Under the pieces are notes generated by a model that was not told the DNA's origin, made no database searches, and saw nothing but the letters and a program-made list of their open reading frames with translations. The position numbers and the translations under genes were made by a program. This document shows positions 1 through 64,000 of a stretch of DNA of 64,000 nucleotides, in pieces (position 1 is the first letter of the stretch; each line of letters opens with the position of its first letter). This DNA comes from Chloroflexota bacterium (GTDB lineage Bacteria; Chloroflexota; Dehalococcoidia; Tepidiformales; Tepidiformaceae): NCBI GenBank assembly GCA_026702615.1, contig JAPPBY010000012.1, positions 1-64,000 on the forward strand, in the 5' to 3' direction.

Positions 1-94
1 CGGAGAGGAGGGAGGCGATACGGGCCGAGTCGATGCCGTAGCGCTCGGCGAAGAACTGCTGGGCTTCCAGGGAGGGGTCGGACATGGCGGTCAT
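1..94 (-). CDS. N-terminal fragment of an unidentified protein (runs off left edge)
   Basis: About 30 codons are visible, read leftwards from an ATG at 94 (or 85, in frame) to the window edge with no stop. The visible start is MTAMSDPSLEAQQFFAERYG, followed by a short helix-like stretch. This resembles the start of TldD/PmbA-type proteins, but it is too short to call. It is divergent from the exonuclease gene to its right. No clear ribosome binding site separates the two candidate starts. Confidence 0.45.
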   Translation of the reverse strand, partial: MTAMSDPSLEAQQFFAERYGIDSARIASLLS

Positions 95-161
95 GGTAGC
101 GCGTGGCGGGCGGATAAGGCGATCACGATGCGCGCCGGCGATTTCGGTAGTCTCCGGAGTG

Positions 162-803
162 ATGGAAGCGCTGCAGACTTTCCTTGAGCCGGGGCGGCGG
201 GCGCTCGCCGCAGACGGAACGCTCCTTCCGAGGGACGAACAGCACGACGGTTCGCCCGGGCCGGCGTTGCTGGTCGTGGACCTCGAGATGAGCGGGCCGA
301 GCCCGCGCGAGCACGAGGTGATCGATGTGGGCGGCGTGCTGGCGACCGTGGGCGCGGGCTTCCCGGAGCAGGAGTCGTGGGGCGCGCGAGTGCGTCCGCT
401 GCACATCGGGACGGCGAATCTGGGGGCGCTCAAGGTGGCGGGGTACTCGGCGCGAAAGTGGCGGGATGCCGTCCCGCTCGAGGAGGCGTTCGGGCGGCTG
501 GCAGAGCTGGGCGGCGGAGCGACGATCGCAGGGTGGGGCATCGGCGGCGACATGGCGTTCCTCGCAGAAAGCGCACGCCGGACGGACACGCCGTGGCCTT
601 TCGCGGACGTGGCGATCGACGTGCAGCTGATCGCGCGGAGGCTGCTCGGCAGGGACGAGGTGGACCGCTTCAACCTGGGTCACGTGGCCGACCGGCTGGG
701 GATCGGGCGGCTCGGGGAACACACCGCTCTGGCGGACGCCTACGCGACCTACGACGTGCTGGTGAAGCTGGCGGAGCGAGCGGGCCTGGGCGGCAGTCCT
801 TGA
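162..803 (+). CDS. DEDDh-type 3'-5' exonuclease (RNase H-fold)
   Basis: This is a probable 3'-5' exonuclease of the DnaQ/RNase T fold, acting on DNA or RNA in the cytoplasm. The first acidic motif appears as VVDLEMSG about 40 residues in. A central aspartate follows in GIGGDMAFL, and the C-terminal HTALADAYATYDV carries the His and Asp of the DEDDh signature. The start at 162 fits the domain better than the longer upstream reading, and a TAGTCT box (148-153) lies 8 nt before it. Specificity (oligoribonuclease, proofreading subunit or other) cannot be told. The stop codon overlaps the -35 of the riboflavin operon promoter. Confidence 0.75.
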   Translation: MEALQTFLEPGRRALAADGTLLPRDEQHDGSPGPALLVVDLEMSGPSPREHEVIDVGGVLATVGAGFPEQESWGARVRPLHIGTANLGALKVAGYSARKWRDAVPLEEAFGRLAELGGGATIAGWGIGGDMAFLAESARRTDTPWPFADVAIDVQLIARRLLGRDEVDRFNLGHVADRLGIGRLGEHTALADAYATYDVLVKLAERAGLGGSP

Positions 804-828
804 CAATGGCAATCCTGACCCTAACGAT
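800..828 (+). promoter_or_regulatory. Probable promoter of the riboflavin operon
   Basis: A perfect TTGACA (800-805) overlaps the stop codon of the exonuclease. A weaker -10-like TAACGA (822-827) follows at 16 nt. Transcription from here would begin just upstream of the FMN riboswitch, as expected for a riboswitch leader. Confidence 0.5.
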
Positions 829-837
829 CGGGGCGAC

Positions 838-951
838 GTTCTCGGGGCGAGGTGAAAATCCTCACCGGCGGTGAAAGCCCGCGACTCCGCTTCGGTGGAT
901 TGATCCGGTGGAATTCCGGGGCCGACGGTCAAAGTCCGGATGGGAGAGAAC
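838..951 (+). ncRNA. FMN riboswitch (RFN element)
   Basis: The conserved RFN blocks are all present and in order: GGGGCGAGGTGAAAATCCTC, ACCGGCGGTGA, AGCCCGCGA, GATCCGGTGGAATTCCGG, GCCGACGGTCAAAGTCCGGA and TGGGAGAGAAC. The closing helix P1 pairs GTTCTC (838-843) with GAGAAC (946-951). FMN riboswitches turn off riboflavin genes when FMN is plentiful, and ribE-ribBA-ribH follow directly. Confidence 0.95.
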
Positions 952-1000
952 GGCCGAGCGGCCGCCGCTGGCGGCAAGCCGCTGGTATCGCCTTTCCCGT

Positions 1001-1041
1001 CATCCCGGGCGCGTTGAGTCGCACGAGCGCGAGGCGGGATG
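1001..1041 (+). promoter_or_regulatory. Start-codon sequestering hairpin of the FMN riboswitch
   Basis: CATCCCG (1001-1007) is the exact reverse complement of CGGGATG (1035-1041), which contains the ribE start codon and the bases just before it. The hairpin would hide the ribE start, so the riboswitch probably acts on translation. No U-run follows that would suggest an intrinsic terminator. Confidence 0.6.
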
Positions 1042-1638
1042 TTCACCGGCATCATCGAAGAGCTTGGCACCGTCCTCGAAAGCGGGGAGGGCCGCCTGCT
1101 GATCCGCGCGCCCATGGTCGTGAGCGATTCCGCGCTGGGGGACTCCATCGCCATCAATGGCGTCGATCTGACGGTGGCGGAGATGGCGGACGACACATTC
1201 TTCGCGAACCTGATGCCCGAAACGTACCGGCGTTCGGCGCTGGGCGACCTCCACGCGGGCGACCGCGTGAACCTCGAACGGAGTGTGCGGCCCAACGACC
1301 GGCTGAGCGGCCATATCGTGCGCGGCGTGACCGAGGGAGTCGGGGAGATCGCCAGCATCACGCCCGAAGGGGAAGCGCTCCTCGTGCAGGTCACCGCGCC
1401 TCCGGAGCTGCTGCGCTACACCGTCGTGAAGGGGCCGGTCTGCATCGACGGGGTAAGCCTCACGATCATCGCGAAGGACGAGACGTCGCTGATGGTATCG
1501 CTGGTGCAGTACACACAGGAGCACACGAACCTCGTCAGCCGGGGAGTTGGGGCGAAGGTGAACCTCGAGACCGACATCCTGGCGCGGTACGTCGAGCAGT
1601 TCGTGGCGGAGCGCGAGGCGGCGGGGGAACCCGCATGA
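1039..1638 (+). CDS. ribE: Riboflavin synthase, alpha chain
   Basis: It converts two molecules of 6,7-dimethyl-8-ribityllumazine to riboflavin in the cytoplasm. The N-terminus MFTGIIEELGTV is the hallmark of the family. Two lumazine-binding beta-barrel repeats are visible (roughly 1-95 and 96-190), with repeat motifs such as SIAINGVDLTV and VCIDGVSLTI. The length of 199 residues is normal. It is first in an operon controlled by the FMN riboswitch, and its start codon lies in the sequestering hairpin. Its stop overlaps the ribBA start (ATGA), so the two are probably translationally coupled. Confidence 0.97.
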   Translation: MFTGIIEELGTVLESGEGRLLIRAPMVVSDSALGDSIAINGVDLTVAEMADDTFFANLMPETYRRSALGDLHAGDRVNLERSVRPNDRLSGHIVRGVTEGVGEIASITPEGEALLVQVTAPPELLRYTVVKGPVCIDGVSLTIIAKDETSLMVSLVQYTQEHTNLVSRGVGAKVNLETDILARYVEQFVAEREAAGEPA

Positions 1639-2882
1639 CCGAAGTGAGGGATCCCGTGTCCGTCAGCGTGGAAGAGGCGATGGAGGAGTACCGCCAGGGC
1701 AAGTTCGTCATCATCGCGGACGACGAGGACCGCGAGAACGAGGGAGACCTGACGATTCCGGCCGAGTGCGTGACGCCGGAGACGATCAACTTCATGGCGC
1801 GGTATGCGCGGGGGCTGATCTGCATCGCCCTCTCGGCGGAGCGGGTGGACGAGCTGCGACTGCCGATGATGGTGGAGGAGCGCACGAACGACTCGCCCTT
1901 CGGGACGCCGTTCACGGTGTCGGTGGAGGCGCGCACGGGGGTCTCGACGGGAATCAGCGCGGCAGACCGGGCACGGACGGTGCAGGTGCTGCTCGACCCG
2001 GAGACGGGCCCCGACGACCTCGTGCGGCCGGGGCACATGTTCCCGCTGCGGGCGCACGAAGGCGGCGTGCTCGTGCGGGCGGGACAGACCGAAGCGAGCG
2101 TCGACCTCTGCCGTCTGGCGGGGATGCGTCCGGCGGCGGTGATCTGCGAGATCATGAAGGGGGACGGGGAGATGGCGCGGATGCCGGAGCTGCAGCGCTT
2201 CGCCCGCCGCCACGGCCTGAAGATCCTGACGACGAACGAGATCATCAAGTACCGCCTGAAGAACGAGCGGCTGGTGCAGCGCGTGGCGGAGACGCACCTG
2301 CCGACGCCGATGGGGGAGATGGCGATCGTCGCCTACCAGGCGAAGTACGCGAGCGAGGAAGAAGTGGCGGTGGTGAAGGGCAGCATCGACCCGGATGAGC
2401 CGGTGCTCGTGCGCGTCCACGACCAGTGCTTCACGGGCGACGTGCTGCACTCGATGCGCTGCGACTGCGGCGAGCAGAAGGACCTGGCGCTGAAGCTGAT
2501 CGGCGAGCAGGGGGGCGTCTTCCTGTACCTGCGGCAGGAGGGGCGGGGCATCGGGCTGCACAACAAGCTGCGCGCCTACCGGCTACAAGACGACGGCCTC
2601 GACACGGTCGAGGCGAACCTGGCGCTGGGCTTCCCCGCGGACGGGCGGGACTACGGCATCGCGATGCAGATCCTGCTCGACCTCGGGGTGCGCAAGCTGC
2701 GCCTGCTCACGAACAACCCGGACAAACTGGCGGGGCTCGAGGGGTACGGGCTGGAGGTGGTGGAGCGCGTGCCGCTGGAGGTACCGCCCAACCGGTTCAA
2801 CTTCGACTACCTGGAGACGAAGCGGCGGCGTATGGGCCACCTCCTCGACCAACTCGACAATGTGCCGGAGGACGAGGCGTGA
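1635..2882 (+). CDS. ribBA: Bifunctional DHBP synthase / GTP cyclohydrolase II
   Basis: The N-terminal half (about 1-205) makes 3,4-dihydroxy-2-butanone 4-phosphate from ribulose 5-phosphate and carries the acidic DDEDRENEGD motif. The C-terminal half (about 210-400) opens GTP and carries the zinc site in CFTGDVLHSMRCDCGEQ, followed by RQEGRGIGL and LLTNNPDK. The ATG at 1635 is preferred because it forms a 4-bp ATGA overlap with ribE and begins the RibB domain; the reading frame is open far upstream but only through the riboswitch. The 415-residue length is typical. It feeds both branches of riboflavin synthesis; ribD is not in this window. Confidence 0.96.
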   Translation: MTEVRDPVSVSVEEAMEEYRQGKFVIIADDEDRENEGDLTIPAECVTPETINFMARYARGLICIALSAERVDELRLPMMVEERTNDSPFGTPFTVSVEARTGVSTGISAADRARTVQVLLDPETGPDDLVRPGHMFPLRAHEGGVLVRAGQTEASVDLCRLAGMRPAAVICEIMKGDGEMARMPELQRFARRHGLKILTTNEIIKYRLKNERLVQRVAETHLPTPMGEMAIVAYQAKYASEEEVAVVKGSIDPDEPVLVRVHDQCFTGDVLHSMRCDCGEQKDLALKLIGEQGGVFLYLRQEGRGIGLHNKLRAYRLQDDGLDTVEANLALGFPADGRDYGIAMQILLDLGVRKLRLLTNNPDKLAGLEGYGLEVVERVPLEVPPNRFNFDYLETKRRRMGHLLDQLDNVPEDEA

Positions 2883-3343
2883 ACGAGCTCGCCGCGGACA
2901 GCAACGGGGAGGGGCTGCGCGTCTGCATCGTGGTGGCGCAGTGGAACGCGTCCGTGACGTACAAGCTGCTGGACGGGGCGAAGGCGGGGCTGGGAGAACG
3001 GGGGGTGCGTCCGGACGACATCACGGTGGCGTGGGTGCCTGGCTCGTTCGAGGTGCCGCCGGCGACTCGGTGGGCAGCGGAGTCGGGGAACTACGACGCG
3101 GTGATTGCTATCGGGACGGTGATCCGGGGGGAGACGGACCACTACGAGCACATTGCGGGGCAGGCGGCCGCGGGCATCATGGAGACCTCGCAGGAGACGG
3201 GCGTGCCGGTCGCCTTTGGCGTGCTGACGTGTGACACGGCGGAACAGGCGCTCGACCGGGCGGGCGGGAAGCACGGAAACAAGGGCGAGGAAGCGGCGGA
3301 GGCGGCGATCCAGATGGCGCGGCTGCGGGAGCGACTCGCCTAG
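2879..3343 (+). CDS. ribH: 6,7-dimethyl-8-ribityllumazine synthase
   Basis: It condenses the RibB product with the pyrimidine intermediate to give lumazine, the substrate of RibE. Recognisable motifs are VPGSFEVP, the catalytic loop VIRGETDHYEHI with its histidine, and FGVLTCDTAEQA followed by GGKHGNKGEEAAEAA. The GTG start at 2879 overlaps the ribBA stop by 4 bp, giving 154 residues, normal for the family. It is the last gene of the riboflavin operon. Its stop codon shares a CTAG palindrome with the convergent gene's stop. Confidence 0.96.
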   Translation: MNELAADSNGEGLRVCIVVAQWNASVTYKLLDGAKAGLGERGVRPDDITVAWVPGSFEVPPATRWAAESGNYDAVIAIGTVIRGETDHYEHIAGQAAAGIMETSQETGVPVAFGVLTCDTAEQALDRAGGKHGNKGEEAAEAAIQMARLRERLA

Positions 3344-4170
3344 CGCGGCTGGAGATAGAGTTCAGCGGCCCAGCCGTTGACCTCGGGGGCTGCGATCAAC
3401 CACCAGGTCAGGTTGCCCTGCTCGACGGGCCCCTCCAGCACGGTCACGATCGTGCCGTCGGCGATGCAGTCGAGTATTTGACCCTCGATGTCGGCCTCGG
3501 CGCGGACGTTGAGGCAACTGTCGGTTCCGGCGACGACGGCGCCATCGCCGGGGCTGAAGCGGGCGGCGGGCCCCGCGACGGTCGGAGGGGGTGTGGGGGT
3601 GGGCTCCGGGGTCGAGGGGACCGCGGTGGCGGTCGGGACCGGCGTAGCGGGGGCGGGAGTCGGGGTGGCCTCGACCGTGGCCACGGGAACGGCGGGCTGT
3701 TCGCCGCCCCCATCGCCGCTGAAGCGGTCGATGCCCCAGACGATCCCATACGCGATGGCGGCGGCGATGACGAACCCGAGGGGGACGTACCAGAAGCGGG
3801 CGATGCCACCGGACTGGCGGGCGCCGCGAGCGCCGCGGCCGTCGAGGTCGATGGAGCCGATGTTGCGAGGGCGGCCGACCGCCTGCCGTTCCGGCACCGG
3901 GTCCGTAACGGGTGGGGGGGTGGCGACGGGCGGCGGGGCAGGGGGCGTCCTCGGGGCGGACGGGCGGCTTGCCGACGGGGGCGGGGGGACGCCGCCAAAG
4001 GTGCGGGGAAGGGGTTGGCCTTCGCAGTCGGCGGCGGTCGCGCAGCCGTCGATTTCGATCCAGCAGGCAGGGTGGTGGACTGCGTTGCAGCCGGAGCACT
4101 GAAGCACCGGCTCGCCCGCAAAGAAGGCGACTCCGCAGACAGGACAGAGCCGGTGAGAAGGCTGGGTCAA
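3340..4170 (-). CDS. Membrane protein with N-terminal zinc finger and C-terminal SH3-like domain
   Basis: The start is taken at a TTG (4168-4170) because an AGGAG lies 7 nt before it and the zinc finger follows at once; an in-frame start at 4248 is also open. The N-terminus has a cysteine/histidine cluster (CPVCG...CSGCNAVHHPACW) of the RING/PHD-like type. A proline-rich linker follows, then one membrane helix (FWYVPLGFVIAAAIAYGIVW) and a Thr/Pro linker. The C-terminal bacterial SH3-like domain reads LNVRAEA...GWAAELYL. The likely layout is a cytoplasmic finger and an extracytoplasmic SH3 domain. Function is unknown; similar architectures occur in Chloroflexota. Confidence 0.75.
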   Translation of the reverse strand: MTQPSHRLCPVCGVAFFAGEPVLQCSGCNAVHHPACWIEIDGCATAADCEGQPLPRTFGGVPPPPSASRPSAPRTPPAPPPVATPPPVTDPVPERQAVGRPRNIGSIDLDGRGARGARQSGGIARFWYVPLGFVIAAAIAYGIVWGIDRFSGDGGGEQPAVPVATVEATPTPAPATPVPTATAVPSTPEPTPTPPPTVAGPAARFSPGDGAVVAGTDSCLNVRAEADIEGQILDCIADGTIVTVLEGPVEQGNLTWWLIAAPEVNGWAAELYLQPR

Positions 4171-4251
4171 GGCCAAGCTCCTGCCTCGCAGTATCGAGCG
4201 GCTCGTGACGTCCGGCAAGGCATGTGCTGGCCCGCGCCGTAAACGCACGAG

Positions 4252-4257
4252 TAGGCT
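4252..4257 (+). promoter_or_regulatory. -10-like box upstream of the Nudix gene
   Basis: TAGGCT lies 23 nt before the Nudix start codon. It matches the TANNNT pattern seen before many genes in this window. No convincing -35 is seen. Confidence 0.35.
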
Positions 4258-4280
4258 CCGTGCGTGCCGGGGAGGACTCG

Positions 4281-4694
4281 ATGAGCGCGAAGCGGCGACC
4301 GACGGTAGGGGTGGCGGTCATCGTGCGCGACGAATCCGGCCGGGTGCTGCTGGGGAAGCGGGCGGTGGGCTGGGGCGCGGGTGAGTGGTGCATCCCGTGC
4401 GGCTCGCTGGAGTGGGGGGAGGACGTGCGGGCGGGCGCCGAGCGGGAGCTGCTGGAGGAGACCGGCCTGCGGGCGCGGGCGGGGGAGGTGGTGGCGGTGC
4501 ACTCGAACTTCCACGACCCGGAGCGGCTGACGGTCGGCGTCTGGTTCGCGGGGAAGGACGTCGAGGGTGAGCCGGTTCCCGCCGACGGGGAGCTGAGCGA
4601 GATTCGCTACTTCGATTCCGCCGAGCCGCCGCCGCTCGCGTTCCCGACGGACGCGCTCGTGCTCGCGCAGCTTGCGGCGGAGGGGTCGGGCTAG
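4281..4694 (+). CDS. Nudix hydrolase
   Basis: It hydrolyses a nucleoside diphosphate linked to another moiety; the substrate is unknown. The Nudix box is complete (G-SLEWG-E-DVRAGAE-RELLEETGL), with the metal-binding REXXEE core. The 137-residue length is that of a single-domain Nudix enzyme. The start at 4281 is chosen for the GGAGGA at 4271-4276. The C-terminal WFAGKDVEGEPVPADGE resembles Nudix proteins annotated as ADP-ribose or 8-oxo-dGTP hydrolases, without deciding between them. Confidence 0.88.
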   Translation: MSAKRRPTVGVAVIVRDESGRVLLGKRAVGWGAGEWCIPCGSLEWGEDVRAGAERELLEETGLRARAGEVVAVHSNFHDPERLTVGVWFAGKDVEGEPVPADGELSEIRYFDSAEPPPLAFPTDALVLAQLAAEGSG

Positions 4695-4709
4695 CGCACG
4701 GGGCCGAAC

Positions 4710-5423
4710 CTACGGAACCGTAATCTTGACCTGGAAGCTCGCGCCGCAACTCAAGCACTCCGGCGCACCTGCAGGATCAAGGGCGTCGCCACAGTAAGGG
4801 CAGAAGCGGGCCAGGGTCTCGGACGGCTCGCCGTCCCCTTCGGACCCTTCCAGGCGGCGCAACACGGGCAGTGCAATCGTCGTTGCAATGAGCAGCACGA
4901 CCAGGGTCCCGCTCAAGCGCGCAAGCGGTTCGTTTTCGCTGAGCGCCTCCCACCAGATCGCCAGAACCGCAAGAGTCGTGACCATCGTGTTCATCGCGTA
5001 CGCGACTACCGGCACGAACCGGTAGCGAGCAGTCAACACGAACAGGGCGACAAAGCTGGCATGCGCGGCCGCTACTGCAGGCGTGCTGACAGTGCTGAGC
5101 GACTTCCAATAGGGCGCATTGTCGAGGTCCGCACCCTCCCAGATCGCGAAGAGCGTCAACACCGCGGAGACGAGGACGAACGCAATGCCGGCAGGCGGCA
5201 CGAATCCCAGGCGCCCACGCTCCCAGGCGGCGGCGCAGATCAGGGCGATGGCGCTCGTGCCGAACACGGTGAGCGAGGTGCCGAGCAGCCTGGCCTCGGT
5301 CTCCTCGAACTCGCCCACGATGACCACGTAGCAGCCCATCACGGCGCTGACGGCGAGTGAGGTAAGCGTGATCAGGAGGGCGCCACGGCGCAGGGCTCGG
5401 CGACGACCTCGCGAGGGGCTCAC
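4710..5423 (-). CDS. Polytopic membrane protein with C-terminal zinc ribbon
   Basis: No family was recognised. Six hydrophobic segments are visible between about residues 15 and 205, starting with ALLITLTSLAVSAVMGCYVV. A short soluble tail follows with two CxxC knuckles (CPYCG and CLSCG) typical of a zinc ribbon. The gene converges on the Nudix gene with a 15-bp gap. It may belong with the other zinc-ribbon membrane protein at 3340-4170, but nothing else links them. Confidence 0.7.
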   Translation of the reverse strand: MSPSRGRRRALRRGALLITLTSLAVSAVMGCYVVIVGEFEETEARLLGTSLTVFGTSAIALICAAAWERGRLGFVPPAGIAFVLVSAVLTLFAIWEGADLDNAPYWKSLSTVSTPAVAAAHASFVALFVLTARYRFVPVVAYAMNTMVTTLAVLAIWWEALSENEPLARLSGTLVVLLIATTIALPVLRRLEGSEGDGEPSETLARFCPYCGDALDPAGAPECLSCGASFQVKITVP

Positions 5424-5436
5424 GACCGCAGTCTAC

Positions 5437-5832
5437 TTAGCGCACGGGGCCGAAGCGGGCGGGGGGCCAGTAGCGCCAGAGAACGCGCCCGGTAAGGGCG
5501 TCCGGGGGAAGGGGGCCGAAGGTGCGGCTGTCGGTGCTCTCGTCCCGGTTATCGCCCAGCAGCACGACGGCGCCTCCTGGTTCGAGGGCGGCGACACGCT
5601 TGGCGATGACGCGGGAAGGCTCGCGCGGGTCCCGGGCGAGGGCGATGTCGCCGGGTTCAGGCAGACGACGGGAGTAGGCGAGCTTATCGACGACCACATA
5701 GTCGCCGGCTGCGAGGGCGGGGGTCATGCTCCCGCCCGTGATGGCGTAGCGGGACAGACGCCAGCGGGCGAGCGCGACGAGCGCCGCGCCCGCGGCGACG
5801 ATGGCGAGGGCGTTCCGGACCGGCGTTCGTGC
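5437..5832 (-). CDS. sodX: S26 signal peptidase-like NiSOD maturation protease, without a canonical start codon
   Basis: This is a type I signal peptidase-like enzyme, expected to cleave the NiSOD propeptide. Visible in order are a membrane helix (NALAIVAAGAALVALARW), the serine-nucleophile motif ITGGSMTPAL, the lysine motif VIAKRV and the box GDNRDESTDSR. The frame begins immediately after the sodN stop (TAG, 5833-5835) and in the same frame. No ATG, GTG or TTG occurs between that stop and the ATG at 5727, which lies just after the catalytic serine. A start at 5727 would give a 96-residue protein with neither nucleophile nor anchor. Translation must use a near-cognate start, read through TAG, or the gene is damaged. 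Confidence 0.8.
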   Translation of the reverse strand, partial: ARTPVRNALAIVAAGAALVALARWRLSRYAITGGSMTPALAAGDYVVVDKLAYSRRLPEPGDIALARDPREPSRVIAKRVAALEPGGAVVLLGDNRDESTDSRTFGPLPPDALTGRVLWRYWPPARFGPVR

Positions 5833-6279
5833 CTAGCCGGCGGTGTAGAAGGGAACGTCGTCGCGGCTCTTGGAGGCCCAGAAGATGTTGTGGATCTCGC
5901 CGATGGCATCGACCAGGGCCTGGGCGGCGTCGACGTTCACCTCGACCTTGTTCTGGGAGCAGAGCTTGGCCGCGTTCCAGAACGTGTCGTGGATGCCGGG
6001 GTTGGCCTCGAGGTGGGGCGGCTTGAAGTAGTCGGTCCAGAGGATGAGCAACTCCTGCTTGGCCAACTGGGCCTGCTCCTCCTTGATGGCGATGAAGCGG
6101 CTCCGGGTGTTCTCGGTGGCAAGGTCGTTCCCGTCGCCGAGGTCGACGAGCTTCTTGGCCATGGAGAGGACGGCTTCGGCGGCGATGCGCGCCGAGGCGG
6201 GGTCATACACGCCGCAGGGGCCGTCGCAGTGGGCGGAGGCGGTGAGGGAGGGGCGGAGGATGCGGTCGAGCAGGCTCAT
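5833..6279 (-). CDS. sodN: Nickel-dependent superoxide dismutase
   Basis: It dismutates superoxide using nickel held by an N-terminal hook. The propeptide MSLLDRILRPSLTASA is followed by the mature N-terminus HCDGPCGVYDP, with His1, Cys2 and Cys6 as nickel ligands. The remainder is the four-helix core. The 148-residue length is close to other NiSOD precursors. A strong AAGGAG lies 5 nt before the ATG. The peptidase gene (sodX) follows on the same strand, as in known sodN-sodX pairs, and shares its reading frame. The active site forms only after the propeptide is cut. Confidence 0.97.
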   Translation of the reverse strand: MSLLDRILRPSLTASAHCDGPCGVYDPASARIAAEAVLSMAKKLVDLGDGNDLATENTRSRFIAIKEEQAQLAKQELLILWTDYFKPPHLEANPGIHDTFWNAAKLCSQNKVEVNVDAAQALVDAIGEIHNIFWASKSRDDVPFYTAG

Positions 6280-6343
6280 GGGAGCTCCTTTACGGGCAGG
6301 TGTTTCGGCGGGGGAGTATAGCGGGGCGGCAGGTTATCCGCGC

Positions 6344-7273
6344 TCAGGAGAGCTGGTCGCTGAGCTCGGTGAGGCGGGCGGCCTCGGCATCGCTGATGGC
6401 GAAGTCGATGGCTCCGGCGTTCTCCCGCGCCTGGCGGGCGTGGCGGGCGCCGGGGATGGGCAGGACGTTCTCCTGGCGGGCGAGCCAGTTGATGGCGACC
6501 TGAGCCGACGACCGACCGTGCGTCTGGCCGATCTCGTCGAGGGCCTGGAGGAGGGGCTCGACGCGCTCGGGGTTGCGGAAGGAACCGCTGAAGCGGCGGG
6601 CGCCGCGAGCCTGCCGGCCGCCGGCACGGTACTTGCCGGTGAGCATCCCGCTGGCGAGGGGGAAGTAGGCGATGAGGGTGACGTCCAGCTCGCGGCAGGC
6701 ATCGAGGAGGCCGTTCCGTTCGGGATTGCGGTTGAGGAGGCTGTAGTTGACCTGGTTCGAGACGAGGGGCACGCCGCGTCGCGCGAGGGCGGCGTGGGCA
6801 GTGCGCATCTGGGCGGCGCTGTAGTTGCTGACACCGGCGTAGCGGATACGACCCTGCTCGGCGGCGTCGGCGAGGCGGTTCATGAGGCTGGGGATGCGGA
6901 GGAGGGTAATGGGGAAGTGGATCTGGTAGAGGTCGACGGTCTCGCGCTGGAGACGGTCCAGGCTGGCATCGAGGGCGCGGTGCAGAGAGCCGCTGGTGAG
7001 GCGCCAGGGAAGGGGCGCGAACTTGGTGGCGACGAAGGCCGAGGCGTCGCTTCCGGCGAGGGCGCGGCCGAGGGCGCGCTCGGATGCGCCGCTGTTGTAG
7101 ATCTCGGCGGTGTCGAAGAGGTTCACGCCCGAGGCGAGGGCAGACTCGACGGCGGCGGCGGGGTTGGTGGAGTCGGGGGTTGTGCCGGCTTCGTCCTTCC
7201 AGGAGTTCGTGCCCACGCCAAGGGGGCGGACGAGGAGGTCGGTGGGGCCGAGGGGCATGTCGGGAAGGGACAT
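6344..7273 (-). CDS. Aldo/keto reductase
   Basis: A probable NADP(H)-dependent oxidoreductase of the AKR superfamily (TIM barrel). The catalytic set is visible: Asp and Tyr in LFDTAEIYNSGASERALG, Lys in FVATKFAP and His in VDLYQIHFP. The C-terminal cofactor-binding part reads LPIPGARHARQARENAGAID. The 309-residue length is normal. Substrate is unknown. A TACACT box (7280-7285, minus strand) sits 6 nt before the ATG and no Shine-Dalgarno is seen, which suggests a leaderless transcript. Confidence 0.9.
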   Translation of the reverse strand: MSLPDMPLGPTDLLVRPLGVGTNSWKDEAGTTPDSTNPAAAVESALASGVNLFDTAEIYNSGASERALGRALAGSDASAFVATKFAPLPWRLTSGSLHRALDASLDRLQRETVDLYQIHFPITLLRIPSLMNRLADAAEQGRIRYAGVSNYSAAQMRTAHAALARRGVPLVSNQVNYSLLNRNPERNGLLDACRELDVTLIAYFPLASGMLTGKYRAGGRQARGARRFSGSFRNPERVEPLLQALDEIGQTHGRSSAQVAINWLARQENVLPIPGARHARQARENAGAIDFAISDAEAARLTELSDQLS

Positions 7274-7279
7274 GGCGAG

Positions 7280-7285
7280 AGTGTA
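7280..7285 (-). promoter_or_regulatory. -10-like box placed for leaderless transcription of the aldo/keto reductase
   Basis: TACACT on the minus strand leaves only 6 nt to the ATG at 7273, so a transcript would begin at or next to the start codon. Confidence 0.4.
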
Positions 7286-7347
7286 GTGGGCGCGGGAGGG
7301 GAGTCCCAGCCGTGGGGCGCCAGCTTGCGGGCCATGGGAGCCAAACT

Positions 7348-7353
7348 TAGGAT
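7348..7353 (+). promoter_or_regulatory. -10-like box of the ferredoxin gene
   Basis: TAGGAT lies 9 nt before the ATG at 7363. A G-rich stretch between box and start could act as a weak ribosome binding site only if transcription began further upstream. Confidence 0.4.
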
Positions 7354-7362
7354 CGAGGGGCG

Positions 7363-7878
7363 ATGTCCTACAGCATCATCGAGACGTGCATCGGCTGCAC
7401 CGCCTGCACGAAGCGCTGCCCCACCAATGCGATCACGGGATCGCGGAACGAACTCCATGTAATCGACCCCACGCTCTGCATCGATTGCGGGGCCTGCGGC
7501 GTGGTCTGCCCACCGGAAGCCATCCTCGACAACCTCGGCGACGTGACGAAGTCGATCAAGAAGAACGAGTGGCCGAAGGCGGTGGTGATCGAGGAGAAGT
7601 GCATCGGCTCGGGCTGCGAGCTGTGCATCAACATCTGCCCCTTCGATGCGCTCAGCCTTCAGCACACCGATCGCGTTGACGACTTCTTCGGCGTGAGCAC
7701 GGTGGACGAGAAGAAGTGCACGGGCTGCCGGCTGTGCGAGGACGTGTGCGGCTGGGACGCGGTTCACATCTTCCCGCTGAAGGACGAGATCCTGAAGCCC
7801 CTTGAGGAGCTGACGGATCAGGAGATCGCCCTCATGAAGCAGGCGAAGCGGGCGCAGGACGCGGTACCGCTCACCTAG
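7363..7878 (+). CDS. Ferredoxin with four [4Fe-4S] cysteine motifs
   Basis: A cytoplasmic electron carrier or redox subunit. Four cysteine motifs are visible. The first two (CIGCTACTKRCP and CIDCGACGVVCP, residues about 9-50) have classic CxxCxxC...CP spacing. The third (CIGSGCELCINICP) has a wider CxxxxCxxC pattern, and the fourth is CTGCRLCEDVC. A pair of 4Fe-4S domains is therefore duplicated. At 171 residues it is longer than an ordinary bacterial ferredoxin. Its partners are not evident from the neighbours (aldo/keto reductase and pterin dehydratase). Confidence 0.9.
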   Translation: MSYSIIETCIGCTACTKRCPTNAITGSRNELHVIDPTLCIDCGACGVVCPPEAILDNLGDVTKSIKKNEWPKAVVIEEKCIGSGCELCINICPFDALSLQHTDRVDDFFGVSTVDEKKCTGCRLCEDVCGWDAVHIFPLKDEILKPLEELTDQEIALMKQAKRAQDAVPLT

Positions 7879-7896
7879 TCCGCGCCGGCGCCGGGG

Positions 7897-8181
7897 CTAG
7901 GCGTAGTGCTCGATCTTCCCCGCCAGATCGATATCGAGTTGGGTCACCCCGCCGGCGTCGTGCGTGCTGAGCCGGATATCGACGGTGCTGTAAACGATGG
8001 AGAGCTCGGGGTGGTGATTCATCACCTCGGCGGCCATGGCCACGCGGTTAACGAAGCCCATGGCGGTGATGTGGTCATCGAGCTTGAAGGTCTTGCAGAT
8101 GCCGTCGTCGCCATCGGCGGACCAGCCGGGGAGGCCGGCGAGGGCATCGGTCACCTGGTCGGAGCTGAGTCGGTCGGGCAT
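7897..8181 (-). CDS. 4a-hydroxytetrahydrobiopterin dehydratase (PCD/DCoH-like)
   Basis: It dehydrates pterin-4a-carbinolamine in the recycling of tetrahydrobiopterin; the same fold also has regulatory roles. The signature is clear: AEVMNHHPELSIVYSTVDI followed by LSTHDAGGVTQLD, with the histidine pair and the later histidine of the active site. Starting at 8181 gives 94 residues, the normal size, and AAGGAGG lies 6 nt upstream; a longer upstream reading adds a non-conserved extension. No aromatic amino-acid hydroxylase is in the window. Confidence 0.93.
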   Translation of the reverse strand: MPDRLSSDQVTDALAGLPGWSADGDDGICKTFKLDDHITAMGFVNRVAMAAEVMNHHPELSIVYSTVDIRLSTHDAGGVTQLDIDLAGKIEHYA

Positions 8182-8246
8182 CTCGTGCCTCCTTGGCGTC
8201 AGGTCGGCGGCGGCGCATACGCGCTCGGCAGGCAAGGATAGTACGG

Positions 8247-10034
8247 ATGACGGGACCGAGGGGCAGACGCAGGTATAGCCGCCGATGGTTCCTGGGAGCG
8301 CTGGGGGCCACCGCGGGGGCGGCGGGACTTGCGGCGCTCGGCTGCGATGACACGGAAGAGCCGGTTCTGCCCGACATCACCCCGGAGCCCACGGACGAGC
8401 CGGAAGAGCCCCACCCAACCTACCCGAGCACGCCCGCTCCAGACCCCACGCGGCCCAGCCAGACGAGCCGCCAAGGTGGAACGCTGCGGTACGCGGCGGC
8501 GTTCTCGAGCGACGGCCTGTTCGATCCACACACGACCACCTCGGCGGCGTTGCTCGGCCAGCAATCCCTCATCTACAGCCGGCTGCTGACCTACGAGAGC
8601 CAGGTGGATGGGGAGCTGGCCCCGGATCTCGCAGCGGGGATGCCGGAGCAGCCGGACGAGCTCACCTACGTGTTCACGGTGAATCCCGAGGCGCGCTGGC
8701 AGGACACGGAACCGCTCAACGGGCGGGCGGTCACAGCGGAGGACGTGCTGGGGAGCATCGAGCGGCAGCGACTGGGGAGGGCGCAGGACTTCCCCCGAAA
8801 GGGGCGCTGGGACCAGATCACGAGCGTGGAGGCGCCGGACGGAGAGACGGTCGTCGCACGGACGGCGGAGCCGTTCGCGGGCACGCTGGCGCGGTTCGCC
8901 TCGCCCGAGGGGTTCGTCATCCCCCCGGAGCTCGAAGGCGACCTGAGTTCCACGCTCCAGGCGGGGAGCGGACCGTTCCGCTGGATTGAGTGGTCGGAAG
9001 GCTCGCACGCGAGCGTCGCGCGAAACGACGGCTGGTACGGCCCGGACGAGGGGCCGTTCCTCGACGGCATCTCCACGGTGCCGCCACGTTCGCTGGACGA
9101 ACTGGAGGCGGATTTCCGCACACGGGAGCTGGACGCGGTAGAGGCGGGGTTCCTGCAGGCGCAGGAGATCAAGCGACGGCTGCCCGACCTGCGGGAAGTG
9201 CGTTCGGCGGTGGCGCGTTTCTACGGGATGCGGTTCCTCTCCGCGGCGCCACCGTACGACGACCCGCGGCTGCGCAAGGCGATCACCGTGGCCATCGACC
9301 GGCGGGAGATGCTGGAGCGCTTCTTCCACGACAGCGGCACGCTCAACCCGTGGATCAGCGCCGCGGTGCAGCAATGGTCGCTACCCCAGACGGAGCTCCA
9401 GCGCCAGCCCGGGTACCGTCCGGGCGACGGGGGACGGGACCTGGACCTACGAGATGCACTCGAGGCCCTGAACGCCTACCTAGAAGAGCAAGAGCTGCCG
9501 GAACCGATGGAGCTGTTCGTGACTGCCAACCTGGAGGAGACGCTGAACATGGGGGGGCTCATTGCCTCACAGCTCCGCGAGACGCTCGGCCTGAGCGTGC
9601 AGGTGAACCGGGTGGGGCTCGAGGAGCTGGCATTGCGCCTCAGCGAGGGAGAAGCGCCGTGGGCGGTGGGGGTCGACAACGGCTGGATCGAGCTCGACGA
9701 CTGGCTCTACCCCTACTTCCACACCAACGGAGCAGGCAACACGTTCGTACTTCGGGACGAGGAGATGGACGCGATGCTGGAGGCGCAGCGCGCGGAGATG
9801 TCGTCCGAGCGGCGGCAGCAGATCGGCTACGACGCGCAGCGACGGCTTCTGGAACTGAACGTTGGGGCGAACTTTGTGAGCGAGGACGTGATCACGCTGT
9901 TCTGGCCGTACGTCCAGCTCTTCCCGGTGGACGCGGGAGAGGCGTACCAGGACCGGTTCGCGAAGACGTGGATCGACCGCACGCACCCGAGCTACCTGCA
10001 GGCGGCGGGCGGAGCCCCGACTCAGGCGTTGTAG
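8247..10034 (+). CDS. ABC transporter substrate-binding lipoprotein (family 5, peptide type), Tat signal
   Basis: A probable extracytoplasmic solute-binding protein of the DppA/OppA family. The N-terminus has a twin-arginine motif (SRRWFLGAL) followed by a lipobox-like LAALGC, so it may be exported folded and lipid-anchored. An acidic Pro/Thr linker follows, then the SBP_bac_5 domain, with PDELTYVFTVNPEARWQD near its start and DPRLRKAITVAIDRREM in the middle. The start at 8247 places the Tat motif in the normal position. No permease or ATPase gene is adjacent. The 3' end overlaps the convergent enoyl-CoA hydratase gene by 13 bp. Confidence 0.9.
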   Translation: MTGPRGRRRYSRRWFLGALGATAGAAGLAALGCDDTEEPVLPDITPEPTDEPEEPHPTYPSTPAPDPTRPSQTSRQGGTLRYAAAFSSDGLFDPHTTTSAALLGQQSLIYSRLLTYESQVDGELAPDLAAGMPEQPDELTYVFTVNPEARWQDTEPLNGRAVTAEDVLGSIERQRLGRAQDFPRKGRWDQITSVEAPDGETVVARTAEPFAGTLARFASPEGFVIPPELEGDLSSTLQAGSGPFRWIEWSEGSHASVARNDGWYGPDEGPFLDGISTVPPRSLDELEADFRTRELDAVEAGFLQAQEIKRRLPDLREVRSAVARFYGMRFLSAAPPYDDPRLRKAITVAIDRREMLERFFHDSGTLNPWISAAVQQWSLPQTELQRQPGYRPGDGGRDLDLRDALEALNAYLEEQELPEPMELFVTANLEETLNMGGLIASQLRETLGLSVQVNRVGLEELALRLSEGEAPWAVGVDNGWIELDDWLYPYFHTNGAGNTFVLRDEEMDAMLEAQRAEMSSERRQQIGYDAQRRLLELNVGANFVSEDVITLFWPYVQLFPVDAGEAYQDRFAKTWIDRTHPSYLQAAGGAPTQAL

Positions 10035-10813
10035 TTGGGTTCGCGCTTCTCGCGGAAGGCGGCGACGGCTTCCTTGAATTCAGGTCCGGCGAGGAGATCC
10101 CGCTGCAGGGGCCACTCGAACTCGAGCTGCTGCTCGATAGTCGCCCACTGGGAGTGCTGGAGCATGCGCCGGGCATAGGCCAGCGCCATGGGCGGCTGGT
10201 TCGCAACCTGCGAGGCGAAGGCGAGCGACTCCTCGACAAGCTGGTCGTGCGGAACGACACGGGAAACGATGCCGAGCTGCAGAGCCTCCTCGGCTTCGAC
10301 GATGCGGCCCGTGTAGAAGAGCTCGGTGGCGCGCTCGTGGCCCACCATGCGGGGCAGGAAGTAGGAGAGTCCGAAGTCGGAGGCGAGGGCGCGCTTGATG
10401 AAGATGGTGCCGAAACGCGCGCGGTCGCTGGCGATGCGGATATCGAAGGCGCTGCAGAGGCCGAAGCCGCCGCCGACGGCGACCCCGTTGACGGCTGCGA
10501 TCATGGGCTTGCCGCTCTTGTAGATGGCGAGGATCGAGCGGCCGGGACCCATCGTGTCGAGCTGCTGGGAACGGCGCTGCGGAGTGTTGCCGCTCTCCTG
10601 TCGCTGGCCGGCGGCCTCGAGATCTGCGCCGGCGCACCAGGCTCGCCCCTCACCGGTGACGACGATGGCGCCGACACCGTCGTCCTTCGTGCCCTCCTCG
10701 AGGGCGGCGGTGAATTCGGGCATCAGGGTCCCGCCCATGGAATTCATCCGTTCGGGACGGTTGAAACGCATCAGCATCACGCGATCGTGGCGCTCGACGA
10801 TGACATCCGGCAT
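10022..10813 (-). CDS. Enoyl-CoA hydratase/isomerase family protein
   Basis: A crotonase-fold enzyme acting on an acyl-CoA thioester. The oxyanion-hole segments are visible (WCAGADLEAAG and KPMIAAVNGVAVGGGFGLC), followed by ARFGTIFIKRALASDFG. The start at 10813 gives 263 residues, the family norm, with GGAGG 6 nt before the ATG; the long upstream extension is Pro/Arg-rich shadow sequence. The position after VAVGGGFG typical for a catalytic glutamate is not obvious, so hydratase versus another crotonase activity is open. Confidence 0.9.
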   Translation of the reverse strand: MPDVIVERHDRVMLMRFNRPERMNSMGGTLMPEFTAALEEGTKDDGVGAIVVTGEGRAWCAGADLEAAGQRQESGNTPQRRSQQLDTMGPGRSILAIYKSGKPMIAAVNGVAVGGGFGLCSAFDIRIASDRARFGTIFIKRALASDFGLSYFLPRMVGHERATELFYTGRIVEAEEALQLGIVSRVVPHDQLVEESLAFASQVANQPPMALAYARRMLQHSQWATIEQQLEFEWPLQRDLLAGPEFKEAVAAFREKREPNYNA

Positions 10814-10879
10814 GGGAATCCTCCACAGAAACCTGATGATACGCGGGCTCCGGCTACCCGCTTTCCCGGCCCGCTGCGG

Positions 10880-10885
10880 TAGGGT
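10880..10885 (+). promoter_or_regulatory. -10-like box of the quinone oxidoreductase gene
   Basis: TAGGGT lies 17 nt before the start codon at 10903, and a ribosome binding site (GGGAGG) lies between them. Confidence 0.35.
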
Positions 10886-10902
10886 TCGCGACGGGAGGCG
10901 AC

Positions 10903-11874
10903 ATGCGCGCGGTGGTCTGCGACGAGCTCGGAAAGCCCGAGGACCTGCGACTCGGGGAGCTGCCGGAGCCGGCGGTGCGACCGGGGGAGGTGGGGATCGC
11001 GGTGGAGGCGGCGGGCGTGTCGTTCGCCGACGTGATGTTCGTGCAGGGGAAGCATCAGACCGAGCACGTCCCGCCGTTCGCGCCGGGGATGGAGGTGGCG
11101 GGCCGGGTGACCGAGGTGGGGGCGGGGGTGGAGGGGTTCCGCGTAGGGGACGCGGTGGCGGCGTTGCTCTACGACGGCGGCTACGCGGAGCGGGCGACGG
11201 CGCTCGCAACGGAGTGCTTCCCCGTGCCGGACGGGGTCTCGGCCGAGGTGGCGGCGGGGGCGCTCTCGGTATACCTGACGGCGCACATCTGCCTGACCTG
11301 GGAGGCGGGGCTGGAGGCGGGGGAGCGCGTGCTCGTGCTGGGAGCGGGGAGCGGCGTGGGGCTGGCGGCGGTGGCGCTGGCGGCGGCACTCGGCGGGGAG
11401 GTTGTGGCAGCGGCGAGCAGCGCGGAGAAGCTGGCCACGGCGGAGGCGGCGGGCGCGAAGCACCTCCTGAACTACCGGGAGCAGGACCTGCGCGAGGCGA
11501 CCCTGGCGGCGACGGCCGGAAGCGGGGTGGACGTGGTGGTCGACCCGGTGGGGGCGCAGGGGGAGGAAGCGTTCCGGACGCTGGACTGGGGCGGGCGCTA
11601 CGTCGTGGCGGGGTTCGCGGGCGGCGTGGTGCCGCAGTTCAAGGGAAACCACCTGCTGATCAAGAACCGGAGCGCCGTGGGGATGGTGCTGATGCACTAC
11701 CGGGCGAGGCAGATCGAGCGCATGCAGCAGTCGGTGGCGGAGGTGTTCGCGATGCTGGCGGACGGCAGGCTGGCGCCGCCTGCGATCGAGACGGGCAGCC
11801 TCGCGGACGGGCCCCGGTTCCTGCAACGGGTGCTCGATCGGGACGTGGTGGGGAAGCTCGTTCTGCTCGTCTGA
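10903..11874 (+). CDS. NADPH:quinone oxidoreductase-like MDR protein
   Basis: A zinc-independent medium-chain dehydrogenase/reductase that probably reduces a quinone or enone with NADPH. The N-terminal GroES-like half has GVSFADVMFVQGKH and PPFAPGMEVAG. The Rossmann half has the dinucleotide motif VLVLGAGSGVGLAAVALA. Structural zinc cysteines are absent, as in quinone oxidoreductases. The 323-residue length is normal. It starts a same-strand run that continues through an F420-type oxidoreductase, two hotdog proteins and two transporters, though the 66-bp gap after it leaves operon membership uncertain. Confidence 0.9.
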   Translation: MRAVVCDELGKPEDLRLGELPEPAVRPGEVGIAVEAAGVSFADVMFVQGKHQTEHVPPFAPGMEVAGRVTEVGAGVEGFRVGDAVAALLYDGGYAERATALATECFPVPDGVSAEVAAGALSVYLTAHICLTWEAGLEAGERVLVLGAGSGVGLAAVALAAALGGEVVAAASSAEKLATAEAAGAKHLLNYREQDLREATLAATAGSGVDVVVDPVGAQGEEAFRTLDWGGRYVVAGFAGGVVPQFKGNHLLIKNRSAVGMVLMHYRARQIERMQQSVAEVFAMLADGRLAPPAIETGSLADGPRFLQRVLDRDVVGKLVLLV

Positions 11875-11940
11875 GGGTGCGGCGAGGGGGCGGGCGCGCT
11901 ACGCTGCCGCCGCCGGCGGCACGGCCGGCCGAGGAGACGC

Positions 11941-12783
11941 ATGAAGTTCGGCATCACGATGTTCCCCACCGACTACGCGATCGGTCCGGGTGAGCTGGCC
12001 CGCGAGGTGGAGGCTCACGGCTTCGAGTCGCTCTTCTTTCCGGAGCACACGCACATCCCGGCGAGCCGAAAGTCGCCCTGGCCGGGCGGCCCCGACCTGC
12101 CGAAGGAGTACTCGCACACGCTCGACCTGTTCGTGGCGCTGACGGCGGCGGCCGCTGCCACGGAACGGCTGCTGGTGGGGAGCGGCATCTGCCTCGTCAT
12201 CGAGCGCGACCCCATCACGCTGGCGAAGGAGGTCGCGAGCCTGGATCACGTGTCAGGGGGACGGGCGCTGCTGGGCATCGGGGCGGGCTGGAACCTGGAG
12301 GAGATGGAGAACCACGGGACTGACCCGGCGCGTCGCTGGCGGCGGATGCGGGAGACGGTCGAGGCGATGAAGGCGATCTGGGCGAACGACGAGGGTGAGT
12401 ACCACGGCGAGCTCATTGACTTCGACCCGATCTGGCAGTGGCCGAAGCCGGCGCAGGATCCACATCCACCGGTCATCATCGGCGGCGACGGGCCGACGAC
12501 GCTGAAGCGGGTGGCTCGCTACGGCGACGGCTGGATGCCGATCGACGGGCGCAACCGCGACGACTTCGCGCCGGCAATCGCGGAGCTGAACGACCTCGCG
12601 GCCGAGCAGGGCCGCGGGCCGATGTCGGTGTCGCTATTCGGGTCGGGGCCCAACCCGGCCCGAATCGAGAAGCACGCGAAGGCGGGGGTGGACCGCATCG
12701 TGTTCCTGGTGCCGCCGGCGCCGGCGGACGTGGTGCTGCCGATGGTCGAAGAGCGCGCGCGTCTCGCCGAGCAGTTCGCGTAG
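11941..12783 (+). CDS. LLM-class (luciferase-like) flavin/F420-dependent oxidoreductase
   Basis: A TIM-barrel oxidoreductase of the bacterial luciferase-like superfamily; F420 is the likely cofactor by family resemblance. Typical landmarks are the N-terminal MKFGITMFPTDYAIGP, LFFPEHTHIP, then LVGSGICLVIERDPITLAKEVASLDHVSGGR, GIGAGWNLEEM and RVARYGDGWMPI. The 280-residue length fits the family. A hotdog pair follows 10 bp downstream, suggesting a shared catabolic transcript. The substrate cannot be inferred. Confidence 0.9.
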   Translation: MKFGITMFPTDYAIGPGELAREVEAHGFESLFFPEHTHIPASRKSPWPGGPDLPKEYSHTLDLFVALTAAAAATERLLVGSGICLVIERDPITLAKEVASLDHVSGGRALLGIGAGWNLEEMENHGTDPARRWRRMRETVEAMKAIWANDEGEYHGELIDFDPIWQWPKPAQDPHPPVIIGGDGPTTLKRVARYGDGWMPIDGRNRDDFAPAIAELNDLAAEQGRGPMSVSLFGSGPNPARIEKHAKAGVDRIVFLVPPAPADVVLPMVEERARLAEQFA

Positions 12784-12793
12784 GAGGCGATCC

Positions 12794-13258
12794 ATGGCCG
12801 ACATCCAACCGCCAGCCGAGGAGATCCGGGCGCTCGTGGGCCACGAGTTCCCGGGCGGGAAGTACACGGTGGCGCACTGGGAGAACTTCCTGCTGACTGA
12901 ATGCACGGGGTCGGAGCAGCTCCCGGACGGGCTCGTGCACCCGGTGGTGCTGTTCCACATGCCGATCCTTGGTGCGAACACCTCCATCGGGGGGATGTTC
13001 GCGCTGGGGCAGGCGGAGTCGGACTTCTCCATCGGCATCGAGAGCTACGACTGGGAGATCGAACGGCCCCTGCACGAGGACGTTGAGTACACCGTGACCG
13101 GCAGGGTGACCGAGGCCGACCGGATGGAGGGGCCTCGGCGGCACGACCGCCCTGGGGTCTACGACCGCATCCAGTTCCGCTTCGAGCTGCACGAGCCGGG
13201 GGGCGACTTTGCCGCGAGCTCGACGATCACGTGGACGTACCGGAGGTCGGCGGCATGA
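12794..13258 (+). CDS. MaoC/hotdog-fold protein, first half
   Basis: A 154-residue hotdog-fold protein resembling the N-terminal domain of MaoC-like (R)-hydratases. Features are an N-terminal helix (AEEIRALVGHEF), the central LVHPVVLFHMPILG and the closing strands IESYDWEIERPLHEDVEYTV. The strong catalytic D-x-x-x-x-H motif is not seen here, but the next gene carries a similar motif (DPNPVHWD). The two overlap by 4 bp and probably form a heterodimeric hydratase or dehydratase acting on an acyl-CoA or a similar polyketide-like substrate. Confidence 0.75.
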   Translation: MADIQPPAEEIRALVGHEFPGGKYTVAHWENFLLTECTGSEQLPDGLVHPVVLFHMPILGANTSIGGMFALGQAESDFSIGIESYDWEIERPLHEDVEYTVTGRVTEADRMEGPRRHDRPGVYDRIQFRFELHEPGGDFAASSTITWTYRRSAA

Positions 13259-13671
13259 ACGTGCAGGTGGGTGATTCGATACCGGAGTGGGTGATGGAGA
13301 GCGTGCGTCCCGAGCGGATGCGCACGATGGCCGCGATCCTGCGCGACCCCAATCCCGTTCACTGGGACCGCAAGGCCGTGGCGGCGCTGCCGTTCGGGCT
13401 GGGTGAACGGACGATCAACCAGGGGCCGCTGGGACTGAGCTACATGCTCAACATGCTGATGGACTGGGCCGGGCCGACGAGCGTGCGGCGCGTCACGGTG
13501 CGCTTTCCCAAGGTGGTGCTGGACGGGGACCACATCACGGCCGGCGGCCGCGTAACCGCCATCCGCGAGGAGGACGGCGTGCGCCTGGCGGACTGCGAAA
13601 TCTGGCTGTCGCGGGAGGGCGAGTCGCCGAGCCTTGAGGGCACGGCCACGGTGGCGCTCCCGGAGAGCTAG
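13255..13671 (+). CDS. MaoC-like hotdog dehydratase, second half
   Basis: A 138-residue hotdog protein with the hydratase signature region ILRDPNPVHWDRKAV, where Asp and His match the MaoC D-x4-H pattern. The ATG at 13255 sits in an ATGA overlap with the previous gene's stop, which decides the start. C-terminal strands (VRFPKVVLDGDHITAGGRVTA) match the second half of a hotdog. It is the probable catalytic partner of 12794-13258. It most likely hydrates or dehydrates a CoA-linked intermediate made by the nearby oxidoreductases; this is inference. Confidence 0.8.
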   Translation: MNVQVGDSIPEWVMESVRPERMRTMAAILRDPNPVHWDRKAVAALPFGLGERTINQGPLGLSYMLNMLMDWAGPTSVRRVTVRFPKVVLDGDHITAGGRVTAIREEDGVRLADCEIWLSREGESPSLEGTATVALPES

Positions 13672-15013
13672 CGGACTGCTCCCCGACGCCTCACCACTGA
13701 GCCGTTTCTGGCGGCGGGCGCGGCGCGCCTACTACGGCTGGTGGGTGCTGGCGGCGTCCGTCGTGTCGGTCGCGCTCGTCGCAGGCACGTCGTTCTGGTC
13801 GTTCGGGCTGTATATCGACCCGCTCGAGCAGGAGTTCGGGTGGTCGCGCTGGGCGGTCTCCGGCGGGTTCTCGATTGCCCTGCTGGTGGGGAGCGTTGCC
13901 TCGCCGCTGATCGGGCGCGGGGTCGACCGCTACGGTCCGCGCCGGGTGATCCTGCTCGGGGCGGTGCTGACGGCAGGGAGCTTCCTGCTGCTGGCGACGA
14001 CGACTGAGCTCTGGCAGTGGTTCGTCTACCAGTCCATCGCGGCGGTGTTCCGCAACATGATGTTCTTCATCCCCTTCCAGACGCTGGTCTCGCGCTGGTT
14101 CGACCGGCGGCGGGGGCTGGCGGTGGGGATCCTGGGGACGGGCTTCTCGATGGGCGGGTTCGTGGTAGTGCCGATCCTGCAGGCCGTGATCAACGCGGTG
14201 CAGTGGGAGGGCTCGTTCGTCTTCTCGGCGATCGTGACCGTGGCCGTCATCGCGCCGCTCTCGCTGCTGCTGATCAGGGACCACCCCTCGGACATGGGGC
14301 TGGAGGTCGATGGCGACGCGCAGCCGGAGGGGAGGTCCGCGGGGCCGGCCGTGCTGACAGGCCTGACGGACCGGCAGGCGTTGCGAACGCCGCTTTTCTG
14401 GGTGATCGCGTTCGCCCTGATGGTCTTCTTCTTCGGGATGTTCGGCTGGACCGCGCACGCGGTCCCGTACTACGAGTCGGTGGGCTTCTCGAAGTGGTGG
14501 GCGGCGCAATTGCTCGCCATCGCCGCGGGGAGCGGCATCATCACGCGCCTGGTGTTCGGCTACGTGGCCGACCGCATCCCCCGGATCGAGGTGGCGGCGA
14601 TGGCGCTCTGCGCTTGCCTGACGCTGTCCATGCTCGTGTTGCTGGTGACCGGCGGGAGCGTGGTCGGCGTGGTCATCTTCCTGGGTTTCTGGTTCGTGGG
14701 ATCGAGCGGCGGGCCGATGATCGAGCCACTGCTGACCTCACGCACGTTCGGCATGGCCTACTTCGCCTCGATTCTCGGAGCGCTGGGGCTGGTCTCGCAG
14801 AGCGGGCAGATCGTGAGCCCCATCATCGCGGGCGCGATCTTCGATGCGACGGGCGAATACGACTGGGCGCTGGTGATGTTCGCGTGTTCGATGGGGCTGT
14901 CGCTGCTGCTGTACTGGCTGGCGTGGAAATTGCCCCGCCCCGAGCTGCCGGTCGTCTCGGTCGTAACAAGCGCTGACGGGGGCGGGCAGGCGAGGCGGTC
15001 GGCGGAGGCGTAA
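13634..15013 (+). CDS. Major facilitator superfamily transporter (OFA/MCT-like)
   Basis: A 12-helix secondary transporter. MFS landmarks include the loop motif DRYGPRRVIL, the helix FWSFGLYIDPLEQEFGWSR and the second-half GYVADRIPRIEV. It is clearly paralogous to the next gene. The only canonical start in frame is the TTG at 13634, inside the previous gene. Alignment with the paralogue's MAQYWRR points instead to LSRFWRR, which begins with CTG at 13697. Resemblance to oxalate/formate or monocarboxylate transporters is by eye only. Confidence 0.88.
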   Translation: MRARPRWRSRRASGLLPDASPLSRFWRRARRAYYGWWVLAASVVSVALVAGTSFWSFGLYIDPLEQEFGWSRWAVSGGFSIALLVGSVASPLIGRGVDRYGPRRVILLGAVLTAGSFLLLATTTELWQWFVYQSIAAVFRNMMFFIPFQTLVSRWFDRRRGLAVGILGTGFSMGGFVVVPILQAVINAVQWEGSFVFSAIVTVAVIAPLSLLLIRDHPSDMGLEVDGDAQPEGRSAGPAVLTGLTDRQALRTPLFWVIAFALMVFFFGMFGWTAHAVPYYESVGFSKWWAAQLLAIAAGSGIITRLVFGYVADRIPRIEVAAMALCACLTLSMLVLLVTGGSVVGVVIFLGFWFVGSSGGPMIEPLLTSRTFGMAYFASILGALGLVSQSGQIVSPIIAGAIFDATGEYDWALVMFACSMGLSLLLYWLAWKLPRPELPVVSVVTSADGGGQARRSAEA

Positions 15014-15026
15014 GGGAACAGGCACC

Positions 15027-15032
15027 TAGAAT
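15027..15032 (+). promoter_or_regulatory. -10-like box placed for leaderless transcription of the second MFS gene
   Basis: TAGAAT lies 7 nt before the ATG at 15040, and no ribosome binding site is seen between them. Confidence 0.4.
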
Positions 15033-15039
15033 CCGTCGG

Positions 15040-16290
15040 ATGGCCCAGTACTGGCGGCGGCTGCGGCATGCCTACTACGGCTGGTGGATGCTCGCCGCGT
15101 CGGTGGTGGCGGTGGCGCTGGCGGCGGGCATTTCGTTCTGGTCGTTCGGACTTTATGTCGACCCTTTGGAGAGCCAGTTCGGGTGGTCGCGGGCGGAGGT
15201 TTCGGGAGGGTTCTCGGTCGGGTTCCTGGCGAGCGCCATCGCGGCGCCGCTCATCGGGTGGTGGATCGACCGGTACGGTCCCCGGCGGGTCATCCTGATC
15301 GGCGCGGTGCTGACAGCCGCGAGCTACGTGCTCCTGGCCGCGACGAGCGAGCTGTGGCAGTGGTTCGTGTATCAGTCCATCAACGCCGTGTTCCGCCAGA
15401 TGATGTTCTTCATCCCCTTCCAAGCGCTCATCTCGCGCTGGTTCGACCGGCGGCGAGGGCTGGCGGTGGGGCTGCTGGGGACGGGGTTTTCGATTGGCGG
15501 ATTCGCGGTCGTCCCCATCATGCGGGTCGTGATCGACGCGGTGCAGTGGGAGGGGTCGTTCATCGTGGCGGGCATCGTGATCGTGGCAGTGTTCGTGCCG
15601 GTCTCCCTCCTCCTGGTGCGCGACGACCCCTCGGACGTGGGAGCGGAGGTGGACGGCGACGCGACACCTGCAGATCGCCCGGTGGCGCCGCGCGTCCTCA
15701 CGGGGGTGACGGTGCGGGAGGCGCTGCGATCACCACTCTTCTGGGTGGTCTCGGGAGCGCTGACGGCCTTCTTCTTCGGGATGATCAGCTGGATGGTCCA
15801 TGGCATCCCCTACTACGAATCGGTGGGCTACTCGACGGAGCGGGCGGCGCTGCTCTTCTCGATCCAGGCAGGGGGCGGCGTGGTGGCGCGCCTGACGTTC
15901 GGCTACCTCGCGGACCGTATCCCCCGCATGGAAGCGGCGGCGGTGGTGGTGGCCATGTTCCTTGCGGGGGCGTTCGCGACGCTGCTGCTCACGGACGGGA
16001 GCATCATCGGAATCGGCATCTTCCTCGTGTTATTCGTCGTGGGATCGAGCGGGGGGCCGATGATTGAACCGCTGCTGCTGACGCGCTCGTTCGGGCTGGC
16101 CTCTTTCGGGGCGCTGCTCGGCATCATCCAGGTCATCTCGGCCCTGCACCTGGCGAGCCCAATCATCTCGGGGGCGATCTTCGACGCGACCGGAAACTAC
16201 GACTGGGCGCTGGTGATGCTGATAGGCGCGATGGGGCTGTCGGTGGTGTTGTTCTGGGTGGCCTGGCGACTGCCACGTCCCCAGTACTGA
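15040..16290 (+). CDS. Major facilitator superfamily transporter (paralogue of the preceding gene)
   Basis: A 416-residue, 12-helix MFS permease. It shares with its neighbour long identical runs such as AYYGWW, FWSFGLYVDPLE and DRYGPRRVILIGAVLTA, so the pair is a tandem duplication that has diverged. The second half shows GYLADRIPRMEAAA. Its ATG start is well supported and sets the expected start of the neighbour. It has its own possible promoter (TAGAAT, 7 nt upstream), so it need not depend on the upstream gene. Substrates are probably organic acids, by weak resemblance to MCT-type carriers. Confidence 0.9.
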   Translation: MAQYWRRLRHAYYGWWMLAASVVAVALAAGISFWSFGLYVDPLESQFGWSRAEVSGGFSVGFLASAIAAPLIGWWIDRYGPRRVILIGAVLTAASYVLLAATSELWQWFVYQSINAVFRQMMFFIPFQALISRWFDRRRGLAVGLLGTGFSIGGFAVVPIMRVVIDAVQWEGSFIVAGIVIVAVFVPVSLLLVRDDPSDVGAEVDGDATPADRPVAPRVLTGVTVREALRSPLFWVVSGALTAFFFGMISWMVHGIPYYESVGYSTERAALLFSIQAGGGVVARLTFGYLADRIPRMEAAAVVVAMFLAGAFATLLLTDGSIIGIGIFLVLFVVGSSGGPMIEPLLLTRSFGLASFGALLGIIQVISALHLASPIISGAIFDATGNYDWALVMLIGAMGLSVVLFWVAWRLPRPQY

Positions 16291-16295
16291 ACGGG

Positions 16296-16859
16296 CTAAC
16301 GGGCCGGCTGCTCCGAAGGCACGAACTCCGCCATCAGGGTTGGGCCCCAGACAACCGCGCCTCCATCGTCGAAGTCGAAGAGGCTGAGGCGGTCGCCGGC
16401 GATGGGGTCGTCGGTGCCGAGGGCGACGGGGAGTTTCTGGGTGCTCCACTTCGACATGTCGAGCATGAGCTCGACGATCTGGGCCTCGGTGAAGTGGGCC
16501 TGGACCTGCTCGCGGAGCTCATCGCTGATGGCGCCGGGAGCGGTTACGAAGGCGTCGGTGAGGCGGAGGGCGACCTTCTGGTGCTCGGGCAGGTCGCTGT
16601 CCTCGTAGTGGTCGATCTTGGCCGCCATGTCCTCGTCGAGTCCTGCATCCCGGGCAACGCCCAGGCGGAGGGACATTCAGGTGAAGCACTGGTGCTGGCG
16701 CGCGCAGCGCAGCCGCACCAGCTCGGTGGTAACGGGATCGAGGCCGCTCAGGCGCACAACGGCGTCCTGGTAGGCGCCGATGGCGGCGCCCAGTCCGGGG
16801 GCAACGGGGGCGGTGGGGCCGGCGGGTTCGGGCAGGCGGCGCTCACGTACGGAAGTCAT
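16296..16859 (-). CDS. CMD/AhpD-like protein with probable selenocysteine (in-frame TGA, CxxU)
   Basis: Reading from 16859, 60 codons lead to RCARQHQCFT, then TGA (16677-16679), then MSLRLGVARDAGLDEDM and 126 codons in the same frame to 16296. Together they make a 187-residue carboxymuconolactone decarboxylase-fold protein. The TGA falls where this family has the second cysteine of its redox CxxC, giving Cys58-x-x-Sec61. A hairpin with a GUU loop begins 11 nt after the TGA, as in bacterial SECIS elements. CMD/AhpD proteins with CxxU are known selenoproteins. Neither half alone is a complete domain. It overlaps the upstream CMD gene by 4 bp. A nonsense mutation is the alternative. Confidence 0.8.
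16649..16665 (-). ncRNA. SECIS-like hairpin downstream of the in-frame TGA
   Basis: On the minus strand CCUGGGC-GUU-GCCCGGG folds into a 7-bp stem (one U-G pair) with a 3-nt GUU loop. Eleven nt separate the UGA from the stem. A lower helix GUCC/GGAC can form around a symmetric internal loop. The loop G and U and the spacing match the apical part of bacterial SECIS elements such as that of E. coli fdhF. Confidence 0.65.
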
Positions 16860-17329
16860 GCCGTGTTCTCCTTGGGCGCGAGGACCGTTCGCAGGCCGAG
16901 CGCCAGACGCTGGTGTTGATCGAGGGCGAGGAGGGCGCTGACGAATGCCTGCACCTCTCCGGGGCTGAAGTGTTCGAGCAGGGCGTCGACATCGCCCTGC
17001 GTGACGCCGGCGACATCGCCGACGAACTGCTCGGTGAAGGCGAGGCAGGCGCGCTCGCGGTCGCTAAAGAGGGGCGAGTCAGGCCAACCGGCGATGGCGG
17101 CGGCCTTCTCGGGATCAACGGGAGCGCCGGGGGCGGCTCGGGCGGCCTCGCGGTCGTCGGCCTGGAGGCTGGCGATGCGGAGGCGGCAGAGCTCGAGGAC
17201 CTCGGGGTCGAGGGCCTTCCACAGCTCCCCATGCAGGTTCGTGATGACATCGCGGACCTCGGGGGCGAAACGGGCGAGGCGCTCGTCGAGGTCGGGGGCA
17301 AGGAGGCCGGGTTGGCCGGTGTCTGCCAT
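16856..17329 (-). CDS. CMD (AhpD-like) protein lacking the CxxC pair
   Basis: A 157-residue protein of the carboxymuconolactone decarboxylase fold. The helical core reads ERACLAFTEQFVGDVAGVT followed by GEVQAFVSALLALDQHQRLALGL. The family's redox CxxC is absent; the equivalent region reads LCRLRIASLQADD with a single cysteine. It probably works with the next gene, which carries CxxU, and the two overlap by ATGA. A TACCGT box (17336-17341, minus) lies 6 nt before the ATG, suggesting leaderless transcription. Confidence 0.78.
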   Translation of the reverse strand: MADTGQPGLLAPDLDERLARFAPEVRDVITNLHGELWKALDPEVLELCRLRIASLQADDREAARAAPGAPVDPEKAAAIAGWPDSPLFSDRERACLAFTEQFVGDVAGVTQGDVDALLEHFSPGEVQAFVSALLALDQHQRLALGLRTVLAPKENTA

Positions 17330-17335
17330 AAGGGG

Positions 17336-17391
17336 ACGGTACGAACGCGGGAGTGGCGCGTCAATGCCCCAACAATGGCTCCCGGTAGGAT
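17336..17391. promoter_or_regulatory. Divergent promoter pair between the CMD and TPP-enzyme operons
   Basis: A minus-strand TACCGT (17336-17341) lies 6 nt before the CMD start (17329). A plus-strand TAGGAT (17386-17391) lies 6 nt before the TPP-enzyme start (17398). Both placements predict transcripts that begin at the start codon. The two operons share this 68-bp spacer and could be co-regulated. Confidence 0.45.
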
Positions 17392-17397
17392 GTGGGC

Positions 17398-17946
17398 ATG
17401 CCGGAGAACGAACGGATTCCCGCGCCGCTCATTGTGGAGGCGCTGAAGGCGGCGTTCCGCGGGCAGCGGGAGGCTCCGGCAACGGAGGGCGAGCCCCTCG
17501 GTTGGGTGCTCTCCGTGCCGGATACGCACCAACGCAGCGTCATCGCGGAGTTGGAGGGCGATAACGAGCTTCGGCTGCTGACCTGCTCGACCGAGGACGA
17601 GGCAAACGCGATCGCGGCGGGGCTGTACATCGGCGGGGCGGAGGTGGCGCTCATGATCCAGCACGCGGGCCTGTACGCCTCGGTGAACACCCTCCGGGGG
17701 GTAGGGCTGGACGGGGGCGTGCCCCTGTTCGCACTGGTGGGGCTGCTGAGTCGCGAGCCGGAACTGGAACCGGAGGACTCGCCGCGTTCGATGGTGCGGT
17801 TCGCAGGGCCGCTCATGGACACCTTCGACGTGCCGCACGCGCTTCTCGAAACGCGGGACGACCTCGGGCTCATCCCGGAGTACTACGCATTGAGCCGGGA
17901 GCGGTCGGGGCCGGCGGTCGTGTTCGTCGGGCGGGAGACGGCCTGA
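17398..17946 (+). CDS. TPP-dependent decarboxylase, alpha (PYR) subunit; sulfopyruvate/phosphonopyruvate decarboxylase-like
   Basis: A 182-residue protein equal to the N-terminal (pyrimidine-binding) domain of TPP enzymes. The pattern LLTCSTEDEANAIAAGLYIGG supplies the conserved glutamate that activates thiamine diphosphate. It is followed by ALMIQHAGLYASVNTLRG, with the glutamine-histidine pair seen in sulfopyruvate and phosphonopyruvate decarboxylases. The next gene, overlapping by one base (TGATG), supplies the other domain. The split-subunit form resembles ComD/ComE, but the true 2-oxo acid substrate is unknown. The ATG at 17398 is preferred to a GTG two codons earlier. Confidence 0.82.
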   Translation: MPENERIPAPLIVEALKAAFRGQREAPATEGEPLGWVLSVPDTHQRSVIAELEGDNELRLLTCSTEDEANAIAAGLYIGGAEVALMIQHAGLYASVNTLRGVGLDGGVPLFALVGLLSREPELEPEDSPRSMVRFAGPLMDTFDVPHALLETRDDLGLIPEYYALSRERSGPAVVFVGRETA

Positions 17947-18515
17947 TGCGGCCGGAGGATGCGCTGCGGGCAATCAACGAGGCGCGGGGCGACGCGCTGG
18001 TGGTGCCGACGATGACGGCGGTACCGGCCTGGCGCACGATCGCGCCGGAGGCGCCAAGCGTGGCCTGCGTCGGCTTCATGGGAGGCGCGTCGTCGCTGGG
18101 GTTGGGGCTGGCGCTGGCCCAGCCGGAGCGGCGGGTGGTCGTGCTCGACGGGGATGGGTCGCTGCTGATGCAGCTCGGCTCGCTGGCGACGGTGGCGGGA
18201 GCGGCGCCGGCGAACTACACGCACGTACTGTTCGCGAACGGGGTGTACCAGACATCGGGGAGCCAGGGGATTCCGGCATCGGGATCGGTCGATTTCGCGG
18301 GGATGGCGGAGGCGGCGGGATACGCGTTCACCACGCGCATCGACACGCTGGAGGAACTGCGCATCCGTTTGCCGGAGCTGCTGAGCGTACGGGGGCCGGT
18401 GCTGGTGGAGCTGGCGGTGGAGGAGGCGGAGCTGACCCCGATGACCGCGCCCGGTGGGGATCCCCTGCGCGTGCAGGTCGAGCGGTTGCGGGAGCGGCTC
18501 GCCAGCGAGGAGTGA
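17946..18515 (+). CDS. TPP-dependent decarboxylase, beta (PP) subunit; sulfopyruvate decarboxylase-like
   Basis: The diphosphate-binding half of a split TPP decarboxylase (189 residues). The metal/TPP motif reads VVLDGDGSLLMQLGSLATV and continues to HVLFANGVYQTSGSQ, matching GDG-x(~25)-N. GFMGGASSLGLGLALA is the typical glycine-rich segment before it. It overlaps the alpha subunit by one base, which implies coupled translation and a stoichiometric complex. It may act in organosulfonate or organophosphonate metabolism, or on another branched 2-oxo acid; no other gene here settles that. Confidence 0.82.
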   Translation: MRPEDALRAINEARGDALVVPTMTAVPAWRTIAPEAPSVACVGFMGGASSLGLGLALAQPERRVVVLDGDGSLLMQLGSLATVAGAAPANYTHVLFANGVYQTSGSQGIPASGSVDFAGMAEAAGYAFTTRIDTLEELRIRLPELLSVRGPVLVELAVEEAELTPMTAPGGDPLRVQVERLRERLASEE

Positions 18516-18607
18516 AGGCCGGTTAGCAAGCTCACTGTTCAGCCACAGATGTGCCACTAGTCTTGTAGCTCGTATCGTTTCCCGAGAGCACTTCCGGAGA
18601 GAGCACC

Positions 18608-20614
18608 TTGAACGCTTCCACCACAACTACATCTGGACGACGCCTGGGCCTGTGGCTGGCTCTCTCCCTGCTGGCGCTCGTCGCCACTGTGCTGGCGACG
18701 GCGTGCGGGGATGACGAGGTGACGGAGTCGCCGGAGACGCAAACACCAACTGCGGCGGCGGAGACGCCGGAAACGCAAACGCCAACGGCTACCCCGGAGA
18801 CGCCAGCAGCTGAAACACCGGAGGCTGCCACGGAGACGCCGTCGGCGGCGACGCCCACCGCTGCCGCGGAGACCCCGACACCGGAACCAGAAACGGATCC
18901 CGAAGACGGCACGACCGTGAGCCAGCTGCAGGCAGGCGCGGCGGCGTTCGAATACGGCATTGGGAAACACGGTGGCACCCTCACGGTCGCGACAATCTCA
19001 GAGCCGTTGACGTTCAACCTGGCGATCTCCAACGACGCCAGCTCTTCGGGCGTGTTGAGCTACCTGTTCGAGGGACTGACCGAGATCTCGTGGCTCACGA
19101 ACGAGGTCGAGCCCTTGCTGGCGGAGTCGTGGGAAGCCTCGGACGACGGACTGTCCTGGACGTTCCGGCTGCGCGAGGACGTGCGCTGGCATGACGGGAC
19201 GCCGTTCACCGCGCACGACGTGGAGTTCACGTTCAACCAGATCATCTACAACGACGACATCCCCGCGAGCGCGCGGCCGGCCTTCACGTTCCGCTTCCTC
19301 GATGAGGAGGGCGCGTGGGCGCAGGCGCCGATGACGGTCGAACTGATCGACACCTACACGGTGCGGTTCGTGCTCCCGGTGCCCTTTGCCCCGTTCCTGC
19401 GAGCGATGGGCACGGCGATCTACCCGAGTCACATCCTGGAGCCGGCCGTGCGCGATGGCACCTTCGTGGAGACGTGGGACATCGAGACGGACCCGTCAGA
19501 GATCATCGGGACGGGACCGTTCACCATCGACCTGTACGAGCCGGGCGGGCAGGTCGTGCTCAAGCGCAACCCGGACTACTGGCTAACGGACGACGCGGGT
19601 GAGTCGCTGCCCTACCTGGACTCGATCCTGCAGGTGATCGTGCCCAACCTGGAAGCCGAGCTCCAGTCGTTCCTCGCCGGGGAGAGCGACGTCTACGGTG
19701 TGCCGGGAAGGGAGTTTTCTACCCTCCAGCCGCTCGAAGTGGAAGGCAACTTCACGATCCACCGCAGGGGCCCGGGATTCGGAACGACGTTCCTGGTCTT
19801 CAACATGAACCCCGGCAGTGACCCCGAAACGGGGGAGCCGTACCTGCCGCCCGAGAAGCTCACGTGGTTCAGGACCACCGCGTTCCGCCAAGCCGTCTCT
19901 CATGCAATCGACCGTGACCGAATCATCGATGAGGTGTACCACGGGCTTGGGTATCCGCAGTGGTCCTCGATCAGCCCGGCCGCGGGTAATTTCCACAACC
20001 CGGAGGTGCGACGCTATGTGCACGACACGGCTGAGGCGAACCGCATCCTCGACGAGCTTGGCTGGGTAGACCAGGACGGGGACGGCTTCCGCGAAGACAG
20101 CGACGGCAACCCGATCACGTTCACGATTGCGACGAACGAGGGGAACACCGTACGCGCTGAGGTACTCGTGCGAATTCACGAGAATCTGCAGGCGATCGGT
20201 ATCGCCGCGGAGTACGAGCTCAGGGACTTTGGCGACCTGGTCGGGCAGCTCACGACTACTTTCGACTGGGAGGCGATCGTCATCGGGCTGACGGGCGGAC
20301 CGGAGCCGCACAGCGGGATCGGCGTCTGGCACAGCAGCGAGCTGCTACACATGTGGCACCCGAACCAGAGCGTCCCGGCCACAGAGTGGGAGGCGGAGAT
20401 CGACCGGCTGTATGTCGAGGGGAGCCAGGAGCTGGACCGCGAACTCCGGTATGAGTACTACCACCGCGCGCAGGCGCTGGCGGCGGAGAACGCGCCGCTG
20501 ATCTACACCGTTCTGGGGGAGCGTCTGACCGCGGTTCGCAACCTGTTCGGCAACACGACGCCGACCCTGTACGGCCTCTGGGACATCCGCTACCTGTACC
20601 TGCTGGACGAGTAG
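18608..20614 (+). CDS. ABC transporter substrate-binding lipoprotein (family 5, peptide type)
   Basis: A solute-binding protein of the DppA/OppA family. It starts with TTG, chosen because a GGAGAG lies about 7 nt upstream and the signal peptide then begins correctly. A hydrophobic stretch (LWLALSLLALVATVLA) ends in the lipobox-like LATACG. A long low-complexity linker rich in Thr, Pro, Glu and Ala (about 40-100) follows. The SBP domain has GLSWTFRLREDVRWHDGTPF and FRQAVSHAIDRDRI. The 668-residue length is on the long side because of the linker. No membrane or ATPase subunits are nearby. It is only distantly similar to the Tat-type binding protein at 8247-10034. Confidence 0.92.
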   Translation: MNASTTTTSGRRLGLWLALSLLALVATVLATACGDDEVTESPETQTPTAAAETPETQTPTATPETPAAETPEAATETPSAATPTAAAETPTPEPETDPEDGTTVSQLQAGAAAFEYGIGKHGGTLTVATISEPLTFNLAISNDASSSGVLSYLFEGLTEISWLTNEVEPLLAESWEASDDGLSWTFRLREDVRWHDGTPFTAHDVEFTFNQIIYNDDIPASARPAFTFRFLDEEGAWAQAPMTVELIDTYTVRFVLPVPFAPFLRAMGTAIYPSHILEPAVRDGTFVETWDIETDPSEIIGTGPFTIDLYEPGGQVVLKRNPDYWLTDDAGESLPYLDSILQVIVPNLEAELQSFLAGESDVYGVPGREFSTLQPLEVEGNFTIHRRGPGFGTTFLVFNMNPGSDPETGEPYLPPEKLTWFRTTAFRQAVSHAIDRDRIIDEVYHGLGYPQWSSISPAAGNFHNPEVRRYVHDTAEANRILDELGWVDQDGDGFREDSDGNPITFTIATNEGNTVRAEVLVRIHENLQAIGIAAEYELRDFGDLVGQLTTTFDWEAIVIGLTGGPEPHSGIGVWHSSELLHMWHPNQSVPATEWEAEIDRLYVEGSQELDRELRYEYYHRAQALAAENAPLIYTVLGERLTAVRNLFGNTTPTLYGLWDIRYLYLLDE

Positions 20615-20623
20615 GGGAGCTCG

Positions 20624-21451
20624 CTACTCCCTCGGGATGCCGAGGGCGTCGTACGAGTCCAGGCCGGCGTCGTACTTCTCCTGGGCGGCGTTCATGATCT
20701 CGATGGCGTCGGCGCGGCGGGCCGTCTGACCGAAGATCTGCTGCTCGTGGCGGCGGGCATCGTAAATGTTGAGGTCGCGGCCGCCCATGAAGCTGCGCTT
20801 GCAGGCGTCGAGGCTGAAGGCGGGCCACTGGGCGATGTGGGCGGCCCAGGCGATGGCTTCCTCGCGCAGCATGTCGTCGGGGACGACCTTGTTGATAGCG
20901 CCGAGGTTGAGCGCCTCCTGGGCCGTGATGGGGCGGCCGTCGAGGATCATCTCGAGGGCCTTGGTCGGGCCGATGAGGCGGGCGAGACGTGTGCAGCCGC
21001 CGGCGCCAGGCGGGATGCCGATGGCGACTTCGGGCTGGCCATAGGTGGCGGACTCGGCGGCGATACGGAGGTCGCAGCCCCAGGAGAGCTCGGCGCCACC
21101 GCCCCATGCCTGGCCGTTATTGGCGGCGATGGAGATGAGGGGGCTATCACCGACCCGCTCGAAGAGCATGCGGTCGGCGCCGTAGGGGGCCTTGGGCGGC
21201 GGTACGGCGTTGCCCATGGCGGCCATGCCTTCCATGGCCTGGACGATGCCGCCAAGGTGCCAGTGGGCGATGAAGTAGCCGGGCGTATCGGAGGCGAGCA
21301 CGAAGACCTTGGCCCCGGACTCTTCGATCTCGGAGATGGCGTCGAGGATGCCTGCGCCAAGCTCGCCGCCCCCAAAGTTCATGGGCGGGTCGGAGAAGGC
21401 AATGAGGCCGACGCCGTCGGCGGGGTAGGTCACGTTCACGGTTACAGACAC
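20624..21451 (-). CDS. Enoyl-CoA hydratase/isomerase family protein
   Basis: A crotonase-fold protein of 275 residues. The oxyanion-hole region reads SIAANNGQAWGGGAELSWGCDLRI, and YGQPEVAIGIPPGAGGCTRL follows, with the glutamate typical of hydratases. The N-terminal part (ADGVGLIAFSDPPMNF) is standard. The GTG at 21451 is chosen because GAGGAG lies 8 nt upstream; the longer frame before it is non-conserved. It is transcribed away from the P450 gene that begins 142 bp to the right. It could act on the CoA ester of a P450-processed substrate, which is speculation. Confidence 0.9.
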   Translation of the reverse strand: MSVTVNVTYPADGVGLIAFSDPPMNFGGGELGAGILDAISEIEESGAKVFVLASDTPGYFIAHWHLGGIVQAMEGMAAMGNAVPPPKAPYGADRMLFERVGDSPLISIAANNGQAWGGGAELSWGCDLRIAAESATYGQPEVAIGIPPGAGGCTRLARLIGPTKALEMILDGRPITAQEALNLGAINKVVPDDMLREEAIAWAAHIAQWPAFSLDACKRSFMGGRDLNIYDARRHEQQIFGQTARRADAIEIMNAAQEKYDAGLDSYDALGIPRE

Positions 21452-21593
21452 GGGTAGGGCTCCTCGGAGTGAAGTGGCGCGTAGTGTGCGGCGGCGGGAG
21501 ATGGTTCGCCAGCGGCAAGCCGCATCCTGGGCCCGCGCCAACGCCGCGAAAGTGGCAGAATCCGCCAGAGACCTCATCGAGGGAGACCGACGC

Positions 21594-22949
21594 ATGACGA
21601 CAGAGAGCGCGGCAAGCGACTACACGGAGATGATCAACGCGGTGGCGGAGTGCCCCGTGAACCTGGAGGACGTGGACCTCTTCGAGCCCGGCGCGCAGGA
21701 GCACTGGGCGGATGCCTACAAGATCCTCCACGCGGAATCGCCCGTGCAGCGCATCCCGGGCGAGGGCAGCACGCCTGACACCGACGGCTTCGTGATCACG
21801 AAGTACCAGGACATCTACGACATCGTGCGTGACCCATGGACGTTCCCGCAGCCCGGCTTCGCCGGCGCGGAGGGGAACAGCACGGCGGGCATGAGCACGG
21901 AGGACGGGGAGGCGAGCGCGCTCGCCGACGCGATGGCGCTGAACACGCTGCGGCCCAACCTGGAACTGCACAAGGCGCACCGCATCGAACTGACCGATCC
22001 GTGGGTGGGAGCAACGGGCGCTCCGCGCCACCGCCCAATGGTCGAGAAATTTGTCGACCAACTGATCGACGAGTGGATCGACCGCGACCCCGCGGAGATC
22101 GAGTTCGTCGAGGAGTTCGCGGCGCCGCTCCCGCAGCTGGTGATGACGACGATCCTGGGGTGGCCGCTTGAGGACCTGGACATCCTGCGCAAGTGGGGCC
22201 AGGCGCAGGTGCGGCGGTTCGTCTACGGCAAGGGCCACCGCAACCTCATGTCGGACGAAGAGGAGCTGGAGAACGCCAAGGATCTCGGCGACTTCATGGC
22301 GTACGTCCAGGAGCAGGTGACGCACAAGCGGGAGAACCCCGGCGACGACATGACCAGCTTCCTGACGCAGGTCACCTACCAGGCGATGAACCGCAAGCTG
22401 ACCGACAACGAGGTGATCGGCGTGCTGTTCGGGATGCACATCGGCGGTCTCGAGACGACGCAGTACGCGATCGCGGCCGAGGCGCAGCTGCTGGCGGAGA
22501 ATCCCGCGCTGTTCCAGGAGCTGAAGGCGGACCCCTCGAAGGTCCGCTTCTTCGCCGAGGAAGGAATGCGCATCCACGCGCCCACGCAGGGTCTCTCGAC
22601 GCGCATGGCGGCGAAGGACGTGGAGATTCGCGGGATGCCGATCCCGAAGGGGTCGATCCTGCACCTGCGCTACGGAGCGGCGAACCTGGACGACGAGGAG
22701 TTCGGCTGTCCGGCGGACGTCGACCTGGCGCGCCCGAACACGGGGCGGCACATGACGTTCTCGCAGGGCATCCGGGTGTGCCCGGGGGCGGGCATCTCGC
22801 GCCTCGAGCAGAACATCGCCTGGGAGAGGCTGACGCAACGGCTGGACACGCTCGAGTTCATCCCCGGCAAGAACGACTTCCGCCACCAGCCCGGCATCAT
22901 GCTCGGGCTGTGGGAGCTGCACATGCAGTTCACGAAGGCCGCCGGCTAG
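21594..22949 (+). CDS. Cytochrome P450 (type A of the cluster)
   Basis: A soluble bacterial class I P450 monooxygenase of 451 residues. The I-helix reads IGGLETTQYA, the K-helix ExxR is in EEGMRIHAP, and the heme loop is FSQGIRVCPGAGISR with Cys as the axial ligand. The start at 21594 has a GGGAGA upstream and begins ahead of the CPVNLEDVDLFEPGAQEHW segment that it shares with the P450 at 28504, its paralogue. It begins a same-strand run of P450, small protein, P450, P450 and ferredoxin, likely one functional unit. Confidence 0.95.
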   Translation: MTTESAASDYTEMINAVAECPVNLEDVDLFEPGAQEHWADAYKILHAESPVQRIPGEGSTPDTDGFVITKYQDIYDIVRDPWTFPQPGFAGAEGNSTAGMSTEDGEASALADAMALNTLRPNLELHKAHRIELTDPWVGATGAPRHRPMVEKFVDQLIDEWIDRDPAEIEFVEEFAAPLPQLVMTTILGWPLEDLDILRKWGQAQVRRFVYGKGHRNLMSDEEELENAKDLGDFMAYVQEQVTHKRENPGDDMTSFLTQVTYQAMNRKLTDNEVIGVLFGMHIGGLETTQYAIAAEAQLLAENPALFQELKADPSKVRFFAEEGMRIHAPTQGLSTRMAAKDVEIRGMPIPKGSILHLRYGAANLDDEEFGCPADVDLARPNTGRHMTFSQGIRVCPGAGISRLEQNIAWERLTQRLDTLEFIPGKNDFRHQPGIMLGLWELHMQFTKAAG

Positions 22950-22962
22950 GGAGGCGGATCCC

Positions 22963-23241
22963 GTGCGCGACGAACGGGACCATCCGAGGAATTCCGGGGC
23001 CGGAAACGCCGACGCTCCGGCGGCGGAGCGACCTTTCCGGAAGCCACCGCCACTGCACGGGCGGGAGTCGCACATCCGCATCTTCGACGCCGACAACGAG
23101 GCGCGGAGGGTGTACGGAGAGACGCAGCGGTCGCGGGACGGCTCGCTCCCGCACGAGGAGCACGGTCCGAGCGCGGTGCTGAAGGCGCTCGATCCGTTCT
23201 GGACGCGGGGCATCATCCCCGAGGACGAAGTCGAGCCCTAG
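22963..23241 (+). CDS. Small hypothetical protein between P450 genes
   Basis: A GTG-started reading frame of 92 residues fills the gap between two P450 genes, 13 bp after one and 22 bp before the next. GGGAGG lies just upstream of the GTG. The protein is charged and predicted soluble, with a proline-rich first third and a segment HGRESHIRIFDADNEARRV. No family was recognised. Its tight fit in the run and plausible ribosome binding site favour a real gene, although a relic is possible. Confidence 0.5.
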   Translation: MRDERDHPRNSGAGNADAPAAERPFRKPPPLHGRESHIRIFDADNEARRVYGETQRSRDGSLPHEEHGPSAVLKALDPFWTRGIIPEDEVEP

Positions 23242-23263
23242 AGTTCCCCAAAGGAGACACGCA

Positions 23264-24616
23264 ATGACGGCGACAGAGGAGTCCTCGGCGTTTGCCGATG
23301 CCATCCGGGAGCAACTCAAGCTGGCGATTGAGCCGCAGGAGTTCGATAGCGACGAGTTCCAGCGGAACCCGTTCCCGCTGTACAAGCGGCTGCGCGACCA
23401 CCACCCTATCTACCAGGACCTGTTTCACAAGCGCTGGGTGGTGAGCCGCTACGACGACATCGTGGCCGTCTTCCAGAACAACGACGACTTCGACCGGGCG
23501 GCGTACGACCCGAAGGGGGAGTACGAGTTCGGGAAGAAGCAGGTGTTCGGCCCGAACATCCTCGAGTACGGCAACAGCGACGAGCACCGCTTCCTGCGCA
23601 ACGTGGTGGCCGACCAGTTCGTGGGGAACCGGCTCGCCGGTTTCCTGCCGTTCATCGAGCAGATTGCACGCGAAATGATGGGGAAGATCTGGGAGAAGTC
23701 GACGGACGACATCGCCAAGGGCTTCTCGGACACGGGCGAGGTGGAGCTGGTCAGCCAGTTCACGACGCAGTTCCCGATCCGCGTCATCTCGAACATGCTC
23801 GGACTGCCGCGCGCGGACGAGGACACGTTCGTGCGCTGGTACCAGCACCTGATCGTGGGACTCGGCTTCGGCGGCGAGTACTTCGCCAAGGGGATGCAGG
23901 CGCGGAACGAGATGTGGGACTACCTGGACCCGCTCATCCGGCGCGCCGAGGACAACCCCGGCGAGGACCTGATCTCGCGCATCGTGCACGCGGAGTTCCG
24001 CGGGCAGCGCATGACCGTAGACGAGATCAAGGGATTCATCGCGCTCCTGCTGGCGGCGGGCGGGGACACGACGGACAAGGCGATCGCGAACATGTGGTAC
24101 CACATGCTGTACACGCGGCCGGACCAGTTCGAGAACGAGGTGCAGCGCGATCCCAGCCTCTGGACCAACGTGTTCACGGAGATGATGCGCTACGACCCGG
24201 TGGTGCACGGCCAGGCCCGGCACACCACGCGGGAGATCAAGATCCACGGCGAAGTCATCCCCGAGCGGGCAGTGGTCTCGCTGATGCTGGGGGCGGGCAA
24301 CCGGGACGAGCGCGTGTTCAAGGATCCGGACACGTACGACATGCTGCGGGACGACCTGCACATGGGCCGCGAGCTGCGTTCGGGGCGCTACCCGGACGGC
24401 AAGCATGGGCACCTCGGCTTCGGGATGGGGCAGCACTTCTGCATGGGCTACGCGATGGCGCGGCAGGAGGCGATCATCGCCTGCACGCGGCTGGCGGAGG
24501 CGATGAAGAACCCGCGGCCCAAGTTCCCGACGCACGAGGGGATCACGTCGCCGAACATCGGCTCGGGAGGCTTCCGCGCGCCGAAGGAGCTCTGGATTCA
24601 GTTCGACGTGAACTAG
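23264..24616 (+). CDS. Cytochrome P450 (type B of the cluster)
   Basis: A 450-residue P450 nearly identical in layout to the next gene. The I-helix reads LLAAGGDTTDKA, the K-helix ExxR is in TEMMRYDPVV and the heme loop is HLGFGMGQHFCMGYAMARQ. AAAGGAG lies 8 nt before the start. It shares long runs with the protein at 24690-26039 (for example NILEYGNSDEHRFLRNVVAD), so the two arose by tandem duplication. Electrons probably come from the small ferredoxin at 26065. Substrate is unknown. Confidence 0.95.
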   Translation: MTATEESSAFADAIREQLKLAIEPQEFDSDEFQRNPFPLYKRLRDHHPIYQDLFHKRWVVSRYDDIVAVFQNNDDFDRAAYDPKGEYEFGKKQVFGPNILEYGNSDEHRFLRNVVADQFVGNRLAGFLPFIEQIAREMMGKIWEKSTDDIAKGFSDTGEVELVSQFTTQFPIRVISNMLGLPRADEDTFVRWYQHLIVGLGFGGEYFAKGMQARNEMWDYLDPLIRRAEDNPGEDLISRIVHAEFRGQRMTVDEIKGFIALLLAAGGDTTDKAIANMWYHMLYTRPDQFENEVQRDPSLWTNVFTEMMRYDPVVHGQARHTTREIKIHGEVIPERAVVSLMLGAGNRDERVFKDPDTYDMLRDDLHMGRELRSGRYPDGKHGHLGFGMGQHFCMGYAMARQEAIIACTRLAEAMKNPRPKFPTHEGITSPNIGSGGFRAPKELWIQFDVN

Positions 24617-24651
24617 GGCCTACCGGAAGCGCCTGTCGGTTCGGGATGTCT

Positions 24652-24657
24652 TAGGCT
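24652..24657 (+). promoter_or_regulatory. -10-like box before the third P450 gene
   Basis: TAGGCT lies 32 nt before the ATG at 24690, in the 73-bp gap after the preceding P450. It suggests that this P450 and the ferredoxin may also be transcribed separately. Confidence 0.35.
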
Positions 24658-24689
24658 ACGCACACGCACGTACCGACAGGAGCGAGCCG

Positions 24690-26039
24690 ATGACGGCAAC
24701 CGACGAATCCACCGCGATGGCCGACGCCATCAGAGCGCAGTTGGCCCTCGCGATCGAGCCGCAGGAGTTCGACGGCCCGGAGTTCCGGAAGGACCCGTTC
24801 CCGCTCTACAAGCGGCTGCGCGACCACCACCCGATCTACCAGGACCTCTTCCACAACAACTGGGTGGCCAGCCGGTACGACGACATCGTCGCGATCTTCC
24901 AGAACAACGACGACTTCGACCGAGCCTCGTACGACCCGAAGGGGGACTACGAGTTCGGGAAGAAGCACGTGTTCGGGCCGAACATCCTCGAGTACGGGAA
25001 CAGCGACGAGCACCGCTTCCTGCGGAACGTCGTGGCCGACCAGTTCGTCGGGAACCGGCTTTCGGCGTTCCTGCCGTTCATCGAACAGATCGCGCGCGAG
25101 CTGATGGGCCAGATCTGGGCGAAGTCGGCGGACGACATCGCCAAGGGCTTCTCGGATACGGGTGAGGTCGAGCTCGTCCGCCAGTTCACGAACCAGTTCC
25201 CGATCCGGGTCATCTCCAACATGCTCGGATTGCCGCGCGAGGACGAGGACATGTTCGTGCGCTGGTACCAGCACCTGATCGAGGGGCTGGGGTTCGGCGG
25301 CGAGCACTTCGCCAGGGGGATGCAAGCGCGGAACGAAATGTGGGAGTACCTGGACCCGCTGATCCTGCGCGCCGAGGACGCGCCCGGCGAGGACCTGATC
25401 TCGCGCATCGTGCACGCGGAGTTCCGCGGGCAGCGCATGAACGCGGACGAGATCAAGGGGTTTATCGCGCTCCTCCTGGCAGCGGGAGGCGATACGACGG
25501 ACAAGGCGATCGCGAACATGTGGTACCACATGCTCTACACGCGTCCGGACCAGTTCGAGGAAGTGAAGAAGGACGGGGAGCTCTGGACCAACGTCTTCAC
25601 GGAGATGATGCGCTACGACCCCGTGGTCCACACGCAGGGACGGCGCACGACGCACGAGATCAAGATCCACGGCGAGGTGATCCCCGAGCGGGCCAACATC
25701 ATCATGTACCTGGCGGCGGGGAACCGGGACGAGCGCGCCTTCAAGGACCCGGACACCTACGACATCTTCCGCGACGACCTGCACATGGGGCGCGAGCTAC
25801 GCTCGGGCAGGTACCCGGACGGCAAGCACGGGCACCTCGGTTTCGGCATGGGCCAGCATTTCTGCATGGGCTACGCGATGGCGCGCCAGGAGGCGATCAT
25901 CGCCTGCACGCGGCTCTCGGAGGCGATGAAGAACCCGCGGCCGAAATTCGCCGACCACCCGGGCATCACGTCTCCGGTGATGGGCTCAGGGGGCTTCCGC
26001 GCGCCGGAAGAGCTCTGGATCCAGTTCGACGTCAACTAA
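24690..26039 (+). CDS. Cytochrome P450 (type B paralogue)
   Basis: A 449-residue P450, the tandem duplicate of 23264-24616. It has the same I-helix (LLAAGGDTTDKA), K-helix (EMMRYDPVVH) and heme loop (GFGMGQHFCMGYAMA). Differences cluster in the N-terminal substrate-recognition region and before the K-helix, where this copy is one residue shorter. An ACAGGAG lies upstream of the ATG. A ferredoxin gene follows after 25 bp, probably its redox partner. No ferredoxin reductase is encoded nearby. Confidence 0.95.
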   Translation: MTATDESTAMADAIRAQLALAIEPQEFDGPEFRKDPFPLYKRLRDHHPIYQDLFHNNWVASRYDDIVAIFQNNDDFDRASYDPKGDYEFGKKHVFGPNILEYGNSDEHRFLRNVVADQFVGNRLSAFLPFIEQIARELMGQIWAKSADDIAKGFSDTGEVELVRQFTNQFPIRVISNMLGLPREDEDMFVRWYQHLIEGLGFGGEHFARGMQARNEMWEYLDPLILRAEDAPGEDLISRIVHAEFRGQRMNADEIKGFIALLLAAGGDTTDKAIANMWYHMLYTRPDQFEEVKKDGELWTNVFTEMMRYDPVVHTQGRRTTHEIKIHGEVIPERANIIMYLAAGNRDERAFKDPDTYDIFRDDLHMGRELRSGRYPDGKHGHLGFGMGQHFCMGYAMARQEAIIACTRLSEAMKNPRPKFADHPGITSPVMGSGGFRAPEELWIQFDVN

Positions 26040-26064
26040 AGGCCTAGCAAGGACGGGGGAAACG

Positions 26065-26262
26065 ATGCGAGTCAAGGTCGATTTGAAGAAGTGCACGAAG
26101 AGCGGGGAGTGCTACTACAACCATCCGGCGCTCTTCCAGGTCGACAGCGAAGGCTTCCCCGTCATCCAGATGGACCCGCTTGAGGGCGAGGACATGGAGA
26201 TTGAGGCCGTGCAGGCCTCGGAGGTCTGCCCCGTCGAAGCGATCACGGTGGAGGACGAGTAG
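26065..26262 (+). CDS. [3Fe-4S]-type ferredoxin of a P450 system
   Basis: A 65-residue ferredoxin likely to pass electrons to the adjacent P450s. Its three cluster cysteines are visible in the spacing C-x5-C (KKCTKSGECY) and, near the C-terminus, CPVEAIT. The usual fourth cysteine of a 4Fe-4S cluster is absent, which marks the 3Fe-4S class common next to actinobacterial-type P450s. It resembles the ferredoxin at 30189-30386. GGGGGA lies before the ATG. Confidence 0.92.
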   Translation: MRVKVDLKKCTKSGECYYNHPALFQVDSEGFPVIQMDPLEGEDMEIEAVQASEVCPVEAITVEDE

Positions 26263-26283
26263 CCCGCCGCCGCCTTCCTTGAC

Positions 26284-27087
26284 TCAGTAGTGGATGGCGC
26301 GCCCGACGCCGCCGCCGGCGGCGATCGTGTCGCCGTGGATGGCGACTGACTTCGGCGAGGCGAGGAAGGCCACGACGCTGGCGATGTCGGACGCATCGAT
26401 GATGCGACGGACGGAGTTGCCCTGGGCCGCTCGTTCCGTGGCCTCTTCGACTGAGATGCCCTGCTCGGAGGCGCGGTGGGCCATGAGGTCGGGCATGCGC
26501 TCCGTCCAGGTTAGGCCGGGGTGGACAACGGTGACGTTGATGCCGTGGGGCCCGAGCTCGTCGGCGAGGTTCTTCGTGAGGGCGGCGACGGCGACGTTGC
26601 GCATGCTGCCGATGGCCGTTCCCGACTGGCGGGCAGCCATGCCGCTGATGTTGATGATGCGTCCCCAGCCGTTCGCCTTGAGGTGGGGAGCGGCGGCGCG
26701 GGCGCAGCGCAGGTAGCCCAGCACCTTCGTGTTCATCTCCTCCTCGAAGTTGGCGTCGGTCGTGCTCTCGAGGGTGGGAGTGGCGCCGGCGCCGCCACCG
26801 GGGCGGGCGGCGTTATTCACGAGGATGTCGAGGCGCCCAAGCTGCTCGACGGCGCTGGCGACCATGGCGTCGACGGCGGGGGTGCTGCCCGTGTCGCAGA
26901 CGATGGGGATGATGCGGCGGCCGGTCTCGGCCGCGAGTTCGGCGGCTGTCGCGTCGAGGGTCTCCTTCGTGCGGGCGGCGATGGCGACATCGACGCCTTC
27001 CTCCGCGAGGGTGCGCGCGATCGCCTTGCCGATGCCCTTGCTGCCCCCGGTAACGAGTGCGGCCTTGCCTTCCAGTTCGAGGTCCAT
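26284..27087 (-). CDS. Short-chain dehydrogenase/reductase with atypical active site
   Basis: A Rossmann-fold SDR of 267 residues. The cofactor motif TGGSKGIGKAIA and the NNAARPGG motif are clear. The segment after the catalytic serine region (INISGMAARQSGTAIGSMRN) lacks the YxxxK pair: the aligned positions read Gly and Asn. It may reduce a hydroxy/keto substrate by a modified mechanism, or be a binding or partner protein. It is downstream of an ABM-like gene (4-bp gap) on the same strand and converges on the P450/ferredoxin run. Confidence 0.85.
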   Translation of the reverse strand: MDLELEGKAALVTGGSKGIGKAIARTLAEEGVDVAIAARTKETLDATAAELAAETGRRIIPIVCDTGSTPAVDAMVASAVEQLGRLDILVNNAARPGGGAGATPTLESTTDANFEEEMNTKVLGYLRCARAAAPHLKANGWGRIINISGMAARQSGTAIGSMRNVAVAALTKNLADELGPHGINVTVVHPGLTWTERMPDLMAHRASEQGISVEEATERAAQGNSVRRIIDASDIASVVAFLASPKSVAIHGDTIAAGGGVGRAIHY

Positions 27088-27091
27088 GGCG

Positions 27092-27499
27092 CTAGCGGAG
27101 CGAGGCCCACCAGTCGGGCACGGCGACGCGCAGGATCTCGTCGTAGGTCCTGGCGATCTCGGGGGCGTCGGCGGGAACGTCCTGCTGGTTGGTGGGAGGC
27201 AGCGGGGAGGCGCCCTGTATGGGGTCGACCCACTCGATGCCCTCTTCCTCGATGACCTCCATCAGGGGCGGGGTGGCGTCCTCGTGGTGGTCGCTGATCT
27301 GGTGCTTGATGAGGAAGGTGTTGTAGTCGGGGAAGGAGAGGATGCAGTAGTAGCTGCGGGGCTCCTGCCCGCGCCACATCTCGTAGCGAAGAACATCGCT
27401 TTCGAGGGAATGGGTCTTCTCGTAGAGGTCCTTCTGGATCTCTTCGTAGCGGGCCTCCATGCCCTCCTTGACCTTGAGCGTGATGAGCACGGTCGCCAT
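27092..27499 (-). CDS. ABM/EthD-like dimeric alpha-beta barrel protein
   Basis: A 135-residue protein whose first 95 residues look like a dimeric alpha+beta barrel (MATVLITLKVKEGMEARYEE, then YYCILSFPDYNTFLIKHQ). These folds include small monooxygenases and polyketide-processing enzymes; no catalytic set is evident. The start at 27499 is chosen for the GGAGG upstream; the longer upstream reading is low-complexity. It is the first gene of a two-gene unit with the SDR, close to the P450 cluster, so a role in the same pathway is plausible. Confidence 0.7.
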   Translation of the reverse strand: MATVLITLKVKEGMEARYEEIQKDLYEKTHSLESDVLRYEMWRGQEPRSYYCILSFPDYNTFLIKHQISDHHEDATPPLMEVIEEEGIEWVDPIQGASPLPPTNQQDVPADAPEIARTYDEILRVAVPDWWASLR

Positions 27500-27578
27500 T
27501 GGGGCGTTCCTCCGGGTGTGGGGTCTGGCAGGCGGCACGATACGGCGGGGCGAGCGGAGGCGGCAAGGGAGGGGCAGG

Positions 27579-28373
27579 TCAGGGGCGGTAGCGGGTCCGG
27601 AAGCCCACGACAATGCCGAGCACGGCCAGGGCGGTAGCGAGCACGGCGAACACGTTCACGGCAATGGGGACCGCGCCGTGCGGGGTGGGGGCGAGGCCGG
27701 TGCCGGTGTCGCCGGGGGCGGGAGGGTCGGCGGGGATCAGGGGCATATATTTCCCACCGGGATAGCTGACGAGTGGCTCATAGTCCATGGCGAAGATGCT
27801 GACCGACTCCACATCCAAGTCAAAGTGCAGAGTCGCCTCGTAGTACGCCTGTCCGCGCCCTTCTTGTTCGTGCATGACCCCCTTGACAACCCAGAAGACA
27901 CCGGGAGTCGGAGCCGGAGTGTATTCGCCTTCAGTGAGGGCCACCCCTTCAACCGTGCAACGGGTTGCCCTGTACCTCGGCAGGTCACGCCAACTCTGCC
28001 TCTCTTCCCTCTGCTTGTTCAGCCACTGTGAGACGGAGCCGCACACCTCACGAGTGGCCTGTCCCATTGGCCACCAGAACACATACTCCAGTTCAGGGCC
28101 GGCGTAGTAGTCCCACGCAGACCCGACGAAGACTGCAGTCCTCCCATTCCACGACAACAGGCCATGGCCCTCCCATCGAGGCTCATCACTCCACCTTCCT
28201 TCACACTCGACTATCTCCAACTCCGGGTAGCCCTCTGCGAGACCCTCGAACCACTCGCACGGGGGAGACTCACCCTGGCCTTCTTGCGCGGTGACCCGCC
28301 CCGTGGCTCCTGCCAACATGAGGCCAGCGGCGAACAGCGCTCCCATGGCCAGCATCCAGGCTCGTGAGTTCAT
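27579..28373 (-). CDS. Secreted protein with signal peptide and C-terminal DTGTG-type membrane anchor
   Basis: No family was recognised. The N-terminus has a signal peptide (LAMGALFAAGLMLAGATGRVTAQ). The middle is a globular region with several cysteines (CEWF, CEGRW, CGSV, CTVE) and many aromatics. Near the C-terminus the motif GDTGTG is followed by a Thr/Pro hinge, a hydrophobic helix (INVFAVLATALAVLGIVVGF reads as AVNVFAVLATALAVLGIVVG here) and the basic tail RTRYRP. The same layout ends the protein at 37587-38162. A TACGGT box lies 8 nt before the start. Confidence 0.7.
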   Translation of the reverse strand: MNSRAWMLAMGALFAAGLMLAGATGRVTAQEGQGESPPCEWFEGLAEGYPELEIVECEGRWSDEPRWEGHGLLSWNGRTAVFVGSAWDYYAGPELEYVFWWPMGQATREVCGSVSQWLNKQREERQSWRDLPRYRATRCTVEGVALTEGEYTPAPTPGVFWVVKGVMHEQEGRGQAYYEATLHFDLDVESVSIFAMDYEPLVSYPGGKYMPLIPADPPAPGDTGTGLAPTPHGAVPIAVNVFAVLATALAVLGIVVGFRTRYRP

Positions 28374-28381
28374 GCGGCCGC

Positions 28382-28387
28382 ACCGTA
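28382..28387 (-). promoter_or_regulatory. -10-like box placed for leaderless transcription of the anchored protein gene
   Basis: TACGGT on the minus strand leaves 8 nt to the ATG at 28373, with no ribosome binding site between. Confidence 0.35.
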
Positions 28388-28446
28388 GCACCCGGATTGG
28401 CGAATTACACCGTCCGTTTGGGCCGATCTGCGGGTGTCGATACGGG

Positions 28447-28452
28447 TAGGAT
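28447..28452 (+). promoter_or_regulatory. -10-like box of the fourth P450 gene
   Basis: TAGGAT is set in GGGTAGGATTGG, which recurs exactly before the amidohydrolase gene (31984-31995). The P450 start is 51 nt downstream. Confidence 0.4.
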
Positions 28453-28503
28453 TGGCGGCACGAAATTCGGACTCAAGCGGCGAGCGCCGCGGGGAGGACA
28501 GCC

Positions 28504-29847
28504 ATGCAGCGAGCGACTTCAGATGCCCCACACGCGACGGGCCACCGCCAGGAGCAGGTCACCGGGTGCCCGGTCAATCTGGACGATGTCGACCTCTTCT
28601 CGCCGGGGGCGCAGGAGTACTGGTTCGACTCATACAAGATCCTTCACGACGAGGCGCCCATTCATAAAATCCCCGGCGAGGGGGCGATCCCCGGCTCCGA
28701 TGCCTACATCCTGACGAAGTACGACGACATCGCGATGGTCGTTCGGGATCCGGAGACGTTCGAGTTCTACAACGCGGCCGAGGGCGACGAGGCGGCGCAG
28801 GAGATCTTCCGGGAGAAGGGCTTCGGCACGATCACCGACACCTGGGACACGCTCCGCCCGAACCTGGAGGAGCACAAGCGCCACCGGATGGAACTCACGG
28901 ACCCCTGGGTGGCCCTGCCCGCGGCCGAGCGCCATACGCCCATGATCACGAAGGCCGCGAACGACCTGATGGACAAGTGGATCGAGAAGGGCGAGGTGGA
29001 GCTGGTGAAGGCCTTCGCGGCGCCGCTTCCCCAGATCGTGATCACGACGATCCTCGGCTTCCCTCTGGAGGACATGGGCAAGACGCGCATCTGGGAGGAG
29101 GAGCAGGTCAAGCGGTTCGTGTACGGCTTCAGCCACAAGAACCTGCTGACCCCGGAGCAGGAGAAGGCGAACGCGGAAGCGCTCGTCGCCTTCCAGCACT
29201 ACATCGGGGAGCAGATCGAGGACAAGCGGCAGAACCCCAAGGACGACATGATCACGTTCCTGATCAACGTCGAGTACGGGCCGGAAAAGCGAAGGCTGAC
29301 GGACCCGGAGATCGCGAGCGTCGTGTACGGGATGCACATCGGCGGGAACGAGACGACGCAGTACGCGCTCACGGCCGAGGCGATGCTGCTAGCGCAGCAG
29401 CCCGATCTGGTCGAGGAGCTGCGGGCGGACCGCTCGAAGGTGCGGTTCTTCGTGGAAGAAGCGCTGCGGCTGTACGCACCTACGCAGGGGCTCTCGACGC
29501 GCGTGGTGATGAAGGACATCGAGCTGCGCGGCGTCGAGATTCCGCGAGGTTCGATGCTGCACCTGCGCTACGGCGCGGCGAACCGGGACCCGGACCTCTG
29601 TCCGGCGACGGACTCGATCGACCTGACCCGGAAGAACCCGGGGCGGCACCTGACGTTCTCGATGGGTCCGCGGGTGTGTCCGGGCGCGGGGCTCTCGCGA
29701 CTGGAGCAGAACATCGCGGTGAACGTGATGCTCGACCGGCTCGACAACCTGCGGCTGGCGCCGCACAAGAACGACCTCACGCACCAGCCCGGGATCATGC
29801 TGGGGCTGTGGGAGCTGAACCTCGAGTTCGACCAGCGTGGCGCCTAG
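28504..29847 (+). CDS. Cytochrome P450 (type A paralogue)
   Basis: A 447-residue P450 paralogous to 21594-22949. They share CPVNL-DVDLF-PGAQE-W near the N-terminus. The I-helix reads IGGNETTQYA, the K-helix EEALRLYAPTQGLSTR and the heme loop FSMGPRVCPGAGLSR. GGGGAGGACAGCC precedes the ATG. A 108-residue protein follows after 18 bp and a convergent ferredoxin lies just beyond. It appears to be the outlier of the P450 cluster, set apart from the others by the SDR/ABM unit on the other strand. Confidence 0.95.
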   Translation: MQRATSDAPHATGHRQEQVTGCPVNLDDVDLFSPGAQEYWFDSYKILHDEAPIHKIPGEGAIPGSDAYILTKYDDIAMVVRDPETFEFYNAAEGDEAAQEIFREKGFGTITDTWDTLRPNLEEHKRHRMELTDPWVALPAAERHTPMITKAANDLMDKWIEKGEVELVKAFAAPLPQIVITTILGFPLEDMGKTRIWEEEQVKRFVYGFSHKNLLTPEQEKANAEALVAFQHYIGEQIEDKRQNPKDDMITFLINVEYGPEKRRLTDPEIASVVYGMHIGGNETTQYALTAEAMLLAQQPDLVEELRADRSKVRFFVEEALRLYAPTQGLSTRVVMKDIELRGVEIPRGSMLHLRYGAANRDPDLCPATDSIDLTRKNPGRHLTFSMGPRVCPGAGLSRLEQNIAVNVMLDRLDNLRLAPHKNDLTHQPGIMLGLWELNLEFDQRGA

Positions 29848-29865
29848 CCGGGGCCGGGCAGGCTA

Positions 29866-30192
29866 GTGGGGGAGCGGGCGCTGGAAGCGACTCGCCGGCG
29901 CGCGGCCGACGTGCTCGACCGGGGCGAGTCGCTGGACCTCGTCGCGATCCTGCGGGAGGAGTTCGCGCTGGAGCCGCGGGCTTCGTACGAGCGCGCCGTG
30001 AAGGCGATCGCCGAGACGGCCGCGAGCGCGTCGCGACGGGGCTCCGATGATGGCGAGGACGCCGTCGAGCGGTGGGCGCGGGGGGTGCGGGCGAGCGGCT
30101 CGCTCTATCTGGCGCTGGGGGATGCTATCGCCTGGCTCCGCGACAACAGCTCGGAGAGCGGGAGCGAGACGCAGGCGTCGATGTTGTTCTAG
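29866..30192 (+). CDS. Small hypothetical helical protein following a P450
   Basis: A GTG-started frame of 108 residues begins 18 bp after a P450 stop codon. It is charged, probably mostly helical and soluble (LEATRRRAADVLDRGESLDL, then WARGVRASGSLYLALGDAIA). No family was recognised. Its position and the GTG with GGGCAGG upstream suggest it is cotranscribed with the P450. It meets the convergent ferredoxin gene with stop codons sharing a CTAG. Confidence 0.55.
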   Translation: MGERALEATRRRAADVLDRGESLDLVAILREEFALEPRASYERAVKAIAETAASASRRGSDDGEDAVERWARGVRASGSLYLALGDAIAWLRDNSSESGSETQASMLF

Positions 30193-30386
30193 TCGTCGTC
30201 TATGAGCGCGATGGCGTTGCCGGGGCAGACGCGGACTGCGTCCTCGGCATCTTCGACCTGATCGCCCTCTGGTTCTTCGACGATGACGACGGGGAAGCCG
30301 TCTTCTTGCGCGGCGAACAGCTCGGCGTGGTAGGTGGAGCACTCCGCCGCCTTGATGCAGCGGTCGAGATTCACGGTGAGTTTCAT
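30189..30386 (-). CDS. [3Fe-4S]-type ferredoxin
   Basis: A 65-residue ferredoxin of the P450-associated class. Cysteines occur in DRCIKAAECSTYH and, near the C-terminus, VRVCPGNAIAL, matching C-x5-C...CP. It resembles 26065-26262, so each P450 group has its own small ferredoxin. It converges on the P450-linked small gene, and GAGGA lies upstream of its ATG. Electron donors are not encoded nearby. Confidence 0.9.
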   Translation of the reverse strand: MKLTVNLDRCIKAAECSTYHAELFAAQEDGFPVVIVEEPEGDQVEDAEDAVRVCPGNAIALIDDD

Positions 30387-30547
30387 CGCGTCCTCCTCGG
30401 AGTTGCGTAGTCGCGCGCGTGTGCGGGCAGATTATCGGGCAGAGGCGGCGCGAGTACCAGCGGCGGCGCTTGACGCGCCTCTCGCAGGCTCCCACGATGC
30501 GGGCCAGACGCGGATGCGCCGGGCCGGGATCGGCCGAGGAGGACAGC

Positions 30548-31933
30548 ATGGAGCGGGACTACGACGTCGTCGTCATCGGATCGGGAGCGGCCGGGCTGGC
30601 CGCGGCGGTGACCGCCGCGGACTCGGGCGCGAGCGTGATCGTGCTGGAAGCGGACGACAAGGTTGGGGGCTCCTCGCGTCTTTCCGGGGGGCACTTCTAC
30701 GCGGCAGGCACGAGTGTGCAGCGCGAGGCGGGCATCCTCGATGACACGCCCGACGACATGTTCAGCTACTACATGACGCTGAACCAGTGGAACGTGGAGC
30801 CGGCGGTGGCGCGCACGTACTGCGACAGCGCGGCGCCCACCTTCGAGTGGCTGCGCAGCCTCGGCGTCGAGTACAAGCCGGAGCGCGTCTACATCTCCGG
30901 GATCGATACGGTGCCGCGGGGCCACCCGCCTGAGGGCGAGGGACTGGCGGTGGTGCGCGTGCTCGACTCGGAGCGCATCAAGCGGGGGGTGGACATGGCC
31001 CTCATGACGCGCGCGGACAAGCTGATCGAAGAGGACGGCGAAATCGTGGGGGTGGCCGCGGGCGACCAAGAGGTCGGCTGCGGGGCGGTGGTGATCGCGT
31101 CCGGCGGGTTCGGACACAACAAGGAGTTCATCGAGAAGTACTGGCCCGACGCGCACGAGCAGGGCGACGGGGTCTGGGCGATCTCGGGTCCGAAGGCGAT
31201 GGGCGACGGGATCGTGCTGGGCGAGCAGGTGGGGGCGACGCTGGGTGGCCACAACCGGGGGCTGCTCCTCGTGACCCCGGGGTTCGCCCGGGACCTGGAG
31301 CTGGGCGTGCCGCCCTGGTCGATCCTGGTGAGCCGCGAAGGGCGGCGATTTGCCAGCGAGATGGCGCCGTACACGGTGATGGCCGGACTCTTCAAGCGGA
31401 ACGGGGGCATGGCCTACGCCATCTTCGACGAGGCCGCGCGGCTGGATGCGGACGCGATGCCCGCGGGACCGAGCTGGACCTCGGAGAACCTGCTGGCACG
31501 GGCGGAGAGCGGCGAAATCCTGCGGGCGGACACGCTCGAGGAGCTGGCCGGACTCTGCAAGATCAACCCGGCGCCGCTGGCGGGCACGGTCCAGAAGTAC
31601 AACGAGGACTGCGCCAGGGGCGTGGACAGCGCGTACTTCAAGCCGATGGGACTGCGGGCGATCGAGACGCCACCGTTCTACGCGGTGGAGGTGCGGCCGG
31701 CGATCATCGCCTGGACGGGGTGCGGCCTGCGGGTCGACAAGGAGACGCACGTGATCGCGAACAACGAGCTGCCGATCGACAACCTCTTCGCCGCGGGGGA
31801 GGCGATGGGCACGCTGCACGGCGATCGCTACATCGGCGGGGGCGGGTCGTACGGGCCGGCGGTCACGTTCGGGCGCATCGCCGGTCGGAACGCGGCCACG
31901 GCGGCGGCCAAGAGCGCGGGGTTGATGGAGTAG
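30548..31933 (+). CDS. FAD-dependent oxidoreductase (fumarate reductase/ketosteroid dehydrogenase family)
   Basis: A 461-residue flavoprotein. The FAD motif GSGAAGLAAAVTAADSG lies at the N-terminus, the conserved GGSSRLSGGHF follows, and the C-terminal LFAAGEAMG...GGGGSYGPAVTFGRIAG closes the FAD-binding domain. The layout resembles fumarate reductase flavoproteins and 3-ketosteroid-1-dehydrogenases; which activity applies is not decided. The start at 30548 has GAGGA upstream and begins the Rossmann fold. A dehydrogenase of a steroid-like or alicyclic substrate would fit the nearby P450s (inference). Confidence 0.88.
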   Translation: MERDYDVVVIGSGAAGLAAAVTAADSGASVIVLEADDKVGGSSRLSGGHFYAAGTSVQREAGILDDTPDDMFSYYMTLNQWNVEPAVARTYCDSAAPTFEWLRSLGVEYKPERVYISGIDTVPRGHPPEGEGLAVVRVLDSERIKRGVDMALMTRADKLIEEDGEIVGVAAGDQEVGCGAVVIASGGFGHNKEFIEKYWPDAHEQGDGVWAISGPKAMGDGIVLGEQVGATLGGHNRGLLLVTPGFARDLELGVPPWSILVSREGRRFASEMAPYTVMAGLFKRNGGMAYAIFDEAARLDADAMPAGPSWTSENLLARAESGEILRADTLEELAGLCKINPAPLAGTVQKYNEDCARGVDSAYFKPMGLRAIETPPFYAVEVRPAIIAWTGCGLRVDKETHVIANNELPIDNLFAAGEAMGTLHGDRYIGGGGSYGPAVTFGRIAGRNAATAAAKSAGLME

Positions 31934-31986
31934 GACCCGCCTTTCTCTAGCCATGCCTCTTGACCATCCCACCCCATCGGGGCGGG

Positions 31987-31992
31987 TAGGAT
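31987..31992 (+). promoter_or_regulatory. -10-like box of the amidohydrolase gene with overlapping GC hairpin
   Basis: TAGGAT is set in GGGTAGGATTGG, 33 nt before the start at 32026. Just upstream, CCCACCCC and GGGGCGGG (31968-31986) can pair around ATC. This could be the terminator of the flavoprotein gene or a regulatory hairpin. Confidence 0.4.
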
Positions 31993-32025
31993 TGGGGGGC
32001 GCATGACGCGCCGGAGGATGCTCCC

Positions 32026-33195
32026 ATGACGCCACCGCTCACCGTTCATGGCGTGCCGGTCATCGACATCGACAGCCACTACACGGAGCCGCCCGACCTG
32101 TGGACCTCACGCGCGCCGGCTTCCTACAAGGAGCGCGTGCCGCGCGTGGTACTCGACGAGGAAGGGCGGAATCGCTGGGTCGTCGACGGGGACGTGGACT
32201 TCGGGCCGATGGGTTTCACCGTGGTGAAGAAGGACGGCGAGAAGGCCTACGGGATGATGAGCCTGACGGACTTCGACGAGATGAGCGACGCGGCGAGCTA
32301 CCCGGAGCCGCGGCTCGACCTGCTCGACCGGCTGGGCATCTCGCAGCAGATCATCTACCCGAACGTGGCGGGGTTCGGGAGCCATCGCTTCATGTCGCTG
32401 GAGGACAGCGAGCTGCGGAACATCTGCTCGCGGGTCTACAACGACGCGATCATCGAGCTGCAGCAGGCGGGGAACGGGCGGCTCTTCCCGCAGGCGCTGA
32501 CACCGTTCTGGGACATAGACGAGTGCGTGCGCGAGATCCGTCGGGTGACGGATGCGGGCATCACGGGCATCACGATGACGGACACGCCGGAGGCGTTCGA
32601 GCTGCCGCACCTGCACGACCCGCACTGGGATCCGCTCTGGTCGACGTGCCAGGAGCTGGGCATTCCCGTGAACTTCCACGTGGGCTCGGGGAACAACCTC
32701 GGCGGCCAGATGATCTGGGACGGGTACGGACCGCAGCGCTTCCTGGCCACGATCAGCGTTTCGCTGTTCATGGTGCAGTGCAAGACGATCATGAACCTGA
32801 TCTTCAGCGGGCTGCTGGATCGCTATCCGAACCTGAACTTCGTCTCCGTGGAGAGCGGCATCGGCTGGATCCCGTTCCTGCTGGAGGCGATGGAGTGGCA
32901 GTACGACGAGACGATCCCGACGGAGCGCGAGGGGCTGAGCCTGCGCCCGAAGGAGTACTTCAAGCGGCAGGTGTACGCGTCGTTCTGGTTCGAGCAGTGG
33001 GGGCCGCTGCACGCGATCGAGGAGCTCGGCGAGGACAACGTGATGTTCGAGACGGACTTCCCGCACCCCACCTGCCTCTACCCGGAGACGCACACGCGCA
33101 TCTCGAAGACGCTGGACCAGCTCGACCCGACCGTACGACGCAAGGTGCTGCACGACACGGCGGCGCGTGTCTACAACCTGCCGGAGATCGGGTAG
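32026..33195 (+). CDS. Amidohydrolase-2 family (ACMSD-like) metal-dependent hydrolase or decarboxylase
   Basis: A TIM-barrel protein of 389 residues. The N-terminal motif IDIDSHYTEPPDLW corresponds to the DxH...E metal motif of the ACMSD-like branch. Later histidines are in VNFHVGSG, and an aspartate is in FETDFPHPT. Family members decarboxylate or hydrolyse aromatic-ring cleavage products. GGAGGATG lies before the ATG. It follows the flavoprotein on the same strand and may be part of the same catabolic function. Confidence 0.88.
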   Translation: MTPPLTVHGVPVIDIDSHYTEPPDLWTSRAPASYKERVPRVVLDEEGRNRWVVDGDVDFGPMGFTVVKKDGEKAYGMMSLTDFDEMSDAASYPEPRLDLLDRLGISQQIIYPNVAGFGSHRFMSLEDSELRNICSRVYNDAIIELQQAGNGRLFPQALTPFWDIDECVREIRRVTDAGITGITMTDTPEAFELPHLHDPHWDPLWSTCQELGIPVNFHVGSGNNLGGQMIWDGYGPQRFLATISVSLFMVQCKTIMNLIFSGLLDRYPNLNFVSVESGIGWIPFLLEAMEWQYDETIPTEREGLSLRPKEYFKRQVYASFWFEQWGPLHAIEELGEDNVMFETDFPHPTCLYPETHTRISKTLDQLDPTVRRKVLHDTAARVYNLPEIG

Positions 33196-33204
33196 GGAGC
33201 GGCG

Positions 33205-36200
33205 CTAGCCGCGGTCAGCGCCGGCGAAGGCCTCGGCGGCCTTCGCCTCCTCCTCGGGCACGCCGTCGATGAGGACGAGCGAGCGCCCGGAATAGGCGGG
33301 CACGCGCGGTCCCGGGAGGACCGTGCCGGTCAGGTTCACCGGGTCAACGGCGCTGACGACGACGCGCTCGCCGGCGGCGGGCTCATTGCGTGTGCGGCGG
33401 AGCTGTTCGACCGCATCGATGAGGGCGTACTGCTCGCCGACGACCCCGGAAACGAAGCGTCCACCGCGGACGTCGCCACGGGCCTCCATGGTGCGGAGTG
33501 CGCGGAGCACCGAGCGCCAGGGGAGGCTGAAGCGCTCGTGCGTGGCGAGGTCGCGGAAGACGACGCCGTAGCGTTCGAGGAGCACGCTGGCGACGAGGGC
33601 GGCGAGCTCCTCCTGGCGGGCAGGGTCGACGGGGGGCGCTTCGACGAGTGACCAGCGGCCGGGAGGGCCGCCGAGGACGAGTCCGAGGCGGTAGCTGGCG
33701 ACAGGGCGGCGGGCAGCGGGGCGGCGGCGTCCGGAGGGTGAGCGCGCGAATATCTTGCGCACGCCTTCGAAGCCGTCGGAGGCGACGAGGCCGGTGGCGA
33801 TGAGCTCGCGCAGGGTGTCCTCGGTCTGGCTCGAGAGCTGGCCGGTCTCGCGGACGAGCTCGTCGAAGAAGAGGGCCCCGCGCTCGCGCAGGAGGCTGAC
33901 GATGGTGGAGGCGGCGCCGGGCGGGGAAGGGATGCCGTCGGGGCGGTCGTAGCGGGCGGCGGCGAGGAGGTCGGGGAAGGCGCGGCGGGCGACGAGGGTG
34001 ACGGGGGTCGCGCGGGTTGCGGGCGCGGGGCGAGAGGGGGCGTCGTCGGGCGGTGGGGGCTTGCGGCCGCTGAGACGGGCCCAGGCAATCTCGCCGGCGA
34101 GGCAAAGCTCGTCGAGCCAGGCGGGGTCGTAGTCGCGGACGCGAGCGCGGAGGAGGTCGTCCTCCCAGGAACCGGCGGGCGCTTCGAAGCCCTGCAGGCG
34201 TTCGAGGGCGCGGCGCAGGCCGGGACGACCGCCGTAGGTGGCGCCGGGGGCGAGCCCCTGCCAGCGGGTGAGGAAACGCATGTAGTCGGCGCGGGAAACC
34301 GGCGCAACGGCCTTGCGTAGCCCCTCGAGCGTGTACCGGTGGATGCGGGCGAGGAGGCGACGGTCGCAGAGCTCGTCCTCGGGGGCATCAGGGGTGAAGC
34401 GGCCACGAACGAGGTAGCCGGCAGCTTCCGCCGCGCGGAGGCCGTGGCCGGCGTCCTGCTCAGCGAGACCGGTGCGACGCACGATGTCGGCGGGCGTGAG
34501 GGGACCGAGGCACTCGGTGTGGCCGCGAACCAGAGCGAGGCGGGCGGCCTCGCGGTCCCCTACCTCCAGCAGTGCATGGGCCGGGACGCTGGGGGAGGGG
34601 ATGTCGGCATCGGGGAAGAGGAGGCGGATGGAGGGGAGGTTCTCGACGGCAAACCAGAAGGTGCATTCGCCCACGGCAAGACTCGCCGCTCGGCCAGCAG
34701 CCTCGAGCTCGACCAGCCACTCGCGCCAGGAAACGGCGTGCTCCGCGGCGAGAACGACGAAGCCAAGGAGGGCGTCGTGCGCTTCCTCGGCATCGCGGGG
34801 CTCGGGCCAGGCTTCCTCGCGGACGCGCGCGATGGCGTCGGGGCTGAGAGCGGCGAGGTCGCGGGCGGAATCGGGGAGGGTCTTGCGGAGGGTCACGGCG
34901 CGGGTGCGGCGCTCCTCGATGGGGGCGTCATCGAGGTAGGTGTAGGGACGGCCGCTCACGATCTCGTGGGCCATGGGGGACGGCTCGACGGTATCGACGG
35001 CGTGGAGACGAACGGCGCCGTCCTCGATACGGGTGAGCACATCCTGCAGGCCGTGCACGTCCATCGCCTCGTAGAGGCAGTCGTCGCGGGTCTGGCGCAT
35101 GAGGGGGTGGTCGGGGAGGGAGAGGGGCTCGTTGAGGTGTTCCTGGCAGCCAACCTGAGCGGGGAAAACGGCGGCCATGAGGTCGTCGCCACGCATGCGC
35201 TGGAGGAAGGGGGGGACACGCTTGCCGTTCCGCTGGCGGGCAATGGCGAGCGCGCGCGAGGCGTTCCACCGCCAGCGGGTAGGGAAGAGGGGGATGTAGA
35301 AAATCGACTTCTCCACGAGCGTGGCGGCGTTGCGGGGATTCACCCAGGAGAAGGCCTCGGCGAGGGGCCAGGAGTGCTGGGGGCCGGCGGAGAGGAGGAT
35401 GGCGTCGTCGTTGGCGGCGGCCTGGAGCTCGAAGTCGAAGGTGGTGCAGAACTGCTTGCGAAGGGCGAGTCCCCAGGCGCGATTGACGCGGGCGCCGAAG
35501 GGGGCATGGACGACGAGCTGCATGCCGCCGGCGTCGTCGAAGAAGCGTTCGAAGACGACGTCCGTATCGGAAGGGACCACGCCGAGACCATCGCGGGTGG
35601 CGCGAACGTAGTCGACCATCTGGCGGGCGCCGTTCTCGGTCAGGCTGCACTCCTCCTGGATGCGAGCGACGAGGGCATCGGGGTCATCAAGGCCGCCGGC
35701 GACCTCGCGGCGGAGGCGACCAGCTTCCTCGGAAAGCTCGATGGTGCGGCCGGGGGCTTCGCCCAGCCAGAAGGGGACGGTGGGCGGTGCGCCGTGGGCG
35801 TCGATGACGCGGACGGTGCTCTGCTCGACGCGCGTGATTCGCCAGGAGGTGGAGCCCAGGAGGAAAATGTCGCCGGCGGCGCTCTCCATGGCGAAGTCCT
35901 CGTTGACCGTGCCGACGGGGATGTCCTCGGGCTCGGCAACGACGCGGTAGTCGCCCATCTCGGGGATGACGCCGCCGTTGTTGAGGGCGGCGAGGCGCGC
36001 TCCGCGGCGTCCGCGGATGATGCCGTTGATGCGGTCGCGGTGGATGAGGGGCACGGCGGAGCCGGGACCGTCGCCGATGCCGGTGGCGAGCATCGTCACG
36101 ATCTCATCGAAGGGTTCGCGCTCGAGATGCGCGAAGGGCGCGGCTTCGCGGACGAGCTCGTAGAGGGCGTCCTCGGACCAGGGTTCGCAGGCGGTCTCGG

Positions 36201-37485
36201 CCACGATCTGCTGGGCGAGGACGTCGAGAGGGGCGGTCAGGGGGTTGATGCGGTCGAGGCGCCCGGCACGGACGGCGCGGACGAGGGCGGAGCACTCCAG
36301 CAGCTCGTCGCGGGTGGTGGGGAAGAGGCGGCCGTGGGGGCGGAGGCCAAGGGCGTGGCCGGAGCGGCCGATGCGCTGGAGGAGGGTCGCGATGCTGCGG
36401 GGCGAGCCGACCTGGCAGACCAGGTCGATGGCGCCGATATCGATGCCAAGCTCAAGGGAGGCGGTGGCGACCAGGGCGCGGAGGTCGCCGGCCTTGAGGC
36501 GCTGCTCGACGTGCAGGCGGCGATCCTTCGCGATGCTGCCGTGGTGGCTGGCGACCGCCTCCTCGCCGAGGCGCTCGGCGAGCTCCTTGGCGGCTCGCTC
36601 GGAGAGCGCGCGGGTGTTGACGAAGATGAGGGTGGTGCGGTGCTCGCGCACAAGTTCCGCGAGCCGGTCGTAGATGTCGGCGAACTGCTCCCTGGGGGGG
36701 ACGGCTTCGAGGTCGCTTGGGGGCGTCTCGACGTGGAGGTCGAGGTCGCGCTGATGGCCGCGGTCGACGATGGAGGCATCGCGGCCAGCGCCGGCGAGGA
36801 AGCTCGCGATCAGTTCGATGGGGCGCTGGGTGGCGGAGAGGCCGATGCGGACGGGCGGGGTCTCGGCGAGATGGTCAAGGCGGGCGAGGGTGAGGGCGAG
36901 GTGGCTGCCGCGACGGTCGCGGGCGAGGGCGTGAATCTCGTCGACGATGACCGTGCGGACACCGCGCAGGTTCTCGCGGCTGCGCTCGGCGGTAACGAGG
37001 AGGAAGAGCGACTCGGGGGTGGTGACGAGGATGTGGGGCGGGCGGCGCACCATGGTCTGACGGGCGGAGGGGGGCGTGTCGCCGGTGCGGACGGCGCTGG
37101 TGATGGGCGGGAGGTCGTAACCCATCTCCTTCGCGAGGGCGCGGATCTCGTCGAGGGGTTCCTCGAGGTTGCGCTGGATGTCGTTGCTGAGGGCCTTGAG
37201 GGGGGAGACGTAGACGATGCGCGTGCCGTCGTCGAGATCGCCCGACTCGGCTTCGCGGATGAGTTGGTCGATGCCGACGAGAAAGGCGGCGAGCGTTTTG
37301 CCGGAGCCGGTGGGGGCGGCGATGAGGGTCGTCTCGCCGGCGTGGATGCGGGGCCACCCCTCCGACTGGGCGTCGGTGGGATGTCGGAAGCGGCGCTCGA
37401 ACCAGGCGCGCACCACGGGGTGGAAGGCCGCGAGGGAGTCGCCGGCGGGTGGAGGTGGGGCAGCTGCGGGGTCGCGCTCGAACAT
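33205..37485 (-). CDS. lhr: Lhr-type ATP-dependent helicase
   Basis: A large superfamily 2 helicase of about 1426 residues, the size of full-length bacterial Lhr, which unwinds DNA or RNA:DNA in repair. Visible motifs are Walker A APTGSGKTLAAF, the DEIH box (VIVDEIHALARD), GLSATQRP, FVNTRALSE and the motif V-VI region ATASLELGIDIGAID...LLQRIGRSGH. The long C-terminal half (about residues 650-1400) is the Lhr-specific core and tail. The start at 37485 begins the conserved FERD region; an in-frame start at 37548 is possible. The plus strand carries a very long antisense frame that is only GC-driven. Confidence 0.95.
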   Translation of the reverse strand: MFERDPAAAPPPPAGDSLAAFHPVVRAWFERRFRHPTDAQSEGWPRIHAGETTLIAAPTGSGKTLAAFLVGIDQLIREAESGDLDDGTRIVYVSPLKALSNDIQRNLEEPLDEIRALAKEMGYDLPPITSAVRTGDTPPSARQTMVRRPPHILVTTPESLFLLVTAERSRENLRGVRTVIVDEIHALARDRRGSHLALTLARLDHLAETPPVRIGLSATQRPIELIASFLAGAGRDASIVDRGHQRDLDLHVETPPSDLEAVPPREQFADIYDRLAELVREHRTTLIFVNTRALSERAAKELAERLGEEAVASHHGSIAKDRRLHVEQRLKAGDLRALVATASLELGIDIGAIDLVCQVGSPRSIATLLQRIGRSGHALGLRPHGRLFPTTRDELLECSALVRAVRAGRLDRINPLTAPLDVLAQQIVAETACEPWSEDALYELVREAAPFAHLEREPFDEIVTMLATGIGDGPGSAVPLIHRDRINGIIRGRRGARLAALNNGGVIPEMGDYRVVAEPEDIPVGTVNEDFAMESAAGDIFLLGSTSWRITRVEQSTVRVIDAHGAPPTVPFWLGEAPGRTIELSEEAGRLRREVAGGLDDPDALVARIQEECSLTENGARQMVDYVRATRDGLGVVPSDTDVVFERFFDDAGGMQLVVHAPFGARVNRAWGLALRKQFCTTFDFELQAAANDDAILLSAGPQHSWPLAEAFSWVNPRNAATLVEKSIFYIPLFPTRWRWNASRALAIARQRNGKRVPPFLQRMRGDDLMAAVFPAQVGCQEHLNEPLSLPDHPLMRQTRDDCLYEAMDVHGLQDVLTRIEDGAVRLHAVDTVEPSPMAHEIVSGRPYTYLDDAPIEERRTRAVTLRKTLPDSARDLAALSPDAIARVREEAWPEPRDAEEAHDALLGFVVLAAEHAVSWREWLVELEAAGRAASLAVGECTFWFAVENLPSIRLLFPDADIPSPSVPAHALLEVGDREAARLALVRGHTECLGPLTPADIVRRTGLAEQDAGHGLRAAEAAGYLVRGRFTPDAPEDELCDRRLLARIHRYTLEGLRKAVAPVSRADYMRFLTRWQGLAPGATYGGRPGLRRALERLQGFEAPAGSWEDDLLRARVRDYDPAWLDELCLAGEIAWARLSGRKPPPPDDAPSRPAPATRATPVTLVARRAFPDLLAAARYDRPDGIPSPPGAASTIVSLLRERGALFFDELVRETGQLSSQTEDTLRELIATGLVASDGFEGVRKIFARSPSGRRRPAARRPVASYRLGLVLGGPPGRWSLVEAPPVDPARQEELAALVASVLLERYGVVFRDLATHERFSLPWRSVLRALRTMEARGDVRGGRFVSGVVGEQYALIDAVEQLRRTRNEPAAGERVVVSAVDPVNLTGTVLPGPRVPAYSGRSLVLIDGVPEEEAKAAEAFAGADRG

Positions 37486-37529
37486 CCGTGCGGGTGATGG
37501 TAGCGGAACGGGGCGCTTCCCGCTCGCCA

Positions 37530-37562
37530 AAAGCACCGGCGCCCCCACGAAGGGGGCGCCGG
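37530..37562 (-). terminator. Intrinsic terminator of the Pro/Glu-rich protein gene
   Basis: On the minus strand an 11-bp perfect GC stem (CCGGCGCCCCC with its complement) closes around a TTCGT loop. It is followed by TGCTTTT. It lies 24 nt downstream of the stop of 37587-38162 and before the helicase gene. Confidence 0.8.
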
Positions 37563-37586
37563 GATGCGGGGCGAGAGGAGTTTCGA

Positions 37587-38162
37587 CTAGCGACGCCTGT
37601 AGGCGACGGCCAACAGAGCTCCAATGACCAGGACGACGGCGAGGAAGAGCGAGACCGTGATCTGCTGCTCCAGGAGGCCGGCTCCTGTGTCGGGTTCTCC
37701 GACTGGCCCGCTCGGTTCTTCCGACTCAACGGGCTCGGCCGGCTCTTCGGGCTCTTCGGGCTCCGCCGGCTCAGCGGGTTCCTCGGGCTCGGGTGGCTCG
37801 TCCGGCTCGTCGGGCTCGCTCGGCTCGTCAGGCTCAGGAGGCTCGTCCGACTCGGACGCTTCCCCGGGCTCGGGTGGCTCTTCAGCCTCCCCGGGCTCCG
37901 GAGGCTCGTCGCCCTGGTTGTCAGGCCTGGGCGTGTTTTCGTCACCCACGGTGATCCGCTCCAGGGCGGAGAGCTTCTCGCCCCCGCTCCAGTCGGAGTC
38001 GCCGGCAACGACGTCGACGCTCGCGCCAACGGAGCCGTCAAGGGCAGTCTCGACCTGTCGGGCCGAGGCGAGAGACGGGGGACGCGCCAGGGTCGTGGCA
38101 AGCAGAGCCACAGTCGCAACAAGAAGGAGTGCGGCGCCGGGGCCAAGTCGAATCAACTGCAT
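37587..38162 (-). CDS. Pro/Glu-rich secreted protein with C-terminal DTGAG-type anchor
   Basis: No family was recognised. The N-terminus has a signal sequence (GAALLLVATVALLATTLA). After a short globular part comes about 75 residues of Pro-Glu-rich repeats (units like EPDEPSEPDEPDEPPEPEEP), an extended wall-spanning stalk. The end has GEPDTGAG, a hydrophobic helix (VSLFLAVVLVIGALLAVAY) and RRR, the layout of a sorting or anchoring signal. A strong terminator follows. The repeat is coded by similar GGCTCG-rich units, so its length may vary between strains. Confidence 0.75.
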   Translation of the reverse strand: MQLIRLGPGAALLLVATVALLATTLARPPSLASARQVETALDGSVGASVDVVAGDSDWSGGEKLSALERITVGDENTPRPDNQGDEPPEPGEAEEPPEPGEASESDEPPEPDEPSEPDEPDEPPEPEEPAEPAEPEEPEEPAEPVESEEPSGPVGEPDTGAGLLEQQITVSLFLAVVLVIGALLAVAYRRR

Positions 38163-38563
38163 AGGGCTTTCCCCTTGTCTCTAGAGATGTGCGTGCCATT
38201 GGGTTGAGGAACTCGCGCGCATGAGGGAGCAGTCTCCAGGCGCGAAGCACCTACCGGACGGGCGCCGGGAGGCGCCGCCTCGGTCAGGGCACTGGTCGTA
38301 AGGGACAGTGGTGTCGGAGGGGGAGCGAAAGACGATCTCGGGGCTGCTGACCCCAAGTCGGAAGGCAAGGCCCGAATCAGCCTCGTGCCTACGGCCAAGC
38401 TCGTGGAACAAGTCATGGGCCGCTCTCCCACGCGACCCCGCCAGCGGAAATGTTAAGGGATGAACTTCCTTAACGCTAGTGTGCTTATTCGGATAAACAG
38501 AAAGTCAGCAACGGACAGGCTCGTGGGGAGTGCCAGGCTGAGCGAACCGGAGAGATCACAGGG
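38163..38563. other. Intergenic region without a supported gene
   Basis: About 400 bp between two minus-strand genes. Frames here are short, overlapping and without family resemblance. Part of it (38440-38520) is visibly AT-richer and contains the inverted repeat at 38452-38474. It probably holds the promoter of the Pro/Glu-rich protein gene; no clear -35/-10 pair was found. Confidence 0.5.
38452..38474. repeat. Inverted repeat GTTAAGG-N9-CCTTAAC
   Basis: Two perfect 7-bp arms are separated by 9 bp in an AT-rich patch of an otherwise GC-rich genome. The size and symmetry suit a dimeric transcription-factor operator. No U-run follows, so a terminator is less likely. Confidence 0.5.
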
Positions 38564-39424
38564 CTAGGCTGAGGGTTCCTCGAAGAGCTGGAAGAGCACG
38601 CCGTTGGTGTCTCGCGGGGAGAGGAAGATGTTGCGCTTCCAGCGGTCGCCGCCCACGCCGCCGGGGGTCTCGATGCCCTCGGCAGCGAGGGCGTCGAGGG
38701 CATCGTCGATGGACTCGACCTCGCAGGAGACGTGGTGCAGGCCCTTCCCCCGATTCGCGAGGAAGTCCTGGAGGAAGCCCTCATCGCCAAGCGGCTCGAG
38801 GATCTCGAACTTGAGCTCCGTGTTGGGGATGCGCATCAGGCAGCCCTTGTAGCCCTGGTCGGCAACTTCCCAGCGGCTCTCGACCTCCATGCCGAAGACA
38901 CGCTCCTGCCAGGCGGCCTGCGCCTCAAGGTCCGGAGAGGCCAGGGTCACGTGGTCGAGGCGGCGGAAGCCGAGAGCGCCGGCTACGCCTTTCGTGCCGT
39001 TCACGGGGTTGTCGCTCTTGGGCTGGTAGAGCTGCCAGAGGACGCCGCCGCTGTCGCGGGGATGGATGTAGGCCATCCACCACATGGTGTCCTGGCTGAT
39101 GCCCCCGAACGGAGTCACGCCCAGGCGTTCGAGCTCGGCGACGGCCTCCTCGATGTCGGGAACCTGGACGGTGAGGTGATGGAGGCCGGGGCCGCGCTGG
39201 TCGAGGAAACGCTGGACGAAGCTCTCGGGGCCTTCGGGCTGGAGGAGCTCCCACTCAATCTGCGTATTGCGAATGCGGGTGACGCAGCCCTCGAAGGGCG
39301 TGCCCGGATGGGCGTTGAACTGGCGCAGGAAGCGAAAGCCGAAGAGCCGCTCGAAGCGGTCGCGCTGCTCGCGCCAATCGTGGGCAGCCATGCTGATGTG
39401 GTCGAAGCGGGTGAGGGTGAGCAC
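38564..39424 (-). CDS. Two-domain VOC (glyoxalase/extradiol dioxygenase-fold) protein
   Basis: A 286-residue protein with two vicinal-oxygen-chelate modules. The first begins LTRFDHISMAAHDW and ends DIEEAVAELERLGV; the second begins FRRLDHVTLASPDLEAQ and ends ESIDDALDALAAEG. Both histidines (DHIS, DHVT) and later HHLTVQ/HHVSCE fit metal binding as in methylmalonyl-CoA epimerase, glyoxalase I or ring-cleavage dioxygenases. The GTG at 39424 is chosen because it starts the first module; upstream sequence is non-conserved. The exact reaction is not determined. Confidence 0.85.
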   Translation of the reverse strand: MLTLTRFDHISMAAHDWREQRDRFERLFGFRFLRQFNAHPGTPFEGCVTRIRNTQIEWELLQPEGPESFVQRFLDQRGPGLHHLTVQVPDIEEAVAELERLGVTPFGGISQDTMWWMAYIHPRDSGGVLWQLYQPKSDNPVNGTKGVAGALGFRRLDHVTLASPDLEAQAAWQERVFGMEVESRWEVADQGYKGCLMRIPNTELKFEILEPLGDEGFLQDFLANRGKGLHHVSCEVESIDDALDALAAEGIETPGGVGGDRWKRNIFLSPRDTNGVLFQLFEEPSA

Positions 39425-39486
39425 AGGGCCCCCGGGGAGAGGAGTGTGGGGCGGTATGGTAGGAAGGCAGGAGCCGCCCGGCAACG

Positions 39487-40392
39487 ATGGGAGCGAAGAG
39501 CGCGACGATCGTGGCGAACCCCCGCGCTCGCGGGATGCGCCGCTTCGACACCGAGGAGGCCCTGCGCCGGCTCGATGAGCGCGGCTACGAGGCGCGTCTC
39601 GAGCTGCCCGACTCGCCGGCAGGGACCGCGGAGGCCGCCGGCCGCGGGGCGGAACGCGGGGACGCCTTCGTGTTCGTGCTGGGCGGCGACGGGACGCTGC
39701 GGCTGGCGGCGGGGGCGATGGCGGGATCGGAGTCGGCGCTGGCGGTGCTGCCGGGGGGCACGGCCAACGTCTGGGCCAAAGAGGCGGGGATTCCCCGGAA
39801 CCTGATGCGGGCGCTCGACGCCCACCTCGACGGGCAACAGGTAGCCATGGACCTGGGACGGGCGAACGACGAGCCGTTTCTCCTGATGGCAGGCATCGGC
39901 TGGGACGCGGAGATCGCGGCAACGGTGACCCCCGCGCTCAAACGCAAGCTGGGCGTGCTCGCCTACGTCCTGCACGGCATTCCCATGTTGCCCAGGCTGC
40001 GGACAACCGACGTAGCGTGGTCGGCGGAGTGGGAGTCGGCGGAAGAGCGAGCAGGCCTGATCGTGGTCAGCAACACGCGGCTCTACGGCGGGTTCCTCAT
40101 GTTCTCGATGGGGGCGAGCGCCCGGGACGGGCAGCTGGACGCGTGCATCTTCACCCCCCGGACCGCGGCGGATGCGCTTCGCCAGGCGCTCCGCGTGGTG
40201 GTGCGGCGTCACTCAGGCGTCGAAGGCGTGCGCGAGCTGCGAACGCCAGGGTTCGACGTGACGACTCCGGGGCTGCCGGTGCAGCTGGATGGGGACGTTG
40301 TGGGCGAGACGCCAGTGACGCTCACAGTCGAGCGGGGAGCGATCAGGATGAGCGTGCCCGCGGGACCGCTGACGCCGGTGCTCTGGGAGTAG
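39487..40392 (+). CDS. Diacylglycerol kinase-like lipid kinase
   Basis: A member of the DAGK/YegS/sphingosine-kinase family, phosphorylating a lipid alcohol at the membrane. The ATP motif GGDGTLRLAA and PGGTANVWAKEAGIP are typical, as are the later GIGWDAEIAA and LPVQLDGDVVGETPV. The 301-residue length is standard. A TATGGT box (39455-39460) lies 26 nt before the start. It is divergent from the VOC protein and convergent with recF (6-bp gap). Confidence 0.92.
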   Translation: MGAKSATIVANPRARGMRRFDTEEALRRLDERGYEARLELPDSPAGTAEAAGRGAERGDAFVFVLGGDGTLRLAAGAMAGSESALAVLPGGTANVWAKEAGIPRNLMRALDAHLDGQQVAMDLGRANDEPFLLMAGIGWDAEIAATVTPALKRKLGVLAYVLHGIPMLPRLRTTDVAWSAEWESAEERAGLIVVSNTRLYGGFLMFSMGASARDGQLDACIFTPRTAADALRQALRVVVRRHSGVEGVRELRTPGFDVTTPGLPVQLDGDVVGETPVTLTVERGAIRMSVPAGPLTPVLWE

Positions 40393-40398
40393 GGGCGG

Positions 40399-41565
40399 CT
40401 ACTCGCCCTCGAAGCGTCCTATGCTGCCGCCCGCCACGACAAAGCGGCCGGCGGCGCTGGTGAGGACATCGCGGACGCGATCGGGGTCGGCGGTGGTGAC
40501 GATGACCTGCTGGAAGATCTCGAAGGAATCGAGCACGCCGCGGCGGCGCTGCTCGTCAAGCTCGCTGAGGACATCGTCGAGGAGGACAACGGGCTCGTCG
40601 CCGAGGCAGGTCTGAAGGTAGGCGGCTTCGGCGAAGCGCAGGGAGAGGGCCGCGGTTCGGAGCTGGGCGCGCGAGGCGAAGGAGGCAGCGGAGAAGCCCT
40701 CGATCAGCACCTCGACATCATCCCGATGGGGACCGAAGAGCGTGACACCGGCGCCGATCTCGCGGGGGCGGCCATCGCCCAGGGTCTGCAGCATGCGGCT
40801 AGTCCATTCGGCCTCGTCGATGGGGAGGTCGTCCTCGACGGCTTCGCCGAGGGCGGGCTTGTACGTGAGGTCGATCGTCTCGGAGTCGTCGCTGAGGCGG
40901 GCCATCTGCTCGCGGGCGTACGGCACGAGCAGGCCGAGGGCATCGGCGCGGCCCTTCATGATGATGCCGCCGGCGTGGGCAAGCTCCTGATTCCAGAAGC
41001 CGAGCTCGGTGGGGGACGCTTCGCGGGCCTGGATGCGCTTGAGCAGCCCGTTCCGCTGCTGGAGGACGCGCTGGTAACGCTGCATGGCGCGCAGGTACCC
41101 GCGATCCACCTGGGAGGCCATCATGTCGAGGTAGCGGCGGCGGAGGATGGGCGGTCCGGCGACGACTTCGATATCGAGCGTGGTGAAGAGGACGGCAGCC
41201 AGCTCGCCGACGGCATCGGAGGTGCGCTTGGCGAGGCCGTTCACGCGGACGCGCTTCCCGGCACGCTGACCCTCGCCGCTGCGGCCGACGACGGCGACTT
41301 CGAGATTGAGGCGACCGGCGGCTCGCTGAACCTCGGTCTGGAGGCGGGCGACGGGGAACTCGGAGTCGAGCACATCGCGGCGGACAAGGTCGGAATCGCT
41401 GCTCGCGCGGCTCGAGCGGAGGGTGGAGAGGAGGTAGATGGCCTCGAGCAGGTTGCTCTTACCCTGGGCGTTCTCGCCAACGAAGAGGTTGAGGCCGCGG
41501 TCGAGCGACAGCTCGACCTGTGCGTAGTTCCGGAAGTTGGCGAGGTTGAGATCGGTGATGTACAC
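40399..41565 (-). CDS. recF: DNA replication and repair protein RecF
   Basis: An SMC-like ATPase that helps load RecA at gaps. Visible features are the N-terminus YITDLNLANFRNYAQ, Walker A GENAQGKSNLLEAI and the C-terminal Walker B VVLLDDVLSELDEQRR. The GTG at 41565 aligns with the usual RecF start; a longer frame extends to 41607. At about 388 residues it is normal. It is divergent from dnaN, whereas in most bacteria the order is dnaA-dnaN-recF on one strand. A minus-strand TATACT (41607-41612) may be its -10. Confidence 0.95.
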   Translation of the reverse strand: MYITDLNLANFRNYAQVELSLDRGLNLFVGENAQGKSNLLEAIYLLSTLRSSRASSDSDLVRRDVLDSEFPVARLQTEVQRAAGRLNLEVAVVGRSGEGQRAGKRVRVNGLAKRTSDAVGELAAVLFTTLDIEVVAGPPILRRRYLDMMASQVDRGYLRAMQRYQRVLQQRNGLLKRIQAREASPTELGFWNQELAHAGGIIMKGRADALGLLVPYAREQMARLSDDSETIDLTYKPALGEAVEDDLPIDEAEWTSRMLQTLGDGRPREIGAGVTLFGPHRDDVEVLIEGFSAASFASRAQLRTAALSLRFAEAAYLQTCLGDEPVVLLDDVLSELDEQRRRGVLDSFEIFQQVIVTTADPDRVRDVLTSAAGRFVVAGGSIGRFEGE

Positions 41566-41735
41566 GGCGTATCCAGCGTAGCCCCCCGCAGGGCCCGAGC
41601 GCGTCAAGTATAGAGGCCTTTACGTTATGGGGTTATGTCCCATCCGCGAGGAGCATGAAGAGAACTGCTTACGTGCCTACGCCCTCGGCGTTTGGGGGTA
41701 TAATCCCGGCCAACACCGAACAAGCGAGTAAACGG
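41566..41735. promoter_or_regulatory. Divergent recF/dnaN promoter region
   Basis: This is one of the AT-richer spots of the left half. A plus-strand TATAAT (41699-41704) lies 31 nt before the dnaN start and matches the -10 consensus perfectly, with no strong -35. A minus-strand TATACT (41607-41612) lies 41 nt before the recF start. No cluster of DnaA boxes was noticed, so this is not called an origin. Confidence 0.6.
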
Positions 41736-42875
41736 ATGAAGGTTCAAGTCCTGCAGGAGAACCTCCAGCGGGGGCTCGCGATCGTAGGGCGCGCGGTTGC
41801 CGCCCGGTCGACGCTCCCCATCACTTCGAACGTCCTGATGGCGACGGACGGGGGGCGCCTGCGCCTCTCGGCCACCGATCTCGACATCTCCATCAGCACC
41901 TGGATCGGGGCGAAGATCGAAGAGGAGGGGGCGACGACGATCCCGGCGCGGCTGATCACGGATTTCGTGGGGCAGCTGCCGCCAGCGACGGTATCGATCG
42001 AGGTCCCGGAGCGAACGCGCCAGGCGAAGCTGGAGTGCGCGCGCACGGAGTCGACGATCAACACGATGGACGCCGAGGATTTCCCGCGCATAACGGCGAT
42101 CGACGAGGGCCCGTCGATTGAATTGGACGCGGCAACCCTGCGCCGCACGATTGACCGGGTGGAGTTCGCAGCGGCGACGGATGATTCGCGGCCGGTGATC
42201 ACGGGCGTGAGCATCAAGGGCGAGGAGAGCAAGCTGACGTTCGCGGCCTCCGACGGCTTCCGGCTGGCGGTTTCGGACATCGAATTGGGCGCCCGGCAGG
42301 CGTTCCCGGTCACCGACCTGAACCTCATCGTTCCGGCACGAGCGCTCCGGGAAGTCGGGCGCCTGATCGGGGATGGAGCGGCGCCGGTCCAGCTGCGGGT
42401 GAACGAGAAGCAGACGCAGGTGCAGTTTTCGATGACGGACGTGGAGCTGGTGGCGCAGCTGATTCAGGGAACGTTCCCCAACTACAACCAGCTGATCCCG
42501 GGCGAGTACAACACGGCGACGGTGGTGGATGTCGACGACTTCATGCGAGGGGCGCGCATTGCTGCCATCTTCGCGCGGGACGGGAGCGGCATCGTCCGGC
42601 TGCAGGTACAGCCGTCGGGCGATGGCGGCGCCGGGAAGCTGGTCATCAGCGCTCGCGCGGACGAGGTGGGCGACAACGAAGGCGAGATCGACGTGAAGGT
42701 GGACGGAGAGCCGGCCAAGATCGCGTTCAACAGCCGCTACCTGGCCGACGTCCTGGGCGTCCTCGACGGCGAAGTTCGCCTCGAGACGACGAGCCCCTCA
42801 AGCCAGGGCGTCTTCCGCCCGGCCGAGGAAGACGGCTACGTGCACGTGGTCATGCCTATGTTCGTGCAGTGGTGA
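41736..42875 (+). CDS. dnaN: DNA polymerase III beta subunit (sliding clamp)
   Basis: It forms the ring that holds DNA polymerase III on its template. The start at 41736 is chosen because MKVQVLQENLQRGLAIVGRA matches the family N-terminus and the TATAAT promoter lies just upstream; an in-frame ATG at 41655 would put the -10 box inside the gene. Three clamp domains are present, and the end (HVVMPMFVQW) contains the conserved MPM close to the normal C-terminus. The length is 379 residues. The last 40 bp also encode the C-terminus of a convergent serine recombinase. Confidence 0.97.
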   Translation: MKVQVLQENLQRGLAIVGRAVAARSTLPITSNVLMATDGGRLRLSATDLDISISTWIGAKIEEEGATTIPARLITDFVGQLPPATVSIEVPERTRQAKLECARTESTINTMDAEDFPRITAIDEGPSIELDAATLRRTIDRVEFAAATDDSRPVITGVSIKGEESKLTFAASDGFRLAVSDIELGARQAFPVTDLNLIVPARALREVGRLIGDGAAPVQLRVNEKQTQVQFSMTDVELVAQLIQGTFPNYNQLIPGEYNTATVVDVDDFMRGARIAAIFARDGSGIVRLQVQPSGDGGAGKLVISARADEVGDNEGEIDVKVDGEPAKIAFNSRYLADVLGVLDGEVRLETTSPSSQGVFRPAEEDGYVHVVMPMFVQW

Positions 42876-44410
42876 GAAATTTTTCCACCAAACCTATCCA
42901 AATCGTGCGGAATCACGCCCTTAAGTAGACCTGACGCACCCTCGTCGGTGCGCTGAATCTCGACGGCCAATTGCATCCCCTGAGCGACTCCGTCGAGCCG
43001 ACCGGCGTCCACTTCCGCCAAAACCTCCTCCTTCAGGACCTTGCAGGTGGCGGCAAAGTCGTCCGGATCCAGCCGAGCCTGAGGGGTGTGCGCTGCGTCC
43101 TTCACCTGGGCGAGCGTGTTCTCGGCCGGGGAGCGCCTTGTCCGGATGACAGAGAGCTCCTTCTGCAGGTAGGCGTCATCGACCTCGCCTAGCTGGTAGA
43201 GGCGAAGGAGCCTCTCGCGCTGCTTGTCGAGCGAAGTGAGGAGGGTACGGGCCGCGACCACGTCACCGTCCGGTCTGTCTGCTGCGGATGCGTGATCCAA
43301 CTCGGCCAGCACCATCTCCGGCGCGGAGAGCACGCCCGTGACCTCGCGGACAACGGCATCCTCGAGTGCGCTTGCCTTGACGTACTTTGCGGGGCAGCGG
43401 TCGTGGCGCGGACCGGCGTAGGCCCGCCGGCAGCGGTAGTAGCGGTACTTGCCGAGCGACGTCTGGCCCACCATGGCGCTGTGGCAGTGGGAGCAGCGCA
43501 CGACCCCACCGAGCGGGTAGTCGTACTTGCGCTTCGCGGCACTGCGGCGTTCCGGGTCGAGCAGGCGCGTCTGGACGGCGTCGAAGAGTTGCTGGGGAAC
43601 GATGGCCGGCGTCGCGTCGGGAATCTCGATCCACTCCGATGGGTCCCTGACCTCGACGACCCGCCGCCGCCTGCCGGTGGAGGGATCCCGACGGTGCCTG
43701 GTCTTCGTGCGTCGATAGATCGTGCGTCCGGCGTAGCCGGGGTTGCGCAGCATGTTCTTCACGGTCCAGGCGGACCACTTGCCGCCCGTGTACGCCGGAA
43801 TCGCTTCCTCGTTGAGGGCGTTGGTGATGCCGATGATCGAACCGCCCGCGGCGAAGTTCTCGAAGACCCGGCGGACGACGGGCGCCTGCTCGTCGTTGAT
43901 GACGCGACGGCCCGTGCCCGGGTCGTAGTGGTAGCCGTACATGCCGCGCCCCGTCGCCTGGGGGATGCGACCGCCCCGGGCACGCTCTTCCTTCCCGCGG
44001 GTCGTGCGCTCGGCGATCTTCTCGCGCTCGACCTCGGCGATGAACGCCCTGGCGGCGAGGATGAAGCGCCCGACAGCGGTGTCCTCGAAGCGCTCGGTCA
44101 CGAATTCGAGCGTCGCTCCCGCGCCCTCGAACTCGTCGAACAGGATGCCGATGTGGTTCTGGCTCCGGGACAGGCGGTCAACGGCGTAGGCGACGACGGC
44201 GGTGGCCTCCCCCTGCCGGAGGGCGGCGCGGAGTTCGCCGAGGCCCTCACGGTCAAGCGAGGCCCCGCTGCCGGCGTCGCGGATGCGCCGCACGACCTGC
44301 CAGCCGCGCTCAGCCGCGAACTCCGCGCAGGCGCGCTCCTGGGTGTCGAGCGACGTGCCGTCGCGCTCCTGCGCATCGGTCGAGACACGAGAGTAGATGA
44401 TCGCCTTCAT
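42836..44410 (-). CDS. Large serine recombinase (integrase/resolvase family)
   Basis: A site-specific recombinase of 524 residues, the size class of phage and element integrases. The N-terminal catalytic domain opens IIYSRVSTDAQERDGTSLD, with the nucleophile serine in YSRVS and later YAVDRLSRSQ. The recombinase domain has PQATGRGMYGYHYDPGTGRR and NPGYAGRTIYRR. A zinc ribbon (RCSHCHSAM...CRRAYAGPRHDRCP) and a coiled-coil-like C-terminal region follow. CGGAGG lies 7 nt upstream of the ATG. The last 13 codons run into the dnaN 3' end, suggesting that the host element uses dnaN as its attachment gene. Confidence 0.93.
   Translation of the reverse strand: MKAIIYSRVSTDAQERDGTSLDTQERACAEFAAERGWQVVRRIRDAGSGASLDREGLGELRAALRQGEATAVVAYAVDRLSRSQNHIGILFDEFEGAGATLEFVTERFEDTAVGRFILAARAFIAEVEREKIAERTTRGKEERARGGRIPQATGRGMYGYHYDPGTGRRVINDEQAPVVRRVFENFAAGGSIIGITNALNEEAIPAYTGGKWSAWTVKNMLRNPGYAGRTIYRRTKTRHRRDPSTGRRRRVVEVRDPSEWIEIPDATPAIVPQQLFDAVQTRLLDPERRSAAKRKYDYPLGGVVRCSHCHSAMVGQTSLGKYRYYRCRRAYAGPRHDRCPAKYVKASALEDAVVREVTGVLSAPEMVLAELDHASAADRPDGDVVAARTLLTSLDKQRERLLRLYQLGEVDDAYLQKELSVIRTRRSPAENTLAQVKDAAHTPQARLDPDDFAATCKVLKEEVLAEVDAGRLDGVAQGMQLAVEIQRTDEGASGLLKGVIPHDLDRFGGKISHHCTNIGMTTCT
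42870..42890. repeat. Imperfect dyad at the dnaN stop codon (possible attachment core or terminator)
   Basis: TGGTGAGAAA-T-TTTTCCACCA is a 21-bp dyad with 8 of 10 positions paired, centred just after the dnaN stop. A partial direct repeat, GTGCACGTGGT (42840-42850) and GTGCAGTGGT (42864-42873), lies beside it. Either a recombination core or a terminator would fit. Confidence 0.35.
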
Positions 44411-44503
44411 GATTCAGCCTCCGGGGACTTGGTGATGACACGGGCCAGCTCTCGCTGACTGCGGGGATGCGCAAGGGTGGTCGCTCGCGCCGCCATCCCG
44501 ACG

Positions 44504-44764
44504 CTAGGAGTCTGGAGTGTCGGCCCAGGGAGAGGGTTCCGAGGACGCCTCGTCGTCGTGGAGATGGCGCTCCGCCTCCATCCTGGCGCGAACCCTGGCG
44601 AGGAGGCGGGCCCAGAGTTCATCCCATGCTCTCGTGCGCGGCCCTGTCTCGAATTCAACGTCGAGCGTGACTGCGTCACGGTCTCGCTGCGCCGGTTCAG
44701 CCAGTCTCCTGGCGGAGGGCCCGAGATGAGCGTCGTGTGCGTCGTGGCTGCCTGCGTCTTCCAT
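44504..44764 (-). CDS. Small hypothetical protein upstream of the serine recombinase
   Basis: An 86-residue reading frame begins at an ATG with GAGGA 5 nt upstream. The C-terminal half is acidic and helical (TRAWDELWARLLARVRARME, then SSEPSPWADTPDS). No family was recognised. It is on the recombinase strand, about 90 bp upstream of it, and may be a directionality or regulatory factor of the element. An overlapping longer frame (44407-44946) in another phase is Arg/Pro/Thr-rich and was judged a shadow. Confidence 0.5.
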   Translation of the reverse strand: MEDAGSHDAHDAHLGPSARRLAEPAQRDRDAVTLDVEFETGPRTRAWDELWARLLARVRARMEAERHLHDDEASSEPSPWADTPDS

Positions 44765-44917
44765 GCTGTTCCTCTGTCCCGTGTCGCGCACGGGGTCGCA
44801 CACCGGGCGACTCGCCGCAGTTTCCAGTGGGGGTAGGCAAGTGTCCGCGCACGCATGGCCGCGGCCAAGCCCCAGGAGGGGACTTCATGGGTGAAGCGTT
44901 CCGGGCAACTCCGCAAC

Positions 44918-45343
44918 TCAGGCATCCGGCCCCTCCTCCTCTCCAAAGGGGTTGAACACAGGAACGAGAGAGGGGTCGAAGCGCCTCACGTTGCGGGTCA
45001 ACACGGTCAGGCCGTGCTCGAGGGCGGTGGCGGCTATGAGCAGATCGGCGCTCTCGTAGCCGAGGGTGGCGGTCAGCCGCGCCCAGCGCCGGGCCGTGAC
45101 GAGGTCGACGGGAAGGATTCGATCGCCGTACCAGGCGAGTACCCGGTCAAGCCAGCCCGCAAGGTCGCTCGCGAACGCTGGGTCGTGGCGCTTCTGCTGC
45201 TCAACCCCGCGCTCGATCTCCCCGATGGTCACCACGCTCAGGTAGAGGTCCGACGTGCGCTGGGCGGCCAGCCAGCGGGAGCCGTCCGGGTGACGCCTCC
45301 CTCGCCGCAGGGCGGACAGCACATCCGTATCGATGAGGTACAT
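44918..45343 (-). CDS. vapC: PIN-domain toxin (VapC family)
   Basis: A probable ribonuclease toxin of 141 residues. The first acidic motif is YLIDTDVLSALRR, the conserved glutamate follows in VTIGEIERG, and the third acidic motif is in ESADLLIAATALEHGLTVLTRN. These form the PIN-domain metal site. Its ATG overlaps the antitoxin stop by one base (TGATG), so the two are coupled. Toxin-antitoxin pairs are common stabilisers of integrated elements. Confidence 0.92.
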   Translation of the reverse strand: MYLIDTDVLSALRRGRRHPDGSRWLAAQRTSDLYLSVVTIGEIERGVEQQKRHDPAFASDLAGWLDRVLAWYGDRILPVDLVTARRWARLTATLGYESADLLIAATALEHGLTVLTRNVRRFDPSLVPVFNPFGEEEGPDA

Positions 45344-45597
45344 CAGAGGTCCTCCGAGCGGGCAGGCAGGGAGAGGCGGTCGAACTCGTTCCCGTCCCGC
45401 GGAATCTCGAGGAGCAACTCTCCCAGGGTGGGCGCGTTCGCCTTCTCGATCCGGCGGAGGCGCTCGTACTCGTCGACGGCCAGCACCACGACCGCGGGGC
45501 GCCCCCGACGGGTCACCCGTTGGGGGCGGCCGGCAAGGGCCGCGTCGACGACGGCGCTGAAGCGGTTCTTGGCGTCCTGAAGGGGCCAGTCGGTCAT
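45343..45597 (-). CDS. Phd/YefM-type antitoxin
   Basis: An 84-residue antitoxin of the Phd/YefM family. The N-terminal DNA-binding part (WPLQDAKNRFSAVVDAALAG followed by QRVTRRGRPAVVVLAVDEYE) is diagnostic. The C-terminal tail is the toxin-binding region. It is first in the pair, as usual, and the palindrome at 45611-45627 just upstream is a plausible self-regulatory operator. Confidence 0.92.
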   Translation of the reverse strand: MTDWPLQDAKNRFSAVVDAALAGRPQRVTRRGRPAVVVLAVDEYERLRRIEKANAPTLGELLLEIPRDGNEFDRLSLPARSEDL

Positions 45598-45610
45598 GGT
45601 CGATCTCCAG

Positions 45611-45627
45611 CTAGATGTTCTGTCTAG
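45611..45627. promoter_or_regulatory. Candidate operator of the toxin-antitoxin operon
   Basis: CTAGA-TGTTCTG-TCTAG is a 5-bp inverted repeat 14 bp upstream of the antitoxin start. On the minus strand a TAGAAT (45628-45633) touches it, which would place the operator over the start of transcription. Confidence 0.45.
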
Positions 45628-45759
45628 ATTCTACTGCAACGAGCCTGTCCGGTCGCCACCACACGCGGGGACGCAGCGAAGTGAACCTCCCCCGCCAGCA
45701 GCCTGCAGGCAGCTGCGCGGGCGCCCGGGCACTGCGCCCCGCGGTCTTCGGGCTGGGCG

Positions 45760-46620
45760 CTACCTGGCCTTGCGACAGGCGTGGTCGGGCCACTCTCCGT
45801 GTGGGAGGGTCGGGCAGACCGGCAGGTCGGCTGCGCGGATGGTGTTTGGGGGAGCGCCACCGCCACCTGTGGGAGTGATCTTGATGTGTTGGTGGCCCCC
45901 GGAGGTTATTCGTTCGTTGTACTGACCGACCTGGCAGTCTGAGCAGGCCACACCGTAACTCCCGGCGCTCACCCTTCCCCCTGTCCAGCGGGTCGGGGTG
46001 AAAACGATCCACTGGAACGATCCCTGGACCCCCGGCACAGTGCGCGGCGTATCAGCCGGCACCGTGTACCCGTAGAGCTGCGAGGGCGCGGCGCGCACGT
46101 TGATGCGCGCCGTCCCATAGACGAAGCACGGTTGGGTCTCGGTCTCGTATCTGATAATTCGGTTGGTACTCGAATCCAGGATAAACGAGCGGAAGGTGCG
46201 CACACCCTGGTAGACGTACTGTATGTCGCGCGATGGCGCGGTGCCATGTTCCGAGACTTCCACGGAAATCCGAGAACCCTGATGGGACACGCCGTCCCTC
46301 GAGAGTGGAAGAAGCGCCCAGGGGCCGCGACATGTGGAGTGATCGTGGCTGCCGTAGGCGGTGCACCGGCCGTTCACGATGGAGCGCCCGTCGCCGCACA
46401 CGGTGTCGTCGTTCGGACCGTCGTAGTCAGCGTCCAATTTGAACCGCGTATTCGGGACGCGGGCCGTGAACGAGACGGTCCGGCCAGCTGTTCCGGTCAC
46501 GGTCGTATCGGGGCGTTCCTCCTCCGGCTCCTGCGCCAATGCGGGGGACGCGAGGGCAGTCGCCGCCACGGCGAAGGCTACGGCGAGGGAGCCCAAGGCG
46601 ACGAAGTGCCTCAACACCAC
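45760..46620 (-). CDS. Secreted cysteine-containing protein of unknown function
   Basis: No family was recognised. The GTG at 46620 is chosen because AAGGAG lies 4 nt before it and a signal peptide then begins properly (ALGSLAVAFAVAATALASPA). The mature part is 240-odd residues with cysteines in CGDGRSIVNGRC, CRGP, CFVY and CSDCQVGQ, which suggests disulfides. It has no membrane anchor. A 41-bp element shared with the next secreted protein's upstream region lies 49 bp before the start. The nearest neighbours are a toxin-antitoxin pair and another secreted protein. Confidence 0.65.
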   Translation of the reverse strand: MVLRHFVALGSLAVAFAVAATALASPALAQEPEEERPDTTVTGTAGRTVSFTARVPNTRFKLDADYDGPNDDTVCGDGRSIVNGRCTAYGSHDHSTCRGPWALLPLSRDGVSHQGSRISVEVSEHGTAPSRDIQYVYQGVRTFRSFILDSSTNRIIRYETETQPCFVYGTARINVRAAPSQLYGYTVPADTPRTVPGVQGSFQWIVFTPTRWTGGRVSAGSYGVACSDCQVGQYNERITSGGHQHIKITPTGGGGAPPNTIRAADLPVCPTLPHGEWPDHACRKAR

Positions 46621-46989
46621 GCGTCTCCTTCCTTCTCCTATCAAACCTTGAGCCATCTGCCCGCGGCGGGACAGGTCAGATCGCACCAGCACTTCGGCTT
46701 TCGTTTTGATGCATCAAGTTATACCGGTCGCGATTGGCTGGCCGTGCGCGGATGCACCTGCGGCATCTGCCCGCCCTCCGCACGGCCCGGTGGCGCTGCC
46801 GGTGGTGAGAAGATGGCGCCATGGTCTCGAGTTGGGCCGGCCACGGTCCCTTCCCGGAGGCCCTTCTGCCGTCGGTCGCGCCGGACAGCCGCCGTCCGGC
46901 GGGTGGGTCCGCGGCACAGGGGCTGCTCGGGCGACCCCTGGAGGGGTGGGAATCCCGCGATGCGCTGGCCCCGCGGAACCTCGCGCTAC
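46621..46989. other. Intergenic region with promoter-like and repeated sequence
   Basis: About 370 bp between two secreted-protein genes on the minus strand. It contains the repeated element at 46669-46709 and, on the minus strand upstream of it, a TATAAC-like box in GGTATAACTTGATGC. The rest holds only short frames with no resemblance to known proteins. Confidence 0.5.
46669..46709 (-). repeat. Upstream element shared by two secreted-protein genes, copy 1
   Basis: On the minus strand it reads TCAAAACGAAAGCCGAA, a 5-nt spacer, then GGTGCGATCTGACCTGTCC. Copy 2 (48341-48383) has the same 17-nt block and a near-identical second block with a 7-nt spacer. Each copy precedes a gene for a secreted protein on this strand. 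Confidence 0.6.
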
Positions 46990-48270
46990 TCACTCATTGG
47001 GGGAAAACTCAAGCGGCCCTGGCTCGCCGTAGATTCGCCAGGCCCAAGGCCTCTCCCCGCCATCGCCCACCCACGCTTCGAACAACACAGCGGAACCGCC
47101 GGCTCCGGGCTCCAGGAGACCCAGCGTATTCCAATCGATGAAGCGGCTGCCGCCATCCCGAGTGACGACGGTCGCGTCCGCGCCTCGACAGTGGCCGCGT
47201 GCCCAGCGGTCGTCGTGCTGCACCAGCCAGTCGCGCGCGATCTGGCAGTACGCGGGCGCCGCGGGCCATACGACGGTCGGGATCCAGTTGAGGCTGGTGA
47301 TGCCACCGTCTTCAGACCACGCGCCATCGAAGTAGGCCGGCTCGCCGCGATGCTCGAGCAGCCCGCGCAGCGAGCCCGGCCCGTCGGCCTGCCCCTGGCA
47401 ACTGGTGATGCTCGTCGTCTCCGCGAAGTGCTCCTCGACGAAGGCGACCAGCGCTTTGCACTCCGGCGTGAAGTCGATGCCGTAGAACGGCGAGTCACTC
47501 GACCCGTACTGGTGAAGCTCAACAGCCTCCTCCTCGCCGTCCCTGAAGATGCCGGCGAACCCGAACCAGGGTCCGTCGCCGGCGCGCATCGCCCCGTACA
47601 CGAGCCATCGCGCGTGCGGCTCGGCATTGTCCCCCTGCAGGCCCGCGACAGACGCCCAACCGGCGCAGGCTCCAGCCCTATGGTCCTGTTCTGCTAGCAG
47701 TGGGGTGACCCGCTGGCACGCCTGAGAAACAAAGACCCTCGAATCGATCGGTATCCAGGCCAAGCTCGTGAGGCCCGTGGCTTCCGTCCACGTCCCGTCG
47801 AACCAGGCGTTGTTCCCGCGGTGCGCCAGGGTGCCCCGCACGGCATGTCGATCACCCGACTCCGGCGGCTCGGCCTCGCAGCTGATGACGGTGAGCTGCA
47901 GGGAGGCGTGCTCCGCCGCGAGCGCCACAACCGCCGCGCACGCCGCCGTCTCGTCGATGCCGTAGAGCTCCGACGGCTCCGGCCCGACGACCGCCGCCGG
48001 CACCTCCACGTCCACCGACACGATGCTGGACTGGTACCAGTTCCCCGAGCGCGACAGCTCGCTCATGTCCAGCGGCGTCTGGTGCGTCACCCAGCGGCCC
48101 TCGGCCGGGCGCGTGGAGAGGTGCAGGCGCTCGGGATCCTCGACGTGGCGCCAGACGCGCACCTCCACCGTCGCCGTGGAGGTCGACTGCGCGGCCACCA
48201 GCGTCACCATCAGGAGGGCCGCCAGGCTCGCGATCGAGATGAGGAGCAGGCGCCCGCCCCGTCCAGCCAT
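46990..48270 (-). CDS. Secreted protein with an internal duplication
   Basis: No family was recognised. An N-terminal signal anchor (LLLISIASLAALLMVTLVAA) precedes a 400-residue mature region. Two related modules can be aligned, one near residue 103 (SELYGIDETAACAAVVALAA) and one near 260 (SPFYGIDFTPECKALVAFVE). Both continue to a GTLAHRG/GLLEHRG segment and AWFDGTW/AYFDGAW followed by GLTSLAWIP/GITSLNWIP. Each has conserved cysteines. It is tryptophan-rich and may bind carbohydrate or another surface ligand (inference). Repeat copy 2 lies about 70-110 bp before its start. Confidence 0.65.
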   Translation of the reverse strand: MAGRGGRLLLISIASLAALLMVTLVAAQSTSTATVEVRVWRHVEDPERLHLSTRPAEGRWVTHQTPLDMSELSRSGNWYQSSIVSVDVEVPAAVVGPEPSELYGIDETAACAAVVALAAEHASLQLTVISCEAEPPESGDRHAVRGTLAHRGNNAWFDGTWTEATGLTSLAWIPIDSRVFVSQACQRVTPLLAEQDHRAGACAGWASVAGLQGDNAEPHARWLVYGAMRAGDGPWFGFAGIFRDGEEEAVELHQYGSSDSPFYGIDFTPECKALVAFVEEHFAETTSITSCQGQADGPGSLRGLLEHRGEPAYFDGAWSEDGGITSLNWIPTVVWPAAPAYCQIARDWLVQHDDRWARGHCRGADATVVTRDGGSRFIDWNTLGLLEPGAGGSAVLFEAWVGDGGERPWAWRIYGEPGPLEFSPNE

Positions 48271-48340
48271 CGACTACAGCCCCCCGTCGCCAGCGGCGAC
48301 TCGTGCTTCTTGCGCGGATTTACCCGACCTGGGCTCCGCC

Positions 48341-48383
48341 GGACAGGTCGGTTCGCACCGGTTTGTTTCGGCTTTCGTTTTGA
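48341..48383 (-). repeat. Upstream element shared by two secreted-protein genes, copy 2
   Basis: On the minus strand TCAAAACGAAAGCCGAA, a 7-nt spacer, then GGTGCGAACCGACCTGTCC. It lies in the gap between the 2653-residue protein gene and the secreted protein with the internal duplication. See copy 1 at 46669-46709. Confidence 0.6.
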
Positions 48384-48517
48384 ACCAAGCACTTCGCAAC
48401 CAAGCGCGTGCCCAGACAGCTGCCGCGACGTCGCCCGTCGCCTCCAACCGTTTTCGCCTGGCTTCGAAGTGGATTCGCGCGCCCAGACTTGTGGCGTCCT
48501 TGCCGCGGAATGCGCTG

Positions 48518-51500
48518 CTAGGGGGTTCCGGCCGGGGGAAGCGTCCAGGTGACAGCGTCCCGGGCGGCGATCCAGTACGTCGCCCCCGAGGTGAACCCCG
48601 TGAGCGTGTTGAGGCCGGGTACCGGCTCCAGGTCCGGGAAATACCCCAGCCACACCGCTGCTCTCCCGTCCCAGGTGTAGACGGCCACCACCTCTTCCGG
48701 GAGCCCGGCCTGGTTGATGGCCAGGCCGTCAACTCCGGTCCATTCGAGCGCTGTCCATTCGGGTCCCAGCGCCAGTTCCCGCTTCGGGGGCTCGAAGACG
48801 ACACGATAGGTTCTGTCGCGAGTGCCGTCCGCCGAGGTCACCCTGGCGGTGATCTCGGTGACGCCAGCCAGGGTGACCTGGTGGCCGGGAGTGGCGGCGT
48901 CGGTGTCGTCGGGCTTGATCTCGACGCCCGTGCCGCGCTGCATCGCCTCCGCTCTCACCACGGTCTCGGTCACGCCCTCGCCGATGACGCCCTCGTAGTC
49001 GGTCCGGCCCGGGTCGAACTCCCCAAAGTCGACGCCCTCAAGCGAGAGCGAAGCGAGGCGCGCGTCGATGGTGTCGGGCATGTTGTAGGTGTAGACGCGA
49101 TTGTCGCTCTCGTCGGCCACGTACATCACCTCCCCGTCGGACCAGATCCCCCGGGGACTGTTGTTGCTGGAGCTGGAGAGGTGGGTGAAGTCCTCATCCC
49201 TCACACGCTCCAGGCTGGCCTCCTCGCCTGCCGCTTCCACCTCCGCGCGGGTGGGGAGGCGATAGGCGAAGAGTTGGCGGGGGCTTGAGCCAGTGTCGGA
49301 GACCCAGAGGGTGACGCCGTCGGACCAGATGCCGTGGGGGTCGCCGTTGGCGGAGTCGAGGGCGTACCGGCCCAGCAGGTCACCGCTCGCAAGGGCGTAG
49401 GCGAACAGCGACGGGTTCCGTTCGAGCACCCACATGATCACGCCGTCGGACCAGATGCCGCGCACGTTTCCGTTGCGCTCGTCGAGCACGATGTCACGCT
49501 CTTCCAGCCGCTCGCCGCTCTCAAGGTCGTAGGCGAACAGCCGGTCCCGGCCGCTGTCGGAGATCCAGATGGTGTTGCCGTCCGACCACACCCCCCGGGG
49601 CGCCCGGTTGCGCTCGCCGAGCGGGAACTCGCGCCCTTCGAGGCGCTCGCCCGTGGCGAGGTCGTAGGCGTAGATGGCGTCATCGGTCCCCTCGCCGTTC
49701 TGGAGCAGCCACAGCGTCGCGCCGTCGGACCAGGAGCCGGTGGGGCGGTCGTGGCCATCGTCGAGCGTCTCGATGTCGTGCTTCACGGTCCACTCGTAGT
49801 CGACCCTGCTCGGGCTGGGCCCACCGCCGCCGCCACCACCGCCGCCGCCGCCGCCAGCACCGCCACCACCGGGTATCGGGATAGTGGGCGGCAGGATTGG
49901 CGTCGCCGAAACGGTGATGGTGACGCTAATGCTGTCCTGTTCTCCGTCCTGGTCCTGGACGTCGACCGTGACCTCGTAGGTGTCTTGCGTCTCGATGTCG
50001 AAAGCAGTCCCGGGGGCCACCATGATCTGGCCGCTGGTGGTGTCGATTTCGAAGGAGGATACGTCCAGACCCGAGAGGCCGTACGTGAGCGTGTCGTCGC
50101 GGTCGACGTCGGTGGCAGAGACGGGAGAGCCGACGTTGTCGCCGGGTGAAGCGTTCACGTACACGCGGCGTGTGGTCGCGGCGCCTGGGAATGTGGGAGG
50201 GTCGTTCACCGGGGTGACGGTGACAGAAACAATGGCTCTACCTGAAAGACTGCCTGAGTCCCTTGCTGAATAGCGAAAGAAGTCGGTCCCGTTGTAGTTG
50301 GGGTTGGGCGTGTAGGTAATGGTGGTGCGGTTGTAGGCGGTGGTGGTTCCGTTCCGGGGCGCCTCCAACACGACGGCGATCAGACTGTCATTCTCGGGGT
50401 CGGTGTCGTTCGCGAGGACGCTAATGGTGACGGGACTGTCTTCGCTTATTGTCGCATGGTCGTCGCTCGCAATCGGGCGTTCGTTGCGATCCGTGACCCG
50501 AATCACCACCGCGATGCTGCTCGTGCCCAGTGAGGGATCGGTGGCTACGACCGTGACGCTGTAGCTGGTCCGGCTCTCGTAGTCGAGCGACGCGTTGGGC
50601 CCCACGTAAATCTGTCCAGTGGACTGGTGGATCGTGAACACGTCGGCATCGGCTCCTTCCAACCTGTACGTGAGCACGTCACTGTCGGCGTCCGTGGCCG
50701 TCAGGGGCCGGCCGACCGCTATTCCCGGCCGGGAGTTCTCGGGGACGGAACGCTCGGGGCTGATCTCGGAGAAGGAGGGAGGGTTGTTCGCAGCCGGGGC
50801 GGCCCGGACGCGATTCTCGGAGGTTGCAACCAGCTGCTTGTTCTCACCGTGGCCGTCCACGTAGTTGGCGGTCAGCCGCAGGAAGAAATTGAGGTCGGTT
50901 GTGGCGGGCGTGTACGAGTTGGTGGTCTGCCCGCTGATGACCTCCCAGCTACCGGAGCGGCTCGTTGCGCGCTCCCACATCCAGGTTGTCGAAACAACCG
51001 AGTCCGGATCCGTCAGCGTCCCCTCCAAGGTCGAATTCACCTGAGGTTGCCTCGATGAGAGGACCAGCATTCCGACCTCGTCCTGATTCGTGACATTGAC
51101 CGTGACCGAGGTGACCACGGAGCCATCGGCGTCCGTGGTGGTGACCTCTACTTCGTAGCTGCGGCGCCGTTCGAAATTGAGGGCGCCGGTCGATCGCAGC
51201 TGTCCGAACGAATTGATGGTGAAAGCGCCTGCGTCGGCGCCGCCGAGGGCATACGTGGCGCTGCGATCGGTCGCGATGTGGCGCAGAGGCGAGCCAACGT
51301 CAACAGCCTCGTCGCTCTCGGGGACTTCGAAGGTGGCGCTGGCGGACTGCAACTGCACCGTCAGCGATGCGATTGGCTCAGTGGAGAACTTGCCTGTCCC
51401 GCGGATGCCGGCGATTGACTGGGCAGGAGACGTGGCCGAATTGGTGGAGGAGAAACTGTCGCCATCCTCGGTGCCTGCGTCCCAGGGATACAGAGGCACA

Positions 51501-54500
51501 CTGTGCGAGCGGATCCAGCGGGCGCTTCGGTCGAGCGTCGTCAGGCCGGAGACCCCGACGAACCAGTCGGGACTCGGGGCTATCCTGGACACCAGGGTGA
51601 TGCGGGGATTCGATGTATCCAGCGTGAGCTCCAGGGTTGCTGAACCTGACGTGCCGGTGCTGCTGCTGGAGCCTTCGATCACACTGAGTGCGGTCATGGC
51701 CGTGATCGCCGTCTGCACCTCTGACTTCAGCGTCTCGGTCGTCCCGGCCTCGGCCAGGGCCTTGATGCCCGCGGAAGCGTTCGCACCGCTTGCCAGGAAG
51801 GTCACGCCATCGCCATGCACGGCGACGACCGGGCGCGAGAATTGGGCTCCGGAGGGCACGCCGTCAGGCGTGACGGCTGCTGTCCATGCCCCCTGGAACG
51901 TCAGCAGGTAGACGGCCGTGGAGTGAAACGCGGCGCGCGGATCCCCGTCGGCCGGGGTCAAGGCCGTGTCTGGTTGAGTGCGCGTAATCGTGATGGTGTA
52001 TGTCTGTTGAGCGCCGGTCTCCGCGGTAACGCGAATGACCACCTGGGTTTCCCCAACCTGGAGGTCAACCTGATGTCCCGCTGCCCCATCGGCGTCGCGG
52101 GGCCTTAGAAACCTGATGGAGGCTCCGGCGTTGTTCTTCACGGCACGCACGGTGATGCGCGACACGGTGTCGCCAACTTTGGCGGTATAGCTGGTGGTTT
52201 CGGCGGCGAATGCGGGAGCGATCGTCCCCGCACTCAGCGAAAGCATGCTCAGGGTGGCATCGTCTGAAGGAGGCGCGGCCTCGGTGGTGGGAGACCATGC
52301 GCCTGCGCCAACACTGTTGACTGCCCGCACTTGGATGTCATAGGAAACATCGCTCTCGAGTCCGGTGACGTTGCGCCGCAGATCGCCGCCACCTTGCACC
52401 CACACGCCCGTGAGCAGCGTCCACTCGGAGTCGGACTTGTCCACGGCGTCAGTGGCGATGTGGCGCAGGTCGTAGCTGGTGATCACTTCACCCCCGCCAT
52501 CGGCGGGGGGGCTCCACTCCACGACAGGAAGCGTGCCGCCCCGGCTTGCAATCGGGGCATCTGGGGCGCCCGGGACCGTGCTGGGCTGCGTCGCTTCGCC
52601 GGCCTCGCCCCTGCCGAACAGGTTGAAGGCCCTGACCACCACCGAGGAACCGCCCTTCACGCTGGGCGTTTCCAGCGTGAACTTCCCGCCTTCGACCGTG
52701 AACTCATCGGCTTCCCGCGATTGGGAGCGGGCGTCGTCGTAGTTCTGACCGTGATCTTTCCACCAGACCGTATAGGCGACGGCCTTCCCTCCCCCGGTGT
52801 TGACAGGATCCGCCCAGCTGACCTTGCCTGCGGCATCGACGGTCACAACTGGAGCGCCTGGCGTGCACCCGCCCGCCCGCCAGGGGTTGCTGATGAACTC
52901 CCGCTCGCTGCTATCGCCGGGGTAGGCATAGCTGTTGGCAAGGCTGTTGTTGCAGAACCCGCCGAATGCGTACCGCAGGGAGGAAACCGCAGCCACCTTC
53001 CAGCTCGGAATTGCCAGGATGTCCGTCCAGAACTCCTCGAGGTTGTAGTCCGTGTCGTAGCCGTCCAGATCTGAAGTCGCGTAATGGTGAGTGTCGTCTG
53101 CAGCAAACGCGTAGTTATCCCCGAACCAGGCGGGCACCTCGTTGGTGACGATGCTCCCCATCAACGCCAGCGTGTCCGAGGACGGGTAGCTGCTTGTCTC
53201 GGAGCAGGCCGTGAACCAGTTGGAAGTCGTGCCCGCCTGCGTGGCGAACCGATAGCCATCCGCATACATCTCGTGAACCCGGCAGTTCGCGTTTCCGTCG
53301 GCAAGCTTCGTGAAGTACAGCCACCCGATCCCAACACCGCCCTTGTCATCCGGGTCCAGGAAGCTGGTTGCGGACGGGTACTGATGGCCCAGTTCGTGGA
53401 GATAGACGCCCGTATCGCTCGCGTGGGCCTGCGCGATGGCCATCTTCTCGATCGCGCACGCCGTGAGGTCGGCGTGGGCCGAGAAGCAGTTCATAAACAC
53501 CTGGCTCGCGCTGCCGGTTGTCGCGGTGACCTCGACATCGCTGCGCCGCATGCCATCGTAGGTCGTTCCTACCCATGGGTGCGAAGTCTCAAGGGTGGAG
53601 ACGACGGTGTTCTTGAGGTAGGCGGCACGCAACTTCGACAGCGTGCTGGTCCTGAACCCCGGCGTGAGAATCGTGCTTCCGCCGGAGACACTGGCCTGAA
53701 GGGCGTACCTCGTGTCCGCCACAAGCCCCGTGAGATTGACCACTGCTGACGTACCGGTGGTGGTGGTACTGGATGTCTGCACCGCGCCGTCGGGAGCGAC
53801 CAGGTACTTGACCGTCACCGTCTTCGACTGGGAAGCGCTGTTGCTGATCGTGACGGTGACGGTTGCTGTTGTCGTACCGATTGCCGTGACGGTGACGTTC
53901 CTCACGTCGCCGCTTGGCTGCGTTGGTTTCAGATAGGCGAAGATCCTGCCGGCGCTGGTGTCGGCGACCCACAGGTAATCGCCGTGCCCGGTGATGCCCC
54001 ACGGGTCGGAGTTCTCAGCACTCACGTAGAAGTCCAGCAAGGGCTTGCGTGCCCCAATGCCGCCGGCGCTCATGGCATAGGCATATGCGCGTCTGTCCAG
54101 GCGGTCGATCACCCAGAGCGTGGCGCCGTCTGACCACATGCCGCGGGGCTGCGCATAGCTAGTGGCGAGCGCTCCCTCCTTGGCCTCCTGGCGGACGCCA
54201 ACGGTCTTCCCACCCGACACATCGAAGGCGTACACGTGCTCACGAGTATGGCCGGCGGCATACAGGGTCGATCCGGTGAGCCAGGCACCCCGGAAATCAC
54301 CCCGGTCGGGGTCGAGCGTGACCACCCGAACCCTGCTGCCAAACCTGGTGCCAGACCCAGGAACGCCGGCGTACACCCAGGCCTTGCCGTTGCGATCCAC
54401 GATCCAGTGCAAGCCACCGCCACCGGCTAGCCCCTGTGGGGAAAAGTCGCCCGCAGGACCATAGTGCTTCGTGTTGTCGAACGCCTTGTCGCTCATGCGG

Positions 54501-56479
54501 TACCCGAAGACATTGGGGCGGTGGCCTCCGTACGGGCTGGGCGTGTTCTGGACGGTGAACATCGTTGTGCCATCGGTCCACAATCCACGGACCTCACCGC
54601 GGTTATGCCTGTCGTCGAATTGAAAGTCCTCCTGGACGGGCCGCACCAGGACGAGTTCCGTCGCCTCGGTGCCGTCGCTGAAGGTGTTGCTGAGGGAGGC
54701 CTGCACCACCAGTTGCGATGACGTGATCCTGGGGAGCGTGAAGTCCGCGGTCTCGCTGCCACTGGCGCTGACGGCGGCAGACCAGGTGGTGGCGAAGGGG
54801 TCCCGATACCGGAGGTACACCGTGCTGCTGCTGGACGCGTAGATGAGGTGGGCCCGGATCGTGGTTGCAGTGCTCGTCGCGGCGGTCAACCTCAGTCCGG
54901 ATACCTGGGGCCCGGGCTTCGGCAAGTAGTAGGCGAAGACGCTCGAAGCGCCGGGGGCGTTGTCCAGGACCCAGAGGTACTCACCCTGTCCCCAGAGGTC
55001 ACTCGGGCCGAAGCCGTTGCTCGAAGACGAGTGGTCTCTGCTGAGGACGATGTCCAGGGAGGGCCAGCGCTGGTTCAGTTCCATGTTCCAGGCATAGGCG
55101 CGCTTGCTGATCCTGTCGATGGACCACATCGTCGTGCCGTCGGACCAGATGCCCCAGATCGTGTCGATGCCCGTCGGATGGATGGTCTTGTCTTGTTCCG
55201 GGAGCCGCTTGGCGGCCGGGCCGTCCTTCTGCGTCCGCGAATACGCCAGCGCTTTGTCCCGCGGGCTCACGACCCAGACCGTGCTGCCACTGCCCCAGAC
55301 GCCCTGGGGATAGTCGTGGTCCGCAGGCAGCAGTTGCTCCTTCGTATGGTCCCGTACTCCAGTAGACATCCTGTACGCATAGGTCCGGGTCTGGGAGTAG
55401 TCGATCGCATACAGATAGTCCCCATCAGCCCACGAGCCGCCCGAGGTGTGATTGCCGACGGTCCCCGTGAAGCTCTTGGCCGTGTCGCGCTGGCCATGCT
55501 CCGTTGCGGGGCTCAACTTGTAGGCGGCGAATTCGGATTCTGGGGGGGTGTGGCCGAGCGGATAGTCGATCGTGATCCAGAGGGTCGCCGCGTTCCCGGC
55601 GATGCCCTGCGCCCGGTGGGCCACACCCGTGGAGAAGTCGAGATGCGACGGGCGGTTCTGGAATGTGGCGGTGGCAGTCGCCGACGCGAACGTCGAACTC
55701 GTGGAGACCTGGACATCGTAGTAGGCGTTCTCCTTCAGCCCGGTGAGGCTGAAGGTCAAATCCTGGGCATCCGCCGCCGTCTGGGACGCAAGCGTGGTCC
55801 AGGTGGCCTGACCCTGCGGCGAGAATCTCAGGTGGAAGGTTCCCGCAGCGGTAACGGCGACCGTGGCTGTGGCTGCCGTCCGCGAGGCGCTGGCAATGCT
55901 CAGCGTGGCTCCCGACGAGCTCGCCTGTACCTGACCGCTCACACCTCGCGGTCCAGATGACGAGTTTGACGCCCGGGATGCCTGGTCGATGATGTCCACC
56001 GCGGTGGTCCTGTGCGCTTCTGCCGCCAGGCTAACTCCCGCTGGGAGCGGCTCCCCAAAGCCGACCAACACTCTCTCTCCGCCGTCGTCGATGACGTCGT
56101 CGATCGCGTAAAACTCGAGCGACGCGAACCTGTCGTCGGGGGCGAAGGTCACGCTCGAAGCCGCGGTGTAGTCGTCCGTACTGGCGCCGCCCAGGTGGGT
56201 TGCCGTGATCGGGATGATGACCTCCCGCCCTGGTTCCTCGCTCAGTGTCACCTCCACATCCACGGTTTCGCCCTCGTTCACCCGCTGAACGTCGATCCGA
56301 AACGCGACCGTCACCTCGACGAGTTCTCCGCTGCCCTCCTGCGCCTGGGTGGGGTCGGCAGGGGTCGCCGACGCCAGCACGGCAAGGGCAGTCAGGACGA
56401 ACAGGGCGGCAAGCCGCCCGGTCGATGGCCGCAGTGTGCTCCGGCCCGCAACTCGCTGCCCGCGGCTGACGCGGCCCAA
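48518..56479 (-). CDS. Giant secreted multidomain protein (Calx-beta, propeller-like repeats, HExxH domain, spondin-N-like, cadherins)
   Basis: A 2653-residue secreted protein. Domains in order: signal peptide (about 1-46); Calx-beta-like (50-165); FN3-like; repeats of the GIWSDGTTMWSID type (about 380-850); an HExxH domain with HELGHQY at 1028 and HEMYADGYRF near 1070; FN3 pair (about 1205-1400); cadherin-like PF12733-type (1405-1485); a spondin-N-like domain (about 1515-1710, with PSPDWFVGVSGL and AGTEDGDSF); three cadherin repeats and a tandem Ig-like unit (1730-2190); Gly-rich linker (near 2205); propeller-like repeats again (2240-2450); PF12733-type again; and a TW-rich end. The start is a TTG preceded by GGAGG. 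A surface adhesin with protease-like activity is the best guess. Confidence 0.85.
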   Translation of the reverse strand: MGRVSRGQRVAGRSTLRPSTGRLAALFVLTALAVLASATPADPTQAQEGSGELVEVTVAFRIDVQRVNEGETVDVEVTLSEEPGREVIIPITATHLGGASTDDYTAASSVTFAPDDRFASLEFYAIDDVIDDGGERVLVGFGEPLPAGVSLAAEAHRTTAVDIIDQASRASNSSSGPRGVSGQVQASSSGATLSIASASRTAATATVAVTAAGTFHLRFSPQGQATWTTLASQTAADAQDLTFSLTGLKENAYYDVQVSTSSTFASATATATFQNRPSHLDFSTGVAHRAQGIAGNAATLWITIDYPLGHTPPESEFAAYKLSPATEHGQRDTAKSFTGTVGNHTSGGSWADGDYLYAIDYSQTRTYAYRMSTGVRDHTKEQLLPADHDYPQGVWGSGSTVWVVSPRDKALAYSRTQKDGPAAKRLPEQDKTIHPTGIDTIWGIWSDGTTMWSIDRISKRAYAWNMELNQRWPSLDIVLSRDHSSSSNGFGPSDLWGQGEYLWVLDNAPGASSVFAYYLPKPGPQVSGLRLTAATSTATTIRAHLIYASSSSTVYLRYRDPFATTWSAAVSASGSETADFTLPRITSSQLVVQASLSNTFSDGTEATELVLVRPVQEDFQFDDRHNRGEVRGLWTDGTTMFTVQNTPSPYGGHRPNVFGYRMSDKAFDNTKHYGPAGDFSPQGLAGGGGLHWIVDRNGKAWVYAGVPGSGTRFGSRVRVVTLDPDRGDFRGAWLTGSTLYAAGHTREHVYAFDVSGGKTVGVRQEAKEGALATSYAQPRGMWSDGATLWVIDRLDRRAYAYAMSAGGIGARKPLLDFYVSAENSDPWGITGHGDYLWVADTSAGRIFAYLKPTQPSGDVRNVTVTAIGTTTATVTVTISNSASQSKTVTVKYLVAPDGAVQTSSTTTTGTSAVVNLTGLVADTRYALQASVSGGSTILTPGFRTSTLSKLRAAYLKNTVVSTLETSHPWVGTTYDGMRRSDVEVTATTGSASQVFMNCFSAHADLTACAIEKMAIAQAHASDTGVYLHELGHQYPSATSFLDPDDKGGVGIGWLYFTKLADGNANCRVHEMYADGYRFATQAGTTSNWFTACSETSSYPSSDTLALMGSIVTNEVPAWFGDNYAFAADDTHHYATSDLDGYDTDYNLEEFWTDILAIPSWKVAAVSSLRYAFGGFCNNSLANSYAYPGDSSEREFISNPWRAGGCTPGAPVVTVDAAGKVSWADPVNTGGGKAVAYTVWWKDHGQNYDDARSQSREADEFTVEGGKFTLETPSVKGGSSVVVRAFNLFGRGEAGEATQPSTVPGAPDAPIASRGGTLPVVEWSPPADGGGEVITSYDLRHIATDAVDKSDSEWTLLTGVWVQGGGDLRRNVTGLESDVSYDIQVRAVNSVGAGAWSPTTEAAPPSDDATLSMLSLSAGTIAPAFAAETTSYTAKVGDTVSRITVRAVKNNAGASIRFLRPRDADGAAGHQVDLQVGETQVVIRVTAETGAQQTYTITITRTQPDTALTPADGDPRAAFHSTAVYLLTFQGAWTAAVTPDGVPSGAQFSRPVVAVHGDGVTFLASGANASAGIKALAEAGTTETLKSEVQTAITAMTALSVIEGSSSSTGTSGSATLELTLDTSNPRITLVSRIAPSPDWFVGVSGLTTLDRSARWIRSHSVPLYPWDAGTEDGDSFSSTNSATSPAQSIAGIRGTGKFSTEPIASLTVQLQSASATFEVPESDEAVDVGSPLRHIATDRSATYALGGADAGAFTINSFGQLRSTGALNFERRRSYEVEVTTTDADGSVVTSVTVNVTNQDEVGMLVLSSRQPQVNSTLEGTLTDPDSVVSTTWMWERATSRSGSWEVISGQTTNSYTPATTDLNFFLRLTANYVDGHGENKQLVATSENRVRAAPAANNPPSFSEISPERSVPENSRPGIAVGRPLTATDADSDVLTYRLEGADADVFTIHQSTGQIYVGPNASLDYESRTSYSVTVVATDPSLGTSSIAVVIRVTDRNERPIASDDHATISEDSPVTISVLANDTDPENDSLIAVVLEAPRNGTTTAYNRTTITYTPNPNYNGTDFFRYSARDSGSLSGRAIVSVTVTPVNDPPTFPGAATTRRVYVNASPGDNVGSPVSATDVDRDDTLTYGLSGLDVSSFEIDTTSGQIMVAPGTAFDIETQDTYEVTVDVQDQDGEQDSISVTITVSATPILPPTIPIPGGGGAGGGGGGGGGGGGPSPSRVDYEWTVKHDIETLDDGHDRPTGSWSDGATLWLLQNGEGTDDAIYAYDLATGERLEGREFPLGERNRAPRGVWSDGNTIWISDSGRDRLFAYDLESGERLEERDIVLDERNGNVRGIWSDGVIMWVLERNPSLFAYALASGDLLGRYALDSANGDPHGIWSDGVTLWVSDTGSSPRQLFAYRLPTRAEVEAAGEEASLERVRDEDFTHLSSSSNNSPRGIWSDGEVMYVADESDNRVYTYNMPDTIDARLASLSLEGVDFGEFDPGRTDYEGVIGEGVTETVVRAEAMQRGTGVEIKPDDTDAATPGHQVTLAGVTEITARVTSADGTRDRTYRVVFEPPKRELALGPEWTALEWTGVDGLAINQAGLPEEVVAVYTWDGRAAVWLGYFPDLEPVPGLNTLTGFTSGATYWIAARDAVTWTLPPAGTP

Positions 56480-56572
56480 TGCTCACATTCCTCCGGTGCG
56501 TGGTCAGGAAACGGTGCGCGGGGACGGTCCCGCCTCCGGCGGCAGACTTGCAGGCCTGCTCATCTCGCAAAA

Positions 56573-56620
56573 GGTCGAAAACGAAAGGGTGGATAGCCTT
56601 TTTGCTAGCGCGTTTTGACC
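56573..56620. repeat. Long-loop inverted repeat GGTC(G)AAAACG ... CGTTTTGACC
   Basis: The arms GGTCGAAAACG and CGTTTTGACC match except for one bulged G and are separated by 27 bp. It lies about 95 bp upstream of the giant gene's start, in an AT-rich spot. It could be an operator or part of a promoter region. Confidence 0.35.
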
Positions 56621-56789
56621 GATTCTTGCGACTGGTTGGAATGGACATCTTGGCCTCGTAGGAGCGATGCAATTTGGTGTAACGTGAATTGACACTGGTA
56701 TGTGGTCACAAGCACCGGTCACTTCACCAATCCGGTCGCACCCGGTGGCTCGGCAGGTCGGCCAATGACCCCGGAATCGGAGCCTCGTC

Positions 56790-58018
56790 TTGCTGAGTGT
56801 TGATGTGGCGACGGCCTTCCGGGGTTCGCCGCAGGACGAAGCCGAGCGGGACGTGGTGCCGTACGCGGTGCAGGTATCCGTCTGGGCCCTCTGGGTCGCG
56901 GCGACCGAGCCAGTGACCAGGTAGGCGAGTTGCGGCAGCGCGAGCGGTGAGGAAACGGCGGCCACGCAGGCAGCGGCCGACGCCGCCAAGGCGGCCTGGA
57001 TCACGGCCAACTGTAAGACATGCCCGGACGGCACCGTGGTGGCGGACGTGGACCCTTGTCCCACCTACTGCTGGTCGGGGACTTGCAGAATCGGTGGCGC
57101 CACAGAGGGCGACTGCACCTCCACTACGCCAGCGGCAGCGCAGGCAGCTTTCGGTGCCTTCAATGCTACCTGTCCAGCGGGAACCCCCAGCATCAACATC
57201 TTTCAGGTGGTGTCGTACTACGCCAACGTCACCTGCGACAACGGGAACACGTTCACTCCTGGCCCTGCGTCCAGTTCTGCCGCCACGCATAACCTTGGGA
57301 AGGGTGGTCTCCTGGCTTGCTCTCTCAGTGGTGCGTCGGACTCCCTGGAGCTCGACGGACGCACTCTCACGCGGTCTGAGTTGAGGAGCGTCCTGTCGGG
57401 AGCATCTTGATGACACCGCAGCTCCGACCAGCATCGACGACGTCTTGCCCGAGGAGTGGGCGGAGCCTGCACCGGTGCGGAGCGAGATCCCAGGTCCCGA
57501 CTATGACTACGGGTTCTCGACCTCCTACGTGAACGGGAAGCATGTTGTGGCTGTTCTCTGTGAGGACGGGACGACCATCTGGATCGGGGAGGCGGACGCG
57601 CTGGGGGACGCCCTGAGCAACGGTGGCTTCGGTCTGCTCGTGTGCGCCAACCTGAACATACTGCCAAGCCTGACCCTGCCCGAGGCAGGTACGTCGGTAA
57701 GCCGGCCGGTTCTGGAGAGCAGCGTCACGACCATCCTTTCGGCGCTGCCCACACCCCTGGAGATTAGCGACCTCTCGATGGGTAACGGCGCCTCTGCCAC
57801 CCATGGCGAGAGCGTGGCCACCAGGAGCGGCACGTACACCGTCACCTCGTCGTCGACGTGGTCCTGGACGGGGAGTTGCGCCACATCAGCACGGTGACGG
57901 CATGGAACGTATGGCAAGCGACGGACAGCACATGGAACTACGGGAATACCAGAACGCGGTCAATAGAATTGCGACTATTCAGGGTTCCGGATGGCAACCC
58001 GAGGAGTCGGGGAACTGA
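56790..58018 (+). pseudogene. Frameshifted relic of a secreted cysteine-rich protein
   Basis: Three plus-strand pieces in different frames appear to be one broken gene. The first, open in frame from 56790 but crossed by a TAG at 56922, leads into ANCKTCPDGTVVADVDPCP and ends at 57410. The second (about 57412-57897) reads DDVLPEEWAEPAPV and YDYGFSTSYVNGKHVVAVLC. The third (from 57858, with a last switch near 57960) reads HISTVTAWNVWQATDSTW and ends EESGN at 58018. A TTGACA at 56689-56694 may be the old promoter. No family was recognised. Sequencing error is an alternative to decay. Confidence 0.5.
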
Positions 58019-58067
58019 GGGCAGGCCCTCGCGATGCGCAACTCTCGTGGAGACCTGGGTTCTCCCC

Positions 58068-61000
58068 CTAAGGCCGGCACCAGAGGGCGCTTATGTCCGA
58101 CCAGGTTCCCCAGGTTTCGCCCCAGCGCCCCCGAATGCTAACCGAAATCGATCCTCCGCCTGTCGTGTCAATCGTGCCGACCATCTCAGGGCCGATTGGC
58201 GTGTCTTTGAACTCATATGATAGGACTCTCATCTCTCCGTACGAGCGGATGTAGGCTTTCCACTCGTCAGCGGATTCCTTACCGGCCGGGTTTGTCCAGA
58301 TGACTTTGAAGCGAACGTGACCGGAGCACTCGTCGAGAGTGTTGACGTGTGAGTAGTCGTCGTACCAATACAAGCCTGGTCGACCAACTTTCAATGTGCT
58401 GTCGCCCTTGTCGTCGTCAACAAAAAGAGCCGTGGTGAGAGACTTGCTCCCGGCTGCTACGCCCGCCGGCAAGTCTCCAAATGCAATCCGCACGCCATGC
58501 TCCATCTCATAGGTGAGATCATGAGTCACATGGAGACTGAACGACTTCGACGTTTCTCCCGGTTGGAACTTGACCCAGGGCGGTGGTCCGCTGAAGTCCG
58601 AATCTGTCGTCTGACCTAGTCTCTCGTATGTGAGAGGAATGACAAGCCGCTGGTCAGTGGCACCGCTTAGCCTAATGGCGATTTCTTTTGTACTGCCTTC
58701 CGGAATCGAATGGTGTTCGCTGACGAACTCAACCGTTAGCACGTTACTGACAGTTTCGGAGGCCTCGACCGACGTCACATCGTCGTCGTTGATCGTCACC
58801 GAGCTCGTGCCGGGCGTTCCCAGCGTGACGCCCGCCGGGAGGGTCCCGAAACTGAGGGTGACGCTCTCCCCGTCGTCGTCGAGGGTGTCCTGCTCGGCCA
58901 GGACGGAGAAGGTCCTCTCGGTCTGGCCGGAGGCGAAGCTGACGCTGGCGGGCACGCCCGAATAGTCGCTGCTCGAGGCGCCGCCGGCGTTCGTGGCCCT
59001 GATGGGGATGGTCACGTCTCGCTCGGGATCGGCGCTCAGTGAGACCGTGACGGTGACCGGGTCCCCCTCGTTGACGGGATACTCGGCCGCTCCGAAGGAG
59101 ACCTCGACGGTCTCCGGGGCGTCGTCATCCACCGTCACACTAAGATCCTTGGTCAGATTCTCATAGTCCGCTCCGGATGCGGTGTGCGTCAGAGTCTCTT
59201 CTTCGTTGACGTTGTTGGGGTCATCGCCCGCTTTCACGACAACGGTCTGGGCCGTGTCCCAGTTCGAGGTCGTGAATGTCAATTGAGTGCCGGTCAGTGT
59301 GCTTCCGGAGATTGTCAGGTCAGTGCCGACGTGGCCACTCACGGTCACGCGAACGGAGTCCGAAGGCTGGGTAGCCAGCTTCACCGTGTAGCTGACGCCG
59401 GCCTCTTGACCCTCTGTAACTGTGAGGGAAGCGGGAGAGAGGACAATGTCCCTGACATCACTGTCTGTAACGTTGACCGTCACGCTGTCTGCCGCAATTC
59501 CCGTGTAGTCGCCGCCCGCGAGCATATGAGTCAGGGTGACAGTCTCACTGGTTCCGTTGGCGTCCTTGACCGGTGTGACGGTGACCGTCTGGGCCGTGTC
59601 CCAGTTCGAAGTAGTGAAGGTCAACGTGTTCGTGCTGCTCAGTGTGTCGCCTGACAGCGCAATAGCAGAGTCAGCGCCACCAACTGCGACGGTTACGGAA
59701 TCCGTTGGTGTGGAAGTGAGCTTGACGGTGTAGGTGGAGGACTGGGCCGCCTGGCCGGAAGCAGGCTCCTGCAAGTTGATGCTGATGGGGTCTATGACTA
59801 CACCCCGCGGGTCATCATCGAGGAGTCCCACGTCGGCGGTTGCCTCTGTACCGCCATTGCGCAGCCGGGCGTTCTGCGCGTTGCCTATCCTCAGGCCAAA
59901 GAATTCGGTGTCCTCGCTTACGTCATCATCGATGACCTCAACCGTTACCTGCTTCGTCGTTTCCCCCGGGCTGAAGACGACGGATCCCGATGTTGTGGCG
60001 TAGTCCATACCTGCGGTGGCTTCCGCCAACAGCTGATTGGAGTCGGTTCTGGCTCTCAGTCTCGCCAATTCCGGCATACCGGTGCTGTAGGAGACCGTTA
60101 CGTCCTCTGCGCTCCGTCCTGTCAATGTCACGCTGAACGTGACGGGGCTCTTCACATTCTCTGGAATGTAGCTGACCCCGCCTGCCGGACCTTCCACGTC
60201 CACCACCGGTTGCGGATCATCGTCCCGTATAGTGCCTGTGGCATTCAGTACCGATACATTACCGTCAAGGAGAGCTCTCCCTGCGTGAAATCTCAACTGC
60301 AGACTGAACGTCTTGTCGGAGGGCTCATAGACCTGATCGTCGGCAATGGGTATGCGAATAGTGGCAGAGCCCTGGATACCAGGAATCGTGACCACCTTGT
60401 ATGACTCACCCGCATCGACCTCCCGGGTGTAATCGGTCCCCGCAACGGCAGTGCCGTCCACAGTGGTGTATCGGACAGAAACAGACGATCTGTAACTACT
60501 CGGGCGGACGTTGACTATAAATTCGATGTAACCGTCAGATTCCATGGCCTCCGCATCATCCAGAAAGACGTAGGCCTGTGTGGTGTCACTGATATTGAAG
60601 TTGATGTTGCCTACAGTGATGTCTTCGTAGTCACCGCCGGATACCTCGTGAGTGATGCCAACATGCACGGTGGGAGCAGCTTTACTTCCATCCTCCAGCG
60701 CGGTCACCTCGATCGCCTGGGGTGTGCCCCAGTTGGACGCCGTAAATGTGAGAGTGGCAGGATCGATGCTGACAGGATCGTCTTCGTTTATGGGAGCTAT
60801 GGCGATCGTTACAGGCCCCGTGGGCGCAGAGTCCAATACCATCGTGTACGTATACGTCGAATTTTCGTCTATAGAAACCTGTGGCAACAGGTTAACTTCC
60901 CAAGGGGTACGGGTGATGCCACGCGTGTCGTCGTCTTCGATGGTGATTAAGGTGGGGGTGACGGTCAACTGTCCGTCAGAGTCGGTCCCGACTATCTCCG

Positions 61001-64000
61001 TGCCCAGCAAGATGACGGTTTCATCATCCTCGTCCACGTCGTCGTCACGTGGCTTTAGTCTGAGCCTTGTCGTGCCACTGGTCTCCCCGGCCGGGATAAC
61101 GATGTCAAAGAACTCGACCCGCCGGAAGTCGCCATCGGAGTCCGCCACGTTAAACTGCTGTAGGTCATTCGGGTCAGCAGTGCTGTTGACGGCGTCGATC
61201 TGTACCCGCACCTCAGTATCGACAGTCCTTGGGTCTGGCGAGCGCAAAGGAGCGTCCGCGGCATCTGTGGGCCACCGGATATCGGAGAATGACGCCGTGA
61301 CCTTGATGACATGCCGATCCGCCGCTTCGGACAGAGACTCGAAAGGCATGTCGGCATGGATCAGGGCCAATTCAATCATCTCAGGTTCAACAACATCGTC
61401 GTCTTCGATGGTGACCAGCACTGTGTTCTGACTACCGATGAGATTGCGATGTCTGTTATTGGTAGAGCCCAACACCAACCGGAAGGTCTCGTCCTCCTCG
61501 CGCACATCATCGTCGTAGAGGTCAAGGGAGAATCTAAACCTGAGTTCCCCGGCCGGAATGGTCACCTGGATCGCGCCGTCGGGAGCCTCAAAATCCCCCG
61601 CCTGGCCGAGCCGCGGAATTGCCGGAGTGGCGGTAAGGTCACGCTCCGTGTCCAGTCTGACCTCGAACCTCGCCTCCTCACCCCACTCCCTATCCAGGGA
61701 CACAGTAAAATCCAACTTTCCTGCGCTCTCCGGCGTTCGCTCGGGGCTGCGACGCACCAGTTTGGCTGTTGGCCGGTATGACACCCCTTCGGGGGGGCTG
61801 CCGTCCACTATCGCCACCACGCGATGCTTAGTCGAGGTCCTCACGCCATCAGGCGGATGGAGCGTTACCCGAAACTGTTCCCGTTGTTCCTGAATCTGAT
61901 CCCCCGGGATATCGATAATGATGTCCTTTGTGGCGTCTCCGTCCGCGAAGGTGAGAATGCCCGGGGTTGTGGAGTTGTCCACGTAGTCCAACCCTTCCTC
62001 CGCAGGGTACGGCCTGTTCTGTGTATGTATTGGTTCCACGGTGTACGCCACCTGGAGTTCTTGATCAGACTCACCGATTCGTGTCACTTCCAGGACAGCC
62101 TTGGCGGGATCCTCACCGTATGTCGGCTCAGTGACTGATAGTCTTGTTGCTTCCGTGAAGCCGACGGCTACGCCGTCGAAGATCCTGATGAAGAGTCGCT
62201 GCGAGGCAGAAGCGCCTTCGCCGTCTGTGGCAGTTGAATCAAGCGATAGGGGGGACATTTCGCGGTCGTCTTGCGTGACGACGAACCTGGCTCGGCAGGT
62301 CCCCTGTGCATTCGGCTGGAGAGATCCACTGATGGCGCAGCTCACCCTGGGTTCATCCGGCTTCACCTTGTCGCTGTCACCGGGAGACCGGCGCACACTG
62401 CTGATTGTGATCGTGTCTCCGGTTGCCGCGGAGCCTGTGTTCCGTACGGTGAAGTCAACGCGAACCGTCTGGCCAACCTCGACCGAATTGGGGTATTGCG
62501 CCACGAGTTCAATGCTCTTGGTACCGTCATTGTCGTAAAAGACAACCGTGGCCGTGTCGGGGTCTCCCGCCCGCCAGACCCTGTTCAGCCCAAAGGGGCC
62601 GCCATCGCCAAAAATCTGGGCCGTTATTATATAGGGTAAGTATGAATCAACCATGTCATTATCACAGAACAATTCGTTTACATCTGGTGTGCAGACATGG
62701 AAGTTATTGTAGGTAAGTTCTGATTCTCCTGCGGCAAAGGTAAGGGCAGCGCCATAAAAGCGAACGAAGGATGTGGACCCAGGATCACCTTGGGGACTTC
62801 CCGATTGCCTGTACAAGGTGATGGGAAGGGCTTCGCTAATGTCCATGTCCGCGCCGGTCCGCCTGAAGATGAAACCTGGATTCCCTCCCTCCGGCACAAA
62901 GGACATGATTGGTTCGATAGTAACCACTTGCAGGCTGTCGTTATCGGTGACCTCCACAGTGGCCATCTCCGGATCCCCGGGTGTGTAGGACATATCGGAC
63001 CCATCAGGGCCCGCCCCGTCGCCGAGGACCTGAACGGAATACTCACGCGTGGAAGGATGGTCTACCAGGTCGTTATCCGTCGTGGGGACGGACAGTTCGA
63101 TAGAGGACTCACCCGCCGCGAACAGGGCAGACTGCATCTCCACCCTGCCGGGGGCGCGGAGCAGGACCTGCAAGGGCAACTCTTGCCCGGCAAAACCGGC
63201 CCTTGTCAGGGTGAAGATGGCTGCATTGCCCTCAACGACGGACTCTTGTTTGGCGACCACAGTGACCACGGCCGGGTCATCGTCCAGGATGGCGCCCACG
63301 GCGCTGGCCGTGGGGCCGCCGGTAATGGCGGCCAGATGCCCACCCCCCGGAGGCGCATCCGTCAGTGAAATGGTGACAGGCAGCGAAATGGTGACGATGA
63401 ATGTTTCGTCAGCCTCGTTCGTTGTGTCCCCGAGTACGGCGACGCTGAAGGTGGCTTGCGTGTCACCGGCAGGGATTGTGACAGTGCCGGCGGTGACAGC
63501 CGTGTAGTCAGAGCCCGCCGATGCGGTTCCGTCTGAGGTGACGTAATCGACTGTCACCGCCTCCGAGAGCGCACTATCCAGGGTGACAGTGAAATCCATG
63601 CTGGCCTGACCCGCATCGCCCTCCGTGGCCATGGACGAGGCAATGGAAATGCCGGGCTTCTCGTCGTTATCGGCAATGGTGATGGTTGCCCTGTCGGAGC
63701 GCCCCCCCGCCGGAGTGTGTCCTCGCCAGGTCTGCCACGTGCTGTACTTGCCCTGCTGGTTGACACTGCCGGTGGAAGTATCCGGCAGCAGCTCGATGGT
63801 CGCTGACCCGCCTCCGCCAAAGGCATCGTCGTCGACTGTCTGAAGCGCAATCACCTTGCGAACCTCATTTTGGCCGAAGGTGATTGTTGTGGGCAGAGCG
63901 TCGGTGATGTAGCGGCCCTCCTGCGAAACCCGCAGATACACCTCTGTCTCGGAATAGGGCGCAGCGTCTTCCAGGAGGTCTTGGGCCCACTGCCGCTCCA
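58068..64000 (-). CDS. Giant Calx-beta repeat protein, C-terminal part (5' end beyond window)
   Basis: The frame is open to the right edge with no start codon required, so at least 1976 residues are visible and the N-terminus is missing. It is a chain of Calx-beta modules, each with the pattern EGD..FTVTL...VDYVTSDGTA.AGSDYTA...GDTQATFSV...DDE..E..ETF. Three later modules share LTFTTSNWDTAQTVTV-like units (near 59.2, 59.6 and 60.7 kb). The end carries a different domain (GLYWYDDYSHVN and RGRWGETWGTWSDISALWC) and no membrane anchor. Calx-beta chains bind calcium and make long rods on cell surfaces. The region is less GC-rich than the left half of the window. Confidence 0.85.
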   Translation of the reverse strand, partial: ERQWAQDLLEDAAPYSETEVYLRVSQEGRYITDALPTTITFGQNEVRKVIALQTVDDDAFGGGGSATIELLPDTSTGSVNQQGKYSTWQTWRGHTPAGGRSDRATITIADNDEKPGISIASSMATEGDAGQASMDFTVTLDSALSEAVTVDYVTSDGTASAGSDYTAVTAGTVTIPAGDTQATFSVAVLGDTTNEADETFIVTISLPVTISLTDAPPGGGHLAAITGGPTASAVGAILDDDPAVVTVVAKQESVVEGNAAIFTLTRAGFAGQELPLQVLLRAPGRVEMQSALFAAGESSIELSVPTTDNDLVDHPSTREYSVQVLGDGAGPDGSDMSYTPGDPEMATVEVTDNDSLQVVTIEPIMSFVPEGGNPGFIFRRTGADMDISEALPITLYRQSGSPQGDPGSTSFVRFYGAALTFAAGESELTYNNFHVCTPDVNELFCDNDMVDSYLPYIITAQIFGDGGPFGLNRVWRAGDPDTATVVFYDNDGTKSIELVAQYPNSVEVGQTVRVDFTVRNTGSAATGDTITISSVRRSPGDSDKVKPDEPRVSCAISGSLQPNAQGTCRARFVVTQDDREMSPLSLDSTATDGEGASASQRLFIRIFDGVAVGFTEATRLSVTEPTYGEDPAKAVLEVTRIGESDQELQVAYTVEPIHTQNRPYPAEEGLDYVDNSTTPGILTFADGDATKDIIIDIPGDQIQEQREQFRVTLHPPDGVRTSTKHRVVAIVDGSPPEGVSYRPTAKLVRRSPERTPESAGKLDFTVSLDREWGEEARFEVRLDTERDLTATPAIPRLGQAGDFEAPDGAIQVTIPAGELRFRFSLDLYDDDVREEDETFRLVLGSTNNRHRNLIGSQNTVLVTIEDDDVVEPEMIELALIHADMPFESLSEAADRHVIKVTASFSDIRWPTDAADAPLRSPDPRTVDTEVRVQIDAVNSTADPNDLQQFNVADSDGDFRRVEFFDIVIPAGETSGTTRLRLKPRDDDVDEDDETVILLGTEIVGTDSDGQLTVTPTLITIEDDDTRGITRTPWEVNLLPQVSIDENSTYTYTMVLDSAPTGPVTIAIAPINEDDPVSIDPATLTFTASNWGTPQAIEVTALEDGSKAAPTVHVGITHEVSGGDYEDITVGNINFNISDTTQAYVFLDDAEAMESDGYIEFIVNVRPSSYRSSVSVRYTTVDGTAVAGTDYTREVDAGESYKVVTIPGIQGSATIRIPIADDQVYEPSDKTFSLQLRFHAGRALLDGNVSVLNATGTIRDDDPQPVVDVEGPAGGVSYIPENVKSPVTFSVTLTGRSAEDVTVSYSTGMPELARLRARTDSNQLLAEATAGMDYATTSGSVVFSPGETTKQVTVEVIDDDVSEDTEFFGLRIGNAQNARLRNGGTEATADVGLLDDDPRGVVIDPISINLQEPASGQAAQSSTYTVKLTSTPTDSVTVAVGGADSAIALSGDTLSSTNTLTFTTSNWDTAQTVTVTPVKDANGTSETVTLTHMLAGGDYTGIAADSVTVNVTDSDVRDIVLSPASLTVTEGQEAGVSYTVKLATQPSDSVRVTVSGHVGTDLTISGSTLTGTQLTFTTSNWDTAQTVVVKAGDDPNNVNEEETLTHTASGADYENLTKDLSVTVDDDAPETVEVSFGAAEYPVNEGDPVTVTVSLSADPERDVTIPIRATNAGGASSSDYSGVPASVSFASGQTERTFSVLAEQDTLDDDGESVTLSFGTLPAGVTLGTPGTSSVTINDDDVTSVEASETVSNVLTVEFVSEHHSIPEGSTKEIAIRLSGATDQRLVIPLTYERLGQTTDSDFSGPPPWVKFQPGETSKSFSLHVTHDLTYEMEHGVRIAFGDLPAGVAAGSKSLTTALFVDDDKGDSTLKVGRPGLYWYDDYSHVNTLDECSGHVRFKVIWTNPAGKESADEWKAYIRSYGEMRVLSYEFKDTPIGPEMVGTIDTTGGGSISVSIRGRWGETWGTWSDISALWCRP

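Follow-up and report, generated by a model that had tools for sequence, protein, structure and literature searches.

Selenoproteins of the CMD-like and AhpD-like type, in which selenocysteine (Sec) takes the second position of a CxxU motif, have featured in catalogues since the marine surveys (PMC2398784; PMC13188914). AhpD is reduced by lipoamide proteins (PMC8945050), and one of the residues of its proton relay is a His both in the M. tuberculosis protein and in PA0269. In addition, fused AhpD-like dimers have been described from Corynebacterium and Comamonas, in which a Cys-less N-terminal domain is joined to a CxxC-bearing C-terminal domain and which are relatives of the sestrins (PMC11429811). 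The literature that we searched, mostly outside subscription journals, held no relevant description of paired CMD selenoproteins or of Sec in the lineage considered here.

Here, we analysed a stretch of 64,000 nucleotides from a Chloroflexota bacterium (assembly GCA_026702615.1, contig JAPPBY010000012.1, positions 1 to 64,000), hereafter called the window. Since CMD-like CxxU selenoproteins have already been catalogued, the selenoprotein reading of the gene at 16296-16859 falls within a known kind. What is new is the Cys-less CMD partner gene that precedes this CMD-U gene wherever it occurs. The features of the locus are as follows.

16296..16859, minus strand: predicted CMD-fold selenoprotein gene, 187 residues including Sec61 (ATG 16857-16859, stop TAG 16296-16298)
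16677..16679, minus strand: UGA codon for the predicted Sec61, second residue of C58-x-x-U61 (TGA in 9/9 genus orthologues)
16686..16688, minus strand: Cys58 codon, opening the redox motif (invariant across 31 aligned homologues)
16722..16724, minus strand: Glu46 codon, 12 residues ahead of Cys58, corresponding to the Glu of the AhpD proton relay (alignments and description of PA0269; not invariant in paralogues)
16665..16667, minus strand: Arg65 codon, where AhpD and PA0269 have the His of the proton relay (Arg nearly invariant in the family)
16649..16665, minus strand: putative bSECIS apical stem-loop CCUGGGC-GUU-GCCCGGG, 7 bp (GUU loop 16656-16658)
16856..17329, minus strand: partner CMD-fold subunit, 157 aa, without CxxC/CxxU (upstream in 9/9 genomes; AhpD-like fold match)
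16868..16873, minus strand: RBS-like AAGGAG in the 3' end of the partner gene, before the selenoprotein ATG (from sequence)

When the TGA is read as a residue, the two halves of the gene on the minus strand become the one CMD-fold frame that the first-pass annotation had proposed, with QCFT-U at residues 57-61, i.e. a CxxU motif (C58-F-T-U61). The Pfam CMD domain PF02627 covers residues 21-78 and spans the TGA (E 4.9e-7; 30.1 bits against a gathering cut-off of 23), and the predicted structure is of middling confidence (pLDDT 72). Standard ORF calling yields pieces of 60 aa and 126 aa, which is the misannotation as two genes that had been anticipated. This outcome, together with the ATG that opens the 126-aa half immediately after the TGA, is what could be said for an ordinary stop codon, be it between two short genes or in a gene disrupted by a mutation or a faulty assembly. 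However, an identical TGA occupies the same codon in nine separately assembled genomes of the genus, all Dehalococcoidia/Chloroflexi MAGs, whose orthologues are 76-99% identical. Codon comparison of these orthologues indicates purifying selection on both sides of the TGA; in the most divergent one, dN/dS is 0.145/0.409 ahead of the TGA and 0.118/0.535 beyond it. The orthologues hence read through the TGA into constrained codons, where an end of the homologues at this position would have spoken for a stop. Moreover, the CMD domain crosses the TGA, and relatives have Cys at the same codon. An ordinary stop is thus very improbable.

Every aligned homologue carries either TGA or Cys at the Sec position and nothing else, in agreement with the earlier placement of the TGA at the second Cys of the redox motif. 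A scan of 393 genomes of the class revealed no members of the window subfamily beyond the one genus; the nearest relatives outside it are about 37% identical and mostly TGA-bearing as well. The window's genome contains five CMD-like genes with a single in-frame TGA right after Cys-x-x, the one at 16296-16859 included. The four others lie on its contigs C2, C3, C38 and C31 (loci L041, L059, L060 and L061), and CMD-U genes are common throughout the class.

The window's own assembly (2.87 Mb in 38 contigs) was searched for the Sec machinery. SelB scored above its curated cut-off, SelA was found with an E of 6e-155 and SelD, whose own frame contains an in-frame TGA, with an E of 6e-104, while a tRNA-Sec with the anticodon TCA (UCA) reached 71 bits. 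All four components to which the first-pass annotation had pointed are thus encoded in the genome. An altered genetic code, with TGA standing for Trp or some other amino acid, would account for the open frame and for nothing beyond it. The adjoining partner gene terminates in TGA, the TGA of several paralogues is confined to the CxxC position and aligned with Cys, and the full Sec machinery is present; we regard such a code as having a negligible probability. The gene at 16296-16859 almost certainly encodes a CMD/AhpD-like selenoprotein, with Sec presumably inserted at the UGA.

A bacterial Sec codon is expected to be followed by a bSECIS hairpin, and a 7-bp stem with a GUU loop indeed begins 11 nt after the TGA, at the coordinates that had been reported (16649-16665). 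With its loop of 3 nt, a UGA-to-loop distance of 18 nt and an energy of −11.4 kcal/mol, it lies within the published bSECIS model (loop 3-9 nt, stem 4-16 bp, G in the first two loop positions, spacing 16-37 nt, MFE <= −7.5; PMC13188914). Fold energy as sole evidence was ruled out by the z of −1.0 obtained for a 51-nt fold of the hairpin region. An equally stable hairpin follows 2.6% of the in-frame codons in window genes and arises in 12.6% of synonymous re-codings, and an Rfam scan of the region returned no SECIS family match, just two chance-level ones. Since the stem is invariant in the window family and covariation is untestable there, we used synonymous conservation for this family and tested covariation in paralogues. 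The nine orthologues have 54 fourfold-degenerate sites in common, 11 invariant and 43 varying, and the six consecutive sites within the stem-loop, a region fixed by the first-pass annotation ahead of the test, are all invariant (hypergeometric p = 1.8e-5). The invariant loop codon GTT is a rare one (7/207 Val codons). Hairpins in 11 related TGA genes covary, with six of eight pairs altered on both sides; none of 500 shuffles equalled this value and slid controls failed the test. At the corresponding place in three Cys homologues, a comparable short-loop hairpin was not found. The hairpin exceeds chance because it is conserved at the codon level. The lower GUCC/GGAC helix, which had been described as part of the element, was discarded, as it is intact in only three of the nine orthologues, the three closest sequences.

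The family also offers a natural exchange of Sec and Cys. Genus g17 of the same family lacks both SelA and tRNA-Sec in 6/6 genomes at the thresholds used, and the homologue, found in two of them, has CxxC instead of CxxU. The TGA-bearing genomes of the family all possess selA and/or tRNA-Sec (14/14), compared to 0/2 of the Cys-bearing g17 genomes (Fisher p = 0.008). Loss of the machinery thus goes along with Cys at the codon of the homologous gene. SelA was not found in G039, a TGA-bearing genome outside the family that is 54% complete, and G018 has the Sec machinery, yet its homologue uses Cys. The homologues with Cys at the Sec position (L033, L034 and L037) all belong to paralogous subfamilies; a Cys-bearing orthologue of the window subfamily was not found, Cys being seen in paralogous subfamilies only. 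With this natural swap, the benefit of Sec can be compared directly between close genera that have or lack the Sec machinery.

What, then, is the role of the gene directly upstream? It ends in a TGA that shares bases with the start codon of the selenoprotein gene (ATGA). The first-pass annotation had called it a CMD protein without CxxC; the motif is indeed missing and a predicted model of the protein matches AhpD-like folds, but its own Pfam CMD score of 20.2 bits remains below the cut-off of 23. Pfam CMD matches 15 of 22 partner homologues at E <= 0.001. The partner lies directly upstream of the selenoprotein gene in all nine window-type loci, and at a second locus of the window's genome, on C2, the order is identical, partner then CMD-U. 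The window partner and the C2 partner share 34% identity with each other (E 3e-18), but no more than 26-28% with the catalytic proteins. Phylogenetic analysis separates the partners of the genus and family from the catalytic proteins as two clades (support 100/100), with the two paired catalytic lineages as sisters (89/85); the more distant G039 partner groups on the catalytic side. In the class scan, strong partner matches (>130 bits) comprised 24 genes in the genus and in G008, G011, G017, G025, G026 and G039, each followed directly by a catalytic CMD gene according to the listed coordinates, a count that leaves out three more strong matches in G022, G023 and G027. The redox motif of the partners has been lost stepwise: G039 retains C-x-x-D and the C2 type C-x-x-E, and the window type has no such motif, and E46, C48, R49, D137 and R141 are invariant in partners.

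The selenoprotein might nevertheless act alone, as a peroxidase or adaptor that forms homo-oligomers like AhpD, next to an upstream CMD gene that is unrelated or a decaying duplicate. Solved AhpD-like relatives are homotrimers or homohexamers, and the three other CMD-U paralogues of the window's genome have no second CMD gene within 1.5 kb. We consider this unlikely, as the partner is under constraint with residues invariant across two subfamilies and adjoins the catalytic gene in 9/9 genomes while forming one old clade. The split redox pair suggested in the first-pass annotation holds insofar as the pair is real and conserved; since the partner lacks any CxxC or CxxU, however, a catalytic plus a non-catalytic subunit fits better. 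Partner and CMD-U thus probably make up a constitutive two-subunit enzyme, with both proteins presumably assembled into a hetero-oligomer.

The proposed mechanism would start with SelB, which, directed by the hairpin just past the UGA, would bring Sec-tRNA to this codon, so that the product carries E46-x11-C58-x2-U61-x3-R65. By analogy with the family, C58 and U61 would make up a redox couple of the selenenylsulfide/dithiol type, in which Sec would be the reactive nucleophile. The selenoprotein would be the catalytic subunit of the two-gene unit, and the overlapping upstream gene, its redox residues lost, would probably contribute its half, without catalytic function, to a hetero-oligomeric CMD ring. 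Of the Glu-Cys-Cys-His proton relay of AhpD, the Glu and both Cys have counterparts, namely Glu, Cys and Sec, and the His is replaced by Arg65. AhpD peroxidase chemistry can therefore not be assumed, and as the AhpD spacing is kept but Arg stands for His, the protein is best termed AhpD-like, short of AhpD in the strict sense.

AhpD itself draws on lipoylated E2 and Lpd and supports AhpC; for the present protein, hints on the electron source come from the genomic setting of the paralogous pair of the C2 type. Its operon encodes an AcoX-like kinase, a lipoyl-domain E2 acyltransferase, a dihydrolipoamide-dehydrogenase-like protein and Rieske proteins, an arrangement found across several genera, Cys-bearing ones included. 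At L084 (5257-10663), a paralogous CMD pair is accompanied by genes for an AcoX-like kinase, lipoyl E2, Lpd and Rieske proteins and for an unannotated 172-aa protein, which has no Pfam match and is conserved in several genomes. We favour lipoamide as the reductant, given the known reduction of AhpD by lipoamide proteins, and the position of the paralogous pair beside lipoyl E2 and Lpd suggests a likely path from NADH via Lpd and lipoamide to CMD-U, from which electrons might pass to a peroxide or to some other organic compound that serves as a substrate in the surrounding catabolic cluster. The window itself contains no lipoyl E2 or Lpd genes, such genes flanking the paralogous pair only, and the transfer of this electron source from the paralogue to the CMD-U of the window can be put forward only tentatively.

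The window pair sits among catabolic genes and a pathway substrate is therefore also possible. The selenoprotein could then act on such a compound and not on peroxides, e.g. in a reductive dehalogenation like that of the CMD-fold debrominase Bmp8 or in a decarboxylase-like step. The catabolic cluster of the window, with its P450s, LLM oxidoreductase, enoyl-CoA hydratase and ThDP decarboxylase, would be compatible with this, Bmp8 structures are among the fold matches, and the names of some orthologue MAGs suggest sponge sources. Bmp8, however, is just 15-16% identical and ranked below AhpD-like proteins. A selenoprotein devoted to a pathway substrate appears quite unlikely to us, and both specific versions, a Bmp8-type dehalogenase and a gamma-CMD decarboxylase, are of low probability.

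Several other genes of the window deserve mention. Two tandem MFS transporter genes (13634-16290; about 64% mutual identity) adjoin the CMD pair in most genus members. Divergent from the pair, a split alpha/beta ThDP decarboxylase resembling sulfopyruvate/phosphonopyruvate decarboxylases (17392-18515) is kept beside it in 8/9 genomes. Several cytochrome P450 genes follow at 21474-29847, among them a near-duplicate tandem pair at 23264 and 24690. A large serine recombinase (42836-44410; Resolvase, Recombinase and zinc ribbon) adjoins a likely dnaN (41655-42875, judged from sequence only) and a RecF/SMC-like ATPase gene (40399-41607), and two very long minus-strand ORFs of 2653 and 1957 aa occupy 48518-63941.

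Taken as a whole, the explanation comprising Sec insertion, the redox couple and the two-gene unit, with a lipoamide-fed electron path as its tentative part, is very probably right. With somewhat less than balanced confidence, we further suggest that the unit represents a CMD redox enzyme not described before, in which a Sec-containing catalytic subunit and a dedicated redox-dead CMD subunit would form a hetero-oligomer, the unit being older than its two operons, fed by lipoamide and changing from Sec to Cys or back as the Sec machinery is lost or gained. As a selenoenzyme that would possess a pseudo-subunit of its own, the pair lends itself to testing. With standard annotation, the gene would be cut in two or shortened and its active site lost, and at least four more CMD genes of the window's genome would fare likewise.

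Compared to known systems, the gene shares PF02627, the CxxU motif, a downstream bSECIS and Cys homologues with the catalogued CxxU selenoproteins (GOS AhpD-like 1/2 and the CMD-like PF02627, NF041238/NF041047 of the 2026 catalogue; PMC2398784, PMC13188914). In contrast to these, the window subfamily is limited to a single one of the searched genera, carries Arg in place of the relay His and is encoded together with a Cys-less CMD partner. The selenoprotein passes none of the NCBIfam equivalog cut-offs, and membership in NF053654 (YciW-related (seleno)protein) was rejected at 32.7 bits against a curated cut-off of 310. The AhpD-like proteins PA0269/Atu0492 (2ijc, 2o4d, 7xw1, 2gmy) are the best sequence and fold matches for both subunits and share the spacing Glu-x11-Cys-x2-(Cys/Sec), but have Cys for Sec and His for Arg four residues on, and are single-gene homo-oligomers. 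The lipoamide-linked AhpD of M. tuberculosis is likewise a CMD redox protein associated with E2 and Lpd, both of which the paralogous operon encodes; the window, however, has neither, sequence similarity is low and the donor would be assigned by analogy. Finally, the fused AhpD-like dimers show the same order, a redox-dead CMD domain followed by an active one, whereas the window unit consists of two separate overlapping genes, the active one with selenocysteine. The pair may thus be viewed as a two-gene equivalent of these fused dimers, which have been proposed as forerunners of the sestrins.
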